Shown: positions 1 to 64,000 of the stretch, piece by piece
Layout of the letters: each line of letters begins with the position of its first letter
Numbering within the stretch: the stretch's first letter is position 1
DNA from: an uncultured Bacteroidales bacterium
Lineage (GTDB): Bacteria; Bacteroidota; Bacteroidia; Bacteroidales; Muribaculaceae
Reading direction: 5' to 3'
NCBI GenBank assembly: GCA_902793405.1
Contig: CADBDH010000017.1
Coordinates: 22,679 to 86,678, forward strand
DNA: 64,000 nucleotides
Translations under genes and position numbers: made by a program
Notes under the pieces: model-generated
Database searches by the model: none
The model's input: only the letters and a program-made list of their open reading frames with translations
Told to the model about the DNA's origin: nothing

Positions 1-1160
1 CCTACGAGCAAATGGGCAACATGACCGAAGCCAAAAAGTATTACACCCGAGCAATGGGCACACACGAAAACGTCTCAAAGAATGTGGCTATGCCCACGGC
101 AGCAAAATCCCACAACAACATGGGGTCGCTCTATGTCGAACAGGGAGACTATGAAAAGGCGCTGGAGAGTTGCATGAAGGCATTGGAAATGCGCGAAAGG
201 TCACTCGGGCCCAACCATCCTGACGTTGCCTCGTCCCACAGCACAATCGGAGCTATCTATGAGAGCATGCGTGACTATAAGTCGGCGCTCCAGCACTACA
301 ACAAGTCGCTGGAAATCAGATTAAAGGCCTTTGGCCCCGAACATCCAGACGTTGCCACGTCCTACAACAACATCGGTGTCGTATATGCAGGTATGGGAGA
401 TTATGCCAAGGCACAAAAGTATTATGACCAGGCGCTGGCAATTCTGGAGAAGTCCCCCGATGCCAATCCGATACTGATGGCTCAGACCTATAACAACATC
501 GGCAATTTCCACTATAACCAAGAACAATATGAGAAGGCGCTGGAATGCCACAACAAGGCGCTGGACATTTTCAGGCGCCTCAACATGCAAGACCGCATTG
601 ACGTATCCAACACCTACAGCGATATGGGAGAGGTCTACAGCGCGCTGGGCGACGATGACAAGGCATTGGAACTGTTAAACCGCGCATTGGACATCCGTGA
701 GAGGATGTTGGGAAAAGACGACGTCAAGGTAGCCGCTTCCCATGAGAACATGGCCATGGTGTATGTTCATCAGCAGGATTACGAACAAGCGCTCGAGCAT
801 CAACTGCTTGCCCTCAACATACGCGAGAATACGCAGGACAAAGACCCACTGGATTTGGCAACCACATATAACAACCTTGGTGTCATTTACGGCGGGTTGG
901 AAGATTACGAAAAAGGTCTGGAGTACCATTTCACGGCACTTCAGATACGAGAGAAAGAATTGGGAACTGACGATCCGTCAACAATCACGGTTTGCAACAA
1001 CATCAGTGTGTGCTACGCCAATCAGGGCAATTATCCCATGGCGCTGGAGTATGCGCACAAGGTATTGTCATACTATGAGAAGGCCTATGGCCCCGATGAC
1101 CCTTACACGTCAAAAAAGAAGAAATATATCGAGGAAATCCAGCAGATGATGGGCCAGTAG
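1..1160 (+). CDS. TPR-repeat protein, 5' end outside window
   Basis: A protein built almost wholly of about nine tandem tetratricopeptide repeats of roughly 42-45 residues, of the kinesin-light-chain/TPR_12 kind, with recurring motifs such as NNIGxxYxxxGDYxKALxxxxKALxI. TPR superhelices are protein-binding scaffolds; no enzymatic domain is seen in the part present. The first Met in the frame is at base 12, but the frame is open to the window edge and the codons before it read Y-E-Q, fitting a TPR helix, so the true start lies upstream and the entry is 5'-partial. It ends 130 nt before the rmlA start codon. Partner and function cannot be read from this sequence. Confidence 0.85.
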
Positions 1161-1216
1161 GCAATCCCCGTTGCCATCAACATTGGAGACTGCCGTGTTA
1201 ATTTCTCGGCTTTTGC

Positions 1217-1247
1217 TTGGTGCTTTGTCAAAAACCTATTATCTTCG
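1217..1247 (+). promoter_or_regulatory. Bacteroidetes-type promoter of rmlA
   Basis: TTG at 1217-1219, a 20-nt spacer and TATCTTCG at 1240-1247, close to the Bacteroidetes -33/-7 consensus (TTG, 19-21 nt, TAnnTTTG). It lies 43 nt before the rmlA start codon. Confidence 0.55.
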
Positions 1248-1290
1248 CAACTCAAAATCAACAATTAGAAACCAGCAACACGACAGCAAT

Positions 1291-2166
1291 ATGAAAGGAA
1301 TTGTACTGGCAGGAGGCTCTGGCACACGGCTTTATCCCGTGACCAAAGGCATTTCCAAGCAACTGATACCCATCTATGACAAGCCCATGGTCTATTATCC
1401 CATCTCGGTGCTGATGCTTGCGGGAATCCGCGAGATTCTCATCATCTCCACCCCGCAGGACCTGCCCCTGTTCCGCAGGCTGTTGGGCGATGGCCAGGAC
1501 ATCGGCGTACGGTTTGAGTTTGCCGAGCAGCCCAGACCCGAAGGCTTGGCCCAGGCATTCATCATCGGCGAGGAATTTGTCGGTAAGGACAGTGTCTGCC
1601 TCGTACTGGGCGACAACATCTTCTACGGTCAAAGTTTCACCAGCATGCTCCTGGATGCCGTCGAGCGAACCGAGAATCAGGATGTCTGCACCCTGTGGGC
1701 CTATGCCGTGAAGGATCCCAACCGTTTTGGCGTGGTCGCCTTTGACGAGCATGGCAAGGCCACGAGCCTTGAGGAGAAGCCCGAGCATCCCAAGAGCAAT
1801 TATGCCGTTACGGGACTGTACTTCTATCCCAATGACGTGGTGCAGATCGCTAAAACCATCAAGCCCAGTGCCCGCGGCGAACTCGAGATTACCACGGTCA
1901 ACCAGCAATACCTGGCTCAGGACCGCGTGCATGTCCAGACACTGGGACGCGGCTTCGCCTGGCTCGACACCGGCACCAGCGAGTCGATGTCTGATGCTTC
2001 CAACTTTATCGGCACCATCGTCAACATGCAAGGTGTACAGGTTGCTGCTCTCGAGGAAATCGCCTTCCGTAAGGGATGGATCGACGCCCAGCAACTGCTG
2101 GCCCTCGCCGAGCCCATGAAGAAGAACCATTATGGACAATACCTCATCAAACTTGCCCAACAATAA
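1291..2166 (+). CDS. rmlA: glucose-1-phosphate thymidylyltransferase
   Basis: RmlA joins dTTP and glucose-1-phosphate to give dTDP-glucose, the first step to dTDP-deoxysugars for O-antigen or capsule. The protein of 291 residues has the usual family length. The nucleotide-binding loop [11 protein letters not shown] lies at residues 8-18, followed by [12 protein letters not shown], and LGDNIFYG holds the metal-binding aspartate. The frame is open further upstream, but the start at 1291 gives the canonical [10 protein letters not shown]-terminus and a promoter sits just ahead. Its stop overlaps the next start by one base (TAATG), so the downstream ketoisomerase genes are in the same operon. No rmlB or rmlD is present in the window. 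Confidence 0.95.
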
Positions 2167-2591
2167 TGAAGGAATCTGATTCAGACAACACCATAAGGCT
2201 CATCGAGTTACCCAAAATCAAAGACCCGCGCGGCAACCTCACCTTTATCGAGAGTGGCAAGCACGTGCCGTTTACCGTGCAGCGCAACTACTGGATATAT
2301 GATGTGCCCAGCGGCATGTGGCGCGACGGACACGCCTTCCGCGAACAGGAAGAGCTAATCGTGGCCCTGAGCGGCAGCTTTGACGTAGTGGTCAACACGG
2401 GTGACAAGGAGCAAACATTTCATCTTGCCCGTCCCCAAATCGGGCTCTATGTGCCCCGCATGACGTGGCGCTATATCCATAACTTCTCCACCAACTCTGT
2501 TGCGTTGGTGCTATCCAGCACCGCCTATGACGAAAAAGACTATATAGCCGACTATAAAGAATTCATAGAACTAACCCAAAAACAGCCCTAA
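2166..2591 (+). CDS. FdtA-like dTDP-4-oxo-6-deoxyglucose 3,4-ketoisomerase (first copy)
   Basis: A 141-residue small cupin of the FdtA/WxcM C-terminal family. These enzymes move the keto group of dTDP-4-keto-6-deoxyglucose from C4 to C3 so that an aminotransferase can add nitrogen at C3. Family features are the N-terminal DPRGNLTF turn, YDVPSG, the histidine of DGHAF and the core LSGSFDVVV. The start overlaps the rmlA stop. A longer reading frame begins upstream inside rmlA but has no support. In this copy the usual GGxRGxHA motif reads SGMWRDGHA; the second gene has a more typical form. The two copies may differ in stereochemistry, or one may have another role. Confidence 0.8.
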   Translation: MKESDSDNTIRLIELPKIKDPRGNLTFIESGKHVPFTVQRNYWIYDVPSGMWRDGHAFREQEELIVALSGSFDVVVNTGDKEQTFHLARPQIGLYVPRMTWRYIHNFSTNSVALVLSSTAYDEKDYIADYKEFIELTQKQP

Positions 2592-2596
2592 GAGCA

Positions 2597-3064
2597 ATGA
2601 ATAGTATTAGTATTGAAGAGAAAATAAGAATCCACAACCAGTCACGCATCAGCGACTGCAGGATTATCACACTTGACCGGCACCAGCATGCCAATGGCAA
2701 CCTCACCGCCATCAATAACGGTGTGGAGCTGCCATTTAACCTGGAACGCACATTCTATATCTATGATGTGCCCGGCGGTGCCGAACGCGGCGGACACAGC
2801 CACTACACCTGCCACGAGTTCATCATCGCCATCAGCGGCAGCTTTGACGTGACAGTCGATGACGGTATAGAGCAACACACCTATACGCTCAACCGTCCCT
2901 ATCAGGGTCTGCTGGTCGTGCCCGGCATCTGGCGCACCCTGCAGAATTTCTCGTCGGGGTCGGTATGCCTGGCGTTAGCTTCTCATCACTTTGACGAGAA
3001 TGACTACGTGAGAGAGTATGAGGACTTCATCAATTTGAAAAACGGCCGAAAAGCCGAAGAATAA
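2597..3064 (+). CDS. FdtA-like sugar 3,4-ketoisomerase (second copy)
   Basis: A second FdtA/WxcM-type cupin of 155 residues, five bases after the first copy and clearly related to it (HANGNLTAI, YIYDVPGGAERGGHSH, ISGSFDVTVDDG). It keeps the GGAERGGHSH motif, with histidines expected in the active site. Together with the aminotransferase that follows, it indicates synthesis of a dTDP-3-amino-3,6-dideoxyhexose such as Fucp3N or Quip3N. Which of the two copies provides the isomerase activity, and whether one forms the 3-keto-gluco and the other the 3-keto-galacto product, cannot be settled from sequence. Confidence 0.8.
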   Translation: MNSISIEEKIRIHNQSRISDCRIITLDRHQHANGNLTAINNGVELPFNLERTFYIYDVPGGAERGGHSHYTCHEFIIAISGSFDVTVDDGIEQHTYTLNRPYQGLLVVPGIWRTLQNFSSGSVCLALASHHFDENDYVREYEDFINLKNGRKAEE

Positions 3065-3079
3065 CGACTACAAAGAAGC

Positions 3080-4201
3080 ATGAAAAGATACCCATTCCTG
3101 GATCTGGCGCACACCAATGCGCCCTTTATGGAGGAGCTCAAGGCTGCTGCCTGCAGTGTGATTGAAAACGGTCGCTACCTGCATGGTCAACAAACCGAAC
3201 TGCTCGAACAAGAGATTGCGCAACTGTGCCAAGCACGGCACTGCATCGGTGTGAGCAACGGGCTCGACGCGCTCAAACTCATCCTGCGCGCCTACAAGGA
3301 AATGGGTATCATGACCGATGGAGATGAGGTCATCGTGCCGGCCAACACCTACGTCGCCAGCGTGCTCGCCATCAGCGAGAACGGGCTCACGCCTGTATTG
3401 TGCGACATCAGGGAGGACACAATGAACATGGATTCCCGACTGCTTGAAGGCCTGATTACCGAACGCACCCGTGCCATCATGCCCGTGCACCTCTATGGCA
3501 CACCATGCTGGGACAATGAACTGATGAACGTGGCGCGACAGCATGGTCTGCGCATCATCGAGGACAATGCCCAAGCCATCGGTGCCGTGAGCAACACTGC
3601 AGGCCTGAACGGGACTTTCGTCACTGGCGGACTGGGAGACGCGGCAGGCATCAGTTTCTATCCCACCAAGAACCTGGGTGCACTGGGTGACGGTGGTGCG
3701 GTGGTGACCAACGATGACGCCCTGGCGGCGACGGTAAAAGCGCTGGCCAACTATGGTTCGGACCGCCGTTATCACAACATCTACATGGGCTATAACTGCC
3801 GTCTGGACGAAATTCAAGCGGCCATGCTGCGCGTCAAGCTGCGTTACCTCGAACACGAGAACACCACCCGTGCGGCTGTAGCCCGTACTTACCGCGACTG
3901 CATCAGCAATCCACACGTGACGGCTCCTTGCATCTTTGATGACATCAAACAGACGTGGCACCAGTATGTAGTGCGCGTCGAGGGCAGGGATGCCTTCCGC
4001 GCCTACCTTGACGGACAAGGCATCGGCACAGACATCCACTATGCCACCCCACCCCACAAGCAGCCTTGCTATCAAGGGCTGAAACATGCTCCGCTTCCTG
4101 TCACCGAACGGCTGGCCGACGAAATCGTGTCGCTGCCCATCGCTCATCCCATCACACCCGACGATGCCCGCTACATCGCCGAGGTGATCAACCGCTATTG
4201 A
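3080..4201 (+). CDS. FdtB-like DegT/DnrJ/EryC1 sugar aminotransferase
   Basis: A PLP-dependent aminotransferase of 373 residues, normal for the DegT/DnrJ/EryC1/StrS family. The segment SFYPTKNLGALGDGGAV carries the PLP-binding lysine at about residue 197; VSNGLDALKLIL and EDNAQAIGA are further family blocks (cofactor contacts). It would transfer an amino group from glutamate to the 3-keto sugar made by the FdtA-like enzymes just upstream. The 15-nt gap to the upstream gene and same strand support one operon. The substrate is inferred from the neighbours; the family alone would also allow 4-amination. Confidence 0.85.
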   Translation: MKRYPFLDLAHTNAPFMEELKAAACSVIENGRYLHGQQTELLEQEIAQLCQARHCIGVSNGLDALKLILRAYKEMGIMTDGDEVIVPANTYVASVLAISENGLTPVLCDIREDTMNMDSRLLEGLITERTRAIMPVHLYGTPCWDNELMNVARQHGLRIIEDNAQAIGAVSNTAGLNGTFVTGGLGDAAGISFYPTKNLGALGDGGAVVTNDDALAATVKALANYGSDRRYHNIYMGYNCRLDEIQAAMLRVKLRYLEHENTTRAAVARTYRDCISNPHVTAPCIFDDIKQTWHQYVVRVEGRDAFRAYLDGQGIGTDIHYATPPHKQPCYQGLKHAPLPVTERLADEIVSLPIAHPITPDDARYIAEVINRY

Positions 4202-4225
4202 CTTGATTGCACGCCTCTCTGCCCA

Positions 4226-5293
4226 ATGCGCAACAAGGGTATCACACGGTTTGTCATGCTCAGCCTGCTGGCTTTGTTGCCGGTATTGCTGATGTTTGGC
4301 CTGTATGTGTTCAAGGACCCTTTCAACGTGATACGCCCTTATGACGGCAATGCTCCCGCATCGGCCGACACCGTCCAACTCACTGTCAACACCGGCTACG
4401 TTTCGACCGAAGCTTTCCGTTTTTTTGAGCCCTCACGGCATTTCGATTCCTTCATCTTCGGGTCATCACTGTCAGGATACTACCGCATCCAGGACTGGGC
4501 CCCGCATCTGCCAGCCGATGCAAGCCCGTTTCACTTCAATGCCTCGCGTGAGACATTGCAAGGCATTCTGGGCAAACTCAATTATCTGGAACATTGCGGA
4601 GTGACGGTCAAAAACGCCTTAATCGTCATGGAAGACGAGATGCTCAAGCGCATGCCTCTGGATGGCGATGTGCTGTATGTCCAGCATCCCCTGACTGCCC
4701 CCAACGTCTCATGGTGGAAATTCCATCAGCTGTACTTCAATGCGTTCCGGCATCCCGAACTGGTCGCTTTCACACTCTGGCCTTCGGCAGCGACGACGAG
4801 ACTCGTGCTAGACAAGGGCTATGCCACCACCGACATCCCCGACCGCATCGAGCCTATCAACGAGGGTTACTACCGCTGGGCGGACTCGGTTATCGCAGTC
4901 AACCCCGATGCGTTTTTCACTCCTGAGCATCTCGCCCGTTACGACCAGCCCATGAGGCAAATGCCCTACCCTGACAAGATCACACCAGGCGTCAACGAGT
5001 TACTCACTAGTATCGCCGATATGCTAAAACGCCACAACACCGACTACCAAATCATCATACCACCCCACTATGCATGGGAGGCCATCAGCAGCAATGACCT
5101 CTATATGCTGGAACAAATCTTCGGGATGGAACGGGTCCATGACTACAGCCATGACCCCAAAATGGGCACGAGCCTACGATACTACTATGACGATGGACAC
5201 CTGATTGCCCAAGAATGCGCACGCCTTATGGACAGTGCATACGCCTCCACAAGCATGCCTTCACCCTACCTGCACACCCAAACGTCCAAATAA
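4226..5293 (+). CDS. membrane-anchored SGNH-fold-like protein, possible sugar O-acyltransferase
   Basis: A 355-residue protein with an N-terminal membrane segment (about residues 8-28) and an extracytoplasmic body. The block FIFGSSLSGYY (about residues 76-86) resembles the nucleophile region of SGNH/AlgX-DltD-like proteins, and DDGHL near residue 330 resembles the late D-x-x-H catalytic block. Such proteins O-acylate cell-surface polysaccharides. It is the last plus-strand gene of the dTDP-sugar cluster, 24 nt after the aminotransferase, which fits modification of the polysaccharide made there. I do not recognise a close named family, so the enzymatic role is inference from two short motifs and position. 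Confidence 0.55.
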   Translation: MRNKGITRFVMLSLLALLPVLLMFGLYVFKDPFNVIRPYDGNAPASADTVQLTVNTGYVSTEAFRFFEPSRHFDSFIFGSSLSGYYRIQDWAPHLPADASPFHFNASRETLQGILGKLNYLEHCGVTVKNALIVMEDEMLKRMPLDGDVLYVQHPLTAPNVSWWKFHQLYFNAFRHPELVAFTLWPSAATTRLVLDKGYATTDIPDRIEPINEGYYRWADSVIAVNPDAFFTPEHLARYDQPMRQMPYPDKITPGVNELLTSIADMLKRHNTDYQIIIPPHYAWEAISSNDLYMLEQIFGMERVHDYSHDPKMGTSLRYYYDDGHLIAQECARLMDSAYASTSMPSPYLHTQTSK

Positions 5294-5304
5294 ACTTTGG
5301 CGGT

Positions 5305-6501
5305 TTACTTGTAGCGGTCGCTGATGTTGTAGATGGCCTTGTAGATGTTGCGGTCAACTTCGGTCAGGGCAATGTTGCGACGGGCCATAACGCGCTCAGC
5401 AATGGTATAGAAGGTCTCGAGCGGCACGTTCTTGAAACCTGCGGCTGCACTACCCTCCTGGAACGAGGCGACAAAGTTGCGCGGGAAACCGGCACCATGG
5501 ATATTGACACCAACGCCCAAGACGGTGGCCGTGTTAATCATGCCGTTAACGCCAATCTTGCTGTGGTCACCCATAAACAGGCCGCAGAACTGCAGTCCGG
5601 TGCGCTCAAAACGCTTGCTGGCATAGTTCCACAACTTGATTTCGCCGTAGTCATTCTTCAGGTTGCTGGCGGTCGTTCCTCCGCCAATGTTGCACCACTC
5701 ACCAATAACGGCATCGCCCAGGAATCCCTCATGGGCCTTATTGCTGTAGCCGATGAAGACCGAATTCTCGACCTCGCCGCCAATTTTGCAGTGCGGACCC
5801 AAAGTGGTTGCACCATAGACCTTGGCACCGATTCTCACCTTGGCATCGTGGCAAGCAGCAAAGCCGCCGCGGATGCAGGCACCCTCCATCACCTCGACAT
5901 TCTTGCCGATGTAGATGGGTCCCTCATGCGTGTTGAGCATAGCACCCTCGACATAGGCTCCCTCCTCAATGAAGATGAGAGAGGGGTCACCGATGACGGT
6001 GTTGGTCGCCGACAAGGGCTGGGACTCGCGTCCGGCCGTCAGGCGATCGAAATCCTGTTTGAGCACCATGCCATTAAACTCAAAAATGTCATACAAATGC
6101 TTGACGATGAGTGGCAAATTGGCAGGATAATGCACGCGTGAATAGTGGTGCGCGTCATAGTCATGAGCCGTGCCATTGAAGGCTATGAGCTCCTCGCCCA
6201 CCATCAAGGCCTCACCCTCTTGCAAAGAGAGCACCTGTTGAGCCAATTCGGGTGTTGGGATAACATGTCCCGCTACCATGAGGTTGGTCGTGCGGCGAAC
6301 GTGCAGCGGGAACTTTTTCTTCAGATAGGGAACGGTGAGATAGCTGTAGCTGGCCTCGCCGAGCATGGCCTGCCATTTCTCGCTGATGGTGGTGATGCCC
6401 ACGCGCAGGAGTGCGGTGGGACGAGTATAGGTGAACGGCATCAAATGCTTGCGCACCTCGTTGTCGTCAAACAGGATGACATTGCGAACGGTCTTCTTCA
6501 T
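5305..6501 (-). CDS. alternative Bacteroidetes GlmU (putative sugar nucleotidyltransferase/acetyltransferase)
   Basis: The 398-residue protein matches the pattern of the alternative GlmU found in Bacteroidetes: an unusual N-terminal domain (VILFDDNEVRKHLMPFTYTRP) followed from about residue 170 by a left-handed beta-helix with hexapeptide repeats (IGKNVEVMEGACIRGG, IGAKVYGATTLGP, IGGGTTASNLKN). The presumed role is making UDP-GlcNAc for peptidoglycan and surface polysaccharide. It is convergent with the SGNH-like gene (11-nt gap) and divergent from rmlC, with CAAAAGTA at 6528-6535, the complement of TACTTTTG, as probable -7 box. The nucleotidyltransferase assignment rests on family recollection. 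Confidence 0.75.
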   Translation of the reverse strand: MKKTVRNVILFDDNEVRKHLMPFTYTRPTALLRVGITTISEKWQAMLGEASYSYLTVPYLKKKFPLHVRRTTNLMVAGHVIPTPELAQQVLSLQEGEALMVGEELIAFNGTAHDYDAHHYSRVHYPANLPLIVKHLYDIFEFNGMVLKQDFDRLTAGRESQPLSATNTVIGDPSLIFIEEGAYVEGAMLNTHEGPIYIGKNVEVMEGACIRGGFAACHDAKVRIGAKVYGATTLGPHCKIGGEVENSVFIGYSNKAHEGFLGDAVIGEWCNIGGGTTASNLKNDYGEIKLWNYASKRFERTGLQFCGLFMGDHSKIGVNGMINTATVLGVGVNIHGAGFPRNFVASFQEGSAAAGFKNVPLETFYTIAERVMARRNIALTEVDRNIYKAIYNISDRYK

Positions 6502-6555
6502 TGCATGAGTCGGTTTTAACTGGTCGGCAAAAGTACTTTATTTTCTTGAATAATG

Positions 6556-6586
6556 TTGCATCGATGTCCAAAAATGGTTAACTTTG
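6556..6586 (+). promoter_or_regulatory. promoter of rmlC
   Basis: TTG at 6556-6558, a 20-nt spacer and TAACTTTG at 6579-6586 match the Bacteroidetes promoter form. The predicted leader before the start codon at 6615 is about 25 nt. Confidence 0.65.
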
Positions 6587-6614
6587 CACGTTATTTCATT
6601 AACATCGACGGGTC

Positions 6615-7172
6615 ATGACTTTTATCGAACAAGATATCAAAGGCGTATGGGTCATCGAGCCAAAACGGTTCGGCGATCAGCGAGGGTATTTCAGCGAGGT
6701 GTTCAAGCAAGAAGTGTTTGATACCCATGTGGGACATGTGGACTTTGTGCAGGACAATGAGTCGTTCTCGGCTCATGGCGTGGTGCGTGGCCTACATTTC
6801 CAGCGCGGTGCATCCAGCCAAGCCAAGCTGGTGCGCGTCTCACTGGGATCCATCCTCGACGTGGTGGTTGACCTTCGTCACGGCAGCCCCACCTGGGGCC
6901 GCCATCTTGCCGTGGAACTGAGCGCTGAAAGTGGCCGTCAGATGTTTATTCCACGAGGTTTTGCCCATGGTTTTGCCGTACTGAGCGATGTTGCACAGTT
7001 CCAATATAAGGTAGATAATGTCTATGATCCTCATAGCGAGGCCACTTTGCGTTTTGACGAGCCGTCTTTGGGCATCGACTGGCGCATCGCCCGCGAAGAC
7101 ATGATTTTGAGCGAGAAGGACAAGAAAGGGCTCCCATTGAACGAAATGACCCCTGAATTCCTCGGATTTTAA
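6615..7172 (+). CDS. rmlC: dTDP-4-dehydrorhamnose 3,5-epimerase
   Basis: RmlC epimerises C3 and C5 of dTDP-4-keto-6-deoxyglucose on the way to dTDP-L-rhamnose. The protein has 185 residues, the family length, with the cupin signature VVRGLHFQRG carrying the catalytic histidine, LGSILDVVVDLR, and MFIPRGFAHGF with the later YKVDNVYDPHSE strand. It has its own promoter and a strong bidirectional terminator behind it, so it is a single-gene unit facing clpB. It suggests that rhamnose is made as well as the amino sugar; RmlB and RmlD must be encoded elsewhere. Confidence 0.95.
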   Translation: MTFIEQDIKGVWVIEPKRFGDQRGYFSEVFKQEVFDTHVGHVDFVQDNESFSAHGVVRGLHFQRGASSQAKLVRVSLGSILDVVVDLRHGSPTWGRHLAVELSAESGRQMFIPRGFAHGFAVLSDVAQFQYKVDNVYDPHSEATLRFDEPSLGIDWRIAREDMILSEKDKKGLPLNEMTPEFLGF

Positions 7173-7195
7173 ATTCAAAAAACAATAGATAAAAC

Positions 7196-7227
7196 CGTGG
7201 GCGGCAGTACAGATACTGTCGCCCACG
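7196..7227. terminator. bidirectional terminator between rmlC and clpB
   Basis: An almost perfect 32-nt hairpin: CGTGGGCG at 7196-7203 pairs with CGCCCACG at 7220-7227, with an inner CAGTA/TACTG stem and a CAGA loop. T-rich sequence follows in the minus direction (clpB side). It separates two convergent genes. Confidence 0.75.
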
Positions 7228-7247
7228 ATTCATTATAAGGGTTATTG

Positions 7248-9836
7248 TCAGTTCCTGAAGATAAGTTCGTCGCCGTTACTGTCGATAACGATGGGACGGT
7301 CACGGTTGACCTTTGCGGCAATGATGTCCTTGCTCAGCTGGTTGAGTACCATGCTTTGGATCGCGCGCTTAACGGGTCGTGCGCCAAACTCTGGATCGTA
7401 GCCGGCCTTACCCAGCAGATTGATGGCTGCATCGGTAACCTCAAGGGTAATACCGTTCTTGGCCAACATCTTCTTGACACCAGTGAGTTGCATTGAGACA
7501 ATCTGACGGATCTGCTCCTCGTCAAGGGGCGTGAACATAATGATCTCGTCGATACGGTTGAGGAACTCGGGCCTGATAGTCTTCTTGAGCATCTCCATCA
7601 CGTCGTCACGCGTGCGGCCTATAATCTCCTCGCGGTTGTCGTTGGTCAAGTGCTCAAAGCGCTCACGAATGAGGCTGGAGCCCATGTTGCTGGTCATGAT
7701 GATGATGGTGTTCTTGAAGTTGACAGTGCGTCCCTTGTTGTCGGTCAGTCGGCCATCATCGAGTACCTGCAGCAGCACATTGAACACATCGGGATTGGCT
7801 TTCTCAATCTCATCGAAGAGGACAACCGAATAGGGCTTACGCCTTACGGCCTCGGTCAACTGTCCGCCCTCGTCATAGCCGACATAGCCAGGAGGCGAAC
7901 CGATAAGCCTGGTGACTGAGAACTTCTCCTGATACTCGCTCATGTCGATGCGGGTCATCATGTTCTCGTCGTTGAACATATAATCGGCCAACGCTTTGGC
8001 CAACTCGGTTTTGCCCACACCCGTCGTGCCCAGGAAGATGAACGAGCCGATAGGTCGGCGCGGGTCATTCAGTCCGGCTCGACTGCGACGCACGGCGTCG
8101 CTGATAGCCTTGATGGCATCGTCCTGGCCCACAACGCGCTTGTGCAGTTCCTCCTCGAGATGCAGCAGTTTTTCTTTCTCGCTCTGCAGCATTTTGGTCA
8201 CAGGAATACCTGTCCAACGCGAAACGATTTCGGCAATATCATCGCTATCGACCTCCTCCTTGATGAGCGCCCTGTCGCCCTGCATGTCGCGCAACTGCTT
8301 CTGATAGACTGCGTTTTCGTCCTGCTTCTGCTTGATGAGCGAGTAGCGGATTTCAGCCACACGTCCATAGTCGCCGTTTCGCTCGGCACGTTCGGCTTCA
8401 AAATTGAGCTGTTCGATGTCGATCTTGTTTTGCTGAATGTGGTTAATGAGTTCTTTCTCACTCTTCCACTTGGCATTGTAGTCGCTTTCACGGTCCTTGA
8501 GCTCGGCAATCTGCCTGTCCAGGTCGGCGATGCGAGTTTCGTCCCCATCCCGTTTGATAGCGGCACGCTCAATTTCGAGCTGGGAAATCTTACGCGAGAT
8601 TTCATCGAGCCCTTGGGGCACACTATCCATTTCGATGCGCAACTTGGCTGCTGCCTCGTCAATCAGGTCGATGGCCTTGTCGGGCAGGAAACGGTCACTG
8701 ATGTAGCGTTGGCTCAACTGCACAGCGGCAATAATGGCGTCGTCCTTGATACGCACCTTGTGGTGGTTCTCGTATCTCTCCTTTAGGCCACGCAGAATGG
8801 CAATCGAACTCTCCTCATCGGGCTCGTCTACCATGACGATTTGGAATCGACGCTCCAAGGCCTTATCCTTCTCAAAGTACTTCTGGTACTCGTCGAGGGT
8901 TGTAGCACCAATGCTACGCAGATCGCCTCGTGCGAGGGCGGGTTTAAGGATATTGGCGGCATCCATCGCACCACTGCTCTTGCCTGCTCCCACAAGGGTA
9001 TGGATCTCGTCGATGAACAGGATGATTTCACCTTGAGCCTGGGTAATCTCGTTGATGACCGATTTGAGTCGCTCCTCAAATTCGCCTTGATACTTTGCAC
9101 CAGCAATCAATGCGCCCATATCGAGCGAATAGACCTGTTTTCGCTTCAGGTTCTCGGGCACGTCGCCACGCACAATGCGCTGTGCGAGACCTTCGACAAT
9201 GGCAGTCTTACCAGTACCCGGCTCACCGATGAGGATGGGGTTGTTCTTCGTTCTACGGCTCAAAATCTGCAGAACACGACGAATCTCGTCATCACGGCCA
9301 ATAACCGGGTCAAGCTTGCCCTGGCGGGCGCGCTCATTGAGGTTGATAGCGTATTTGCTCAAGGCATTGTACTGCTCTTCGGCGCTCTGCGAAGTAGCGC
9401 TCTTGCCCTTGCGCAACTCGTCGATGGCGGCCTTGAGGTCATCATGTGTCATACCTGCATCCTTGAGGATGGTCGATGCAGTAGATTTGACCTCAAACAA
9501 TGCCATGAGTATTGCCTCGATAGTGACATACTGGTCTCCGCCCTTGCTGGCAACGTCATTAGCTTTTTCGAGCACTTTGCTGGCCTCGTTACTCAGATAG
9601 GGTTCACCACCACTAACGCGGGGCAGATGTTGCAATGCGGCTTCGAGCGCTTTCTCAACATTGGCATAGTTGATATCCAGTTTCTGGAAGATGAAGCGCA
9701 CAACGGCATCGCCTTCGGTCATTAAAGCCTTGAGCAGATGCTCGGGTTCTACAGCCTGATTGCCACTCGAGCGGGTGAGTTGCACCGCCTTCTGGACAAC
9801 TTCTTGTGCTTTAATAGTAAAATTGTTGAAATTCAT
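7248..9836 (-). CDS. clpB: ATP-dependent disaggregase ClpB
   Basis: ClpB is a cytoplasmic hexameric AAA+ chaperone that pulls proteins out of aggregates with DnaK. The 862-residue protein has all parts in order: Clp N-terminal repeats (1-150), first AAA module with Walker A GEPGTGKT near residue 206 and Walker B in [10 protein letters not shown], the long coiled-coil middle domain (about 405-525, the mark of ClpB over ClpA/C), and second AAA module with GTTGVGKT near 605. The start is preceded by AAAGGAGA (complement at 9846-9853), a stronger Shine-Dalgarno than is usual in this phylum. A 15-nt inverted repeat at 9869-9883 lies upstream but is not a CIRCE element. Confidence 0.97.
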
Positions 9837-9945
9837 ATAATTGTGTCTCCTTTCATTTGCTTATTTATGGTGTTCCTCACACCGCTATAATCCTTTCAAC
9901 ACTTGTGCCAAGAGAGCAAACCTGCCATTTTGTCAGTCACAAAAA

Positions 9946-9971
9946 AGCGGCCCGTCATTTGATGGGCCGCT
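9946..9971 (-). terminator. terminator of the Wza-like gene
   Basis: On the minus strand an 8-bp stem AGCGGCCC/GGGCCGCT with a 10-nt loop is followed by six T. It lies 25 nt after the stop of the export lipoprotein gene. Confidence 0.8.
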
Positions 9972-9996
9972 GTGATATGAGTAAGAGCAGGATTCG

Positions 9997-10818
9997 TTAC
10001 TTTTTAGCCATTACAGTGATAAAGGTAATGAGTGACATTGCGGTGCCAAGCATGCCGACAACAGTAGAATACATGGGAGGCATACTCCATGCTGAGCGGG
10101 CTTTGTACTTGGAGGGTTGAACATAAAGAATGTCGTTCTGCTGGAGTTCAAACTCAGGGGATGATAAGAAATTAGCATCCTGAATATTGAAACGCTTAAC
10201 CATGCGTTGTCCAGTAGGATCAGTACGGATCAGCAAGATGTTATCACGGCGTCCTTGCAATGTCAAATCGCCAGCCATAGCGATTGCCTCAATAAGATTA
10301 AGACGTCCATTCTCGGCATTGATGACCCCACCACGGTTAAAGTCACCGATACAGAAGACGCGGAAATTCTGAATACGGCACTCAACGTTGGGCTCTTCTG
10401 TCAGATAACGCGGATAAATGAGAGATGCAATATATTGCTCAACAGATTTTTTAGTCATTCCTGATATGTGCAAATTGCCCAAAACCGGGAACTCAATGAT
10501 ACCATGGTCATCCACGAGATAAAAGACAGTTGAACGATCACCCATCATCGTGTAATTTCCACTACTACCGCCCATCGTGTTTATCACATACTGAATTTTA
10601 TTGAATGGTTTAACTGCGTCAGAGTTAGATGCAGATACACTGATTTGCAACATGTCGCCGGGCTTGATGGTGAAGTCACCGGCTTGAGTCGTTACTGCGG
10701 CGAGGGCTGCTGCGGGGATGCTGTCGATATTGGTCATATACGGGATTTCCTTTTCGGTCGTACAGGCGACAAACATCATCGCAGTGACAGCGAGCAAAAG
10801 TAGGTTACGGATTTTCAT
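9997..10818 (-). CDS. polysaccharide export outer-membrane lipoprotein (Wza-like)
   Basis: A 273-residue protein with a lipoprotein signal (LLLLAVTAMMFVACTT, cleavage before Cys 19), a polysaccharide-export domain (FTIKPGDMLQISVSAS, about residues 49-140), an SLBB-like stretch (FCIGDFNRGGVINAENGRLN) and a C-terminal membrane segment near residues 248-268. Proteins of this type form the outer-membrane channel for capsule or exopolysaccharide. It is shorter than E. coli Wza and lacks a second SLBB repeat, as in many Bacteroidales copies. It stands alone here; CAAAGTTA at 10856-10863 is the probable -7 box read in minus. Confidence 0.85.
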   Translation of the reverse strand: MKIRNLLLLAVTAMMFVACTTEKEIPYMTNIDSIPAAALAAVTTQAGDFTIKPGDMLQISVSASNSDAVKPFNKIQYVINTMGGSSGNYTMMGDRSTVFYLVDDHGIIEFPVLGNLHISGMTKKSVEQYIASLIYPRYLTEEPNVECRIQNFRVFCIGDFNRGGVINAENGRLNLIEAIAMAGDLTLQGRRDNILLIRTDPTGQRMVKRFNIQDANFLSSPEFELQQNDILYVQPSKYKARSAWSMPPMYSTVVGMLGTAMSLITFITVMAKK

Positions 10819-10938
10819 ATTTCTTATTTTTTAATGTTTATAATCTTCTAAACTGCAAAGTTAATAAAAATTGCAATAACTGTGGTTTTTTTGTGAAAAA
10901 ACATCCCTTGACACGCTTTTTTTCGCTTTCTTTGCGCC

Positions 10939-11517
10939 ATGAACAACGAGCAAACACCCATAGAACGCCATCCATGGCTGCCGTACGTCCCCGAGGGGGC
11001 ACGATACCTTTTCCTGGGCACATTTCCGCCTCAGGAGCATCGCTGGTCGATGGCATTCTATTACCCGAACCGCACGAATGACTTCTGGAGAATCATGGGT
11101 CTCATCTTCGGTGGAGACCGTAACGCCCTATGGGATAACGAACTGAATCGGTTCAATCTGGATGCCATCACGTCGCTGCTGGACCGTGAACGCATCGCAT
11201 TGTGGGACACAGGAATGGCTGTGCGGCGCTTGAAGGGCAACGCCAGCGACAAATTCCTTGAGATCGTGGAGCCTATCGATCTGGCGGCCTTGCTTGACAA
11301 GAACCCAACGATCACCCAAGTAATCACCACCGGCGAGAAAGCCACGGGAATCATTGCAGCCCAAGCCGGTGTCGAGATTCCTGTTATCGGGGTTCCCGTG
11401 AAGTGCCGTGTGGGCTGCCATGACATCACCCTGTGGCGCATGCCTTCGAGTTCTAGGGCCTATCCCCTAGCGTTAGAGAAGAAGGCCGAGGCTTACAGGA
11501 AGATCTTTGGGCTGTGA
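10939..11517 (+). CDS. uracil-DNA glycosylase-like DNA repair protein
   Basis: The 192-residue protein resembles the uracil/mismatch-specific DNA glycosylase superfamily: YLFLGTFPP near residue 22 corresponds to the first catalytic block, FYYPNRTNDFW follows, and WRMPSSSRAYP near residue 165 corresponds to the last block with the DNA-contacting loop. Such enzymes remove uracil or mismatched bases. The start follows TTTCTTTG at 10927-10934, a -7-like box only five bases from the ATG, so the message would have almost no leader. Divergent from the export lipoprotein gene. Substrate specificity is unknown. Confidence 0.7.
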   Translation: MNNEQTPIERHPWLPYVPEGARYLFLGTFPPQEHRWSMAFYYPNRTNDFWRIMGLIFGGDRNALWDNELNRFNLDAITSLLDRERIALWDTGMAVRRLKGNASDKFLEIVEPIDLAALLDKNPTITQVITTGEKATGIIAAQAGVEIPVIGVPVKCRVGCHDITLWRMPSSSRAYPLALEKKAEAYRKIFGL

Positions 11518-11593
11518 TTGTCTCGTCCCGTTCGTTTCAACCTGGTTGCCGAGTGTGTTAATAACTTTTTTTGTGCAAATGTGGGCTGAAAAT

Positions 11594-11624
11594 TTTGCCG
11601 CGGCTACGAAAAAGAGTACTTTTG
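11594..11624 (+). promoter_or_regulatory. promoter of the HU-SPOR gene, touching the start codon
   Basis: TTTG at 11594-11597, a 19-nt spacer and TACTTTTG at 11617-11624, an exact TAnnTTTG. The ATG at 11626 begins two bases later and a second ATG follows at 11629, so the transcript is probably leaderless from 11629. Confidence 0.7.
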
Positions 11625-11625
11625 T

Positions 11626-12570
11626 ATGATGTTTTCCATAATTGAACATATAGAATATCTCATCACGCGTCACGATTGCGTTGTCGTGCCGGGATGGGGC
11701 GCCTTTATCGCCAACTACAATGCCTCGAGCTATCAGGCTGAGAATGAGGTTATGTCACGTCCAAGGCGTTCTGTCGGTTTCAACGCGAGTGTGAGCCACA
11801 ACGACGGTTTGCTGGCTCAGTCGCTGATGCGGCGCGAGGGGCTGGAATACAACGAGGCCATGAGATTCATTGCCGACAGTGTGACCACCTTCCGCCAGCA
11901 GTTGGCGATGGATTGCGAGGTGTCGATGGGCCGTCTGGGCTACTTCCGCCGCAACGAGGGCCGTTTTATCGAGTTTGTGCCGTTCTACCATGCCAACGGC
12001 AGTGACCAGTTCTATGGTCTTGAGGACCTGGAGATTAAAGATGTGGCAACGCTTGAGCATGAGGCTGCCATGGCCGAGGAGACTGCGGCTGCTGCCATCG
12101 TTCCCAAGGAGCGCAACCTGTTCTCGCGCAAGGCCATCCGCACGGCTGCTTCTATCGCGGTGCTCGTGGGCCTGGGCATATTGCTCTCGACTCCTGTCAT
12201 CGTCAACCGCGACCAGCACTCCATGGCCAGCATGGCACCTGCCGTCACGGCACCACAGCCCCAGCAGCTGGGCGTTACCGTTGAGCAAGGCGTGTCGTCC
12301 CAGGCCATAACAACTGTTGATGCCACACCGACGATTGCAAGTGTGGGCAACGAGTCAGGACAATATTACATGGTGATTGCCACGCTGCGCAACCAGCAAG
12401 AGTTGGACGCTTTCAAGAACGCCAACAAGGCCCTGGTACCTTACATGAAAATCCTGAAGTACAAGGCTTTCATGTGCGTGTATGTGGCCCGCAGCAACGA
12501 CTATGACACGCTAATGGGCTTGCGCAGCCAGTTGCCTGAGCACCTGCGTGACGTCTGGATTTACAACTGA
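11626..12570 (+). CDS. HU-like/CCDC81 and SPOR domain membrane protein
   Basis: A 314-residue protein with three parts: an N-terminal HU/CCDC81-type region (about 1-130; CVVVPGWGAFIANY), a single membrane segment (about 182-200, SIAVLVGLGILLSTPVI), and a C-terminal SPOR-like domain (about 245-314, QYYMVIATLRNQQELDAF). SPOR domains bind denuded glycan strands at division septa, so the protein probably links the inner membrane to peptidoglycan in the periplasm with the HU-like part in the cytoplasm. The second Met at codon 2 may be the real start (see promoter). Its 3' end overlaps the convergent YcxB-like gene by 60 nt. Confidence 0.75.
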   Translation: MMFSIIEHIEYLITRHDCVVVPGWGAFIANYNASSYQAENEVMSRPRRSVGFNASVSHNDGLLAQSLMRREGLEYNEAMRFIADSVTTFRQQLAMDCEVSMGRLGYFRRNEGRFIEFVPFYHANGSDQFYGLEDLEIKDVATLEHEAAMAEETAAAAIVPKERNLFSRKAIRTAASIAVLVGLGILLSTPVIVNRDQHSMASMAPAVTAPQPQQLGVTVEQGVSSQAITTVDATPTIASVGNESGQYYMVIATLRNQQELDAFKNANKALVPYMKILKYKAFMCVYVARSNDYDTLMGLRSQLPEHLRDVWIYN

Positions 12571-12981
12571 TGCCGGTATCATCAGGCAAGTGTAACGCCT
12601 GCCGTTGAGCATCAAAATCAGCACATCATCCTTCTCAATGATAGAACGCACGCCATCCTTCGGGATGACGTGCTTTTTCATTCGTTCGTCGGTAAAGTCG
12701 AGGGTGATGCCGTTTTCATCGACGTCGAGCGATTTCTCCATGATCGACCAGCGTGCCTCTGGCGAGAGCCCGTAGTAGAAGAAGAGCAGGGCCAGCACCA
12801 TGGGCAGGACGATGAACAGCACCATCATCGCCACTATCACAAAGCGCACATCGATAAAGATGGCCAACATGCCACACACGGCCACCGGCAATGCCATCCA
12901 CAGCCAATTATCGGCCAGGAACATGTAGCACAACTGCCTCATGTAACTGCCGGAGGTGACACAGCAGTTCTCGACAATCAC
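12511..12981 (-). CDS. small membrane protein with YcxB-like C-terminal region
   Basis: The 156-residue protein has two hydrophobic segments (about residues 28-44 and 47-70) followed by a soluble C-terminal part (DENGITLDFTDERMKKHVIPKDGVRSIIEK) that resembles the YcxB-like domain. Function is unknown. The ATG overlaps the stop of the upstream Ntn-hydrolase gene as ATGA, which indicates translational coupling. Its end runs 60 nt into the convergent HU-SPOR gene. Confidence 0.6.
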   Translation of the reverse strand: MIVENCCVTSGSYMRQLCYMFLADNWLWMALPVAVCGMLAIFIDVRFVIVAMMVLFIVLPMVLALLFFYYGLSPEARWSIMEKSLDVDENGITLDFTDERMKKHVIPKDGVRSIIEKDDVLILMLNGRRYTCLMIPASVVNPDVTQVLRQLAAQAH

Positions 12982-14120
12982 TTCTTCTTTCCCTTCTTAG
13001 TCTTGTTGAAGAGGGCCCTGCGGCGGGCGATTTCCTCATAGCCGCGCTTATAGGCCTGGCGGTTCTTCAGGGCCAGCGTCTGGCAGTAGCCCGTTCCCTC
13101 ATTATTATATAGCTTGGACAGATTCAGGTATTGCTTGCCATTGCCGCGCACGACAGGGAATACCTCGGCCTTGCGCTTGTTCACGCGGTCGCATTGCACC
13201 GAGTGGTTCTCGGCCGTGGTGCCGGTTAATTCGGGAGCCACTCCGTCTTCGCCCACCCACACGGCATAGACCTCGGCACAGGGGGGATAGCCCAAGGCAA
13301 TCCACATGGTGGTCAGCAAGGGATTCTCGCCAGGGATGATGCCCTCGATGACAACGCTGGCCGTAGAGATGCGCCTCGGGATGAAGTCCTGGTCCACAAT
13401 CCAGTTGTCACCGCTGCGTGTGAAGTCCTTGCCCAGCAGCGAGTTGTAGAATGTGCGCGACAGTTCCTCGGTGAAGACCGCCGGGGTGATGTCCTGGGCC
13501 GCGATGTGCGGTGCCAGCAGGTTTTTTTCGTTTTTTTCGCGCACGTAGCCCATGCCCTTGTCTTTCACACCGCTGTAAGAATAGTTCGTGCGGGTGAGGA
13601 TGCCGTCGGGGGCGTCGGCCAGGTCAAACTTCACATATTTGAAATTGCCTGTCTCGAAATAGGCGCCGTTGCCAGCCGCATCTATCACTCCGAAGTTGGC
13701 TTCCACGCCCAGGGGTTTGGGCAAGGTCTGCAACAGTCCCTCGAAGTCGTCCACGCTCTTGCAGCGCTCCAGGGCGTAGCGCATCAGCTCGCCCTCACGG
13801 TCCATGTTCTTGACACCGTCGTTGCCATTCAGGTTGTAGGATGCCGTGTTCATGATGGCAAATCCCGCCTCGTTAAAGCCCATCCAGGCGGCGGTGTCCT
13901 TCATGTCGCGGGCGTCGAACAGGGCGACGAACTCCAGCAGGCCGTCGTGGGCCTTGATGCGTTCCACGCGATTGTTCAGGTCGTTGGTGTCGCGGTTTTT
14001 CCACAACAGGGGCCTGCCGTTGGCCGTCAGTTTTCCGCTGACGATGGCCGATGTGCAGGCATCGGCCGCCAACACGACTGTCAAGGCTGCCACAAGGGCC
14101 AGCAATATCCTCTTTTTCAT
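12978..14120 (-). CDS. secreted Ntn-type amidohydrolase (C45/choloylglycine-hydrolase-like)
   Basis: A 380-residue exported protein. A signal peptide (about 1-21, LLALVAALTVVLAADA) ends exactly before Cys 22 in ACTSAIVSGKLT; in N-terminal-nucleophile hydrolases that cysteine becomes the catalytic residue once exposed. The context NGRPLLWKNRDT and WMGFNEAGFAIMNTASYN fits the C45/acyl-CoA:6-APA-acyltransferase and choloylglycine-hydrolase-like fold, enzymes that cut linear amides. The substrate (peptide, bile-acid conjugate or other amide) cannot be told. The same Cys could instead be read as a lipobox, but ADAC is a poor one. Confidence 0.7.
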   Translation of the reverse strand: MKKRILLALVAALTVVLAADACTSAIVSGKLTANGRPLLWKNRDTNDLNNRVERIKAHDGLLEFVALFDARDMKDTAAWMGFNEAGFAIMNTASYNLNGNDGVKNMDREGELMRYALERCKSVDDFEGLLQTLPKPLGVEANFGVIDAAGNGAYFETGNFKYVKFDLADAPDGILTRTNYSYSGVKDKGMGYVREKNEKNLLAPHIAAQDITPAVFTEELSRTFYNSLLGKDFTRSGDNWIVDQDFIPRRISTASVVIEGIIPGENPLLTTMWIALGYPPCAEVYAVWVGEDGVAPELTGTTAENHSVQCDRVNKRKAEVFPVVRGNGKQYLNLSKLYNNEGTGYCQTLALKNRQAYKRGYEEIARRRALFNKTKKGKKK

Positions 14121-14185
14121 CTTCTTTTGGTTCTAAATGGTTGACAAAAACATAAACTGATCACAACACGGTCACAGCTGCCGCG

Positions 14186-14545
14186 TCACTTGCGCACGTA
14201 GTGGGGCATTTCCTGGGGGATGACCATCGAGATCTCCACCATGCCGCACACCTTGCCGTCGCGGCGCCACGGCGTCTGGTATATCATTTTCTTGACGCCC
14301 TGCTTGTCGATGGTGTAACAGTTGACGGTATCGGTGGCTATCATGTGGCGGATTTTCTCTTGCGACTTCTCGCTGTGGCAGGGCATCAGGTTCTGGCCCA
14401 GCATGGTGCGGCCGTCCTTGTCAAATGTCGCACGCGAGCGTTCGTTCATGAATATCACTTTGCCTTCCAGGTCACACACGGTGATGGCGCAATGGGTACC
14501 TTCGGCCCATGCCAGCGCCTCGCTGATGATTTCTTTCTCGTTCAT
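14186..14545 (-). CDS. PAS-domain protein
   Basis: The 119-residue protein consists of a single PAS fold: AITVCDLEGKVIFMNERSRATF followed by the GRTMLGQNLMPCH helix and a C-terminal sheet (KKMIYQTPWRRDGKVCGMVEISM). No output domain is attached. PAS domains sense small ligands, redox or light, or bind partners; the CH in MPCH is a common feature of one bacterial subgroup. I chose the start at 14545 (MNEKEIISEALAW), because the longer frame would run into the dehydrogenase gene; this leaves a 16-nt gap and an operon-like arrangement. Confidence 0.7.
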   Translation of the reverse strand: MNEKEIISEALAWAEGTHCAITVCDLEGKVIFMNERSRATFDKDGRTMLGQNLMPCHSEKSQEKIRHMIATDTVNCYTIDKQGVKKMIYQTPWRRDGKVCGMVEISMVIPQEMPHYVRK

Positions 14546-14561
14546 GGTAGTGCTTATTATT

Positions 14562-15527
14562 TTACTTGTTGTTGACCACGTTGACAGGTTTGCCGTCAAG
14601 ATAGGCGGCCACGTTGCTGGTGATGACGTCCATCAGGCGCGTACGTGCCTCAAAACTGGTCCAGCCGATGTGGGGCGTGAGGTAGCAGTTGCGGGCTGTG
14701 AGCAGGGGATGGTCGGCTGCGGGTGGCTCTACCGAGGTGCAGTCCACGGCTGCGGCATACAGGTGTCCGCTGTTCAGGGCGTCAGCCAGGTCTTGCTCCA
14801 CAATCAAGGCGCCGCGGGCCATGTTCAGCACGATGCTGCCGGGCTTCATCATCGCCAGTCCCTCGGCGTTGATCATGCCGGTGGTGTTGGCATTGAGCGG
14901 GCAATGCATAGTGAGCACGTCGCTGGTGCGCAGCAGGTGCTCCAGGCTGTCGGCCTTGGCGATGCCCTCGGGCAGCTGGTCGGGACTCTTGCTGGTATAG
15001 GCCATCACGCGCATGTTCATCGCCAGTGCCATGCGTGCCACAGCGCTGCCGATGTAGCCCAAGCCCACAATACCCATCTGCTTGCCAGCCAGCTCGATGA
15101 GCGGCGTGTTGAAGTAGGCGTAGCTGCCGCAGTTGGTCCATTTCAGGTCGCGGGCCTCGTCGGTATAGTGTTGCGGTTGCCAGCAGATGTTCAACAGGTG
15201 GGCGATGGTGAGTTGGGCCACGCTGTCGGTGCTGTAGGCCGGCACGTTGGTCACCACGATGCCGCGGCGGGTGGCCTCGGCCACGTCGGCCACGTTAAAG
15301 CCGGTTGCCATCACGCCGATGTACTTGAGTTCGGGTAGCTGAGCAATGGCTGCGGCATCGATGGGCACCTTATTGGTCAGCACCATCTCGGCGTCGCGGC
15401 AGCGCTCGACAACGGTGTCGGCAGTGCCAAAGTCATAGATGTCACACGGGGCAAGCGCCTTCATGGGCTCCCACGAGAGGTCACCGGGATTGCCGGCATA
15501 TCCGTCAAGTATAACGATTTTTCTCAT
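14562..15527 (-). CDS. D-isomer-specific 2-hydroxyacid dehydrogenase (glycerate-dehydrogenase-like)
   Basis: A 321-residue NAD-dependent dehydrogenase of the D-2-hydroxyacid family. The Rossmann motif GIVGLGYIGSAVA lies near residue 150; the catalytic arginine is in NMARGALIVEQ, and the histidine in LTPHIGWTS. It would reduce 2-keto acids such as hydroxypyruvate to D-hydroxy acids, or the reverse. The frame extends to 15605 but the start at 15527 gives the typical MRKIVILDGYAGNPGD beginning. It is divergent from the HU gene and is followed by the PAS gene. Confidence 0.85.
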   Translation of the reverse strand: MRKIVILDGYAGNPGDLSWEPMKALAPCDIYDFGTADTVVERCRDAEMVLTNKVPIDAAAIAQLPELKYIGVMATGFNVADVAEATRRGIVVTNVPAYSTDSVAQLTIAHLLNICWQPQHYTDEARDLKWTNCGSYAYFNTPLIELAGKQMGIVGLGYIGSAVARMALAMNMRVMAYTSKSPDQLPEGIAKADSLEHLLRTSDVLTMHCPLNANTTGMINAEGLAMMKPGSIVLNMARGALIVEQDLADALNSGHLYAAAVDCTSVEPPAADHPLLTARNCYLTPHIGWTSFEARTRLMDVITSNVAAYLDGKPVNVVNNK

Positions 15528-15605
15528 AATTCTGAAAAGTGGTATTAATTGGTTATAATGAATGACAAAATTAAATGAAAAATACCAAATGACAAAAAAA
15601 AACAC

Positions 15606-15613
15606 TAAATTTG
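15606..15613 (+). promoter_or_regulatory. -7 box of the HU operon
   Basis: TAAATTTG, an exact TAnnTTTG, 30 nt before the start codon at 15644. No clear TTG at the usual distance; the upstream region is A-rich. Confidence 0.5.
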
Positions 15614-15643
15614 CACACTGTTAAGAAAAAGGATACGAAAGCA

Positions 15644-15916
15644 ATGGATAATAAGAAGTTGGTAGAGACTGTCGCTGCCAATTTGGGACGCACAACCGAT
15701 GACGTGGGCAAACTGCTTGATGCACTGGCCGGAGTGTTGCGCACCCGTTGCAGCGAGATGGATTCGGTCGTCGTGCCCAGTTTCGGCACATTTGAGCCCA
15801 AGAAGCGCAACGAGCGCGTGTTGCGGCATCCCGGTTCGGGCCGCCGCATGCTGGTGCCCCCCAAGGTGGTTTTGACATTCAAGTTAAGCCATGTGCTCAA
15901 GTCAAAACTCAAATAA
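15644..15916 (+). CDS. HU/IHF-family DNA-binding protein
   Basis: A 90-residue HU-type nucleoid protein: KLVETVAANLGRTTDDVGKLLDALAGVL forms the helical part, VVVPSFGTFEPKKRNERV and RRMLVPPKVVLTFKLS the beta arm and saddle. HU dimers bend and compact DNA. The open frame begins upstream at 15611 inside the promoter, so the ATG at 15644 is taken. The HU-LysM gene follows 21 nt later on the same strand, which suggests one operon. Confidence 0.85.
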   Translation: MDNKKLVETVAANLGRTTDDVGKLLDALAGVLRTRCSEMDSVVVPSFGTFEPKKRNERVLRHPGSGRRMLVPPKVVLTFKLSHVLKSKLK

Positions 15917-15937
15917 CCCTTAACACCCACGACGACG

Positions 15938-17221
15938 ATGAACACCAAAATCACATTAGTTGAACTGGCCCGCCTTATGGCCGAAGCTACCTCGACCAAG
16001 ATACGCGTGTGCGAACTCTTCCTGCGTGAGCTGTTCGCCACCGTTTCCCAGGCGCTCATCAACGGCGAGAGTGTCAAGGTCAAGGGCATCGGCACCTTCA
16101 AGGTGACCGCCGTGAAGCCCCGCAAGAGCGTCAACGTCACCACCGGCGACGCCATGGACATCAAGGCCTACAAGAAGGTGACATTCACCCCCGACAAGAG
16201 CCTTGCCGAGGCCCTGAACCAGCCCTTTGCCCAGTTCGAGACCGTATTCCTGAACGATGACGTGAGCGACGAGAAACTTGCCGAAATCGACGAGCAGTAC
16301 CCCTCGTTCCTGTGCGACGAAGCCGAGCCGCTGGAGCCTGCCCCCGAGCTCGAACCCGAAGCTTTCCCCGAACCCGAATTCATCCCCCAGGCCGCTGCCG
16401 AGCCCGCGCCTGCCGCTCCTGCCGCCGACATCAAGCCCGAGCCGAAACCTGAGCCCAAGCCGGAGCCGAAGCCCGAGCCCATTCCCGAGCCTAAGGTAGA
16501 GGCCCAGCCCGAGCCGGAGCCCGCTCCTGCCGCAGTCGAGGAGCCCGCCATCGAGGAGCCCGTGGGCCGTAAAGCGCTGGCCGCATTCGGTGCCCCCATC
16601 GCAGCCGATCCCGAGTCGGCCCGTGAGCCCGTCGAGAAGCCCGTTGAGCGGCCGCTCGAGAAACAGCACGCCCAGACCTCGTCAACGCCCGCAGCCGTCT
16701 CCAAGCCCCAACCCGTCGAGCAGGACGAGGAGGATGACGGTTTCCGCCGTCCGGCACCGCGCAACACCTACACGCCCACCCAGGAGCAGATCTCCCGTCA
16801 GCAGTCCAGCAGGAACAGGCGTAAGCTGCTGCCGTGGCTCGTGCTCGCAGCCGTGGTCCTGGGCGTCGTGTGCTGGCTCTTTACCCGTGGCGGAGGCAAG
16901 GCCGAGAGCGACCCGACGATGGCTGCCGTGGTCGACAGCGACTCCATTGCCGCCGTTGCCCAGTCGGCCGTAATCACCGACACCGTCACCTCCAAGATTG
17001 TGCTCAGCACCCTGTCCGACAAGTACTACGACAGTCCCTGGTTCTGGGTATATATCTACGAGGAGAACAAGGCCATCATCAGCGACCCCAACAACGTGAC
17101 CCCAGGCACCGCCGTGGTCATCCCGCCAGCCGAGAAATACGGCATCGACGCCAACGACCCCGCCAGCCTCAAGAAGGCCCAACGCCGCTCCTGGGAAATC
17201 CTCACCCAGGGCAAACGCTAA
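15938..17221 (+). CDS. HU-domain/LysM-like membrane protein with proline-glutamate linker
   Basis: A 427-residue protein with an HU-like N-terminal domain (1-95; VKVKGIGTFKVTAVKPRKSVNV), a long acidic linker rich in Pro, Glu and Ala with PEPKPEPK repeats (about 128-200), a membrane segment (about 298-312, LPWLVLAAVVLGVVCWLF) and a LysM-like C-terminal region (about 348-425; LSDKYYDSPWFWVYIYEE...GTAVVIPP) without a full canonical LysM motif. A DNA-binding-type fold inside and a peptidoglycan-binding-type domain outside would tie nucleoid or membrane to the cell wall. It parallels the HU-SPOR gene 3.4 kb upstream. The functional link is inference. Confidence 0.7.
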   Translation: MNTKITLVELARLMAEATSTKIRVCELFLRELFATVSQALINGESVKVKGIGTFKVTAVKPRKSVNVTTGDAMDIKAYKKVTFTPDKSLAEALNQPFAQFETVFLNDDVSDEKLAEIDEQYPSFLCDEAEPLEPAPELEPEAFPEPEFIPQAAAEPAPAAPAADIKPEPKPEPKPEPKPEPIPEPKVEAQPEPEPAPAAVEEPAIEEPVGRKALAAFGAPIAADPESAREPVEKPVERPLEKQHAQTSSTPAAVSKPQPVEQDEEDDGFRRPAPRNTYTPTQEQISRQQSSRNRRKLLPWLVLAAVVLGVVCWLFTRGGGKAESDPTMAAVVDSDSIAAVAQSAVITDTVTSKIVLSTLSDKYYDSPWFWVYIYEENKAIISDPNNVTPGTAVVIPPAEKYGIDANDPASLKKAQRRSWEILTQGKR

Positions 17222-17312
17222 GCCTCCTTCTTTCAAACAACTGGGTCGACAACCACTCTTTATCTGTCGGCAAAACTTTAATGGTCGGCGAATTAAACGG
17301 ATTAAACTAATT

Positions 17313-17349
17313 GCATCCGCACTCCCTCAGTCTTTAGGAGTGCGGATGC
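17313..17349 (+). terminator. 13-bp perfect hairpin after the HU-LysM gene
   Basis: GCATCCGCACTCC at 17313-17325 pairs perfectly with 17337-17349 around an 11-nt loop. No T-run follows, so it may be an mRNA-stabilising or repeat-type hairpin rather than an intrinsic terminator. Its GCATCCGCA core recurs in the intergenic repeats near 29430, 29690 and 29740. Confidence 0.5.
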
Positions 17350-17416
17350 CTTCGTTCAATTCGCGTAATCCGCGTTAAAACCTAAATGTCTCTAAGCCGT
17401 TAATATTTTAAGATTT

Positions 17417-17714
17417 AAAGACAAGAAGGACAAATATATTTTATTGATAACCAATATATTGTCTTTCTTGTCTTTTTTGTCTTTACATAAAAATGGTTTA
17501 GTGTCGCCCCGATGGGGCTTGGGTGAAATGGGTGGGGGTTGCATCCTATTACAGGGGTTGCACCCCTGCCTAAACCATGTCGCTCCTAACGGAGCTCAGT
17601 ACGGCATCCACCCTAAACTCTAGACTCTAGACCTCTCGCGACAGCGAGCTTCATTGCAGATGCCCCTCTAAGCCCTAAGCTCTAAACTCTATACAGTGAG
17701 CACCGCGAGCATTC
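17417..17714. repeat. structured intergenic repeat, copy A
   Basis: About 300 nt that recurs with clear similarity at 29475-29793. It starts with a long inverted repeat (AAAGACAAGAA at 17417 against TTCTTGTCTTT near 17463-17475) and continues with small hairpins: CCCCGATGGGG, GGGGTTGCACCCC, CTCCTAACGGAG, CTCGCGACAGCGAG, then CTAAACT-type heptamers. It abuts the stop codon of the C69 dipeptidase gene, so in minus orientation it is that gene's 3' region. The rest of the 17,222-17,714 gap holds the hairpin at 17313 and no gene. Confidence 0.75.
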
Positions 17715-19328
17715 TTAGAAACCTTTCCAGGATTGGAGCCAGAAGTCGTGGGCCATCTGTTGCCAGCGGTAGGCGGCGGCGCCGAGGGCGTCGGTGGTGT
17801 AGTCATTGAGGTACTGGGCGGCTTGCTTGGCGTCGGTGGCGTTGAGGTCTTGCCAGGTCTTTTCAACCATGGGGAGCTCACGCAGGCCCTTGTCGAGGAA
17901 GTGGTCGCGGGCGGGCTCGAGGACCTTGCGGTAAACGCCCCAGCGCAGCGATGCCAGGCGATTGGCCTTGCGGAACTGCCACAACACGGTGTTGTCGTCC
18001 TCGCTGCCGTGGCCGCAGACCTTCATCGTGGCGGGCAGGTCGGTGTTGCCGCAGAAGACGGGGAACCTGGGGCTCTGGCCAGGATTGTCGAAGGCGATCC
18101 ATGCCACGCCGCCCACCTCGTCGGGGAGCCAGGAGCGCAGCTGGATGACAGTGCTGTAGGAGCACCAGGGGACGCTAACGGTGCGGGTCCACTTCATGGC
18201 CGAGTCGCCCATGGCGTAGTACATGGCGAGCTGCTCGTTGGTAATCCAGGGGTTGGCGACGGGCGAGACGATGCTGTCGGGCTCGTTCTCGACGATGTTG
18301 CCCTGCTTGTCCTTGCGCTTGGGATTAGGAATCTTGTGGCGTGCGCTCAGATCGAGGGCCGTGCCCTCGTAGTAGCTGCCCAGCAGGCGGGAGACGTCCT
18401 GGACGCTGACCTTGCGGTCGGGCTTGACGCTCACGGGAAGGTTCTCGATGCTGTCGGTAAGGCCCAACGAGGGGGCGAGCTGCTGCAGGATGTAGAGTTC
18501 GCGTATGCTGTAGTTCTTGACCTGCTTGAGGTAGTTGGTGCCGCTGTAGGCCTTCCAGAAGCAGAAGGGCTCCTTGCCGTCCCATAGCTTGAGTTTGCGG
18601 GCGACGTCGAAGACGTTGTCCGAGGCCATGTAATGGTCGGGGTCGCTCAGGTCGAGGGTGCCGATGCGGGAGATGTTGGCCGAGACGGCCACCTCATCGT
18701 CGGGGATGCGCACGGCGGCCCACACAGCGCCCACCTTCTTGGGTCCCTCGCCAAAGATCTCGAACAGCCAGGCCTCGTTCTTGTCGGCAATGGTGAGGCA
18801 CTCGCCGCTGTCGCCGTAGCCGTATTTCTTGACCAGCTCGCCCATGAGGCGGATGGCGTCGCGGGCGGTGGTGCAGCGCTCGAGGGCGATGCGCGAGAGT
18901 TCCTCAATCATGAAGATACCAGCCTTGTTGCGCAGGGTGTCGCGCCCCGAGATGGTGGTCTCGCCCATGGCGAGCTGCTTCTCGTTGAGGCAGGGATAGG
19001 CAGTGTCGAGGAAACGGTAGGTGTGGCGCACCTGGGGGATGACGCCCAGGCGGGGCATGCCGGTGCTATCCTTGGCCGAGGTGGTATGGAAGCGGTTGCG
19101 GTAGACGGCGGTGACGGTGTCGCGCTCGTAGTCGCGGGCGGGCACCACGGCCATCCAGGTGCGATAGCGGGCGTCGCAGGTGTGGGAAGTTATGACCGAG
19201 CCGTCGGTGCTGGCCTGGCGGCCCACGACGATGCTCGTGCAGGATTCGGTCATGCGCTCAGCGTCCTGAGCGTTGAGGTTCACGGTAAAGGCCATCATCA
19301 GGATGGCGGTAATGAAAAGGTTTTTCAT
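17715..19328 (-). CDS. secreted C69-family dipeptidase
   Basis: The 537-residue protein resembles peptidase family C69 (PepD-type Ntn dipeptidases). A signal peptide (1-20, ITAILMMAFTVNLNA) precedes Cys 30 in ESCTSIVVGRQASTDGSV, the expected nucleophile exposed by processing; SHTCDARYRTWMAVVPA and the later region EAWLFEIFGEGPKK are typical of the family. It would cut dipeptides in the periplasm. It is the second Ntn-type hydrolase in this stretch, but of another family. A run of 7-nt repeats lies just upstream of the start and the repeat copy A just downstream of the stop. Confidence 0.85.
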   Translation of the reverse strand: MKNLFITAILMMAFTVNLNAQDAERMTESCTSIVVGRQASTDGSVITSHTCDARYRTWMAVVPARDYERDTVTAVYRNRFHTTSAKDSTGMPRLGVIPQVRHTYRFLDTAYPCLNEKQLAMGETTISGRDTLRNKAGIFMIEELSRIALERCTTARDAIRLMGELVKKYGYGDSGECLTIADKNEAWLFEIFGEGPKKVGAVWAAVRIPDDEVAVSANISRIGTLDLSDPDHYMASDNVFDVARKLKLWDGKEPFCFWKAYSGTNYLKQVKNYSIRELYILQQLAPSLGLTDSIENLPVSVKPDRKVSVQDVSRLLGSYYEGTALDLSARHKIPNPKRKDKQGNIVENEPDSIVSPVANPWITNEQLAMYYAMGDSAMKWTRTVSVPWCSYSTVIQLRSWLPDEVGGVAWIAFDNPGQSPRFPVFCGNTDLPATMKVCGHGSEDDNTVLWQFRKANRLASLRWGVYRKVLEPARDHFLDKGLRELPMVEKTWQDLNATDAKQAAQYLNDYTTDALGAAAYRWQQMAHDFWLQSWKGF

Positions 19329-19338
19329 ATTTTGGTTG

Positions 19339-19394
19339 TTAGTTGTTAGTTTCTAGTCCCTAGTTTTTAGTTTTTAGTTTCTAGTTTCTAGTTT
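19339..19394. repeat. degenerate heptanucleotide tandem repeat
   Basis: Eight consecutive 7-nt units (TTAGTTG, TTAGTTT, CTAGTCC, CTAGTTT, TTAGTTT, TTAGTTT, CTAGTTT, CTAGTTT). It starts 10 nt upstream of the C69 start codon and covers the stop codon of the fucosidase gene (19388-19390). Confidence 0.8.
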
Positions 19395-20701
19395 TTGAGG
19401 GTTATTTCGAGGATTTCATCCACGCCGGTGGGCACTGCAGGGAGCTGGACTGTGATGCCGTCGCCGGTGGCGGTGTAGCGCAGCCTGCTCTTGTCGCTGA
19501 ACAGGCGAGCCTGCTTCACGCGCCTCGCGCTCACGGGCAGGTAAATGGCGTTGTCCATGAGGTGGAGGATGTGCACATAGAGGGTGTTGCCCTTCTGGGT
19601 CGTCACGCCCCAGTCATGCGGCGGGATGAAGCCGCCACGGGTGCCATAGATGCTCTCGCCGTTAACGCGCATCCACTCGCCCAGTTGGTGCAGCCGCTCA
19701 ACGGCCTCGGCGGGCAGACAGCCGTCGGGGCGGGGTCCCACGTTGATGAGCAGGTTGCCGTTGCGTCCGGCGGCCTTGACCATCGTGCGTATGATTTCGT
19801 CACCGCTCTTGTAGTTCTTGTCGGTGATGCGGTAGCCCCAGGTATTGTTCATCGTCATGCAAGTCTCCAGCGGCAGGCGGCTGATGCCGTTCTCGCCCGA
19901 GTAGCCCGCCGTGTTCTCGCCGGGCACGTCCTGCTCAAAAATCTGGATGTCCTCGCCAGGGAAGGGCACCTCGTGGTGGTTGTTGCCGATGAGGCATGAG
20001 GGCTGCAGGCGGTGAATGAGGGCATACTGCTCGTCGAGCTGCCAGTCGAAGGGCGTGGGGTCGGTGTCGTGTTCCCACTTGCCGTCGAACCAGATAGCGG
20101 CCACGGGGCCGTAGTTGGTCAAGAGCTCGGTCAGCTGGTCGTTCATGAACTTGTAGTATTGTGGCCAGTTGGTTGTCGAGGGGTCATGAGGCATCTGCTC
20201 CTGATGGCGGCCCAGCGGATAGTCCAGGCGGTGCCAGTCGAGGTGGGAATAGTAGAAGTGCAGCTTGATGCCATGACGCTGGCAGGCATCGGCCAGCTCC
20301 TTGAGTACATCGCGCTTGAAGGGGGTGGCATCGACGATGTTGTAGTCGCTGGCAGCGCTCTTGAACATCGAGAAGCCGTCGTGGTGGCGCGACGTGATGG
20401 TGATGTAACGGGCACCGGCATCCTTGATGGCCTGCACCCACTCGTCGGCATTAAAGCGCGAGGGATAGAAGCCCGCGGGCAGCTGGGCGTACTCGTCGCG
20501 GTTGATACGCTTGTTGAGCATGACCCACTCGCCGTCGGCCAGCATCGAATAAACGCCCCAGTGGATAAAGACGCCGAGTTTGTTGTCCTGGAACTCCTCG
20601 CGGGCACGCAGGTTATCCTCGCTGGGCGTATAGCTGCCGGGCTGAGCCATGGCCGTGAGGCAGGCAAGCAGCAGCAACAGGGATAATGAGATTTTCTTCA
20701 T
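19388..20701 (-). CDS. secreted GH29 alpha-L-fucosidase
   Basis: A 437-residue glycoside hydrolase family 29 enzyme. After a signal peptide (1-19) come the family blocks FGVFIHWG-like LGVFIHWGVYSM (about 42-53), ITSRHHDGFSMF (about 102-113) and AAIWFDGKWE (about 202-211), whose aspartate is the nucleophile; NGNLLINVGPRPDG closes the barrel. It releases terminal fucose from host mucin or plant glycans in the periplasm or outside. The C-terminal 90 residues form a small beta domain. The three minus-strand genes here (esterase, fucosidase, dipeptidase) are all exported hydrolases. Confidence 0.92.
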   Translation of the reverse strand: MKKISLSLLLLLACLTAMAQPGSYTPSEDNLRAREEFQDNKLGVFIHWGVYSMLADGEWVMLNKRINRDEYAQLPAGFYPSRFNADEWVQAIKDAGARYITITSRHHDGFSMFKSAASDYNIVDATPFKRDVLKELADACQRHGIKLHFYYSHLDWHRLDYPLGRHQEQMPHDPSTTNWPQYYKFMNDQLTELLTNYGPVAAIWFDGKWEHDTDPTPFDWQLDEQYALIHRLQPSCLIGNNHHEVPFPGEDIQIFEQDVPGENTAGYSGENGISRLPLETCMTMNNTWGYRITDKNYKSGDEIIRTMVKAAGRNGNLLINVGPRPDGCLPAEAVERLHQLGEWMRVNGESIYGTRGGFIPPHDWGVTTQKGNTLYVHILHLMDNAIYLPVSARRVKQARLFSDKSRLRYTATGDGITVQLPAVPTGVDEILEITLKN

Positions 20702-20746
20702 GATTTACTGTATGTACGGATGAAACGGAAAAAACGGATTTACGGA

Positions 20747-22504
20747 CTAACGTGAGCGCTTGAGCAGGCGACGCACCTTGACGATGAGCCAGATGAGCAG
20801 CAGCACGATGGCCAGCAGGGTGCCGATGGCGATGCCGCCATACCACGGGGCCTTGTCGAGCAGATCGCTGAAGATGGGCGACACATATTCCTGCATGAGC
20901 GGTGCAATGAGTTTGCGCTGCTCGGGCAAGGGGTCGTTCTCCAGCCTGATGGTATCGCCCAGCACCATCGTCGAGCGCTGGGTGGCCTCATAGGCGGGCC
21001 AGTAGTGGGCCGGTGTGCTGGGATTGCCTGTCGCGGCAAAGTTGACCCACATCTGCTGTACCTCCGAGGCCAGGACGGGATTGTGCTCGTCGCCCGACTT
21101 GATCTGCCGGCCGGTGTTGAGCACATAGCACACTTCGCTGCCATGGCAGGCGCCATAAATCGGCTCGCTCAACGCTTTGGTCCAGTAGTACATGTAGGTC
21201 CTGCCGCCCGCTGCCGCATGGCGCTGCGCCATCTCGATGGCAGGGCCGCGGAACATCAGGTCGTTGAGGAATTCGGCAATGGGCCAGGGTTTATTCTTGG
21301 GGACGGCATCGAGGAAGGCGTCGGCGCTGCTGCGCTGGTCATCGTCAAACGACGAGGCGATGTAGCGGTACCACAGCTGAACGGCCAGGCTGAAATTCTC
21401 CTCGCCGCCCATGCTGTCTATCCAGAAGCACGCCTCGTCGGCATTGGAGCCGATGAGCATATCGATGCCCGCGTTGAAACCGTCGAAACGGCTATAGGGG
21501 TCCTCGGGGATGAGGTCGCCATCGCGCTCGGGGAAACGGAAAAACTCGCCCACCTCGTCGTTGAGGGCTATCATATCGTCGGTCGAGAGGGCTTGCAGGT
21601 CGGCCACGGTCTTGGCGCCCGTAGCGTCGAGCACGCGCTTGGTCAAACGCTGGCAGTCCTCACGGCTGCAGGTAAATGCCACGCTGCCGCTTTGGGCGAT
21701 GGCACGGCGGAACAGGCCCTGGGCCTCGTCGATGCTGGCGAGAATCGACACACTACCCGCCCCAGCCGAGTGGCCCACGATGGTCACATTGTCGGGGTCG
21801 CCGCCAAAGCCCGCGATGTTGCGCTTGACCCAACGCAGGGCCTCGACCTGGTCGAGAATGCCCAGATTGCCGCTGCGGGCATAGTCCTTGCCGTCGGGCA
21901 GCGAGGAGAGGTCCAGGAAGCCCAACAGGCCCAAGCGGTAGTTGATGGAAACCATGACCACCTCGGGGTGCGCCTTGACAAACTTGTCGCACCAGTCACG
22001 CGGATTGGCCGTGCCGTTGCTCACGTAGGAGCCGCCATGAATCCACACCATCACGGGACGGCGGGCACTGCGCATGCCATCGGCAGCGGTCCACACGTTC
22101 AACGTCAGGCAGTCCTCGCCCTGCTTGTACAGCGAGGCACCGTTGCCCTGGCTGCGGCTCTGAATCGAGGTGTGGCCAAAGTATTTGGCCTCGCGCACGA
22201 GACGGCTGTCGGGCTCAGGCTTGGCCACGCGCCACCGACGGTCGCCCGTGGGCTGCAGGGCATAGGGGATGCCCTTGAACGCGAGCAGATTGCTATCACG
22301 CTGTCCCACGAAGATGCCATTGGCGGCCTCGACGGCCAGCGAGTCGGGATAATCGCCCTGAATGACCCGGTTCTCGCCATAGAGCGCCGTCATCTCCTGC
22401 TCGAGCGGCGACGGCTCCTGGGATTGCTGTTCCCGAGCCTCCTGCTTGGAGCTGCACGCGGCCATCACTGCGAGCAACAACACATATAATATCCATCTTT
22501 TCAT
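20747..22504 (-). CDS. type-B carboxylesterase lipoprotein with C-terminal membrane anchor
   Basis: A 585-residue alpha/beta hydrolase of the carboxylesterase type B family. It starts with a lipoprotein signal (LLLAVMAACSSK), has the oxyanion motif VWIHGGSYVSNG near residue 145, EDCLTLNVW, and the nucleophile elbow VGHSAGAGSVS near residue 237. The last 35 residues hold a membrane helix (IAIGTLLAIVLLLIWLIV) and a basic tail (KVRRLLKRSR), so the protein seems anchored at both ends. It would cut esters, for example acetyl or feruloyl groups on glycans processed by the neighbouring fucosidase; that substrate is inference. Confidence 0.85.
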   Translation of the reverse strand: MKRWILYVLLLAVMAACSSKQEAREQQSQEPSPLEQEMTALYGENRVIQGDYPDSLAVEAANGIFVGQRDSNLLAFKGIPYALQPTGDRRWRVAKPEPDSRLVREAKYFGHTSIQSRSQGNGASLYKQGEDCLTLNVWTAADGMRSARRPVMVWIHGGSYVSNGTANPRDWCDKFVKAHPEVVMVSINYRLGLLGFLDLSSLPDGKDYARSGNLGILDQVEALRWVKRNIAGFGGDPDNVTIVGHSAGAGSVSILASIDEAQGLFRRAIAQSGSVAFTCSREDCQRLTKRVLDATGAKTVADLQALSTDDMIALNDEVGEFFRFPERDGDLIPEDPYSRFDGFNAGIDMLIGSNADEACFWIDSMGGEENFSLAVQLWYRYIASSFDDDQRSSADAFLDAVPKNKPWPIAEFLNDLMFRGPAIEMAQRHAAAGGRTYMYYWTKALSEPIYGACHGSEVCYVLNTGRQIKSGDEHNPVLASEVQQMWVNFAATGNPSTPAHYWPAYEATQRSTMVLGDTIRLENDPLPEQRKLIAPLMQEYVSPIFSDLLDKAPWYGGIAIGTLLAIVLLLIWLIVKVRRLLKRSR

Positions 22505-22529
22505 AATCCTTGACTTTTTTAGTTGAGCG

Positions 22530-22560
22530 CAAAGTTAGTGAAAGATAGCCACATTGGCAA
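22530..22560 (-). promoter_or_regulatory. promoter of the carboxylesterase gene
   Basis: In minus orientation TTG (complement at 22558-22560), a 20-nt spacer and TAACTTTG (complement at 22530-22537) give a full Bacteroidetes promoter 26 nt before the start codon. Confidence 0.7.
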
Positions 22561-22600
22561 AAAAACGGCTTGCTCATCATGCAAGCGCAAGAAAAAGTTG

Positions 22601-22608
22601 TACCTTTG
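22601..22608 (+). promoter_or_regulatory. -7 box of ftsY
   Basis: TACCTTTG, an exact TAnnTTTG, 38 nt before the ftsY start. No TTG at the expected distance. Confidence 0.45.
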
Positions 22609-22645
22609 CATCCAAATATCAAAAAACGAACGAAATAAACATCAT

Positions 22646-23614
22646 ATGGGACTGTTCAAGAAATTATTCTCACGCGAGAAGAAAGAAACGCTCGACAAGG
22701 GCCTGGAAAAGACCAAACAGGGCGTGTTTGAAAAAATCAAGCATGCCGTAGCCGGCAAATCAACCGTCGACGACGACGTGCTCGACAACCTGGAGGAAGT
22801 GTTTGTCACCAGCGACGTGGGTGTGGACACCACCGTCAAGATCATCGACCGCCTGCAGGCCCGCGTAGCCCGCGACAAGTATGTGGGCACCGAAGAGCTC
22901 AACGAGCTGTTGTGTGACGAAATCTCACAGATGCTTGCCGACAACAACAATGCCGAACTCGAGGACTTTACCGTTCCCGAGAACAGCAAGCCCTACGTCA
23001 TCATGGTCGTGGGCGTGAACGGTGTGGGCAAGACCACCACCATCGGCAAACTGGCTTACCAGTTCAAGCAGGCCGGCAACAAGGTGGTGCTCGGCGCTGC
23101 CGACACCTACCGCGCCGCTGCCGACGAGCAGCTGGAGATCTGGGGCAACCGCGTGGGCGTTCCCGTCATCAAGCACAAGATGGGCACCGACCCTGCCGCT
23201 GTGGCCTTTGACGCCGTGCAAAGCGCCGTGGCCCAGAATGCCGATGTCGTCATCATCGACACCGCAGGCCGTCTTCACAACAACGTGAGCCTGATGAACC
23301 AGCTGACCAAAATCAAGAACACCATGCGCAAGGTGCTGCCCAATGCACCCCAGGAGATACTGCTCGTGCTCGACGGCTCGACAGGACAGAACGCCTTTGA
23401 ACAGGCCAAGCAGTTCTCGGCCGCTACCGAGGTCAATGCCCTGGCTATCACCAAGCTCGACGGCACGGCCAAGGGCGGCGTGGTCATCGGCGTGAGCGAC
23501 CAGTTCCAGATTCCCGTGAAATACATCGGCCTGGGAGAGCAGATGACCGACCTGCAGATTTTCAACAAGCAGGAGTTTGTGAAGTCGCTGTTCGGGGTAC
23601 AGAGAAACGACTAG
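22646..23614 (+). CDS. ftsY: signal recognition particle receptor FtsY
   Basis: FtsY docks ribosome-SRP complexes at the inner membrane. The 322-residue protein is a compact NG-type receptor without the long acidic A domain of E. coli FtsY: an N helical bundle (1-110) and the G domain with GVNGVGKTTTIGKLA near residue 123, DTYRAAADEQL, VIIDTAGRLHNN and TKLDGTAKGG. The frame is open 123 nt upstream, but the ATG at 22646 gives the typical MGLFKKLFSR membrane-binding start. RimO follows 34 nt after the stop. Confidence 0.95.
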   Translation: MGLFKKLFSREKKETLDKGLEKTKQGVFEKIKHAVAGKSTVDDDVLDNLEEVFVTSDVGVDTTVKIIDRLQARVARDKYVGTEELNELLCDEISQMLADNNNAELEDFTVPENSKPYVIMVVGVNGVGKTTTIGKLAYQFKQAGNKVVLGAADTYRAAADEQLEIWGNRVGVPVIKHKMGTDPAAVAFDAVQSAVAQNADVVIIDTAGRLHNNVSLMNQLTKIKNTMRKVLPNAPQEILLVLDGSTGQNAFEQAKQFSAATEVNALAITKLDGTAKGGVVIGVSDQFQIPVKYIGLGEQMTDLQIFNKQEFVKSLFGVQRND

Positions 23615-23642
23615 AGGAACTAGATCATCTAGAGAATCTAGA
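23611..23642. repeat. 9-nt tandem repeat CTAGANNNN
   Basis: CTAGA at 23611, 23620, 23629 and 23638, a regular 9-nt period across the ftsY stop codon and the gap to rimO. Confidence 0.75.
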
Positions 23643-23648
23643 GATTTC

Positions 23649-24944
23649 ATGAGGAGGAACAAGATTGACATCATCTCGCTGGGCTGCTCCAAGAACCTGG
23701 TGGACAGCGAACACCTGATGCGCCAGCTGGAGGTCTCAGGCTACCGTGTGGCACACAATGCCGACCGCATCGACGGCGAGATTGTGGTGGTCAACACCTG
23801 CGGCTTCATTGCCGACGCCCAGCAGGAGTCTATCGACACGATACTGCGCCTGGGCGAGGCCAAACGCGAGGGCAAAATCCGCAACCTGTTTGTGATGGGG
23901 TGCCTGAGTGAGCGATTCCGCGCCGACCTCATCGAAGCGCTGCCCGAGGTGGACCGTTTCTATGGCAAGTTTGACTGGAAAGGCATGCTCGCCGACCTGG
24001 GTCACGCCTATCGCGACGACCTGGCCCATGAGCGCCACCTGACCACCCCCAGCCACTACTGCTACCTGAAAATATCGGAAGGCTGCAACCGCTTCTGCGC
24101 CTTCTGCGCCATTCCCCTGATTACCGGCCGCCACACGTCGGTGCCCATGCAGCAGCTGCTCGACGAGGTGCAACGCCTGGCCGATGGCGGCGTGAAAGAG
24201 TTCAACGTCATTGCCCAGGACCTCTCGTCCTACGGCATGGACCTGGAGGGACGCATGATGCTGCCCGAACTCATCGACCGCATGGCCGACATCCAGGGCG
24301 TGGAATGGATTCGCCTGCACTATGCCTACCCCACCCAATTCCCCTATGACATCCTGCCCGTGATGGCGAGCCGCGACAACGTGTGCAGCTACCTGGACAT
24401 CGCCTTGCAGCACATCAGCGACAAGGTGCTGGCCAACATGCGCCGCCACATCGGCCGCCAGGAGACGCTCGACCTGCTGGCACGACTGCGCCACGAGGTG
24501 CCGGGCATTCACATCCGCACCACCCTGATGGTGGGATTCCCGGGCGAGGGAGAGCAGGAATTTGAGGAACTGATGGACTTTACCCGCGAGGCCCGGTTTG
24601 AACGCATGGGCGCGTTTGCCTACAGCGAAGAAGCCGGCACATGGGCAGCCGAACACCTGAGCGACGACATCCCCCAGGAGGTGAAACAGGAACGCCTGCA
24701 GCAACTCATGGCCCTGCAAGAGGACATCTCGATGGAAATCCAGGAGCAGAAGGTGGGACAAACGTTGCGCGTCATCGTCGACCGCGAAGAGGACGACTAC
24801 TACATCGGACGCACCCAGTGGGACAGTCCCGAGGTGGACCCCGAAGTGCTCATCGCCAAGGACAAGCCGCTCGGCATCGGAGAATTTGCCCAGGTGCGCA
24901 TCACCCAAGCGCTGCCGTTTGAACTGATGGGCAAAGCCGACTAA
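23649..24944 (+). CDS. rimO: ribosomal protein S12 methylthiotransferase RimO
   Basis: RimO is a radical-SAM enzyme that adds a methylthio group to an aspartate of ribosomal protein S12. The 431-residue protein has the N-terminal UPF0004 domain (IDIISLGCSKNLVDSE with its first cluster cysteine), the radical-SAM motif CNRFCAFC near residue 145 for the second 4Fe-4S cluster, and a C-terminal TRAM domain (about 365-431, VGQTLRVIVDREEDDYYIGR). SLGCSKNLVDSE separates RimO from MiaB. It follows ftsY in the same direction, probably in one transcript. Confidence 0.95.
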   Translation: MRRNKIDIISLGCSKNLVDSEHLMRQLEVSGYRVAHNADRIDGEIVVVNTCGFIADAQQESIDTILRLGEAKREGKIRNLFVMGCLSERFRADLIEALPEVDRFYGKFDWKGMLADLGHAYRDDLAHERHLTTPSHYCYLKISEGCNRFCAFCAIPLITGRHTSVPMQQLLDEVQRLADGGVKEFNVIAQDLSSYGMDLEGRMMLPELIDRMADIQGVEWIRLHYAYPTQFPYDILPVMASRDNVCSYLDIALQHISDKVLANMRRHIGRQETLDLLARLRHEVPGIHIRTTLMVGFPGEGEQEFEELMDFTREARFERMGAFAYSEEAGTWAAEHLSDDIPQEVKQERLQQLMALQEDISMEIQEQKVGQTLRVIVDREEDDYYIGRTQWDSPEVDPEVLIAKDKPLGIGEFAQVRITQALPFELMGKAD

Positions 24945-25077
24945 TCGAGGAGCAATCATTTCGTTCGTTTCCACACGTTTAGACACGATGGCATTGACTT
25001 GCTGTCGTGCAATCGTTTGCGCAATAAATTGAAGCAAAAATGCCCCATATATATAATGTCTTATTGATATTTGTTTG

Positions 25078-25085
25078 TAATTTTG
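25078..25085 (+). promoter_or_regulatory. -7 box of the dockerin repeat protein gene
   Basis: TAATTTTG (TAnnTTTG) 74 nt before the start codon at 25160, in the 215-nt gap after rimO. Confidence 0.45.
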
Positions 25086-25159
25086 ACCGATGATAACTGT
25101 TTCAGGTACACGAAACAAACCAACTTTATTGTTTAACTTATAACCAATTATTTACAAGC

Positions 25160-27361
25160 ATGAAAAAATTAACGTTAATTTTATCCATCATGATTGCGCT
25201 CGTTGGCCTGAATGCCAATGCAGCAATCTACATTGTGGGTGACGGACCTCTGGGCGGCTGGTCATTTAACGGCGGCATCGAGATGTTCGACAGCGGCAAT
25301 GGTGTTTACGTCCACGAGATGACCATTCCCGAGGATGCTGAGAGTGCAACCGTTTATTTTGTGTTTGCTGACGGCCGCGGCGAAGACTGGACCCAGTTCA
25401 ACAACACCATGCGTATTGGCCCCACCAGTGGCAACATCAAAATTGAAGATACCAACTGGATCGAGACCCAGAAGGCCGGCGGCGACAATGGCGCTTACTA
25501 CTTCATGGGTATTAAGGGCGAGAGCTACACCGTGACCTACGATTCGTCCAACAGCAAATTCAAGGTTGACGGCAATTTTGAGCAGCCCCACGTTGGCGGC
25601 GACACCTACACTGTAGCCGGTAGCAACGCTGCTCTGTTCGGCACCACTTGGGCTCAGGGTAATGCCGACAACGACATGACCCTGGTTGACGGCCTGTACA
25701 CCTGGAGCAAAGACAATGTTGAGCTCTCTAAAGGCTCGTTCGAATTCAAGGTTGTCGTTAACCACGACTGGGGTGAGGCTTATCCCGCCAGCAACTACAT
25801 CCAGCCTGTTGCCGTTAAGGGTATCTACAACGTGAAGATCACCTTCAACGCCGAGACCAAGGAAGTGGCTTGCGAGCTGACCCTCGTTGAGGAAATTCCC
25901 GACACCGACGTTCACACCTACACCGTAGCCGGTAGCAGCGCTGCCCTGTTCGGCACCGAGTGGGACGCCGCTAACGAAGACAACAACATGAAGCTTGTTG
26001 AGGGTCTCTACACCTTCACCAAGGACAATGTTGAGCTCACCGCCGGCAACATCGAGTTCAAGGTCGTTGAAGACCACAACTGGGACATCGCTTATCCCAG
26101 CCAGAACTGGATTGCCACCATCGACGAGAATGGTATCTACAACGTGAAGATCACCTTCAACGCCGAGACCCAGGAAATCGACTTCAAGGCAACCGTTGCC
26201 GAGGTTATCGAAGACTTCTACACCGTTGCCGGTGCTCCCGAGGCTCTGTTTGGTGCTGAGTGGAATCCTGGCTATGCTGACAACAACATGACCCTGGTTG
26301 ACGGTGTTTACACCTGGACCAAGAACGATGTTGAGCTGACCGCAGGTTACTTTATCGAGTTCAAGGTTGTCAAGAACAACAACTGGACAACCGCTTGGCC
26401 CGCTAACAACTATGAGTACACTGTTGCCGAGGATGGTACCTATGACCTGGTTATCACCTTCAACCCCGAGACCGAGGAAGTTGTCTTCACTGCCAACAAG
26501 CACCAGGAGGCTCCCGCCGTTCGTGGTGACGTTGATGGCGACGGACAGGTTAACATCACCGACTTGACCATGCTTATTGACCTTCTGCTGAATAACGGTC
26601 AGGCTCCCGCCGCAGCCGACTGCGACCTTGACGGCAACGTCAACATCGCCGACGTGGCTGCTATGATCGACTTCATGCTGAGCGGCAACTGGCCTGCTAT
26701 TGAGATGGTTTACACCGTTGTAGGTGTTCAGAATGTCTTTGGCAGCAGCTGGGACCCCACCGACGAGAACAACAACATGGTTAAGGGTGCTGATGGCGTT
26801 TACACCTGGAGCAAGACCGGCGTAACCCTGTACGGCAACTTTGAGTTCAAGGTTGTGGGCAACCACGACTGGAGCATCTATGAGTGGCCCATCGGCATGA
26901 ACAACTGGGTGGCTAACGTAGCCGAGGAAGGTGTTTATGACATCGTCATCACTTTCAACCCCGATGCTCCCGATGCTGACCGCATCACCTGCACACTGAC
27001 CAAGACCGGTGACGTTGAACCCGTTGAGCACACCTACACTGTAGCTGGTGCACCCTCTTCACTTTTTGGCAGCACATGGGATCCTAGCAACGATCGCAAC
27101 GACATGGTAAAGGGTGCTGACGGCAAATACACCTGGAAATATGAAGGTTATGTAGCAACTGGAGCTGTAGAAGTCGAGTTCAAGGTTGTTAAAGACCACA
27201 GCTGGGACAATGGTTCGTTCCCTGCATCCAACTATGCAACTCTTATTGGATCTGAGGGTTATCCGATGACTGTTTACATTGTTACAATCACCTTCGATCC
27301 TAATGCTGATGATGAAAACAAGATTCAGTTCTCCGCCTTACCTGTACAAATCCCGGAGTAA
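25160..27361 (+). CDS. secreted protein with five X25/SusE-like repeats and an internal dockerin
   Basis: A 733-residue exported protein (signal peptide 1-21). After an N-terminal beta domain (22-145) come five related modules of about 100 residues beginning YTVAGSxAALFGTxW near residues 149, 253, 354, 517 and 624; each has EFKVVxxHxW and YNVKITFN. They resemble X25-type carbohydrate-associated modules or SusE/SusF-like starch-binding domains. Between modules three and four, at about 454-510, lies a type I dockerin with two calcium loops (DVDGDGQVNITDL and DCDLDGNVNIADV). There is no lipobox and no enzymatic domain. A role in binding glycans at the cell surface is inference. Confidence 0.7.
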   Translation: MKKLTLILSIMIALVGLNANAAIYIVGDGPLGGWSFNGGIEMFDSGNGVYVHEMTIPEDAESATVYFVFADGRGEDWTQFNNTMRIGPTSGNIKIEDTNWIETQKAGGDNGAYYFMGIKGESYTVTYDSSNSKFKVDGNFEQPHVGGDTYTVAGSNAALFGTTWAQGNADNDMTLVDGLYTWSKDNVELSKGSFEFKVVVNHDWGEAYPASNYIQPVAVKGIYNVKITFNAETKEVACELTLVEEIPDTDVHTYTVAGSSAALFGTEWDAANEDNNMKLVEGLYTFTKDNVELTAGNIEFKVVEDHNWDIAYPSQNWIATIDENGIYNVKITFNAETQEIDFKATVAEVIEDFYTVAGAPEALFGAEWNPGYADNNMTLVDGVYTWTKNDVELTAGYFIEFKVVKNNNWTTAWPANNYEYTVAEDGTYDLVITFNPETEEVVFTANKHQEAPAVRGDVDGDGQVNITDLTMLIDLLLNNGQAPAAADCDLDGNVNIADVAAMIDFMLSGNWPAIEMVYTVVGVQNVFGSSWDPTDENNNMVKGADGVYTWSKTGVTLYGNFEFKVVGNHDWSIYEWPIGMNNWVANVAEEGVYDIVITFNPDAPDADRITCTLTKTGDVEPVEHTYTVAGAPSSLFGSTWDPSNDRNDMVKGADGKYTWKYEGYVATGAVEVEFKVVKDHSWDNGSFPASNYATLIGSEGYPMTVYIVTITFDPNADDENKIQFSALPVQIPE

Positions 27362-27388
27362 TCTTCTCAATCATCTGAACTAAAAAAG

Positions 27389-27415
27389 ACGGAGCCCCGT
27401 GTATCGGGACTCCGT
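27389..27415 (+). terminator. intrinsic terminator after the dockerin repeat gene
   Basis: Stem ACGGAG-C-CCCG / CGGG-A-CTCCGT with a TGTAT loop followed by eight T. Confidence 0.9.
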
Positions 27416-27461
27416 TTTTTTTATTGAAGTCGCTTGGCCTTTGTCTTGCTGCAACTATACT

Positions 27462-27755
27462 CTAGCAGTTGTAGTCGACGCAGGCACGCAGCTCCTTCAC
27501 GTCCTTGATGATGGCGGCAGCGGCCACGTGGGCAGGATGCTTGGCATAGACAGCGACATCGGCCATAGTGGGAACGATAGCGGTGAGAACGATGTCCCAG
27601 TCCTCGGCGGGATTCTCGTTCAGAGCGGTCTCAATGCTCTGGAGGACGTCAATCTGCTCGGGCAGTGCATCGAGCGCTGCCTTGAAGCGCAGGGCAGTCT
27701 CGCGACGGAGTTCGTCGCTGCCCTGGAGTTTGAACATTACAATATGCTTGACCAT
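27462..27755 (-). CDS. Dabb-family (stress-responsive A/B barrel) protein
   Basis: The 97-residue protein has the dimeric alpha/beta-barrel Dabb pattern: VKHIVMFKLQ at the start, a helix with LRRETALRFKAALDALP, and YAKHPAHVAAAAIIKDV near the end. Members include plant stress proteins and bacterial enzymes with varied substrates; no specific activity can be assigned. The start is preceded directly by a 7-nt tandem repeat. It faces the dockerin repeat gene and is transcribed in the direction of it. Confidence 0.75.
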   Translation of the reverse strand: MVKHIVMFKLQGSDELRRETALRFKAALDALPEQIDVLQSIETALNENPAEDWDIVLTAIVPTMADVAVYAKHPAHVAAAAIIKDVKELRACVDYNC

Positions 27756-27764
27756 TGTTTGAGA

Positions 27765-27813
27765 GTTGTTAGTTTTTAGTTGTTAGTTTTAAGTTTTAAG
27801 TTCTTAGTTGTTA
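27765..27813. repeat. degenerate heptanucleotide tandem repeat
   Basis: Seven 7-nt units (GTTGTTA, GTTTTTA, GTTGTTA, GTTTTAA, GTTTTAA, GTTCTTA, GTTGTTA). It begins 9 nt upstream of the Dabb start codon, the same placement as the repeat before the C69 gene. Confidence 0.8.
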
Positions 27814-27857
27814 GTTGGCCTCGACTGAGTCGAGGGACAGGCGGCCTAAATAAAAAA

Positions 27858-27888
27858 GGCACCGACCATGTGGAGCAAGGCCGGTGTC
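27858..27888 (-). terminator. terminator of the rpsF-rpsR-rplI operon
   Basis: In minus orientation GACACCGGCC pairs with GGTCGGTGCC around an 11-nt loop and is followed by six T; it lies 22 nt after the rplI stop. Confidence 0.85.
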
Positions 27889-27910
27889 TTCAGCTTATCA
27901 TGTTGTTTTA

Positions 27911-28510
27911 TTACTCTGCGGCGGGAGCCTCTTCGGCAGTAGCCTCACCCTCGGCGGGAGCCTCTTCCTCAGCACCTTCCTCGGCAGCCTTGGCTGCAGC
28001 GAGGGCAGCCTGGTGGGCAGCCTCCTCGGCCTTGCGAGCAGCGCGCTCAGCGGCGAGCTCCTCGGCGTTCTCGGCGATTACCTCAAAGGGAATCTCCACA
28101 GCAACCTCCTTGTGCAGGCGCACGATAGCGGTGTACTTGCCAGGGGTCTTTACCGACTCGTGCACGCTGACGATCTTGCGGTCAACATTGTGACCAGCAG
28201 CGAGCAGAGCCTCGTGAATCTGGTTGGCGCCAACCGAACCGTAGATGGTGCCCGTGGGGCTCACCTTAACGGGGATGGTGAGGGATACGCCCTCAAAAGC
28301 CTTGGCAGCCTCTTCGGCATCAGCCTTAACCTTTGCCAACTTGTGAGCCTGCTGACGCAGGTTCTCGGCATGAATCTTCAGGGCACTGGGAGTTGCCAGG
28401 ATGGCCTTGCCCTGGGGAATGAGATAGTTGCGGCCGTAGCCGTTCTTCACTTCCACAACGTCGTTCTTGAAACCAAGATTGACGATATCTTCTTTCAATA
28501 TAATCTTCAT
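27911..28510 (-). CDS. rplI: 50S ribosomal protein L9 with acidic C-terminal extension
   Basis: L9 binds 23S rRNA and supports the L1 stalk. Residues 1-150 are the normal protein: MKIILKEDIVNLGFKNDVVEVKNGYGRNYLIPQG-type N-domain, the long connecting helix, and the C-domain. The protein is 199 residues; the last 45 are an Ala/Glu-rich tail (AAKAAEEGAEEEAPAEGEAT) not found in typical L9. The start follows AGGAGG (complement within 28520-28527), a strong Shine-Dalgarno. Third gene of the S6-S18-L9 operon. Confidence 0.95.
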   Translation of the reverse strand: MKIILKEDIVNLGFKNDVVEVKNGYGRNYLIPQGKAILATPSALKIHAENLRQQAHKLAKVKADAEEAAKAFEGVSLTIPVKVSPTGTIYGSVGANQIHEALLAAGHNVDRKIVSVHESVKTPGKYTAIVRLHKEVAVEIPFEVIAENAEELAAERAARKAEEAAHQAALAAAKAAEEGAEEEAPAEGEATAEEAPAAE

Positions 28511-28542
28511 AATTGTATTCCTCCTTTGGTGTAATCGTTTGT

Positions 28543-28830
28543 TTATTTCATCAAGTCGGTCACATAGGGCAGCAATGCCAGATGACGGGCACGCTTAACG
28601 GCCTTGGCCACGCGGCGCTGGAACTTGAGCGAGGTGCCGGTGATGCGGCGAGGCAAAATCTTACCTTGCTCGTTGAGGAACTTCTTCAGGAACTCGGGGT
28701 CCTTGTAATCGATGTACTTGATACCACTGCGTTTGAAACGGCAGTATTTCTTCTTGCGAGTGTCAACCGACAGGGGAGTCAGATAACGGATTTCGCCCTG
28801 GTTGTAGGGCCTTTGTTGTTCTTGTGCCAT
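28543..28830 (-). CDS. rpsR: 30S ribosomal protein S18
   Basis: S18 pairs with S6 on the 30S platform. The 95-residue protein has [27 protein letters not shown] and [29 protein letters not shown], the family signature. An AAGGAAG lies before the start. It sits between rpsF and rplI as in most bacteria. Confidence 0.97.
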
Positions 28831-28871
28831 AGTTTTTACTTCCTTAATTAAGTTTTACTAGTTGGTTTTTC

Positions 28872-29306
28872 TTATGCCTCGGCAGCGGGTGCCTCCTCGG
28901 CCTTGGGAGCCTCCTCAACCACTACAGGTGCAGCCTCCTTCTCGGCGGCTTCCTGAGCAGCGCGCTCTTCCTGCTTAGCCTTGCGCACGGCGCGACGCTT
29001 GATAGCGTACTCGGCAGCATACTTGTCCAAGCGGAAGGTGAGGAATCGGATGACCTTCTCATCACGGCGATAAGCGGTTTCCAGCCTATCAACGATGGTG
29101 GGCTCACCCTCAAACTCGATCAGGGTGTAAAAACCAGTGTTCTTGTTCTCGATGGGGTAAGCGAGCTTGCGCAGGCCCCAGTTCTCTTCGTTCTCGATGT
29201 TGCCGCCGTTGTCGGTCAGCACTTTCTTGAACTTTTCTACCGTTTCCTTCATCTGATCATCAGACAAAACGGGAGTCAAAATGAAAACGGTTTCGTACTT
29301 GTTCAT
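28872..29306 (-). CDS. rpsF: 30S ribosomal protein S6 with acidic C-terminal extension
   Basis: S6 forms the S6-S18 heterodimer on the 30S subunit. Residues 1-100 are the usual ferredoxin-like fold ([50 protein letters not shown]). The remaining 40 residues form a helix-like Arg/Ala/Glu tail ending in [14 protein letters not shown], very like the end of the L9 tail in the same operon. It is the first gene of the operon. Confidence 0.95.
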
Positions 29307-29474
29307 AAATCGTTAAACCTGGCAATGATTTGGGCAAAATTTTTCTCGCCAACGCATGAAAACGAAAAACGGAAAGAGGAAAAAACTGCCGCTAGGGCGC
29401 AGTTTTTTAGTTTCTAATCCCTAGTTTGGCATCCGCACCCTTGGCCCCACGCTAAGGCGCGAAGTTTTTAGGCT

Positions 29475-29793
29475 TGAAGACAAGAAGGACAAGAAAGACA
29501 ATTATATTTCATTGATAACCAATATATTGTCTTTCTTGTCTTTTTTTTGTCTTCACATGAGATTGGTTTTGTGCCGCCCCGATGGGGCTAGGGTGAAATG
29601 GGCAGGTTGCACTCGGTTACAGGGGTTGCACTCGGCTGCGCCTCGTTGCACCCCTGCCTAAACCATGTCGCTCCTAACGGAGCTCAATGCGGATGCTCTC
29701 TAAACCCTAAACACTAGACCTCTCGCGACAGCGAGCATCAATGCGGATGCTCTCTAAACGCTAAACTCTAAACTGCGAGCGCCGCGAGCATCA
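29475..29793. repeat. structured intergenic repeat, copy B
   Basis: Second copy of the repeat at 17417-17714, in the same orientation: the AAGACAAGAAGGAC inverted repeat, CCCCGATGGGG, GGGGTTGCA, CTCCTAACGGAG, CTCGCGACAGCGAG and CTAAACT-type heptamers, with an extra GTTGCACTCGG stretch. It ends on the stop codon of the thioredoxin gene, as copy A ends at the stop of the C69 gene. The remainder of the 29,307-29,790 gap is the promoter region of rpsF and holds no gene. Confidence 0.75.
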
Positions 29794-30237
29794 ACGGGCC
29801 AGGGCCTGGTTGATGAAGCGGATGTAATCCTGCATGGAATAGAGGCCGACCAGGGTCTTGGGGTCGCCGTCGAGGGGCCAGATGAGCAGCATGGGAATGC
29901 TACGCACCTCGAAGGCAGCTGCGATATCGGGATTCTCATCTACGTTGATGCGGTAGAAGTCCACCTCGCCGTGATAGTGCTGCGCAATGTCACGCAGGAT
30001 GGGCGCCAATCGACGGCAGGGGCCGCACCAGTCGGCATAGAAATCAACGACCACGGGGCGCGGGCTCACCAAGGTCCACTCGCTCGCCTGCCAATCGGCA
30101 ATGAGGTCGGCAAACCGTTCCTGGTTAATTGAATGCACCGTATAGACGGTGTCACGATCATTCACAATATGCTGGGCGTTGACGGCCAATGCCATCAACG
30201 CCAGCAGGATGACAAACAATAATTTCTTCACAGCCAA
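29791..30237 (-). CDS. exported thioredoxin-fold protein
   Basis: A 148-residue protein with a signal peptide (about 1-21, LLFVILLALMALAVNA) and a thioredoxin domain whose active site WCGPC is at residues 70-74, followed by the cis-proline region RSIPMLLIWP. It probably reduces or isomerises disulfides in the periplasm. It follows the DUF4301 gene by 10 nt, so they are likely co-transcribed. Confidence 0.85.
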   Translation of the reverse strand: MAVKKLLFVILLALMALAVNAQHIVNDRDTVYTVHSINQERFADLIADWQASEWTLVSPRPVVVDFYADWCGPCRRLAPILRDIAQHYHGEVDFYRINVDENPDIAAAFEVRSIPMLLIWPLDGDPKTLVGLYSMQDYIRFINQALAR

Positions 30238-30247
30238 TAGTCTTGAA

Positions 30248-31771
30248 TTACTGGTGCGCCTTGCGCAACAGGTCGTTGACCGTCTTGACGGGATTGAACG
30301 TGTCGATGGGAACCTCGACGAAGACGGTGTTCCAGTTGCTCATCGAGCCGTTCCACAGGCCGGGCAACTCCAGGGCTTTGATTTCCACGCCGTCCTTGCT
30401 CTTGACGCTGATGAAACCGGTCTCGACATCCACAAACTTGCGCAGGTCGAATTTGATGCCCTTGTAGTCCTTGATGTAGCACACCAGATCAACGGGGTTG
30501 AAGTGGGTGCCGCTCTTCATCATCTCGACAGCAGCAGCGTCGTCGGGGTTGATCTGGGCCGACTCGAGAATCTGGGGAGAAGCCGAACCGTCGGCATTAT
30601 AAGCCAGATAGGGGCCACCGCCGGGCTCGCCCTCGTTGGGAACGACGCCGCACACGCGGATGGGCCTGTTGAACTTGTCATGCAGCCAGGTGGCAAGAGC
30701 GGCATCGTCCATGCCGTCGGCAGTGGCATCGCTGATGCACAGCGTCTGACGGGCAAAGCGCAACATCGCCTTGAGGTCGCCGGACTTGACATTGCCCTTG
30801 TCGAGCGTCTCGAGGTATTTCTTGATTTGACGCTGCACCTGCACGAGGTAACCGCCAATGATTTTCTTGTAACGGGTGCTCACGCTGCGCAGGCGCAAGG
30901 GCACCACGTTGTCCACGTTCTTGATGAAGACGACGTCGGCATCGCGCTCGTTGAGGTTCTCAAGCAAGGCGCCATGTCCTGCAGGACGGAACAGCAGATT
31001 GCCGTTGGCATCACGATAGGGCGTGTTGTCCATGTTCACGGCAATGGTGTCGGTCGAAGCCTTCTGCTCGCTCAATGAGATATCATACTTCACGCCCCAC
31101 ACTTTCTCCATCAGGGGCACCTTGGCCTTGATGAGGCGCTCGAAGCCCGCACGGTGCTCAGGCGATACGGTGAAGTGGATGCTCACACGGCGACGGCTGT
31201 CGGCGGCATACTGGGCACCCTCCTCGAGGTGCTCCTCGAGCGGCGTGTGAACCGTTCCGGCAGCAGCCCGGTGGAACTTGAGCAGAGCCTTGGGCAATGC
31301 GCCATAGTTCATGCCCTCGGGCATGAGCAGAGCCTTGAGCACATCGGCATAACGGCCTGCCTCGACAAGTTCGCCCACGTTGTTCTTGTACAGGCTCACA
31401 CAGGTCTTGTTCAGCTGGGGATAAAATGCAAACTGGGTGATGTTCTCAAAGAACTGTTTCTCGAAATCACTCTCGGGTACCGATTTCCCCTCGTTGATAA
31501 AGGCAAACAGGTTCTTGAACATGCGGCTTGCCGCGCCCGAGGCCGGCTGGAATTTTTCGATCACTGCCCCACCCGACTGGAATTCTTTCCACAGCTTGAT
31601 GCACTGCGACTGCTGCTTGGCGTCAAGCCTGGTGATGCCATTGCCAACGGTTGCGGCTGCCTCGAGTTTGAGCCACGGGAAACCCGTTTCAAAGCGTTTG
31701 AGTTGAGCCTCAATCACAGGCTCGGTGATGCCCTTTGCGGCCATCAGTTTCAGGTCTTTTTCGTTAAACAT
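30248..31771 (-). CDS. DUF4301-family protein
   Basis: The 507-residue protein fits DUF4301, a family largely found in Bacteroidetes: the N-terminal part reads GITEPVIEAQLKRFETGFPWLKLEAAATVG and then FQPASGAASRMFKNLFAFI. A later stretch, FRPAGHGALLENLNERDADVVFIKN, resembles the sugar-binding part of nucleotidyltransferase folds, so a role in sugar-phosphate metabolism is possible but not shown. No signal peptide. It is divergent from the RSH gene and heads a two-gene unit with the thioredoxin. Confidence 0.7.
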   Translation of the reverse strand: MFNEKDLKLMAAKGITEPVIEAQLKRFETGFPWLKLEAAATVGNGITRLDAKQQSQCIKLWKEFQSGGAVIEKFQPASGAASRMFKNLFAFINEGKSVPESDFEKQFFENITQFAFYPQLNKTCVSLYKNNVGELVEAGRYADVLKALLMPEGMNYGALPKALLKFHRAAAGTVHTPLEEHLEEGAQYAADSRRRVSIHFTVSPEHRAGFERLIKAKVPLMEKVWGVKYDISLSEQKASTDTIAVNMDNTPYRDANGNLLFRPAGHGALLENLNERDADVVFIKNVDNVVPLRLRSVSTRYKKIIGGYLVQVQRQIKKYLETLDKGNVKSGDLKAMLRFARQTLCISDATADGMDDAALATWLHDKFNRPIRVCGVVPNEGEPGGGPYLAYNADGSASPQILESAQINPDDAAAVEMMKSGTHFNPVDLVCYIKDYKGIKFDLRKFVDVETGFISVKSKDGVEIKALELPGLWNGSMSNWNTVFVEVPIDTFNPVKTVNDLLRKAHQ

Positions 31772-31796
31772 AATGATATCAAGTTTAATTTTGTCC

Positions 31797-31827
31797 CAAA
31801 ATTACATTTTTAAAGAGGTTCTTGCAA
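31797..31827 (-). promoter_or_regulatory. promoter of the DUF4301-thioredoxin unit
   Basis: In minus orientation TTG (complement at 31825-31827), a 20-nt spacer and TAATTTTG (complement at 31797-31804), 25 nt before the start codon. Confidence 0.65.
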
Positions 31828-31847
31828 GCAATTTGTCACAAAAAGAT

Positions 31848-31855
31848 TAAATTTG
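31848..31855 (+). promoter_or_regulatory. -7 box of the RSH gene
   Basis: TAAATTTG (TAnnTTTG) 16 nt before the start codon; the -33 region overlaps that of the divergent DUF4301 promoter. Confidence 0.5.
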
Positions 31856-31871
31856 CGAAAAAAATCGCTGA

Positions 31872-34088
31872 ATGGTGGCTACTCAGGAATATTTCACACA
31901 AGAAGAGCGCGTCCAGCTGCTGCAGCTTGTCAAGGACTTAAACGACAGGCTTGGCAGGCAGTTGACATGCCAGGACATCAACACGGTGCACCACCTGATT
32001 GAGCAGGGCATCACCCAGGCTGACATCTTTCGCCGCGACCAATATGGACTCAATCCGGTGCTGCGTCACCTGCGCACCGCCCTCACGCTGTGTGACAGCA
32101 TCGCGCCCGACCGCACGATGGTCATTGCGACGATGATTTACAACCTGTGCCGCAAGGATTTCCTCGATGTTCCACGGGTGAAAAAACTCTTCGGCAGCGA
32201 CATCGCCGGCATTGTCCATGGCCTGCTGCATGTCGCAAGGCTGTACAAGAAACAGGCTGCCGTCGAGAACGAGAACTTCCACAAGCTGCTGCTCACCTTT
32301 GCCGAGGACGTGCGCGTCATCCTCATCATGACGGTCGACCGCCTGGCCCTGATGCGCGCCATCAACCATCACCCCAACGAGAAGTTTGTACAAGAGATAG
32401 CCAGCGAGTCCCGCTATCTGTATGCGCCGCTGGCCCACAAACTGGGCCTGTACGCCATCAAGAACGAGCTGGAGGACACGTCGCTCAAGTACTTGAACCG
32501 CAAGGTATTTACCCAAATCGCCAACCGTCTGCAAGAAACCAAGGAAGCGCGCGACCGCTATGTCGAGAACTTTATCGAGCCTATCGACAAAAGGCTGAAG
32601 GAGGAAGGCCTGAAATTTGAGCTCAAGGGCCGCACCAAGTCCATCAACAGCATCTGGCAGAAGATGCAGAAACAGGGGGTGGACCTGAGCGGCATCTATG
32701 ACCTGTTTGCCATACGCATCATCCTGGACACTACCCCCAAGGACGAGAAACGCGCCTGCTGGCTCGCCTACTCTATCGTAACTGACATCTACAAGGCCAA
32801 TCCGTCGCGTTTCAAGGACTGGATCACCATCCCCAAGAGCAACGGTTATGAATCGCTGCACATCACGGTATATGGGCCCGGGAACAAGTGGGTTGAGGTT
32901 CAGATTCGTTCACGCCGCATGGACGAGACCGCCGAGCGCGGTGTGGCAGCACACTGGCGCTACAAGGGCATCAAGAGCGACGGGGAGGTGGACAAGTGGA
33001 TGAACGAGGTCAGGGAGATGCTCGAGGCCAGCGGCCATGAGGGGCAGATGAACCTGATGCGCAACATGGACACCAACCTCTACAACAACGAGGTGTTTGT
33101 CTTCACGCCCAAGGGCGACCTCATCCGCCTGCCTCAGGGAGCCACCATCCTGGACTTCGCCTTCCACATTCACTCACGCGTGGGCAGCACCTGCATGGGC
33201 GGCAAGGTGGACGGGAAGAACCAAAAGATCAATTACCGGCTGCGCAGCGGCGACACCGTCGAGGTCATCACATCATCGACCCAGACGCCCCGCCTGGACT
33301 GGCTGAACATCGCGGTCACCAGCCGTGCGCGCAACAAAATCAAAAACGCCATCAACGAGCGCCGCGCCCGTCAGGCCCAACTCGCCCGCGAAACACTGCA
33401 ACGGCGCTTCAAGAACCGCAAGATCGAGCCCGACGACGCCACGTTGGCACGCGTCATCAAGAAGATGGGCTACAAGACGACGACCGAATTCTATGCCGCC
33501 ATCCAGGAGGACATCATCGACGTGAACACGGTCGTCGAGCAATACGAAGAGATTCTCGCCAAGAAGGATGAGACCACCAGCCGTGGCACTGCCGAGGAGT
33601 TCATCCTCCAGCAGCCCACCCTTCATGACGATCGCCACGACGATGACATTCTGACCATCGGCGATGACGTCAAGGGCGTGAACTACAAGCTGGCCCGATG
33701 CTGCAACCCCATCTTTGGCGACCGCATCGAGGGCTTCATCGCCAGCGACGGGGCCATCAAGATTCACCGCACCGACTGCAAAAACCTGCATCACCTTAAG
33801 GGACGCTACCCCTACCGCATCATCCGCACCCGCTGGACAGGCAAAGCGGGAAACCAGTTCGTCGCCACCCTCAAGGTGCTGGGACGCGACGACATCGGCA
33901 TTGTATCGTCCATCACATCGGTCATCAACAAGACCGACAACTGCCTGCTGCGCAGCATCTCGGTCCAGGCCGAGGGAGGCCTGTTCGAAGGGTTGCTCAG
34001 CGTGAACGTCAACAACATTTCCCTGCTTGACGACCTGACCAAAAAGCTACTTAACATCAAGGGTGTCAAGCAAGTGGACAGGATATAG
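31872..34088 (+). CDS. RelA/SpoT-homologue with degenerate hydrolase domain
   Basis: A 738-residue RSH protein controlling (p)ppGpp. Domains in order: HD-type region (about 40-200), synthetase domain (about 240-385; GRTKSINSIWQKM, IYDLFAIRII, NGYESLHITVYGP), TGS (about 415-468; DLIRLPQGATILDFAFHIHS), helical/zinc-finger-like region with CCNPIFGD, and ACT (about 655-738). In the HD region the H..HD metal motif expected of SpoT is lost: the sequence reads ATMIYNLCRKDF where family hydrolases have ALLHDVVEDT. It is therefore probably a synthetase-only, RelA-like enzyme, with hydrolysis supplied elsewhere. Confidence 0.88.
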   Translation: MVATQEYFTQEERVQLLQLVKDLNDRLGRQLTCQDINTVHHLIEQGITQADIFRRDQYGLNPVLRHLRTALTLCDSIAPDRTMVIATMIYNLCRKDFLDVPRVKKLFGSDIAGIVHGLLHVARLYKKQAAVENENFHKLLLTFAEDVRVILIMTVDRLALMRAINHHPNEKFVQEIASESRYLYAPLAHKLGLYAIKNELEDTSLKYLNRKVFTQIANRLQETKEARDRYVENFIEPIDKRLKEEGLKFELKGRTKSINSIWQKMQKQGVDLSGIYDLFAIRIILDTTPKDEKRACWLAYSIVTDIYKANPSRFKDWITIPKSNGYESLHITVYGPGNKWVEVQIRSRRMDETAERGVAAHWRYKGIKSDGEVDKWMNEVREMLEASGHEGQMNLMRNMDTNLYNNEVFVFTPKGDLIRLPQGATILDFAFHIHSRVGSTCMGGKVDGKNQKINYRLRSGDTVEVITSSTQTPRLDWLNIAVTSRARNKIKNAINERRARQAQLARETLQRRFKNRKIEPDDATLARVIKKMGYKTTTEFYAAIQEDIIDVNTVVEQYEEILAKKDETTSRGTAEEFILQQPTLHDDRHDDDILTIGDDVKGVNYKLARCCNPIFGDRIEGFIASDGAIKIHRTDCKNLHHLKGRYPYRIIRTRWTGKAGNQFVATLKVLGRDDIGIVSSITSVINKTDNCLLRSISVQAEGGLFEGLLSVNVNNISLLDDLTKKLLNIKGVKQVDRI

Positions 34089-34169
34089 CGAATGGGGAGC
34101 AGGATATCAGGAAATGGGAAAATATGCAACTATTCACCGTTTTCTGTTATCTATTCACTAAAAAAGCAG

Positions 34170-34177
34170 TACCTTTG
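34170..34177 (+). promoter_or_regulatory. -7 box of the exonuclease gene
   Basis: TACCTTTG (TAnnTTTG) only 8 nt before the start codon, giving a very short leader. Confidence 0.5.
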
Positions 34178-34185
34178 TCCCCGTC

Positions 34186-34809
34186 ATGCAAGTTGTATCT
34201 ATTGACAAACAAGACATCAACCAGATGCCCCTGGTCACCTTCCCCGGGCGCATCCACATCATTAACGCCATCTCGCAGGTGAAGAGTGCCGTCGCCGCTT
34301 TGCAAACCTCGCCCATCGCGGGTTTTGACACCGAGACGCGCCCCAGCTTCAAGCGCGGTGAGCGACACAACGTCGCCCTGTTGCAGCTCTCAACTGCCAC
34401 CGACGCCTTTCTGATTCGCCTGAACAGGACCGGAATCCCTGCTCCACTCAAACAATACCTCGAGAATCCCGACATCATCAAGGTGGGCCTCTCGACAACC
34501 GACGACTTCCATCAGCTCACCCGACTGTGCGACATCCGCCCCGCCGGCTTTGTCGAGCTGCAGCAGTTGGTCAAGCAATATGACATTACCGACATGAGCC
34601 TGCAGAAGATCTACGCCATCCTCTTCCAGCAAAAGATCAGCAAGGGGCAACAACTCACCAACTGGGAAGCTCCCCAACTCAGTGACGCCCAGCAGCGCTA
34701 CGCAGCCATCGACGCATGGGCCTGCCTGCGCATCTATGAGCACCTGCAGTCGGGCGCATTTATCCCCGAGCAGTCGCCCTATTGGCACGAACTCGTCGAG
34801 GAAATCTGA
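34186..34809 (+). CDS. DEDDy 3'-5' exonuclease (RNase D-like)
   Basis: The 207-residue protein is a single 3'-5' exonuclease domain. The acidic residues of the DEDDy type are visible: FDTETRPSF (about 46-54), KVGLSTTDDFHQL (about 103-115) and YAAIDAWACL (about 175-184) with the tyrosine four before the last aspartate. Such enzymes trim RNA or DNA 3' ends; an HRDC domain, as in full RNase D, is missing. It is the last gene before the ssrA locus and the accessory island. Confidence 0.85.
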   Translation: MQVVSIDKQDINQMPLVTFPGRIHIINAISQVKSAVAALQTSPIAGFDTETRPSFKRGERHNVALLQLSTATDAFLIRLNRTGIPAPLKQYLENPDIIKVGLSTTDDFHQLTRLCDIRPAGFVELQQLVKQYDITDMSLQKIYAILFQQKISKGQQLTNWEAPQLSDAQQRYAAIDAWACLRIYEHLQSGAFIPEQSPYWHELVEEI

Positions 34810-34838
34810 TTTTTTTTGAAAAAAACGCGCCAAACAGA

Positions 34839-34868
34839 TTGCTTGGCACGGAATTTGTTGTACCTTTG
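34839..34868 (+). promoter_or_regulatory. promoter of the ssrA locus
   Basis: TTG at 34839-34841, a 19-nt spacer and TACCTTTG at 34861-34868: a full consensus promoter ending 28 nt before the RNA's first conserved base. Confidence 0.75.
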
Positions 34869-34896
34869 CAGGCCGTTTACACGGATACATACTATT

Positions 34897-35258
34897 GGGG
34901 CTGACTGGCTTTGACAGCGTGTAGAGGTGGTAAGCAAGCATGCAGAGCGATAATGGCAAGGCTCTTAAATCTCAGTCATTGACACAGCACAGTAAGTTCG
35001 GCTTTATCATTGCCCAAGGGGCAGTGACGAGACATCACCCAACTGCCCTCGCGCCGAGGCGGGTTGATACGGTGGTGCTGGAATATCGGCGATAGGACAA
35101 GGCAAGCCTCGGGCCGAGTCCGAGATTTAGAGGATAAGCTACTGGTTGGTCGTCTTGGGCCTGCCAGCGGTCGAAAACCAAGCCAAGACTAAGCATGTAG
35201 AAACCTTATTAGTTCCACGTTTGGACGAGGGTTCAAACCCCTGCTGATTCTCAGCGAC
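34897..35258 (+). ncRNA. ssrA: tmRNA-like RNA (ssrA) lacking tag frame and normal 3' end
   Basis: The locus has the landmarks of a one-piece Bacteroidales tmRNA: 5' GGGGCTGACTGGCTTTGACA with the reduced D arm, AAATCTCAGT before the tag site, GACGAGACATCACCC in the pseudoknot region, AAGCATGTAGAAA and GTTTGGACGAGGGTTCAAAC at the T arm. Two essential parts do not appear. After AAATCTCAGT the sequence passes directly to CACAGTAAG, where family members have about 40 more bases coding a tag ending in YALAA. The 3' end reads CCCCTGCTGATTCTCAGCGA instead of a CAGCTCC-type strand that pairs with GGGGCTG, and no CCA follows. The family comparison is from memory. It may be a decayed or element-disrupted gene; the exact 3' end is uncertain. 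Confidence 0.75.
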
Positions 35259-35276
35259 TTATTTTTATTCCAAAAT

Positions 35277-35300
35277 TTTGTACCCCTTTTTGTACCCCTT
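35277..35300. repeat. 12-nt direct repeat beside ssrA (possible attachment or arm site)
   Basis: Two adjacent copies of TTTGTACCCCTT at 35277-35288 and 35289-35300, directly after the ssrA locus. Such repeats next to an RNA gene suggest integrase binding sites of an inserted element. The gap 35,259-35,690 otherwise shows AT-rich DNA and a hairpin ACTAGC/GCTAGT at 35623-35639, with no gene that I can support. Confidence 0.4.
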
Positions 35301-35690
35301 CTTTCGCACGATTGATGACTCGACATGTCATATACCAATTCTGTCACGTGACAGACAACATTGTCATTCCGACACGCTGTATAAGCCCACCAAAATGGTC
35401 ACTGTGTTGCGCCATCACTGACATTTCATAATAAAAACTGACAGCCGAGATGCTTGGCATAATGATTGCTCGGCTATTAGTATGGTACATAAAAAATTTA
35501 TTATTTTATGTTAGAGAATTTGCTCAATATTGTGCAATTCAAGAGAGTTAGCAACTTTATTGTTTTACCCTTTAACATCTCCGTTATGCCTATGTAAGAA
35601 AAAGTATGCTGAGAGACGATTGACTAGCTTCACGCTAGTTGCTTTGATTCGCAGTAAGTTACTAACGATGCGCAATCAAGTCGTCAACAA

Positions 35691-35819
35691 GTGACTGAAA
35701 TCGCTCTTAAGGATTTATTAAATGAAGAGAAAAAAGAGTTACTGAATCTCGTCAAAAGAAGAACAAGACAGGGTAAACAATACATTCTCAGTATCGACGG
35801 GCGATTACTGAAGACATGA
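35691..35819 (+). CDS. small ORF with GTG start, coupled to the next gene
   Basis: A 42-codon frame (GTG start; TEIALKDLLNEEKKELLNLV, then a basic part KRRTRQGKQ and ILSIDGRLLKT). Its stop TGA at 35817-35819 overlaps the next ATG at 35816, the ATGA pattern of translational coupling. The frame is open to about 35,655 with no ATG, so it could be the 3' remnant of a longer gene. It resembles nothing I know. Codon use looks natural for the AT-rich island. Confidence 0.4.
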   Translation: MTEIALKDLLNEEKKELLNLVKRRTRQGKQYILSIDGRLLKT

Positions 35820-36256
35820 TTGCAAGGATAAACATTGAGTCCCCCAGGTTCAGTAAAATAATATCAGAAAAAGTAGGTTCAAACTTTGAAACATCCGTTA
35901 TCACCTATTATTGTTTTGTATATAATATACTTGATGACTTTGGATATCATAAGATTGAAGGAGAAGACGGCAAAACTATGACGCTTAACCCGACAAGTTT
36001 TAGCAAAATCTTCCATCTGCGTAGGGCAACGCTTCAACACGAGCTTAATCCCATATATAGATGCAGAGCAAAGCGTGAAGCCGACGAGCGGAAGAAGAAG
36101 TACGCAACTCACGACACGTCCTACAGATGCATTAAACTTGATGATTATGATATCAAAGCAAAAGAACATAAAAATGATAGTGGAGATTTAAAGGATAGCA
36201 TAAACAAATTAAAACCCATTTATAACGACATTATAGATTCAATAATAGTAATATAA
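35816..36256 (+). CDS. hypothetical protein, first long gene of the island
   Basis: A 146-residue soluble protein not recognised. The start is coupled (ATGA) to the small ORF upstream, and an intrinsic terminator follows 16 nt after the stop. The middle part (LNPTSFSKIFHLRRATLQHELNPIYRCRAKREADERKKKY) is strongly basic and the C-terminal third acidic and helical. There is no signal peptide or membrane segment. Similar small proteins follow integration sites in Bacteroidales elements, but no specific function is supported. Confidence 0.6.
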   Translation: MIARINIESPRFSKIISEKVGSNFETSVITYYCFVYNILDDFGYHKIEGEDGKTMTLNPTSFSKIFHLRRATLQHELNPIYRCRAKREADERKKKYATHDTSYRCIKLDDYDIKAKEHKNDSGDLKDSINKLKPIYNDIIDSIIVI

Positions 36257-36271
36257 AATTAAGATACTTTG

Positions 36272-36290
36272 AGCCGGCATTTGTCCGGCT
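36272..36290 (+). terminator. intrinsic terminator
   Basis: AGCCGG-CATTTGT-CCGGCT followed by seven T, 16 nt after the preceding stop codon. Confidence 0.9.
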
Positions 36291-36483
36291 TTTTTTGTGC
36301 CCCTAGCCGGCGAATGCCACCATTTGGACACGATCGGAAACCATGATCACGTTCGTGCCCCCAATGTCCCCGTTCATTCCCATCCATATCATAGCTTACA
36401 TGCTATTATTGAAATACGCAAATACGCTCAGGCAATTCCAATCAGCAAAAAGGGGTCAAGTTTTGTTGTCATCGCTTATTTTC

Positions 36484-36508
36484 CGTACAACATACATCCA
36501 CCTGTACG
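36484..36508. promoter_or_regulatory. inverted-repeat site 1 (CGTACA...TGTACG)
   Basis: CGTACA-N13-TGTACG. A near copy (CGTACAACTTACAGCCTACCTGTACG-like arms) occurs 180 nt downstream at 36663-36694; even the spacer bases AAC-TACA-CC-ACC are shared. Candidate operator or recombination site. The 36,291-36,734 gap holds these two sites and no supported gene. Confidence 0.5.
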
Positions 36509-36662
36509 ATAAAGACAAAAAAACACTAAGGCATTTTTGTGGTCTCCCGATAAGGACTTATCTTTGCCCCAGGAAAACACGCCAGCGTACGGTGGCATCG
36601 GTGCTTGAATAGCAACCTTGGAAGCGCCCTGAAAACACATCTCTCAAAAAAAGATTCCAAAA

Positions 36663-36694
36663 TACCGTACAACTTACAGCCTACCTGTACGGTA
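36663..36694. promoter_or_regulatory. inverted-repeat site 2 upstream of the HTH gene
   Basis: TACCGTACA-N14-TGTACGGTA, 9-bp arms, ending 27 nt before the -7 box of the DUF3853-like gene, that is, over its -33 region. Fits an operator for that gene. Confidence 0.55.
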
Positions 36695-36721
36695 GAAATT
36701 ACACAGAATTTTGGCCCTTTG

Positions 36722-36729
36722 TAATTTTG
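36722..36729 (+). promoter_or_regulatory. -7 box of the DUF3853-like gene
   Basis: TAATTTTG (TAnnTTTG) ending five bases before the ATG at 36735; the transcript would have almost no leader. Confidence 0.5.
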
Positions 36730-36734
36730 CGGCC

Positions 36735-37082
36735 ATGATTCAATTCAATGACGAAAATATCATCAAACAACTCCTCAACAAGCGCGTTATCGACATGACA
36801 GGCCAGGAGTTGGTGGACCTTATAGGCAGCGCGGTTCAACAAGCCACGATGCGTAGCGATATGTCCGAACACAAGGAGAAGAAGCACCTGCATGGCAAGA
36901 AGGAAATTGCAGATGCGCTCACTGTCTCCATTTCCACGATCAGCCGCTGGCTTGACAATGGTACGATTCACGCTCCAGCAGTCATCCGCGCTGACCGCGT
37001 CCTTCTGTTTGACTACGACCTTGTCCTGAAACAGATCCAGGCGAGCGAGGGTCTCCGCTGGAAGGCCAGGCACGATAACTAA
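36735..37082 (+). CDS. DUF3853-like helix-turn-helix protein
   Basis: A 115-residue DNA-binding protein. The N-terminal half reads LLNKRVIDMTGQELVDLIG and the C-terminal half holds a helix-turn-helix of excisionase/MerR type, HGKKEIADALTVSISTISRW, followed by a wing-like RADRVLLFDYDLVLKQIQ. This arrangement matches DUF3853 proteins carried by Bacteroidales mobilisable elements. The start at 36735 is chosen over 36711 because it follows the -7 box and begins MIQFNDENII. The inverted repeats upstream are natural targets. It may be an excisionase or replication regulator. Confidence 0.65.
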   Translation: MIQFNDENIIKQLLNKRVIDMTGQELVDLIGSAVQQATMRSDMSEHKEKKHLHGKKEIADALTVSISTISRWLDNGTIHAPAVIRADRVLLFDYDLVLKQIQASEGLRWKARHDN

Positions 37083-37146
37083 CAACTAATATTATTATTT
37101 ATTATTTTATTATTTATTATATTCTAAATTAAATTTTTACAACGCA

Positions 37147-37323
37147 ATGAAGAAGTTTAAAATCAATTTATTTATTAAGGATTTAAACAACTGTATTCTG
37201 CCCGCAGTTGAAGTGGCAATGACCCTGTATGCGCTCGCTGAGATCCAGGTGTTGATCACTGAGCTCAGTACTTTCACGCGTGTGCATATTAAATTTAAAC
37301 CTAATGCGTCCGTGTTGAAGTAA
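37147..37323 (+). CDS. small hypothetical protein (58 residues)
   Basis: An ATG-initiated frame of 58 codons (KKFKINLFIKDLNNCILPAV then EVAMTLYALAEIQVLITEL and a basic end), in an AT-rich leader after the DUF3853-like gene and 73 nt before the ATPase gene. The even amino-acid composition and position in the plus-strand module support a real gene. The family is not recognised. Confidence 0.5.
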   Translation: MKKFKINLFIKDLNNCILPAVEVAMTLYALAEIQVLITELSTFTRVHIKFKPNASVLK

Positions 37324-37396
37324 GGAGTAATGACTGTTAGCTTGGGGGTGGCTCACCCCACCCCCAATATGAATGATAATTAAAATAAAAAGCATT

Positions 37397-38848
37397 ATGG
37401 GACTTTTTAATAGTAACCTGATTAATACATTAAGCAAGTGCAAGAATCCGTGGAAAGCTATCGGTTTTAGTGCATTAGGAGCATTTGCTACCGCCGCTGT
37501 CACCTATGGTGTTAAGACTGGTTGGAATTACGTTACAAGTCTATTCCAGACCAAAGCCGCCAAAGACGTGGAAGACTACAAAGCTGAAAAGGCTCAACAG
37601 ACTGAGACCGAAAAGGCTAAAGAAGCAAGAGCGACTAAGGAGGCGCAAGCGCAGGCACAGGCAGATGCCTACGAAAGAATGCGTGAGGCTGACGCGAAGC
37701 TTTATCGTGAGAAGATGGAGATAGATCTGGAGAAGCGCCGCAGGTTCAAAGAAATGGCTGAGCAGCAAAGTGCATCCGCTGGCGATGAACCCGCAAAAGG
37801 TCCGTCTGAGCCCATTGATGACCTCCTCACTACGGAGAAGTTGTTCAATCGCCGTCGCCGTCGCCGCAGTTGGGAAAGATGGATTGTTCAAGGTTATATC
37901 AAGCCTGGACAAATTACGATGGTAACTGCTGGCAGTGGTGTGGGCAAGAGTATTCTTCTTGCAGAAATAGCTCTGGCTGCGGTTAAGGGAGTACGCCCTG
38001 AGTTCCTGCCCGACTCCTGTTGTGCCTCTATCAAGCAGGATGTGGTGTATTATCGTATTGAAGACTATCCTAGTGAACTTGAGGGCAAATATGGACAAGG
38101 TAAAGTGTTCGACGACTCAAACTTCAAGTGGGTACTGCCTGAAAACTTGGGTTCCAGAACCTTGGACGGATTACTTGAACATGTAAAACAGTTGGCGCGT
38201 CAGCTTGAACACGACACGGTTATCTGTATCGATCCGGCCACAAAACTTGACGGTTACAGACATGAGGCGTGCATTAAGGGACTTGAGGAAGCCCAAAGGA
38301 TTGCCCTGGAACGTGGAATCACTCTGACGCCTATAGTTGCTGCCCACAACGGTGAGATTAACGACTGGAAACATCTTTCCAGCGGTGATATCATGGGCGG
38401 TGATAAAGGCATTCAACAAGCTGGTGCAGTCATCGCGTTACGCAATGAAGGTACAGCAAATGGGGAGTGCAGGTTCATTCAATGCCTGAAGGAACCGAAG
38501 GGATGTCCAGACCCATACCCCAATAATGTTCTCGTATGCAAGAAAGTCAATACTGTAATCGATGAAAACAACTGGTATCTGCATTTCGAGTTCGTGGAAA
38601 TCAAACCCGAGAAAGATGCACTGCCAGAGAAGCCCAAGTCCAACAAGGGTAAGACCAGTAGCAGCAAATCCGAGGGGAACGATGCCGAAAATAAGGCAGA
38701 GAAACCCAAGAAAAAACGGCTTAGTAAAGAGGAGAAAGAGACTATTCTCTATGACTCAAAAAAAGGTATTAAGCCCAAGGACATCGCTGAGAAAATCGGG
38801 TGCCACGAAAGAACGGTACAGCGGGTAAAGAAAAACAACAGAGCATAA
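37397..38848 (+). CDS. RecA/AAA_25-type ATPase of a mobile element (RepA-like)
   Basis: A 483-residue protein. The N-terminus has a short hydrophobic stretch (about 20-40) and a charged coiled coil rich in Ala/Glu/Gln/Lys (about 52-130). The central domain is a RecA-fold hexameric-helicase-like ATPase: QITMVTAGSGVGKSILLAE with Walker A near residue 178, VICIDPATKLD as Walker B, and HNGEINDWKHLSSGDIMGGD downstream. The C-terminus ends in a lysine-rich linker and a helix-turn-helix (KPKDIAEKIGCHERTVQRVK). Such RepA/AAA_25 proteins replicate or regulate plasmids and mobilisable elements. Start taken at 37397 (MGLFNSNL); the frame opens at 37373. Confidence 0.75.
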   Translation: MGLFNSNLINTLSKCKNPWKAIGFSALGAFATAAVTYGVKTGWNYVTSLFQTKAAKDVEDYKAEKAQQTETEKAKEARATKEAQAQAQADAYERMREADAKLYREKMEIDLEKRRRFKEMAEQQSASAGDEPAKGPSEPIDDLLTTEKLFNRRRRRRSWERWIVQGYIKPGQITMVTAGSGVGKSILLAEIALAAVKGVRPEFLPDSCCASIKQDVVYYRIEDYPSELEGKYGQGKVFDDSNFKWVLPENLGSRTLDGLLEHVKQLARQLEHDTVICIDPATKLDGYRHEACIKGLEEAQRIALERGITLTPIVAAHNGEINDWKHLSSGDIMGGDKGIQQAGAVIALRNEGTANGECRFIQCLKEPKGCPDPYPNNVLVCKKVNTVIDENNWYLHFEFVEIKPEKDALPEKPKSNKGKTSSSKSEGNDAENKAEKPKKKRLSKEEKETILYDSKKGIKPKDIAEKIGCHERTVQRVKKNNRA

Positions 38849-38875
38849 CAGCCTCTATCCTACCAAAGCAATGAA

Positions 38876-38897
38876 GGCGCATCAATGACGGTGCGCC
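38876..38897 (+). terminator. terminator after the ATPase gene
   Basis: GGCGCA-N10-TGCGCC followed by TTTGTTGTG, 27 nt after the stop. Confidence 0.6.
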
Positions 38898-39062
38898 TTT
38901 GTTGTGCCTATATGTGTCAGCCGTAACCAGGAATACCGGCGCTATCAATGCCTCCATATTTTCTACGTGAGGCATTTGGATATGTTTAGGCATACCACAT
39001 ACCTCTTGCGCTGAACATTCTATCCTGGACATCACACATTGAATTGCCTTAATAATGACGAA

Positions 39063-39085
39063 AGCGAGCCTGATTAAGACTCGCT
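39063..39085 (+). terminator. second terminator between the convergent modules
   Basis: AGCGAG-N11-CTCGCT followed by CCCGTTTTTTG on the plus strand. The stretch 38,898-39,110 shows no gene. Confidence 0.65.
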
Positions 39086-39110
39086 CCCGTTTTTTGATTG
39101 CACAGAAGGA

Positions 39111-39527
39111 TTACTTGTTGCGATAGTCGATGTCGCCTATGACATCATCAGGTGTGTAGTTAGCCGGGAAATCTTTGGTCAAGATGAAGTGCCACACATT
39201 TTGTTTGCCTCCAAGACCCACACTCTCGGTGACGATGATAGCATCTTTGTATTCCCACCCACGTTTGGCCATGAATGCAAATACACTCATCGGCGAGGCA
39301 AACGACTTTTTCTTGTCGTTTTCACTGTTGTATATCCAACCATTGGCATACTTGCCTTGCTCGGCTATGCCGAAGTCCACCAGGGCATTGACATCTTGCT
39401 TGAAGAGGTTGTACTGGACGCACATTACTTCACAATAGACTTTAACTTTCTCGGGTTGCTCAAGCGATTGAGCAGTGGCGGCCATGCCCAAAAGGCACAC
39501 TGCCATGATAAGAATGAGCTTCTTCAT
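39111..39527 (-). CDS. small secreted protein, function unknown
   Basis: A 138-residue exported protein with a clear signal peptide (1-19, LILIMAVCLLGMAATAQ). The mature part contains two cysteines in VYCEVMCVQYN, a stretch of Lys/Asp (NDKKKSFASPMSVFAFMAKRG) and ends DDVIGDIDYRNK. The pattern of secreted Bacteroidales proteins with WxFILT-type strands is seen, but no family is recognised. It follows the lipoprotein gene by one base, so the two are co-transcribed from the 40,36x promoter. Confidence 0.65.
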   Translation of the reverse strand: MKKLILIMAVCLLGMAATAQSLEQPEKVKVYCEVMCVQYNLFKQDVNALVDFGIAEQGKYANGWIYNSENDKKKSFASPMSVFAFMAKRGWEYKDAIIVTESVGLGGKQNVWHFILTKDFPANYTPDDVIGDIDYRNK

Positions 39528-39528
39528 A

Positions 39529-40320
39529 TTATTTGTTGATTAAGTTGAACTCGGGCTGTATATCGGGCATGTCATTGAGCATACGCAAATATTCTTCCTT
39601 GGTTTCAGTACCAAGCGTTTGCTTGGCAGAGCCGAAATGCTGTTTCATCATCATCGCCTGAGCTGGAGCGGCATTTGCTGAAGATGCGCTAGTATAATAG
39701 ACAAAGTAGTAAAGCTGACCGCTGTTGCTTTGGAGTTGCAGGATGACAATGGTCTTCTTGTCGGGAGTGACAAAGCCGAAGTAATAATCGTCTTCGTCCA
39801 TCGTCACATAAACATATCTTTCGGCAAGGTATGCGACCATTTCGTCAGAAGTAACGGAGGTCATCTGCAAAATCACATAGGATGATGAGAGCGCTGAATT
39901 GGTAAATGAATACCCATAGCCCATCTCTTTGTTTAGACCAGTATAATAGAGCACTTCATTGGTTTCCTTGAAAAGCGTATATCCTGTCATATAACTTTTC
40001 ACGGCAGACTGCGACGCGCCCCATTGTGTGTAAGGCTCCTTAAAGGTATTGTACTTGCCAGTGACAGAGACCTTGAATGACTTCGAGCCACTGCGGATGA
40101 TTGTCTCACCAACCCTTTCGGCCGTCACAATACCATTGGACACGCTCGCAATGAGTTCGTTGTCCGAAGCCCAGTCCTTGATCTTACCTGGAATGGTGTA
40201 GGTGTCGCCAGCCACCATCGTTTGGTTTGCGTAGTTGGGCTCGTCTTCTTCATCGCTGCCACATGAAACAAATGCCAGCGAAACAACCATCAATGAAAAC
40301 AAAAGGAAAAATTTCTTCAT
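39529..40320 (-). CDS. surface-type lipoprotein with Big_2-like Ig domain
   Basis: A 263-residue lipoprotein. The lipobox LAFVSC at residues 15-20 is followed by GSDEEDEP, an acidic stretch of the sort that directs Bacteroidetes lipoproteins to the cell surface. Residues 30-90 resemble a bacterial Ig-like (Big_2) domain: KIKDWASDNELIASVSNGIV then TAERVGETIIRSGSKSF. The rest (about 95-263) is not recognised. Surface exposure and co-expression with the defence operon (shared promoter element) are inferences. Confidence 0.65.
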   Translation of the reverse strand: MKKFFLLFSLMVVSLAFVSCGSDEEDEPNYANQTMVAGDTYTIPGKIKDWASDNELIASVSNGIVTAERVGETIIRSGSKSFKVSVTGKYNTFKEPYTQWGASQSAVKSYMTGYTLFKETNEVLYYTGLNKEMGYGYSFTNSALSSSYVILQMTSVTSDEMVAYLAERYVYVTMDEDDYYFGFVTPDKKTIVILQLQSNSGQLYYFVYYTSASSANAAPAQAMMMKQHFGSAKQTLGTETKEEYLRMLNDMPDIQPEFNLINK

Positions 40321-40358
40321 AATAATTGTGTTTTAAGTGAAACAAGTTTACTGTGGTG

Positions 40359-40393
40359 CAAAGTTCGTGCTCAAAAGTGCGCTCTTTCTGCAC
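40359..40393 (-). promoter_or_regulatory. island promoter element, copy C
   Basis: Plus-strand GTGC-GCTCTTTCT-GCAC at 40377-40393; in minus orientation it precedes TTTG (complement CAAA at 40359-40362) with 14 bases between. Same arrangement at 41,945 and 61,584. It would drive the lipoprotein pair 40320-39111. Confidence 0.7.
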
Positions 40394-40416
40394 TGCAAAA
40401 TGTTTTTTCATTGAAA

Positions 40417-40450
40417 TCGCCCTGGATCGCTCATTTGCGTTCCAGGGCGA
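40417..40450 (-). terminator. hairpin terminating the preceding small operon
   Basis: TCGCCCTGG pairs with CCAGGGCGA, 9 bp, around a 16-nt loop. In minus orientation it follows the 84-residue gene by about 80 nt; the T-run is weak. Confidence 0.55.
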
Positions 40451-40530
40451 GAATTAAGAGCCCAGTGGGTTTGTCGCCAAGTTTCTCAATGAGAGACCAA
40501 GTTAAGACCTAATCTCCAAGGGGGGAGGTG

Positions 40531-40785
40531 CTATATACTAATGACAGCGTTCTCGTCAACGACTTGCAGCTTGTTTTGGTTGCCCAATGGAATCCAGACA
40601 AGTTCCTTAACTGACCCTTCCACACTGGGCGCCACTTTGGGCACAATTATTTCCTGTCTCACTCGTTGGCTTGCGAAAAGAAACTTGCGCCAGACATCCC
40701 AACTCATATCAACGATGAATAAGCCTGGTTTTACTGCCTTGTGATATATCAGACTAATAGCTACTCTTACTTTGGTATCATTCAT
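40531..40785 (-). CDS. small hypothetical protein (84 residues)
   Basis: An 84-residue soluble protein with no recognised domain, five bases behind the preceding secreted-protein gene. Residues 20-45 (KPGLFIVDMSWDVWRKFLFA) are hydrophobic-aromatic and the rest mixed; there is no signal peptide. The following 40,321-40,530 gap contains a hairpin and the next promoter, so this is the last gene of its operon. Confidence 0.5.
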   Translation of the reverse strand: MNDTKVRVAISLIYHKAVKPGLFIVDMSWDVWRKFLFASQRVRQEIIVPKVAPSVEGSVKELVWIPLGNQNKLQVVDENAVISI

Positions 40786-40790
40786 CAGCT

Positions 40791-41198
40791 TTAGAAGTCA
40801 TATATTCTGTCAATGATGCCTCGATTGCTTGATTGGTTAGACCATTGGACTTGCCAGCAACGACCATCGATAGTATCAAGCAAAATAAACGTGTACATGT
40901 TCTCTGTTGGATAGAGTGTAAAACGACCGTTAACCTTTTCGTCACCAGCACTGACCAAAACTATATCGTTAAGGACTACGCCTAAACGATTGCTGTTATC
41001 GTTGATGGCATACTGGACTTGCCACATTTCACCAGTCTGGGTGTTGAGCTTGATGAAGTTCCACATGTTCTGTGTTGGGTACAGTTGGAACTTTGCGCTC
41101 GGGTTCTCACTATACTTCGGCGGTTTACTCGATGATGATTGAGCGAAGCAGCCGATAGAAATAATAGCAATCGCTAAAAGTGTTACAATCTTCTTCAT
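40791..41198 (-). CDS. small secreted protein with an internal duplication
   Basis: A 135-residue exported protein (signal peptide 1-19, LLAIAIISIGCFAQ). The mature part consists of two related units: FQLYPTQNMWNFIKLNTQTG followed by EMWQVQY (about 38-64), and FTLYPTENMYTFILLDTIDG followed by RCWQVQW (about 93-119). Each looks like a beta-hairpin with WQVQ. The architecture recalls small secreted sensor or inhibitor proteins, but no family is recognised. It lies 18 nt after the 234-residue gene and 5 nt before the 84-residue one. Confidence 0.65.
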   Translation of the reverse strand: MKKIVTLLAIAIISIGCFAQSSSSKPPKYSENPSAKFQLYPTQNMWNFIKLNTQTGEMWQVQYAINDNSNRLGVVLNDIVLVSAGDEKVNGRFTLYPTENMYTFILLDTIDGRCWQVQWSNQSSNRGIIDRIYDF

Positions 41199-41216
41199 AT
41201 TCGTATTCTTTTAATG

Positions 41217-41921
41217 TTAACAGAAATCGTAGTACTTGAACTGGCCACTTGGCGCATTCATCATGAGTTGCAGAATGTATTCCCTGAACTCGGCCACGAG
41301 ATCAACATTAATGTCAAGCACCTCTGCTGGATACTTTTGATCATCGTACAACATGTCTCTTGTAATACAGGTTTTCATCAAGGTCACTTTTGGAGCTACT
41401 TTCTCAGCAAATATCACTACATCATTTGTAATACCCATGATGTTGTTAGGATATTTCGTGGACGGGCACGAAGCTAATGCAACGTTTGAGTTGTTTGCTA
41501 TGAATAGAGGGATAACTTCCTCTATCGGCATTTCCTGTTTCAAGAATCGTTCTATGAAGCGTTTAAAAAAATGATCATAGGCGATGATATACTCATTGTC
41601 CAAATCGCCACCTCGAATTATTGCATTCAAACCGTGGCTATTTCTAAAGGTTATGAATGTATTGATGAGCGGTCCACGCTTTTTGAAGCAGTTGTAATCA
41701 GGAACAATAGCTAGTGAGTAGAAAGTTGTTGCTTCATCAACCTTATAAGGGTAGGTAAATACCAGATTCTCCTCTTTTCCTTTCTTTCGGACGTAACGTT
41801 TTATCTTATTGATTTCTGGGCTGTCCCAATCAAGTCTTTTCTTCACCTTAGAGTAATAGATGTCGTGAATCCTGTCATATTCACGGCAAATCTCTTCGTA
41901 AGTCATAGTTTCAACAATCAT
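41217..41921 (-). CDS. protein of unknown function, paralogue of the 42,006-42,686 gene
   Basis: A 234-residue soluble protein. It shares with the next gene upstream the start MIVxxMTYxEI, the central HFFxRFxERFLK, and KYPNNIMGITNDVVIFAEK...ITRDMLYDDQ against KYPNDYWMTCNNGLCLCNN...ISWDMLGKDQ, so the two are paralogues. No catalytic motif is recognised; conserved His/Arg/Asp/Tyr positions in HFFxRxxER and KYPN would be first candidates. It heads the small operon expressed from the 41,945-41,979 promoter. A toxin/immunity or effector role is possible but unsupported. Confidence 0.6.
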   Translation of the reverse strand: MIVETMTYEEICREYDRIHDIYYSKVKKRLDWDSPEINKIKRYVRKKGKEENLVFTYPYKVDEATTFYSLAIVPDYNCFKKRGPLINTFITFRNSHGLNAIIRGGDLDNEYIIAYDHFFKRFIERFLKQEMPIEEVIPLFIANNSNVALASCPSTKYPNNIMGITNDVVIFAEKVAPKVTLMKTCITRDMLYDDQKYPAEVLDINVDLVAEFREYILQLMMNAPSGQFKYYDFC

Positions 41922-41944
41922 AAATTTATCCTTTTAATACACCA

Positions 41945-41979
41945 CAAAATTGAGGTATAACTGTGCGCCCTATCTGCAC
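41945..41979 (-). promoter_or_regulatory. island promoter element, copy B
   Basis: Plus-strand GTGC-GCCCTATCT-GCAC at 41963-41979, and CAAA (TTTG in minus) at 41945-41948 with 14 bases between, the same spacing as copies A and C. It precedes the 41,921 start by 42 nt. Confidence 0.7.
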
Positions 41980-42005
41980 AGCAAAAGATATTAATCTATT
42001 ATCGA

Positions 42006-42686
42006 TTATTCTTTTTCAAAAGAGTTGAAATCTTCTTCAGGAACGTCTAAATCAAAACCGTGCTTAAGTGCATGTGCTTTCCCAACTAGTGCAAATTCCT
42101 GCTGATCTTTTCCAAGCATATCCCAACTGATGAAGGTTTTTACTTCAACGAAAAAACCTTTTGGGTTGTTGCATAAGCACAAACCATTATTGCATGTCAT
42201 CCAATAATCATTTGGATATTTCGCACTTTCTATTCTCAATCGCATAGATGATGCCTTAAGATTATTGAAAATGTATTTGTCTATTACCTCTGGTTTGCTA
42301 AGGGTAGGATCTTTTAAATATCTTTCATTATATCGATCAAAGAAGTGAGGTATAAAAACACTATAATGCCATACTCTTTTCTCCAACCTGGAATACGTTA
42401 ATAAGTATATTCCTCTGTTCTTTCGGAACCACGCATAATAGAAAACACCTAATCTTTTGTGTCTAGGATAATTAATACCATCGTCATAACAACATATGAC
42501 AATATGAAAGCCTCGGTTAGATTCATAACGTATCGGATTGAAGTATTTTCGCTCAGTGTTTCGTCGGTTTCTTATAATACGTCGATAATCTTTCCCAGCT
42601 TCACCAATCTTTTTTAAGATTACAGGCTTCTCTTCTTTTTCAAAAAGCATGATAATCTCATCATATGTCATTGAATCAACAATCAT
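42006..42686 (-). CDS. protein of unknown function ending the defence operon
   Basis: A 226-residue soluble protein paralogous to the following gene (see shared motifs there; here HFFDRYNERYLKD, KYPNDYWMTCNNG, ISWDMLGKDQ). It follows the SprT-like gene by 20 nt and so belongs to the large operon, whereas its paralogue starts a new operon with its own copy of the shared promoter. It is rich in Arg/Tyr and basic in the N-terminal half (DYRRIIRNRRNTERKYF). Function unknown. Confidence 0.6.
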   Translation of the reverse strand: MIVDSMTYDEIIMLFEKEEKPVILKKIGEAGKDYRRIIRNRRNTERKYFNPIRYESNRGFHIVICCYDDGINYPRHKRLGVFYYAWFRKNRGIYLLTYSRLEKRVWHYSVFIPHFFDRYNERYLKDPTLSKPEVIDKYIFNNLKASSMRLRIESAKYPNDYWMTCNNGLCLCNNPKGFFVEVKTFISWDMLGKDQQEFALVGKAHALKHGFDLDVPEEDFNSFEKE

Positions 42687-42706
42687 ATTACTTGTGCCAT
42701 AAGTAT

Positions 42707-43396
42707 TTATTTCTTTTCTCTGATAATATTCTTGCCGTCACATTGCAGTTCTTCAGCTCCACTTAATTCCTTATCTAATTCTTGTTGTTCCAGGAAATAA
42801 ACATTGAGTGCTGCCGAATTTGGATAGCGGTTGAAGAAGGGGTTGTTACACATGTACAATTTTACATCTTCAACTTTGGCGTTAGCTAGCATTTGATTAT
42901 AATAACCAGTGATTCTAGGAAGGATTCGAGGCAGCACCTTGATACCTGTTTTTCCGTCTTTCAAAGTTACAACGGCAATCACATGCCATCTAGGACGTTT
43001 ATCAATAGCCTCTTCTTTTTGTTCGTCAGTTCCGTTATGTGAGATTGTTATGTGCCTCCCGTATTTCTCGTTGATTTGATTCATAATACTGACAAACAAC
43101 TGCCCATGTGATGATGTGTCTTCGAGTTGGTTCACGCCAATGAAGTAGTGAATCATCTCGTGAAGAATAGTATCTTCGACAACTTCTTCAGGTAGGTCAA
43201 TCCGGGTGTTTATGCGCAATTGGAAATCGTATTTTTCCTTCTTACCATTAGGCAAGGTACGTGTCTTAGACACCACTTGGCCTAAAAACGTTTTTGCGTC
43301 GCTCAACTGAATGGGAAGCTTGGGGAGTTTTCCAGCAAAGCAGAGCTGGTTGAACTCCTCAAACTTCTTTTCAATATAGGGTATGGTAGCACGCAT
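42707..43396 (-). CDS. SprT-like zinc metalloprotease
   Basis: A 229-residue protein. Its first half is a SprT-like (Spartan-type) domain: KKFEEFNQLCFAGKLPKLPI at the start and the metal-binding HEMIH at residues 79-83, with a third ligand probably in TSSHGQLF. Spartan proteases digest proteins crosslinked to DNA. The C-terminal part (100-229) carries no zinc finger that I can see. The gene follows the Z1 gene by 3 nt, so translation is coupled. A role in removing DNA-bound proteins during the action of the neighbouring helicase/nuclease proteins is inference. Confidence 0.7.
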   Translation of the reverse strand: MRATIPYIEKKFEEFNQLCFAGKLPKLPIQLSDAKTFLGQVVSKTRTLPNGKKEKYDFQLRINTRIDLPEEVVEDTILHEMIHYFIGVNQLEDTSSHGQLFVSIMNQINEKYGRHITISHNGTDEQKEEAIDKRPRWHVIAVVTLKDGKTGIKVLPRILPRITGYYNQMLANAKVEDVKLYMCNNPFFNRYPNSAALNVYFLEQQELDKELSGAEELQCDGKNIIREKK

Positions 43397-43399
43397 CGC

Positions 43400-46300
43400 T
43401 TATTCTGCTTCCTGGCTTTCTTCATCTTGGAAGATTGCAGCCCAATCGATACTGTTTTTGCGCAATTTCAACACCTTTTTGATGGCATAAACGATAATCC
43501 ACTGACAATAGGTTTCTTGATCGTCTTGTGCAACTTCCTTTAAGTCAGCATCAATAATAGTGTCTCGGGTGTTGATAAGTTGGTTCTCCGTTTCTGCATC
43601 TAGTAAATAGCCATTTGAATCTATCTTTCTTTCGAAATCAATCTTCCATTCTGACGGTTGTTTCAATTCAAGTAAAATCTCATCAGCAGTAGCATCGCGC
43701 TTTGTACGAAGCAACATATATTTATAGGAGCGTAAAACAAACGGGAATTGCCCCTGATTATAGGAATAAACTCCATGCCAATTATCTTCATCGATGTATA
43801 TACCTGGAATACGTTTGAAATTGCCTCGATCATCTTTCTCCAGGAATTTAGCAGCTGTTGTTTGCTTGATAGCGCGAGTTTCTATAGGACAATCATCTTG
43901 ATAGGAGTAATCAGCTCCTTCGGGGCCAAATGCCATTTCTACATCACTATCGAAAGTGAGATTTACCACCTCACTCGGATCGATGTCATCAAGAATGTCA
44001 GAACGCTTAACGGCTACTTCACCTTGGGCTTTTTGGTCTATCGCGAACATGGCAGGAGATACGTTTTGCTGTGCAAGCAGAACTGGCCAATAAAACGGGG
44101 CATTATTCCAACCCACATTTTCTCCAGTCTGTTGATCAATGTTCTTCTCACCTTTCTCCTTGATGAACATCAGCAAGGGGTTATCGACTGCTTTTGCGCG
44201 AGCGGGTTTCAAATCAGTGCGACCATCATCAGGAGCATCAATAAAAGCTCCATTCTGTCGAATACGATTCAGTTCACGGTCAACTCTGTGTAGTGCAAAT
44301 AGTTTTCCATCTGTTCCTTCCAAGCATCGATGCAAGGCGCACATCATTTCTTTAATGTCGTTTTTGTGATGCATGTTATAGAACTTAGGATCATAAACGT
44401 ATGTTGACTCAATCAACTCCAATATTTCTTGAGCCAAATCACGATCTATGGTAAAGATACCATCTTCATCTTGGTTGTGATAATCTGGGCTTTCAGTGAT
44501 GAGTCTGTCGATTTTTTCTATCGTCTTCGAAATTGCAGTTTTATATCCAGTCCAAAAGCCAGACGGAACGAAACGTTTTTGTGGCTTAATTGTGAGAGCA
44601 TTTGAAGCCTTAATCTTTGATGTTGCACAGGGCTTAATATGCTTATCAAAGCCGATAAACACAGCATTAGGTTCTTCTTTATCCTTACCAGAAATAAACC
44701 ATTGACGCAACTGTTCATCAAGCTCGTTTATTCTCACCAGAATAGAGTGAATATCCGATGTGGTATGTAAACGAGTTACAGCCATATCCTCTTTAGAACG
44801 TGCGCCGTACATTCGAGCGTGCTGAAGTACGGTATCTTGCTGGAAGTTCTTGGGATTACGACCATAGAAAAAGCAAAGCATGTTCTTGATAGTTACACCA
44901 CGGTCAAGGATATTGCCACCGATGAAAATATTGGCTGCTGTATCAAGACGAAGCTCGCCACTTTCTTCATTCAGCAATGAGTCCATTTGCTCGTCACTAT
45001 TAACGAGTTGTACATGATAATTTTGTTTCTTGGGATTGAAGATGTCGCGGATTTCATCCAGCACTTCTTCTTTTGATGGCAACTCAACTGTTATCAGCGG
45101 TTCTGGCTGTTCTTTAGTTTTTGCTCGTCCTTTTGTATTTGCATCAACAAAGTCCTGATAGTTCACATCAATAGCGGTCCAAATACGCCTGTCTAATTGA
45201 TCCTCATTAACAATGACATCCTTAATGGACTTGATGAGCCGTTTAATGAGAGCTTGTTGCCATTCATGGTTTTTCTTATCGATCTCAACATGGAAGACTG
45301 CACTAGATCGGTAGTCTTTATTCTCATTTTCCCTTACTTGTATGCGCCTAATGGCAGTTGCCATAAAAAATGACACAAGAGCGTATGTTAGACCATAAAT
45401 ATTGCCACTTGAAATGCCTTCTTTGAGATAACGTCTATCTACTTTACCCATCACTTCAATACACTTTTGTTCTACTTGATGGAACAAATGACTGTACATT
45501 GAATTCGGATTTTGAGATTTAAAGAAATACTCATCACCGCCAATGTATTTGTCATGCACAGGTACCAGGCTTGTAAAACGAGGACGGAATGGCTTTACAA
45601 AATTGCCATTCAGATTCAGTTCACCCGAAGGCTGCAAGTAGAGGCAGTATGGTGTTGCCGTTACTTGCAGGTATCGGCACCATTCCGGCACCTTGCGGAA
45701 GTCGTCAATCTGCTGGCTAATCTTTGCCATATCAAGCTCTCGTTTTTGGCGCACTGGATTGCCGTTTTCATCAAGTATCTCTTCAGGCTTGACGGCACGA
45801 TAGTTGCGACTGGCAAAGTCTGCCTCATCATCAACAATGAGCACTTTCTTTTTCTTTAAGAAAGGACTCTTTGACTCAAACAGATTTATAAGATGATCAA
45901 GATTTCTTGCATTCTTTTTGCACACAATCACAATCTTGCCATTAGCTTGAGTACGCTTCAAGCCGCTCTTGATCTTCATGATATCATAGATATTGATCGT
46001 TGCACGTTGTGCAAGGTCATCACTCTCTTTAAAGAAACGGTAATCATGCTTACTGCGCATGATAGTCTGATTGACAAGCGCCTTCGTCCCTTTAGTAATT
46101 ATTATAGCAATGTCAACACCACGATCAAAAGAAAGACCGATAATATCTTCAAATGTATCGGTTTTACCACACTGGATTTTACCAAGGAGCAATCCTGGTT
46201 CCTCTGCGCGAGGGCCTTCTTCAAGGAGTTGATCCACTGTACTCTCCACACAATCAATTTTCTCTTGTGGCATCGTGCCATACGGATAATGGGCTTTAAG

Positions 46301-46474
46301 GGTACTCCAGATAGGAGTATCAGAATTTGTTGCCTCTACTTTTGTTCTCTCAGCTTCTTCAAAATCCTCAAGCTGTTCAAGCATCCAGTCAAAAGGCTCT
46401 ATACCGGCCAATCTGAGTGCATCAATTGCGGCGAGACATTCTGCTTTAGTTTCGTAATTTCTTTTTGCTGCCAT
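43400..46474 (-). CDS. Z1-domain ATPase of a defence-type module
   Basis: The 1,024-residue protein has a superfamily-2-like ATPase core: a Walker A GKIQCGKT at residues 98-105, Walker B-like VLIVDDEADFAS near 212, and a Z1 domain from about 510 (IFIGGNILDRGVTIKNMLCF, then QDTVLQHARMYGARS). Z1 domains occur next to GHKL-ATPase proteins in restriction-type neighbourhoods. The enzyme may be a helicase or translocase partner of the adjacent PD-(D/E)XK protein and the GHKL/SF1 fusion. It lies 20 nt after the nuclease gene. The remaining C-terminal 400 residues are not recognised. Confidence 0.75.
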   Translation of the reverse strand: MAAKRNYETKAECLAAIDALRLAGIEPFDWMLEQLEDFEEAERTKVEATNSDTPIWSTLKAHYPYGTMPQEKIDCVESTVDQLLEEGPRAEEPGLLLGKIQCGKTDTFEDIIGLSFDRGVDIAIIITKGTKALVNQTIMRSKHDYRFFKESDDLAQRATINIYDIMKIKSGLKRTQANGKIVIVCKKNARNLDHLINLFESKSPFLKKKKVLIVDDEADFASRNYRAVKPEEILDENGNPVRQKRELDMAKISQQIDDFRKVPEWCRYLQVTATPYCLYLQPSGELNLNGNFVKPFRPRFTSLVPVHDKYIGGDEYFFKSQNPNSMYSHLFHQVEQKCIEVMGKVDRRYLKEGISSGNIYGLTYALVSFFMATAIRRIQVRENENKDYRSSAVFHVEIDKKNHEWQQALIKRLIKSIKDVIVNEDQLDRRIWTAIDVNYQDFVDANTKGRAKTKEQPEPLITVELPSKEEVLDEIRDIFNPKKQNYHVQLVNSDEQMDSLLNEESGELRLDTAANIFIGGNILDRGVTIKNMLCFFYGRNPKNFQQDTVLQHARMYGARSKEDMAVTRLHTTSDIHSILVRINELDEQLRQWFISGKDKEEPNAVFIGFDKHIKPCATSKIKASNALTIKPQKRFVPSGFWTGYKTAISKTIEKIDRLITESPDYHNQDEDGIFTIDRDLAQEILELIESTYVYDPKFYNMHHKNDIKEMMCALHRCLEGTDGKLFALHRVDRELNRIRQNGAFIDAPDDGRTDLKPARAKAVDNPLLMFIKEKGEKNIDQQTGENVGWNNAPFYWPVLLAQQNVSPAMFAIDQKAQGEVAVKRSDILDDIDPSEVVNLTFDSDVEMAFGPEGADYSYQDDCPIETRAIKQTTAAKFLEKDDRGNFKRIPGIYIDEDNWHGVYSYNQGQFPFVLRSYKYMLLRTKRDATADEILLELKQPSEWKIDFERKIDSNGYLLDAETENQLINTRDTIIDADLKEVAQDDQETYCQWIIVYAIKKVLKLRKNSIDWAAIFQDEESQEAE

Positions 46475-46494
46475 AATATAATTGGTTTATAGAT

Positions 46495-47490
46495 TTATAT
46501 TCCGTCATGTAGCACGTTTTGCTCAAAGGAATGCCAGCGATACCAGATGGGTAGGTGGTATGTCTCTCTCAGCATTTTCATATATGCCTTGTCCTGTTCA
46601 TCTGGTTTTTCGGGGCCAATGATGAACAGTTTTTGCGCCCTTGTCTTTGATGGATAATGGGCATACTCGAGAATTTGACCTAAGGCCTCACGGATGCAAC
46701 GCTTGGCCGAATAGGTCTTGAACTCGAAGTAATGCCACGTGTCATCACCATCTTTAGGCTGACCTTTCATGTCAACATGATCCTTTTCGAAATACAGATG
46801 CACATAGTCTTTTTCCAGCAATGCTTTTACTGCATTCTGCATCTTCTTGTGCATCGGATTTATGAGGATATCACCAGCCTTGTTGCTGCGCCAAAACTCA
46901 AAAGTATTGAGAGTTTGGCAGTTGCCATCTTCATCAAGTTCAAACTCAAAGTCACTACGTTTATCCATCAGATTGTAACGATGCCAAATGCTATCACTCT
47001 TGATGATGGGCGGGTTTGACAAGTTGATCTCCGCTTCAGAAAACTTAAACTTGACATTAAACAGGAATTGTGGATAGAAGCCCCTAACAATGCCACCAGC
47101 AAGGATGACTTCATCTTTCATCTCTTGAAGCCATCCATTCGCTTTATACAATTTGAAGATTCTTTTGCTTTCTTCGGGAGTAACGCCCTCCGCGTTTCTT
47201 AGGCAACCTATATATACTTTCCGATTGTCTGGTGAAATCGTAAAGAGATGTATATCATAGACCTTGCCAATATGCACTTGAGCATTCATAGGCTGAAGGA
47301 ATGCAAAGTGATAACCATCAACGATTTTAGATTCATCGAGGAGCCATTCCTCATGACCAAAACCTATCCTGTTTTCATAAGTGCTATCAGAACGTGACTT
47401 ACCCTCACTACCCGATGGGCGCTTCCATTCATGCGTGTTCCAACATATTCGAGCAATCTTCTCCATATAACTGGGTTTGTTATGAGCCAA
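46495..47490 (-). CDS. PD-(D/E)XK nuclease-like protein
   Basis: A 331-residue protein whose C-terminal third carries the signature of a PD-(D/E)XK nuclease: DTWHYFEFKTYS (E-x-K of the active site, about 245-256), then the helix IREALGQILEYAHYP with the QxxxY motif known from RecB-like nucleases; HVDMKG just before could give the catalytic aspartate. The N-terminal two thirds are a beta-rich region that may recognise DNA (about 40-200). It overlaps the end of the GHKL/SF1 gene by 11 nt, so the two are translationally coupled. A role as the cutting subunit is inferred. Confidence 0.65.
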   Translation of the reverse strand: MAHNKPSYMEKIARICWNTHEWKRPSGSEGKSRSDSTYENRIGFGHEEWLLDESKIVDGYHFAFLQPMNAQVHIGKVYDIHLFTISPDNRKVYIGCLRNAEGVTPEESKRIFKLYKANGWLQEMKDEVILAGGIVRGFYPQFLFNVKFKFSEAEINLSNPPIIKSDSIWHRYNLMDKRSDFEFELDEDGNCQTLNTFEFWRSNKAGDILINPMHKKMQNAVKALLEKDYVHLYFEKDHVDMKGQPKDGDDTWHYFEFKTYSAKRCIREALGQILEYAHYPSKTRAQKLFIIGPEKPDEQDKAYMKMLRETYHLPIWYRWHSFEQNVLHDGI

Positions 47491-50400
47491 TCTGAATATC
47501 TACTGAATTCTCGTCAACACGGATTTCGTATAAACAGGTTGGTTTAGTATATACATTGGCGAGTTGATGTGAGGTTACAAAAGTGTTCGACTCCAAATAG
47601 TGTGCTTTGCCGAATACAATTTTCTCTACTGTAGTAGCAGGTATAATACCTGTCATTTCCTCGTATTTTTGGGATGAAATAGAAACAAGTCGGTTTATTT
47701 TATCTAAGTATTCATACCCCTGACAATTCTGTTTGTCAGGCAGGAATACAATCAGATAATCTTTAGCGCGACTAATGGCAACATTGATAATATTCAGCTT
47801 ATTGAGGTGAATATTTGAAGCGCCATACCTCAAACCCACAGGAGGATTGAATAAGGCTATTACAATGTTGCATTGATCACCCTGGAAACTATGTATAGTT
47901 CCTGTGGTGATTTTAACACCATCAGGTAGATTCTCTACTTGCTCAAGCATCTTCTCAATGAGTTGCGCTTGAGAAGCATATGGACATATTATACCAACAT
48001 CGAGATCCTCTTCATTAGGATTTCTCTCAGCATATTTCTTTGCAATGAATTTGCTAAGTTCTGTAGCTAGTAGAGCAGAGTAAATATGTATTGGAGACTT
48101 CGATAGTTTCTTTGCCCCATACATACTATCAAAGCTTTCTACCTTAAATGGGATATAAGTGACCGATTTCAACGGCAACTCTGGTATATTGAGTAATCGT
48201 TGGTCACTATCTTTCCAATGGTGCTTGAGACGACCTTCATAAGCAAAATCGCTGAACAAATGACCGATTGACGGGATGGCTCGGTACTGAGTTTCAAGGT
48301 TCGTGATCTTGAACTGAATAGGTTCTGTTGTTGGGTTCTCAAATGATTTGAGGTTTACCATATCATAGATGTTTTCACTATTCCAGTTATCAGTAACGTC
48401 AATCGGAGCAATTTGCATCGGGTCTCCGGCAATAAGGAACGGTACATCTTTGAATTTGTAAATTGCATAAGTGATTTGAGCAATAGGGAGCATTGATGCT
48501 TCATCGCAAATGACGAGATTCCAGTCAATGTCTCTCAAATTATGATATCCGTCCTCAGTCTGGAAGCCATCATAGGGCAATCTTGCCATAGTGGTCACGA
48601 TGCAGCATTTGTTTTCTTTGAACAGTTCTGAATTTCTATCACATACAAGACCATTATCCTCAATCTCAGTATCACCCGTTGTCACAAATCGTCCGAGCCA
48701 AGCATAGGAGTCGTCTGCTTCCATGATTTTCTTGACTAAGACATCGCAAGCCTTGTTCGTTGGAGCAAGAACAAGAATTCTTGCATATGTTCTTTTCGAA
48801 TGGATGTAATCGATGATATGTTTGGCAACAAAGGTTGTCTTGCCTGTGCCTGGAGGACCAAAAACAAACGAGATATTGTTTCTTAAGTTTTCCTTAAGAT
48901 TATATCCACCGGGCAGTATTAACTCATTGAATGCCCGCCTGAAATTATCAACCAGATTCGTCGGGTTGTTGATATCTATCGAAGCCTGAGTGAAATTCGT
49001 CCAATCAATTGATGACAAGCATTCTGCGTCACTTGCTTTTGCCTTAAGTCTCAATGAGAAATCCCTAACATTTGCGACCTCGAATGAGCATTGTAATTCA
49101 TCCCTATCATTAAATAGGAATTTCACGGTTAAACCTTCTATTTCTTCGACCCAGACAGGAATCTCTCTGGACGGATTTCTTAACTCATATAATCTATTAT
49201 TGCTGTTGTCAATAATAATCTTGCTGAAAGATAAAGAAATAGATCGTTTTAGAGAGCTACTAAAATCCGATTCAAACGAGTCCCAGTATTCCAGCTGAAG
49301 TTTCTTTTGGAACCATTCCTTTGTATATTTTGGAATATCTTCAACCTCTTGCTTAAGCGTCTCTCTTTTTAGTTTCTTTTCTTTATCATCATCAAGTCTT
49401 TTTAAGATGTCTTCTATTCTTTTTTGATTAGAACTAGAATCCGTGGATTTCTTATTGATTGACGATTCCGTGTTTCTTGATTTAGAATCGCCATATAAAT
49501 CGCTAAGAGTTGAAGACTCCTTGCCTGATGAAGAACCATATGTATCAAAAGATGAAGTTCCTGAATTTGATGAATCAATAGTATCGCCTCGATGATTCAG
49601 AACATTTCGGGCCCTTTGCTTTAGTTCCTCTGATTTTTTATACTCTTTAAGTATCTCCTCTAATTCCTCTTTTGTAGATACACCATAATCTTCAGCTAGC
49701 GCACCCCATTCTTGCTGGCGCTGCTGCTCTTCGGTTGCACCTAAATCACTAAGTGGTTTCACACGTTTTTGTATTCCAAGGAGCCTAAACAATTTTTCGT
49801 TCCTTTCATACCCAAGGTTCACCATTTCTTCTTGTGTGATCTCTTTTGCAGAACACGGACTTCCTTTTGAATTGACAAGCCACCTCTTATTCTTGAGGCC
49901 ATCAAAGAGTGACGTTTCAAAAGAGGCATTTTTTTCTGAATAATAGAAATACTCGTACCCGCCTTCTTTATAGTTCTCTATATCATCGACTTGTGATAAT
50001 ACGTTCCACAAGTATATAGAAGATGCTTGGTTAAGATTATTGTTTATGAAATGATTAAATCCTTCAAGACAATAATCCATGATACCATATCCTTGTGTAG
50101 AATACTTGAACTCAACTTTATTAATTCTATTCTCGTTAAAGTAATATCTGTTTGGATAATCATCTATTATGCGTGGAGCTTTTTCAACACCAAGTTTTAA
50201 AAAGAAAGAGGTAATCGCATCTTTGGTTTCCTTATTTTTGCCTTGAGTATAGAACGAGAGATCAAGAAAGGCCACGTCGTTATTGCCTCTAAAATACTGG
50301 CTCAGCTCAATAGACCAAATATACAGCCTCCATGTGCGATAGAATGATTTGTTATGTGCCAAAAAATGCATTCTATCTTTTATCATCTTCAGGATTTCGT

Positions 50401-52270
50401 TCTTGCGAAGATCATCTTTTTCCTCTTTGTAGATCTCAAAAACTGTATTGAAGTCCGAAATGATTTCTGCATGCTGTAATTCATTAATCCTATTCTTATC
50501 TTGGTATTTAGGAATAATATGCTTTTGCAGGAAATCAATAATATCTGGTTTATTAATGCCAAGTTTCTTATAAAACCCTTTTAGGTCTTCATCATCCTCG
50601 TCGATTAAGGACTGATGTACAAAGTTATATGTACCTTTTGCGTCACCTATAGGCAGATAGATGTTGGGCTGCTCTTCATGCGCGATCATTTTGAACGGAG
50701 CAACCCATTCATTCCTTTGGGTTAAGAATATCGGTGAATATCTAAAAACTGCATTTCGTCTATATCTCTGATCCCACAAACGAACTGCATCTTCTTTTAG
50801 GTATTTGTATAATCTCTTGGCCCAATCAGTTCCTTGGTTTTGCATAAATGTGGGAGTAATGCTCTGAGCTAGATTTTCAGGTTCAAATTGATTGATGCCA
50901 AGATAATCGCTAAGAAAACTACGCAAGTCGCTATTTTCTTCAATCTTAAGAATGCCTAACTTATCGTCTTGAAGCAGTTCCCTTAATTGCGCTGTCTTAA
51001 TAATGTTTTGAAGTTTAGCGGTGGAAAAGAAACAAGCGTTGCCAATAGTAACATAACCTTTTGTTGTTGTGTAAAGCAAGGCTTGTTTTTCCAACAATTC
51101 TTTTATCGCCTGAAGGAAAAACATCTTACACGCTTTTTCGGTCTGGAACTCAAACTCATACATCGATAGATACCGATAGTAATCACTATACGGCAAGAAA
51201 CCATACAAATTATCTGTGAGTAGATGTTTGCCGTTCTTATTATATTTCTTGATGATTACTAAAGCGCCAGCAGCAAGATCACCAATCGCACGAAGAAGTT
51301 TTTTATTGAAGTTATCACGAGTAATATTTTGCCTATTATTCGTCAGCAGAAATGGAGCATGCGAGATGAAACACAGTCCAGATGTTTCACTAGTTGGGAA
51401 GAAACAATGAATGCCTCTTGAAATTGAAGTGTCGATTTCACCTTCTTTGTTGAAGAAATATCCTACGGACACCTTCAACTTCATTCCATCCGAATTAACG
51501 AATCGATGGAACAGAAGCAATTGAGACTTTGCATCACCATCTTCAACAAGTACATACTGATATGTTATATCACCAGTTTTTTTTGTTTCAATCACATCCT
51601 TAACAAAACGTAAAGATTTACCGGAAATGTCGTCTGAAAAACTAACAGAGACCAGGGTTTGAAGAAACAATGTTGGCGCTTGCAGGGACATCAACTTGTC
51701 TGAAATCTCCTTAATGGGAGTACCAGGTTTGAAGGGAAGCACAAAGAGGGTTTCACCATGCTTGCGCAATTCGTGATCATGTTCCAACAAAACTGGTACC
51801 ATTCGATCTTCTATGGCAAACCAAAATTTGTCATCATAGATTTCTGGACGATCAGTATATGTATAAACGGACTTAAAACCTAAACCAAATTTTCCAATCG
51901 TATTAGGTTCATTTTCTTTCGATGAACTATAGGCTGTGATTGAATTGATATCACCGTAGGGATCAGGTTTAACCTTTTGTCCGAGTTCACCATCTTCAGT
52001 GATAGTGAACTGTCGTTTACCATTATGGACAAAAATCAAGAATTCTTTATACAGATGAAACGATGCTTTAGTAGCTTTAGCATCATCTGCATTTTGCAAT
52101 AATTCATACACGAAATGAGCTGGATCTGGGTAGATATCAGAAGAGCCTCTTATCAAGCCGCTCATGCTATGATCCGTCATATTGAGGGCTTGGATTTTAC
52201 GTTTCTCTATTAATTTATCGAATAGGAATTTTTCTTGTTCGGTTAATCGGTTACTCATATCCGTTCCCAT
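47480..52270 (-). CDS. GHKL ATPase fused to SF1 helicase (sacsin-like N-terminus)
   Basis: The 1,596-residue protein joins two ATP-using modules. The N-terminal GHKL/HSP90-type domain (about 30-200) shows FVYELLQNADDAKAT and the lid motif TIGKFGLGFKSVYTYT, as in sacsin-like proteins. A long linker follows, with a Ser-rich low-complexity part (about 895-960) and a coiled coil. The C-terminal 480 residues are an Upf1/AAA_11-like superfamily-1 helicase: FGPPGTGKTTFVAKHI near 1,138, LVICDEASMLPIA near 1,250, GDPMQIAP, TIHSFQGDQCNIV and NVAISRAKDYLIVF. Such fusions are found in anti-phage neighbourhoods. The start may be at 52270 or at the Met four codons later. Confidence 0.8.
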   Translation of the reverse strand: MGTDMSNRLTEQEKFLFDKLIEKRKIQALNMTDHSMSGLIRGSSDIYPDPAHFVYELLQNADDAKATKASFHLYKEFLIFVHNGKRQFTITEDGELGQKVKPDPYGDINSITAYSSSKENEPNTIGKFGLGFKSVYTYTDRPEIYDDKFWFAIEDRMVPVLLEHDHELRKHGETLFVLPFKPGTPIKEISDKLMSLQAPTLFLQTLVSVSFSDDISGKSLRFVKDVIETKKTGDITYQYVLVEDGDAKSQLLLFHRFVNSDGMKLKVSVGYFFNKEGEIDTSISRGIHCFFPTSETSGLCFISHAPFLLTNNRQNITRDNFNKKLLRAIGDLAAGALVIIKKYNKNGKHLLTDNLYGFLPYSDYYRYLSMYEFEFQTEKACKMFFLQAIKELLEKQALLYTTTKGYVTIGNACFFSTAKLQNIIKTAQLRELLQDDKLGILKIEENSDLRSFLSDYLGINQFEPENLAQSITPTFMQNQGTDWAKRLYKYLKEDAVRLWDQRYRRNAVFRYSPIFLTQRNEWVAPFKMIAHEEQPNIYLPIGDAKGTYNFVHQSLIDEDDEDLKGFYKKLGINKPDIIDFLQKHIIPKYQDKNRINELQHAEIISDFNTVFEIYKEEKDDLRKNEILKMIKDRMHFLAHNKSFYRTWRLYIWSIELSQYFRGNNDVAFLDLSFYTQGKNKETKDAITSFFLKLGVEKAPRIIDDYPNRYYFNENRINKVEFKYSTQGYGIMDYCLEGFNHFINNNLNQASSIYLWNVLSQVDDIENYKEGGYEYFYYSEKNASFETSLFDGLKNKRWLVNSKGSPCSAKEITQEEMVNLGYERNEKLFRLLGIQKRVKPLSDLGATEEQQRQQEWGALAEDYGVSTKEELEEILKEYKKSEELKQRARNVLNHRGDTIDSSNSGTSSFDTYGSSSGKESSTLSDLYGDSKSRNTESSINKKSTDSSSNQKRIEDILKRLDDDKEKKLKRETLKQEVEDIPKYTKEWFQKKLQLEYWDSFESDFSSSLKRSISLSFSKIIIDNSNNRLYELRNPSREIPVWVEEIEGLTVKFLFNDRDELQCSFEVANVRDFSLRLKAKASDAECLSSIDWTNFTQASIDINNPTNLVDNFRRAFNELILPGGYNLKENLRNNISFVFGPPGTGKTTFVAKHIIDYIHSKRTYARILVLAPTNKACDVLVKKIMEADDSYAWLGRFVTTGDTEIEDNGLVCDRNSELFKENKCCIVTTMARLPYDGFQTEDGYHNLRDIDWNLVICDEASMLPIAQITYAIYKFKDVPFLIAGDPMQIAPIDVTDNWNSENIYDMVNLKSFENPTTEPIQFKITNLETQYRAIPSIGHLFSDFAYEGRLKHHWKDSDQRLLNIPELPLKSVTYIPFKVESFDSMYGAKKLSKSPIHIYSALLATELSKFIAKKYAERNPNEEDLDVGIICPYASQAQLIEKMLEQVENLPDGVKITTGTIHSFQGDQCNIVIALFNPPVGLRYGASNIHLNKLNIINVAISRAKDYLIVFLPDKQNCQGYEYLDKINRLVSISSQKYEEMTGIIPATTVEKIVFGKAHYLESNTFVTSHQLANVYTKPTCLYEIRVDENSVDIQIGS

Positions 52271-52322
52271 TTATATCAAGTGAGGATTGCGGAGAATGTT
52301 TCACAATCCACACAATGTTGTT

Positions 52323-55300
52323 TTATTTATCTTCGGCTGCCACAGATAAGTCGTCACTGAATTCGTTGTAAGTGAATGACGGCTGCTCATGTGCGGCCTC
52401 GGCAATCTCCAGGTCAGTGATGGATACGCCGGTTACGTAGAGGTACATCGCAACCACGATGTTGAGAGCGGCGTTTATTTCCTGCTCTGATGTCGTCGGT
52501 GCAGTATGCGCCTGGTCGTTGCGCCAAGTAGTCACCATATTGAGGAATTGGGCATACTTGCGCTGCTCATCACTGTTGTAATTGTCGTGATTGAACGCAT
52601 TGCGAAGTGTTCTCAATTCACGTGTATAATGTACAGCGTTGCCCAATGTCACAGGCTTACCGTCTTCGTTGCTCATTTCCTCGTTATTGATGAGGTAGTA
52701 GAGTTTCTTGAGATAGACCTCATATTTGGTCACGAGGGAGTTGAAGCCTCGCACCTTGTCCACCATGCGTACATCGGGATTGGCATAGATGTCGTTGAGA
52801 TCGTTCTTCACAATTTGGTCGATACCGTCCAGTGACGGAATACTGGTCTGGTTGAGGACGTCAAACATCACGTCCACAAACTCCTCAACGCTGCGGTTAT
52901 GGCTGCACACGTCTGAAAGCATTTCGCTCATGGCTGCAATGATGCGCTCTTTGAGTGTATCCTCGTCATACTCGAGACGTGTCGCATGACCGGTGCGTGT
53001 CGATAAAGCCTCAACAAATTTGGCGATGAGAGTGAGCGACAGACTTTGCTCGCGTTCCAGTACCTCGGCGAAGTTGTAGTACTTCTCGATTTGGGCGGCA
53101 ATCTTCTCGTCAAACTTCTCCTTGACGAGGTTGATCATTACGTCAAACGTGTTGTTGGCATTGAAGGCATCGTTGATTTCGGGATCGACAAGCAGTTCCT
53201 CCCAGATCTGCTTTAATATCTTGTCGTTCTCATCAAGGAACTGCTCCCAGGGGCTGTTCACGATGTCGAGAATCTCTTTGATGCTAAGTTTCTCGTCCTC
53301 CTGTTTCTGACCCACGTCACCGATACGGCTGCTCTTGAGGTGCTGCTCCTCATCTTTGAGTTCAAGCTGGCCTTCGTAACTCATCTGGATACGCAACTTA
53401 TTCAGGTCGATGCGCTCAAGGATCTCCATGGGCAGGGTTTCCTTCGTGTAGGGCAGGAACTTGTAGAAGATTTTGCAGAATACATAAAACTTCTCCAGGT
53501 CGGGATCAATAAAGTCCATCAGCTGAGCCATGAAACCATACTGGCGCACATAGCGGTTGACCAGCTTGCGGTACCTATCCTTGACTTCATCCTCAAGTGG
53601 CTCGACTCGATCTTCAACGATGCGCTTCAAGATGGAGGGAACTTGCTGAACCTTGTCAGGATCTATCATGCCTTCGGCCACGGCGTTGACTTCGTCATCA
53701 TTAAAGAGATTGAAGGCTTCAACATCGTCTTTAAGCGAGTAAAGCCGCTGGGTATCCACCTCACCTTCAAGCGTGGTTTCTGTGTAATATTCCTGAAACG
53801 ACTTCTGGATTTTATTCACGTCGTTACGGAAGTCTATCACCATGGTGTCTTCCTTGCCTGGGTAGCAGCGGTTGAGACGAGATAGCGTCTGGATACACTG
53901 GATGCCGCCCAGAGAGCGGTCAACATACATCGTGTGCAGCAGCGGCTGGTCGAAGCCCGTCTGGAACTTCTCGGCGACCACTAGTATCTTGTAGTCATCC
54001 TCCATGAACTTGATGCGGATGTCATCGTCCTTGACGTGATCATCGTTCATGCTGGACTCACTGCAACGGCGGCCATGGCTGTCATCTACTTCGCCTGAGA
54101 AAGCCACCAGCGTCTTGATTTTGCCGTCATACTGGTCAGCAATCAGGCGGTCAAGTAGCTGTTTGTAGTCGGCTGCTGCCTGGCGCGAATCGGTCACGAC
54201 CATCGCCTTGGCTTTCTTGCCGATCTTGTTGATGGTATGATGCATGAAGTGGTCAAGCATCATCGATGCCTTACGCAACTTGATGTACATATTCTTGTTC
54301 AATTCGCCATAGATGACGCGAAGCGACTTCTTCTCCTCAAATAACTTGTCCGGATCATCTGCTCCCTCCTTCTCGATGTACTCAAACATCGTGACATAGC
54401 TCTTGATGTTTTGCAAGACATCGAGGATGAACTTCTCGTCGATTGCTTGCTTCATTGAGTAGAGGTCGTGGGCTTTACCCTCAGAATTGCCATAAAGGGC
54501 AAAGGTTTTGTCCTTTGGTGTAGCGGTGAAAGCGAAATAGCTGATGTGCTTCATCATGTGGCGCATGAGCTGGGTATAAGCCATGAGCGCATCCATGTCG
54601 CTGTCATAGACACTGGGGTCAAAACCCTCAACGGATTTCAAGTCCTCATCGGTCGAGAGGGCGTTAATAAGGTCTTTTGCACTCTCGTTGCCGATGGCGG
54701 TGTGTGCCTCGTCCACGATAATGGCATACTTGCGGTGCTGCTCACGTTTCAAGTCCTTGAGAGCAAAAGCGAACTTCTGCACCGTCGAAATGATGATGCG
54801 GTGTCCCTCATTCAAGGCGGTAGCCAGGTTCTTTGAGCCACGGCGAATATCCTTGACGGTTCCGGCTACAGTCTGGAAGTTCACCACGTCGTCTGCCATA
54901 TTGCGATTGAGCACGATGCGGTCAGTGACCATGATGATGCTGTCAAAGATGGGAGTGCGGTCAGGATTGGTCATATTGGCTAGCTGATGAGCCAGCCATG
55001 CCATCGACTTGGTTTTGCCAGATCCAGCCGAATGTTGAATAAGGTAGTTGTGACCAGGACCATCTTCACAAACCATGCGACGTAGCTTGCGCACTGCTCT
55101 CAGCTGGTGGAAGCGAGGGAAGAACACAACGGGTTTATTCTTCTCGTCATTCACGCGCTTGAAGAAGTTTTCGATAATGTCAAGCAGTGAATCAGCACCC
55201 AAAATGTTGCTCTCGGGTTCACCCTCGACAGGACGATACATATAGGCTGTGGCATATTCTCCATCAATGGGAGGATTCACGCTCTCGCGGTTGAACGGCA

Positions 55301-55955
55301 AGAAACGTGTGTTCTCACCATCGAGTTTCGTGGTCATGAACACATAGTTGTTATCCATCACGAAATGAACGAGGCAGTTCCTGAGCATTCGGTTCTCGGG
55401 GTTACGCTCATAGCGGTACTGATATATGCCATGACCGTAGTTCTGGCTTGTGCCCTCGTTCTTGAGTTCACATGTGAGCAAGGGAATACCATTGATGAGG
55501 ATGCACAAGTCAAGCTCTGCAAGATTCTCCTTTTTGCTGCCATAGGTCGTGGACGCGGTACTGTAGTGCATCTGACGCACAACGCTGAAGCAGTTCTGGC
55601 GGTAAAGCTTGTAGGGAGCGCTTTCGGGGCCGTCAAGCACGGGCTTGAACTGCACGAGTTTCACCTTGATGCCCTTGATGGTAAGACCTTTCAAGAGCAT
55701 TGTGAGGATGCTTTCGCCACGATTGAGTTTCTTGTTATACTCATTGATGACGGTTTCTACCTCCTGGCCAGGGAAAGCGTGTGCGAGTTGTATCCACGTC
55801 TTGGTTTGGGCCTTTAAGAAGCGTTCCAGCATCTCCACGTCGCACAGCTTCTCAATATTAAACTGTGCACTGGTTCGCTGGTTATACAGGTCGCCTTGCG
55901 CCAGGCACTCGGCAATGTGTTCCTCAAATCTCGTCTCGTTCAATAAGTTTTCCAT
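52323..55955 (-). CDS. hsdR: Type I restriction enzyme R subunit
   Basis: HsdR is the ATP-driven translocase and nuclease of Type I restriction. The 1,210-residue protein has an N-terminal nuclease domain (about 140-170; LAELDLCILINGIPLLTCEL with the D..ExK pattern completed by K), an SF2 motor with SAGSGKTKSMAWL near 308, VDEAHTAIGNES near 410 and QTGFDQPLLHTMYVDRSLGG, and a long C-terminal helical region that docks on the methylase. It is the fifth gene of the WYL-led operon; the GHKL/SF1 gene follows 52 nt later. Confidence 0.93.
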   Translation of the reverse strand: MENLLNETRFEEHIAECLAQGDLYNQRTSAQFNIEKLCDVEMLERFLKAQTKTWIQLAHAFPGQEVETVINEYNKKLNRGESILTMLLKGLTIKGIKVKLVQFKPVLDGPESAPYKLYRQNCFSVVRQMHYSTASTTYGSKKENLAELDLCILINGIPLLTCELKNEGTSQNYGHGIYQYRYERNPENRMLRNCLVHFVMDNNYVFMTTKLDGENTRFLPFNRESVNPPIDGEYATAYMYRPVEGEPESNILGADSLLDIIENFFKRVNDEKNKPVVFFPRFHQLRAVRKLRRMVCEDGPGHNYLIQHSAGSGKTKSMAWLAHQLANMTNPDRTPIFDSIIMVTDRIVLNRNMADDVVNFQTVAGTVKDIRRGSKNLATALNEGHRIIISTVQKFAFALKDLKREQHRKYAIIVDEAHTAIGNESAKDLINALSTDEDLKSVEGFDPSVYDSDMDALMAYTQLMRHMMKHISYFAFTATPKDKTFALYGNSEGKAHDLYSMKQAIDEKFILDVLQNIKSYVTMFEYIEKEGADDPDKLFEEKKSLRVIYGELNKNMYIKLRKASMMLDHFMHHTINKIGKKAKAMVVTDSRQAAADYKQLLDRLIADQYDGKIKTLVAFSGEVDDSHGRRCSESSMNDDHVKDDDIRIKFMEDDYKILVVAEKFQTGFDQPLLHTMYVDRSLGGIQCIQTLSRLNRCYPGKEDTMVIDFRNDVNKIQKSFQEYYTETTLEGEVDTQRLYSLKDDVEAFNLFNDDEVNAVAEGMIDPDKVQQVPSILKRIVEDRVEPLEDEVKDRYRKLVNRYVRQYGFMAQLMDFIDPDLEKFYVFCKIFYKFLPYTKETLPMEILERIDLNKLRIQMSYEGQLELKDEEQHLKSSRIGDVGQKQEDEKLSIKEILDIVNSPWEQFLDENDKILKQIWEELLVDPEINDAFNANNTFDVMINLVKEKFDEKIAAQIEKYYNFAEVLEREQSLSLTLIAKFVEALSTRTGHATRLEYDEDTLKERIIAAMSEMLSDVCSHNRSVEEFVDVMFDVLNQTSIPSLDGIDQIVKNDLNDIYANPDVRMVDKVRGFNSLVTKYEVYLKKLYYLINNEEMSNEDGKPVTLGNAVHYTRELRTLRNAFNHDNYNSDEQRKYAQFLNMVTTWRNDQAHTAPTTSEQEINAALNIVVAMYLYVTGVSITDLEIAEAAHEQPSFTYNEFSDDLSVAAEDK

Positions 55956-55982
55956 ATCTATATCTATCGGGATTTATTAACG

Positions 55983-57005
55983 TTATTCTTGGCTGTCACT
56001 CGTATCGTTATTTTTCTTTTTGCCTTTTTTATTCAGTTCCTTGATGGTATCAAAATAGGCTTGTTCCACAGGCGAAAGTGTATGTTCACGCCACTCATCA
56101 TATTCTGCCTTGGCTTTTGCCATGGCCTGATCGTGGCTTACACTGCCACCATCATTCAGCAATTCCTGTCCTGTGGATGAGAGAATAGTGTCAAGATGCT
56201 TAATATAATCAGCCATATACATTGGACGATGCCTCATCGCCTGAATCTCGGCAAAATCAAAATATCCCGAGACAAGGTTGTTCAAAACTTTCAACTCTTC
56301 TTGTGAAAGATAATTCTTGGCAATGCGCGCATCCTGCAGTGTTGGCCAATTTCCCCGAAAAGTGGTCATGCCCATAAATGGCTTTGTACTGTCAGCTCTA
56401 TCATAGATGACTTCGGCTGCAGTATGACCATGAGCGGCGTAGTGCAGTTTATTTTGTACAATCTTGAAAAATGCGACCGAGATGTTGCTGCGGGGGTCAT
56501 AATCCACGGCTGTAGCATACAGGTCGAGCACCTGGCGATAAAGGACACGCTCCGATGAACGGATGTCACGAATGCGGTCAAGCAGTTCTTTCCAGTAATT
56601 GCCACCGCCCAGTTGCTTGAGCCGTTCATCATCCATCGTGAACCCCTTGATGATGTATTCCTTGAGCCGTTCGGTGGCCCAGCGACGAAAGTGGGTGGCG
56701 ACAATGGAGTGGATGCGATAACCCAGCGAGATGATCATATCGAGATTGTAGAAGGGGATTTCACGAGTCACTTGACGATTGCCTTCAGTTTGAACCTGTC
56801 GGAATTTCCGACAAGTTGACTGCTCGTCGAGCTCACCCTCCTCATAGATATGCTTAATATGCTCTACCACATTAGTTCTCGATGACTGAAAAAGCTCTGC
56901 CATCTGCTGCTGTGAGAGCCATACGGTTTCATTTTCGACGCGAACCTCAATATGGGTTTTGCCGTCCTCACTCTGATAAATGATGATATTGCTATTATTA
57001 TCCAT
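55983..57005 (-). CDS. RhuM-family protein inside the Type I system
   Basis: The 340-residue protein matches the RhuM family, common next to Type I restriction genes in gut bacteria: ETVWLSQQQMAELFQSSRTN near the start, RKFRQVQTEGNRQVTREIPF, YNLDMIISLGYRI, HFRRWATERLKEYIIKGFTMDD. The family has been linked with toxin-like or Fic/DNA-binding roles, but its action in restriction systems is unknown. It sits between hsdS and hsdR with gaps of 32 and 27 nt. The C-terminus is a basic Lys/Asn tail. Confidence 0.85.
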   Translation of the reverse strand: MDNNSNIIIYQSEDGKTHIEVRVENETVWLSQQQMAELFQSSRTNVVEHIKHIYEEGELDEQSTCRKFRQVQTEGNRQVTREIPFYNLDMIISLGYRIHSIVATHFRRWATERLKEYIIKGFTMDDERLKQLGGGNYWKELLDRIRDIRSSERVLYRQVLDLYATAVDYDPRSNISVAFFKIVQNKLHYAAHGHTAAEVIYDRADSTKPFMGMTTFRGNWPTLQDARIAKNYLSQEELKVLNNLVSGYFDFAEIQAMRHRPMYMADYIKHLDTILSSTGQELLNDGGSVSHDQAMAKAKAEYDEWREHTLSPVEQAYFDTIKELNKKGKKKNNDTSDSQE

Positions 57006-57037
57006 TGTTTATCTTATTATCTTCAGTTTCCATCTTA

Positions 57038-58336
57038 TCAACATACTTTGCGCTTGCCCGTCACCACCTCTGTAATGACGCTTTGGCGCAACTCTTGCAA
57101 CAATTCTATCTGCCGCTCAGCTTGTTGGAGTGCATGATCCACCTTGCCGGTCTCGCGCTCAATGTGAGTAACGATTTCACGCTGCTCAGAATATGGTGGG
57201 AAAACAACATGGAAATTCTTCAAATCCTCCATATTTACAGCAGGAAATGTTGCCGTTCGAGTCGTAGTTTTACAATACTCATCAATTACAAATAAGTAGT
57301 AGAAAAAATAGTCTTGACACAAGGCCTCGTTCAACGATTTACGAATCTTTAAATTCGTAAATCGTTGATTCGCAAGCGAATCAACAATTAGCAGGGCGTG
57401 CTCACCAATTGTCGCTGTTGTGGCTAAAATGAAACTTCCTGCTTCAAAAAGGCCTCCGCCTTTGACGGCTTCTTCGGTAATATATTGTTTTGCTGCATTT
57501 AATTTGCGTCCACTTTCTCTTATGTCCTCCATTCGATACCAAGGAATTACTCCATTCTCCCAAAAATCGGGATTTGCTTTCGAAGGAGTATATCCGTTTC
57601 TCAATTCACAAACAAATCTAAGACGCAGATCGCTCCAGTGGGCTGGGATTTGGCCAATCCAGTCGATGCCTGAGTCACGGAGGGGGACATCAGGATTGAT
57701 GCCTCGGGTGACGGCTCGGGTGATGATGCTTTGGCGAAGTTCCTGCAACAATTCAATGCGACGTTGCTGGGTTGCTATCAGTCTGTCAATCTCCTCACAT
57801 TTCACATCCAGCCACTCCGCAATCGCCTTCTGCTCCTCCAACGGAGGCAAGGTCAGTTTCACGTTTGAGAAATCATTTGCTGAAATCTCTTTAAAAGTAG
57901 CACCAGAACCCAGTAAATCAAATTCTTCTGTAAAAACACTTGTTAAATAATAGAAAAATAAAGTGTTTACATTTTTAGGGACGCATGATAAACAACCCTG
58001 ATTCGTGCATAATTCTGTTTCACTTATTGCAACTGTACCAATAGGTGCTCTTTTGGAAAACACAAGACTCCCTTTGGGAACAAGTTGCGTATTACATGAA
58101 TCATAGCCCTTTTTTGATATTGATCTTTGTCCTTGGCTAATAAACTTATCTTCTGATTTGTAGTCAGCAGGAGTTATCCAGACTATATTTCCATCCCAAT
58201 AATCTGCAATCTCGGTTTTTGGTGTTGCGCCTGCATAGATTGAGAAATCATACTTTAGTTTTACCATTCCCCAATGGCTCGGTATTTCTCCAATCCACTG
58301 CACACCGCTGTCCTTATATGATTCGTATCGTTTCAT
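57038..58336 (-). CDS. hsdS: Type I specificity subunit with two target-recognition domains
   Basis: HsdS reads the DNA target of the Type I enzyme. The 432-residue protein has two target-recognition domains (about 1-165 and 210-385), each introduced by DSGVQWIGEIPSHW or DSGIDWIGQIPAHW and each closed by a conserved helix (QRRIELLQELRQSIIT; ERQIELLQELRQSVIT). The near-identical conserved regions make the two halves exchangeable by recombination. It starts 3 nt after the hsdM stop. No second specificity gene or recombinase is in the window, so phase variation is not shown. Confidence 0.92.
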   Translation of the reverse strand: MKRYESYKDSGVQWIGEIPSHWGMVKLKYDFSIYAGATPKTEIADYWDGNIVWITPADYKSEDKFISQGQRSISKKGYDSCNTQLVPKGSLVFSKRAPIGTVAISETELCTNQGCLSCVPKNVNTLFFYYLTSVFTEEFDLLGSGATFKEISANDFSNVKLTLPPLEEQKAIAEWLDVKCEEIDRLIATQQRRIELLQELRQSIITRAVTRGINPDVPLRDSGIDWIGQIPAHWSDLRLRFVCELRNGYTPSKANPDFWENGVIPWYRMEDIRESGRKLNAAKQYITEEAVKGGGLFEAGSFILATTATIGEHALLIVDSLANQRFTNLKIRKSLNEALCQDYFFYYLFVIDEYCKTTTRTATFPAVNMEDLKNFHVVFPPYSEQREIVTHIERETGKVDHALQQAERQIELLQELRQSVITEVVTGKRKVC

Positions 58337-58339
58337 GGC

Positions 58340-60400
58340 TTAATCGATAGAGAGTTCTGCAATTTCCTTGTCCATCTGGGCATCGAGTGCTGCGAGTTCC
58401 TTGAGGATGTCCTCACTGCTGCGCAGGGGACGATAGACGTAGAACAGGCGGGTGAAGGGGAATTCCACACCCAACTTGTCCTTGGAGCGATCCATCCAGG
58501 CATCAGGAGCGTAAGGCAGCACCTCACGCTCGAAGTACTCGTCAATGTCCTGCTTAGCGGGAATCTTCTCGGTATCGTTGAGGGCAGTATCTGCTACCAT
58601 GCCACTGTTCTCATCGCCAGGCGTGTTGTAAACGATGGGAGCGTTCTCATCGGTGGTGCCCAGCACACGCAGTTTCTTGGCCTGGGTGGCGGTGACTTTT
58701 TTCTTGCCGATGAGTTGAGCCACGATTGCCATAAACTCGGCATCGGTGCGCTGCACGCTATCATCATAGTCGTTGAAGATGGTCTCGAACAATTCCTTAT
58801 CACCCTTGGCAATCTTGCCATCTTCCTGCATTTGCCTGATAGTGTCTTTCACCCCGTTGTAGTATAGGCGTAGCGAGCGGCGCGTGCTGACGGTCGTATA
58901 GCGGAAGTCGTCATAATCGAGCAACTTAGCGATTTCAAGGTGCTCCATGTCGCCGGTCTTCTCGTTGCGGATGTCACGAGAGCAAGATTGATAGGCCCGA
59001 TAGATGTCGAGGATGTCGGCAGCGCCTTCGTCGCTCACCTCGTATCGTTTCTTACCCAGGTTCTTCTGGAGCAAGTGGGTGTACTCGCTGTGTGCCGCGT
59101 CAATAAACAGCACCTTGTCCCGGCGCTTGGCTGGGCGGTTGTTATCAAGTATCCACAAATAGGTACTGATGTCGGTACCGTAGAAAAGACTCTTGGGCAA
59201 GGCAACGATACAGTCAAGCAGATTGCGGTCGAGCAGCATCTTGCGGATATTGCTCCAGCCACTGCCGGCATCACCATTGAACAGAGGTGAGCCGTTGAGG
59301 ACAATGCCGATGCGAGAGCCACCAGCATCCATCTTGCTGATCATGTGCTGGAGGAATAGCAATGAGCCATCGTTGGTACTGGGCAAGCCTGCCTCAAAGC
59401 GACCACCTGGACAGTTATCGTCCTGAACACGCTTCTTGACACGTTCGTCCTTGCCCCAATCCACACCGAAGGGCGGATTGGCCAGCATAAAGTCGAAAGA
59501 CTTGCCGATGAGCCGGTCGTTACCCAGGGTGTCGCCCTGGAATAATTGCTCGTCCAGATTCTGGTTATCGCCCTTCATCAGCAGGTCACTCTTGCAGATG
59601 GCGTAGGTCTTCTCGTTGAGTTCCTGCCCGTAGAGATAAACCTTCATATCGGGGCGGCCCGAGAGTTCCTCCAGATATTCCTTGCAGACGGTGAGCATTC
59701 CACCTGTACCACAGCAGGGGTCATAGACGGTGAAGTGCTTGCCGTATTCATAGAGCTTGCTCTCTTGTCCGCACAAAGTGAGAGACACAAGCAAGCGTAC
59801 AATCTCTCGAGGGGTATAGAACTGACCCGCCTTAGTGTTGCTAGCCTCCTTGGAGCGGCGAATGACAATTTCGAATACTGTTCCCATCATGGCATTGCTC
59901 ACCTTGTCGGGATGCAGGTCGGCACGCTGTACAAACAGTTGGATAACCGAGAACAGCTTGTCTCCACGCTCCAGACGGGAGTAGATGGGTGACAGGTCAA
60001 CAATCTCGCTGTCGGTATCGCTGTGAACAAAGTTGGCGAGAATATCCTTCACATTATCGGTAAAGCCGTTTAGATAAGTTTCAAACGACTGACCGATTTG
60101 TTCAGGAGCGCCTAAGAGTCTCTCAAGTGACAGCCCAGATGAGTTAAAGAACGAGAGGTTGTTCTTCTTCATCAAGGCTTTGAGCTTGAATTTGCGCATA
60201 TTCTCAGGGGTGTCCTTCAGTTCCTGCATAATCGCCTCGCGCTTGTCATCAAGCACGCAATCAAGGCGGCGCAGGAGTGTGAACGGCAAAATTACATCCT
60301 CCACCTCGGCATCGTCATAAAGGTTGCGGATGATCTCCTTGATATCCCAAATGATGTTGGCCAGTTCTTGCTCACGTTGTGTATTCTGTACAGTAGCCAT
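58340..60400 (-). CDS. hsdM: Type I DNA methylase M subunit
   Basis: HsdM makes N6-methyladenine at the target read by HsdS. The 686-residue protein has an N-terminal helical domain (1-150), the SAM-binding motif YDPCCGTGGMLTV near 225, and the catalytic LANPPFGVDWG near 306. A C-terminal extension (about 520-686) reaches beyond the core, as in several Bacteroidales HsdM proteins. It follows the WYL gene by 9 nt, so regulator and methylase are translated from the same message. Confidence 0.93.
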   Translation of the reverse strand: MATVQNTQREQELANIIWDIKEIIRNLYDDAEVEDVILPFTLLRRLDCVLDDKREAIMQELKDTPENMRKFKLKALMKKNNLSFFNSSGLSLERLLGAPEQIGQSFETYLNGFTDNVKDILANFVHSDTDSEIVDLSPIYSRLERGDKLFSVIQLFVQRADLHPDKVSNAMMGTVFEIVIRRSKEASNTKAGQFYTPREIVRLLVSLTLCGQESKLYEYGKHFTVYDPCCGTGGMLTVCKEYLEELSGRPDMKVYLYGQELNEKTYAICKSDLLMKGDNQNLDEQLFQGDTLGNDRLIGKSFDFMLANPPFGVDWGKDERVKKRVQDDNCPGGRFEAGLPSTNDGSLLFLQHMISKMDAGGSRIGIVLNGSPLFNGDAGSGWSNIRKMLLDRNLLDCIVALPKSLFYGTDISTYLWILDNNRPAKRRDKVLFIDAAHSEYTHLLQKNLGKKRYEVSDEGAADILDIYRAYQSCSRDIRNEKTGDMEHLEIAKLLDYDDFRYTTVSTRRSLRLYYNGVKDTIRQMQEDGKIAKGDKELFETIFNDYDDSVQRTDAEFMAIVAQLIGKKKVTATQAKKLRVLGTTDENAPIVYNTPGDENSGMVADTALNDTEKIPAKQDIDEYFEREVLPYAPDAWMDRSKDKLGVEFPFTRLFYVYRPLRSSEDILKELAALDAQMDKEIAELSID

Positions 60401-60409
60401 ATATAGATT

Positions 60410-61420
60410 TTATGTGTTATATTGTTGTTGCATTAGTTCTATCTTTTCTTTGATTTGATTGCGGAAAGCCTCAGGTTCCAGCACTTCGAGGTCAGGCCCG
60501 AAGGAGAGGATTTGCTGCTCCAGCTCGTTGTTGGGACGCACCTCGATAGAGAGGATGCACTTCTTGCGATCCTCGATAGACAACGAAGGATGGATGGGCT
60601 TGGAGAGAATGTAAGGTAAGCGCCGTTCGTTGGTACGCAAAAGAATCTTTTGTTTCTCGCCGTGATAAGGCACGGTAACGCCTACCACATCATCAAAGTA
60701 ATGTTCAAAGTCGATGTCCTCGTTGACCTTGAATGTCATTTCAGGCATCGGCTCAATGCTCAGACAACGATCGAGAGCCAGGTTGTTGACATACTGGGTG
60801 GTCTCATCATAGCAGAAGGCAAACCAGCGGTTGTTGTACTGCTTGAGGTAATATGGATGGACGACGCGAGTCAATTCCTCACGTCCCTCCTTGTAGCTTC
60901 GATATTGCACTTTGAGCGCAGTGTGGTTGGTTGCAGCATCAATGAATGTACCCAGGTGCTCCAAGCCCTTGAGTAAAGGATTTTGCTCGAAGCACACAAG
61001 TCCTGTATTTCTGCCGTCCAAATTAAAACGCTGTTCTAGATTTGTGATAACCTCCTCGATCCATTCATACTGTGGCAGGCCACGGAAGCGGGTGAGTGTC
61101 ACAACAGCTTGCTGTAGCTGCTGTGCTTCTGCCTTGCTAATAGGTTGTTGGTTGATGCTGAAATCGGGATTAGCATAGCGGTAATAGACCTTCTTGCCGC
61201 TGTGAAGTCTTTCGAGCTCAATTGAATATCCAGCGTCACTCTCCATGTAGCGGATGTCGTCAAAGATTTGGCGACGGCTCACACTTCCCTCGAAATTGAA
61301 CGACAACAAAGCATCTTGACAGGCCTGCATGAGGTCGTCAATAAAGTAGCGACGTGTTTTGTCACGGAAGCAGCGGTCAAGCGCTTGATATCGAATGTTT
61401 GCGTTCTTGTTAATTGGCAT
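60410..61420 (-). CDS. WYL-domain transcriptional regulator of the defence operon
   Basis: A 336-residue regulator with an N-terminal winged helix-turn-helix (about 20-75, SVSRRQIFDDIRYME), a central WYL domain (about 140-225; LKVQYRSYKEGREEL then HPYYLKQYNNRWFAFCYDE) and a WCX-like C-terminal region (about 240-330). Proteins of this build, such as BrxR and CapW, repress phage-defence operons and are thought to respond to nucleic-acid or nucleotide ligands. As first gene of a ten-gene operon with a repeated operator-like element upstream, it most likely autoregulates the unit. Ligand unknown. Confidence 0.85.
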   Translation of the reverse strand: MPINKNANIRYQALDRCFRDKTRRYFIDDLMQACQDALLSFNFEGSVSRRQIFDDIRYMESDAGYSIELERLHSGKKVYYRYANPDFSINQQPISKAEAQQLQQAVVTLTRFRGLPQYEWIEEVITNLEQRFNLDGRNTGLVCFEQNPLLKGLEHLGTFIDAATNHTALKVQYRSYKEGREELTRVVHPYYLKQYNNRWFAFCYDETTQYVNNLALDRCLSIEPMPEMTFKVNEDIDFEHYFDDVVGVTVPYHGEKQKILLRTNERRLPYILSKPIHPSLSIEDRKKCILSIEVRPNNELEQQILSFGPDLEVLEPEAFRNQIKEKIELMQQQYNT

Positions 61421-61439
61421 AAACTCCCTTTCTCTTGTC

Positions 61440-61481
61440 CTCGGACTTGCTGTCCGAGTAAGTAAATCAGTTACACTGATT
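61440..61481. promoter_or_regulatory. two inverted repeats in the WYL leader
   Basis: CTCGGAC-TTGCT-GTCCGAG at 61440-61458 (7-bp arms) and AATCAGT-TAC-ACTGATT at 61465-61481 (7-bp arms), 20-60 nt before the WYL start codon. They may be operators or leader hairpins. Confidence 0.55.
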
Positions 61482-61583
61482 ACTTAAATTCTACAAAGTT
61501 AATAAAAATCCTTCAATCAGAATACGGGTTAACTGATATTTGTTAATAATTTTTATAGACCTCATTTTCTGACTAAATCAATG

Positions 61584-61618
61584 CAAAGGAAGTGCCCAAA
61601 AGTGCAGTCTTTCTGCAC
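61584..61618 (-). promoter_or_regulatory. island promoter element, copy A (defence operon)
   Basis: Plus-strand GTGC-AGTCTTTCT-GCAC at 61602-61618 and CAAA (TTTG in minus) at 61584-61587, with 14 bases between. Copies B and C share spacing and most bases. It lies 182 nt before the WYL start codon and would drive the whole 61,420-42,006 operon. Confidence 0.7.
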
Positions 61619-61739
61619 GACAAAATCTTTTTCAAAACAATTAATCATGTCAAGATAAAAAGACTATTGATTTTAAGTAAAAATTTGAAACGTAAAAAAC
61701 GCGGTAATTCTCGGGGAATTGCCTTATGTAATGATGAAA

Positions 61740-61767
61740 AAGGAGATTTGAATGCAATTGTCTCCTT
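61740..61767. promoter_or_regulatory. inverted repeat before the right-end cluster
   Basis: AAGGAGA-N14-TCTCCTT, 7-bp arms, about 50 nt ahead of the 61,816 start codon. Candidate operator or hairpin of the plus-strand cluster; the rest of 61,619-61,815 is AT-rich without a supported gene. Confidence 0.4.
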
Positions 61768-61815
61768 ATTAATGGAATTTACATATATAATTTATTCAAA
61801 TTCAATTAGATAATT

Positions 61816-62424
61816 ATGGAGAAAGAGAAAGAAAAAATTAGAGTGATTCATGTGTTTGACAATCAAGATGATGTCATTAACGAGATTCGTAGTTGTGAAG
61901 ACCATGAGACGCCTATCTCGCTTGGTGAAATTGATTTCTTGATGAATGTCGCAGATCTTGTGTGCAATTTCATGCTTCTGTATGGAGCTGGTGAGATATC
62001 AAAGGATGAATTGGATCTATATCTGGGGCAGAAAGACCATCTGACTGATGGCAATCCTACGCAGTTCAACTTCTTATTTGGATCAACCATCAATGGCCTC
62101 TTTTACACCAATTGGCACTATAATCTTGATGAAAAGGACTTGGAAGATGCTTATTCTGCGATAGTAAAATCATATACTGAACTATCTATCTTGTATTCGT
62201 TTGATCGTATCATTTGTCAGATGCAGAAGATGGTTACGGATTTTACTGCAGCTCATGAGGGTTTTGATAAAATGACCAAGGAAGAAAGATTGGATCGATT
62301 CTGGGCGTGGCAGGACAATAAGGATTACATGAAGAATGACTTTCTTGAAAAGCATTTAGACAAATGTAGAACAATATATGCTATTCTAAATCATGAACAT
62401 AGAAGTAACAAAAGAGGACATTAA
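61816..62424 (+). CDS. hypothetical protein, first gene of the right-end cluster
   Basis: A 202-residue, acidic, soluble, mainly helical protein with no recognised domain. A patterned region (LDLYLGQKDHLTDGNPTQFN then FLFGSTINGLFYTNWHYNLD) and DRFWAWQDNKDYMKNDF are conspicuous. The next gene starts 32 nt before its stop in another frame, a sign of tight coupling. It is AT-rich relative to the core genome. No signal peptide. Function unknown. Confidence 0.6.
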   Translation: MEKEKEKIRVIHVFDNQDDVINEIRSCEDHETPISLGEIDFLMNVADLVCNFMLLYGAGEISKDELDLYLGQKDHLTDGNPTQFNFLFGSTINGLFYTNWHYNLDEKDLEDAYSAIVKSYTELSILYSFDRIICQMQKMVTDFTAAHEGFDKMTKEERLDRFWAWQDNKDYMKNDFLEKHLDKCRTIYAILNHEHRSNKRGH

Positions 62425-62701
62425 GAAAATCGGCAATACAAAGTACAATGAAGGTGGATTCCTGGCGATAGTATGCGACGGGGACACTTCTAACATTGAA
62501 GAGATTCTGTTGAGATCCATATTGAAGTGTTTTGGTGATGATTACAAGGTCATTAAGGCTGAAGACGACATATGGGAAGACATAAATGGAGAGGAAGTTT
62601 ACGATATTCTGTTTATCACAAACTTACCGTATGAAATATTTGAAAAGATATATGATTCAGTTAATGCAAGCGCTGTTCTCAACAATGACAGAGAAAGTTG
62701 A
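62393..62701 (+). CDS. small hypothetical protein of a duplicated family, copy 1
   Basis: A 102-residue acidic protein (IKKIGNTKYNEGGFLAIVCD, SNIEEILLRSILKCFG). It is repeated by the partial gene at 63718 with very similar sequence in protein and DNA. It overlaps the preceding gene by 32 nt and the following one by 17 nt. No family recognised; size, acidity and duplication would fit immunity-type proteins, but nothing more supports this. Confidence 0.6.
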   Translation: MNIEVTKEDIKKIGNTKYNEGGFLAIVCDGDTSNIEEILLRSILKCFGDDYKVIKAEDDIWEDINGEEVYDILFITNLPYEIFEKIYDSVNASAVLNNDRES

Positions 62702-63029
62702 GCAGCCGATGACCGATTTCCGCAGATTGTGTCTTGAGGCTGAGAGAAATAATGAGTTAGATGCGGCACTGGTTGTAGAAGTAGATGACGTGCAATCTGA
62801 ATCCAAATATGCCGGTGATATCAAGAGACTGGAGGATGCTCTGTTTGATGGGCATCCTCTAGTGAGAGGGTCTTGCATCAATATCACGTTGCAAGAATTA
62901 CTGAAGATATGCCCAAGGAAACGACGTAGGAAGGATTCGTTCCAAGGCTTACAGAAATCGCTCAATAAAATGGGTGTAACGTTAAACATAAAATCGAGAA
63001 AAAATGAAAAAAGTTTGGTTAATGGGTAA
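62685..63029 (+). CDS. small protein with ICPRKR C-terminal motif, copy 1
   Basis: A 114-residue protein starting at 62685 (MTEKVEQPMTDF); an ATG at 62709, eight bases after the preceding stop, is equally possible. The open frame reaches back to 62586 but would then overlap the preceding gene deeply. The C-terminal part, LLKICPRKRRRKDSFQGLQK followed by SLNKMGVTLNIKSRK, matches the end of the 63455 gene (VICPRKRQRK...GITLRIISRK), so the two share a basic domain that could bind nucleic acid. Family not recognised. Confidence 0.55.
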   Translation: MTEKVEQPMTDFRRLCLEAERNNELDAALVVEVDDVQSESKYAGDIKRLEDALFDGHPLVRGSCINITLQELLKICPRKRRRKDSFQGLQKSLNKMGVTLNIKSRKNEKSLVNG

Positions 63030-63450
63030 GGTCCGTGACTTGGATATGAAAAACCCGAAGGAGTTTGAAGATGGTGTGAATGATGACCTTGCCAACTATA
63101 ACGGGAATGACTTTAAAGGAGGATTTGAAACAACTTTAACATCCCCGACGGAGGCTATATTTCACTGGAAATTATCTCTTCCAAAGGAAAAATTATCTGT
63201 CGATCCAGACGTCATCCCTATGGAGATGTGGATGCTGATAACTGGAGAGTGTAAAGCTTTCCAACCGGCATATGACCTTGAAGTTTACAGTATTTTAAAG
63301 GTATGCCCAAACGCTATAATCACATATATAGCTGAAGACTTGTGTGATCTCTATAAGAAGAATTCAAAACACTATGGAGCTGACAAGTTTAAAAAGGTTA
63401 ATATCCAGTTCAACCCAGATATTGGACTCAAGATGACAATTAAATTCTAG
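63004..63450 (+). CDS. hypothetical protein of the right-end cluster
   Basis: A 148-residue soluble protein, overlapping the previous gene by 26 nt and ending 4 nt before the next. It shows no recognised domain; the centre is SPTEAIFHWKLSLPKEKLSV and the end KKVNIQFNPDIGLKMTIKF, beta-rich by pattern. Tight packing between the two ICPRKR genes suggests one transcription unit. Confidence 0.55.
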   Translation: MKKVWLMGKVRDLDMKNPKEFEDGVNDDLANYNGNDFKGGFETTLTSPTEAIFHWKLSLPKEKLSVDPDVIPMEMWMLITGECKAFQPAYDLEVYSILKVCPNAIITYIAEDLCDLYKKNSKHYGADKFKKVNIQFNPDIGLKMTIKF

Positions 63451-63454
63451 TGCA

Positions 63455-63721
63455 ATGAACAACACATATCAACATGCAAATGAAATTGAGGAACGGTATT
63501 TCGCCCTCGACATTGAATCCCTCAAACAGCATGACGAGGGATTCAAGGCGGCTTATGACTGCGGCAGCGGTTATGAGCTGACGATAAAGCTGATGGACCT
63601 CTTTGTGATCTGCCCAAGGAAACGCCAACGCAAGCAGCAATATGGACGACTTGTTAACTACTTAGCTTCGAAGGGAATCACGTTGAGAATCATCAGCAGG
63701 AAACATAATAAAGAATTATGA
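63455..63721 (+). CDS. small protein with ICPRKR C-terminal motif, copy 2
   Basis: An 88-residue protein. The C-terminal half (LFVICPRKRQRKQQYGRLVN then YLASKGITLRIISRKHNKEL) is homologous to the end of the 62685 gene, while the N-terminal half differs. Its stop overlaps the following ATG as ATGA (63718-63721), so it is coupled to the second copy of the 102-residue family, the reverse pairing of copy 1. Function unknown. Confidence 0.6.
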   Translation: MNNTYQHANEIEERYFALDIESLKQHDEGFKAAYDCGSGYELTIKLMDLFVICPRKRQRKQQYGRLVNYLASKGITLRIISRKHNKEL

Positions 63722-64000
63722 ACATTCAAGTAGAGAAAGAAGACATTAGTAAAATAGGTTATACAGGGTACAGAGAAAATGGATTTCTTGCTATCATCTG
63801 CAACGGTGACACTGCAAATATTGAAGAAATTCTGTTGAGATCCATATTAAAGTGTTTTGGAGAGGAGTATCATATAGTTAGTTCAGATGACTACATATGG
63901 CAAGACAATGACGGTGAAGAAGTATATGATATCCAGTTCACTACAAACCTGCCATATGATATATATATGGAGTGTAACTATAAACAAATTGAATTATGCC
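63718..64000 (+). CDS. small hypothetical protein of the duplicated family, copy 2 (3' end outside window)
   Basis: The frame runs off the window after 94 codons. It begins NIQVEKEDISKIGYTGYREN and continues GFLAIICNGDTANIEEILLR, almost parallel to the 62393 gene; TATGATAT...CCATATGA stretches and ATTCTGTTGAGATCCATATT are shared at the DNA level, so the duplication is recent. It starts by ATGA overlap with the gene before. Confidence 0.6.
   Translation, partial: MNIQVEKEDISKIGYTGYRENGFLAIICNGDTANIEEILLRSILKCFGEEYHIVSSDDYIWQDNDGEEVYDIQFTTNLPYDIYMECNYKQIELC

What the first reader, a model, noticed from the sequence alone, without database searches (positions are those of the whole stretch)
42006..61420. 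Ten-gene WYL-led operon joining Type I restriction with a GHKL-SF1 / PD-(D/E)XK / Z1 / SprT module
All genes are on one strand with gaps of 3-52 nt or overlaps: WYL, hsdM, hsdS, RhuM, hsdR, GHKL-SF1 helicase, PD-(D/E)XK protein, Z1 ATPase, SprT-like protease, unknown. The second half has three ATP-using motors, a nuclease-like protein and a DNA-protein-crosslink-type protease. GHKL and Z1 proteins are known from restriction-type neighbourhoods, but I do not know a described system with this set. It could act as a second line triggered on unmodified DNA, with SprT removing DNA-bound phage or host proteins.
Basis: partly seen in the sequence, partly recalled or inferred. Interest (0 to 1): 0.8.

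Follow-up and report, generated by a model that had tools for sequence, protein, structure and literature searches.

The report
Swappable defence cassette in restriction operon
A bacterial DNA-cutting immune operon carries a block of extra genes (two ATP-driven motor proteins, a probable DNA cutter and a Spartan-like protease) in a slot where a sister copy of the operon carries a known antiviral system, so the block is probably a little-described, exchangeable second line of defence.

The parts
60410..61420 (-). WYL/WCX transcription regulator, first gene of the operon
   Evidence: Pfam WYL 1.9e-10 and WCX 6.9e-11; 63% identical copy heads the sister operon, 34% copy heads L112
58340..60400 (-). 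HsdM, Type I adenine methyltransferase
   Evidence: Pfam N6_Mtase 1.6e-59, PADLOC MTase_I 6.2e-215, NPPF motif; 81% in sister operon
57038..58336 (-). HsdS, Type I specificity subunit
   Evidence: Pfam Methylase_S 2.2e-52, two stretches; 42% in sister operon
55983..57005 (-). RhuM-family protein, cargo in the slot between hsdS and hsdR
   Evidence: Pfam Virulence_RhuM 3.2e-108; PADLOC candidate PDC-S05; the sister operon has 17 bp here
52323..55955 (-). HsdR, Type I restriction/translocase subunit
   Evidence: HSDR_N 7.3e-12, SWI2_SNF2 5.8e-24, TIGR00348 hsdR 3.4e-59 (below that model's own cut-off), D...ELK and DEAH; 88% copy on G000:C9
47480..52270 (-). Sacsin-type GHKL ATPase fused to an SF1 (Upf1/Sen1-like) helicase, first gene of the exchanged block
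   Evidence: Pfam SACS 9.7e-15, AAA_12 4e-20; PADLOC TmtA (Tiamat) over residues 39-811, 1.1e-56; solved relatives sacsin and Nam7/Sen1/UPF1
46495..47490 (-). PD-(D/E)XK-type nuclease-like protein with a conserved N-terminal domain (RICWN...GFGHEEWL)
   Evidence: E235/D240/E256/K258 invariant in 5 aligned members; C-terminal AlphaFold core resembles XisH, Nt.BspD6I, Cap4, NucS/EndoMS, weakly
43400..46474 (-). [not shown]
42707..43396 (-). SprT/Spartan-like zinc metalloprotease
42006..42686 (-). Unknown 226-aa protein, inside the exchanged segment; membership of the system not supported
   Evidence: no family above cut-off; one plasmid relative stands alone between integrases
41217..41921 (-). 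Unknown 234-aa protein, relative of the preceding gene, last gene of the exchanged segment
   Evidence: 26% identity to 42006-42686; no NCBIfam, Pfam or PHROGs match
41200..52324 (.). Exchanged segment (slot after hsdR)
   Evidence: blastn: similarity to G000:C9 stops at 52325 (hsdR stop) and resumes at 41199; C9:68828-81288 lies in its place
40791..41198 (-). Conserved flank: small probably secreted protein, 89% identical next to the sister operon
   Evidence: tblastn, blastn 83%

Best explanation
[not shown]
Confidence: 0.5

Rival explanations
1. [not shown]
Confidence: 0.32
2. The block is an autonomous system independent of HsdMSR, like the Druantia III that sits in the same slot; it shares only the promoter and the WYL regulator.
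Confidence: 0.25
3. The SprT-like protease is an abortive-infection effector that cuts host proteins after the motors sense phage DNA.
Against: Its best solved relative is Spartan, a protease that works on DNA-bound proteins (its biology is recalled); no toxin-like features seen.
Confidence: 0.08
4. Cargo with no function in this strain.
Against: All frames are open and catalytic motifs intact.
Confidence: 0.05

Closest known systems
MORC/paraMORC restriction operons (Iyer, Abhiman and Aravind 2008, PMC2292703)
   Different: here the GHKL is sacsin-type and fused to an SF1 helicase, the methylase is Type I HsdM, and a SprT protease is added
MZA anti-phage system
   Different: far below the MzaC cut-off of 1500 bits; no AIPR protein seen among the operon's Pfam matches; MutL and AIPR as MZA parts are recalled
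Tiamat (TmtA)
   Same: residues 39-811 match TmtA (1.1e-56)
   Different: match stops at position 804 of 1302; an SF1 helicase follows instead
Druantia type III
   Same: occupies the same slot after a WYL-HsdM-HsdS-HsdR chassis in the sister operon
   Different: no DruE or DruH homologue among the ten window proteins scanned
[not shown]
   Different: BrxC, PglXI, PglZ, BrxA instead of HsdMSR; no GHKL-SF1 or PD-(D/E)XK relative found in the 22.7 kb held
Spartan (SPRTN) / SprT family
   Same: HExxH...H core; human Spartan is the best solved match
   Different: C-terminal ~100 residues unassigned; DNA binding untested

Membership tests
Type I R-M | HsdM, HsdS and HsdR with their domains and motifs in one operon | tested here: met
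   the TIGR00348 hsdR score (201) is below that model's cut-off (284.55)
Type I R-M | Methylation and restriction activity | not testable with these tools
   needs methylome sequencing and a phage plating assay
[not shown]
   62.6 bits against 1500
MZA | AIPR protein in the operon (recalled feature) | tested here: not met
   no AIPR match among ten proteins; gene 11 scanned too
MORC/paraMORC R-M operons | GHKL ATPase + DThhQXuRhFG helicase + RE-fold nuclease in one operon | tested here: met
   the RE fold rests on motif and a weak fold match
MORC/paraMORC R-M operons | GHKL protein belongs to MORC or paraMORC1-5 | tested here: inconclusive
   best families are sacsin-type (SACS, NF047352) and TmtA; no MORC profile was compared
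Tiamat | TmtA over its whole length | tested here: not met
   profile positions 30-804 of 1302
Mokosh | MkoA/MkoC over the whole length | tested here: not met
   best stretches cover only part of the helicase region
Druantia III | DruH3 and DruE3 in the window | tested here: not met
   absent; present in the sister operon
SprT/Spartan proteases | SprT-like domain with HExxH and third His | tested here: met
SprT/Spartan proteases | DNA-dependent proteolysis | not testable with these tools
   biochemical assay needed
PD-(D/E)XK nucleases | E-D-ExK residues on an alpha-beta core | tested here: met
   residues invariant in 5 members; core modelled at moderate confidence, no Foldseek hit at E <= 0.001

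The most novel reading that the evidence does not exclude
A distinct anti-phage system in which restriction is coupled to proteolysis on DNA: two ATP-driven motors and a nuclease work with a Spartan-like protease that strips DNA-bound or crosslinked proteins, delivered as an exchangeable unit in a Type I R-M operon slot. A bacterial Spartan-type protease as a dedicated defence component is not described in what I searched (listings only for 86, 128 and 129).
Probability: 0.3. Interest if true: 0.82.

Novelty: new variant of a known kind. Interest (0 to 1): 0.6.

Why it matters
A sister operon that differs by one clean swap (Druantia III against this block) gives an unusually direct positional argument that the block is a defence unit, and a ready pair for testing. 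If the Spartan-like protease is needed, defence would gain a DNA-protein-crosslink-type protease, making testable whether bacteria attack the proteins on phage DNA as well as the DNA. It also supports a general picture: R-M operons as chassis with fixed cargo slots.

Full report
Observation. The 331-aa protein has no Pfam, NCBIfam or PADLOC family above a cut-off, but its D240, E256 and K258 (with E235) are invariant in five aligned members, and the C-terminal part of a moderate AlphaFold model (mean pLDDT 57.7) gave weak Foldseek matches, none at E <= 0.001, whose top ranks include XisH, Nt.BspD6I, Cap4 and a repair endonuclease; that these share the PD-(D/E)XK fold is recalled. SprT matches human Spartan. 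The GHKL-SF1 protein matches sacsin at its N-terminus and Nam7/Sen1/UPF1 helicases at its C-terminus.

Noticed in passing
G000:C9 (L175/L176) against the window: Two Type I operons with near-identical HsdR (88%) and HsdM (81%) but different HsdS (42%) in one draft genome: probably two specificities, possibly sharing subunits.
   Followed up: partly
window 57038-58336; L178:7020-8324: HsdS of G117 matches the window HsdS with its two halves in swapped order (65% and 60%).
   Followed up: no
slot between hsdS and hsdR: window 55983-57005; L177:8790-9407; L178:8337-9527: Different genes in one place: RhuM, a 205-aa protein, a DUF1016/YhcG nuclease, or nothing (sister operon).
   Followed up: partly
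L004:13992-15020, L150:2181-4088, L147, L149, L151: The N-terminal domain of the nuclease is joined to HNH nucleases in two loci and sits beside phage-like genes in several; a reusable recognition module.
   Followed up: partly
[not shown]
   Followed up: partly
L176:5966-6879 region, end of contig G000:C9: A SprT-like sequence (32% to the window SprT) lies beyond the conserved flank gene on the other strand and appears as two ORFs at the contig end.
   Followed up: no
L113:3680-9966: BREX type 3-like locus with ORF6N and Fic genes inserted between PglXI and PglZ (PADLOC PDC-M59A/B).
   Followed up: no
window 42006-42686 and 41217-41921: Adjacent diverged relatives (26%) of unknown function; a plasmid relative stands alone between integrases in B. 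finegoldii.
   Followed up: partly
window 37373-38848: AAA_25 ATPase with C-terminal HTH and weak phage primase/helicase matches, near the edge where GC falls from about 0.58 to 0.45.
   Followed up: no
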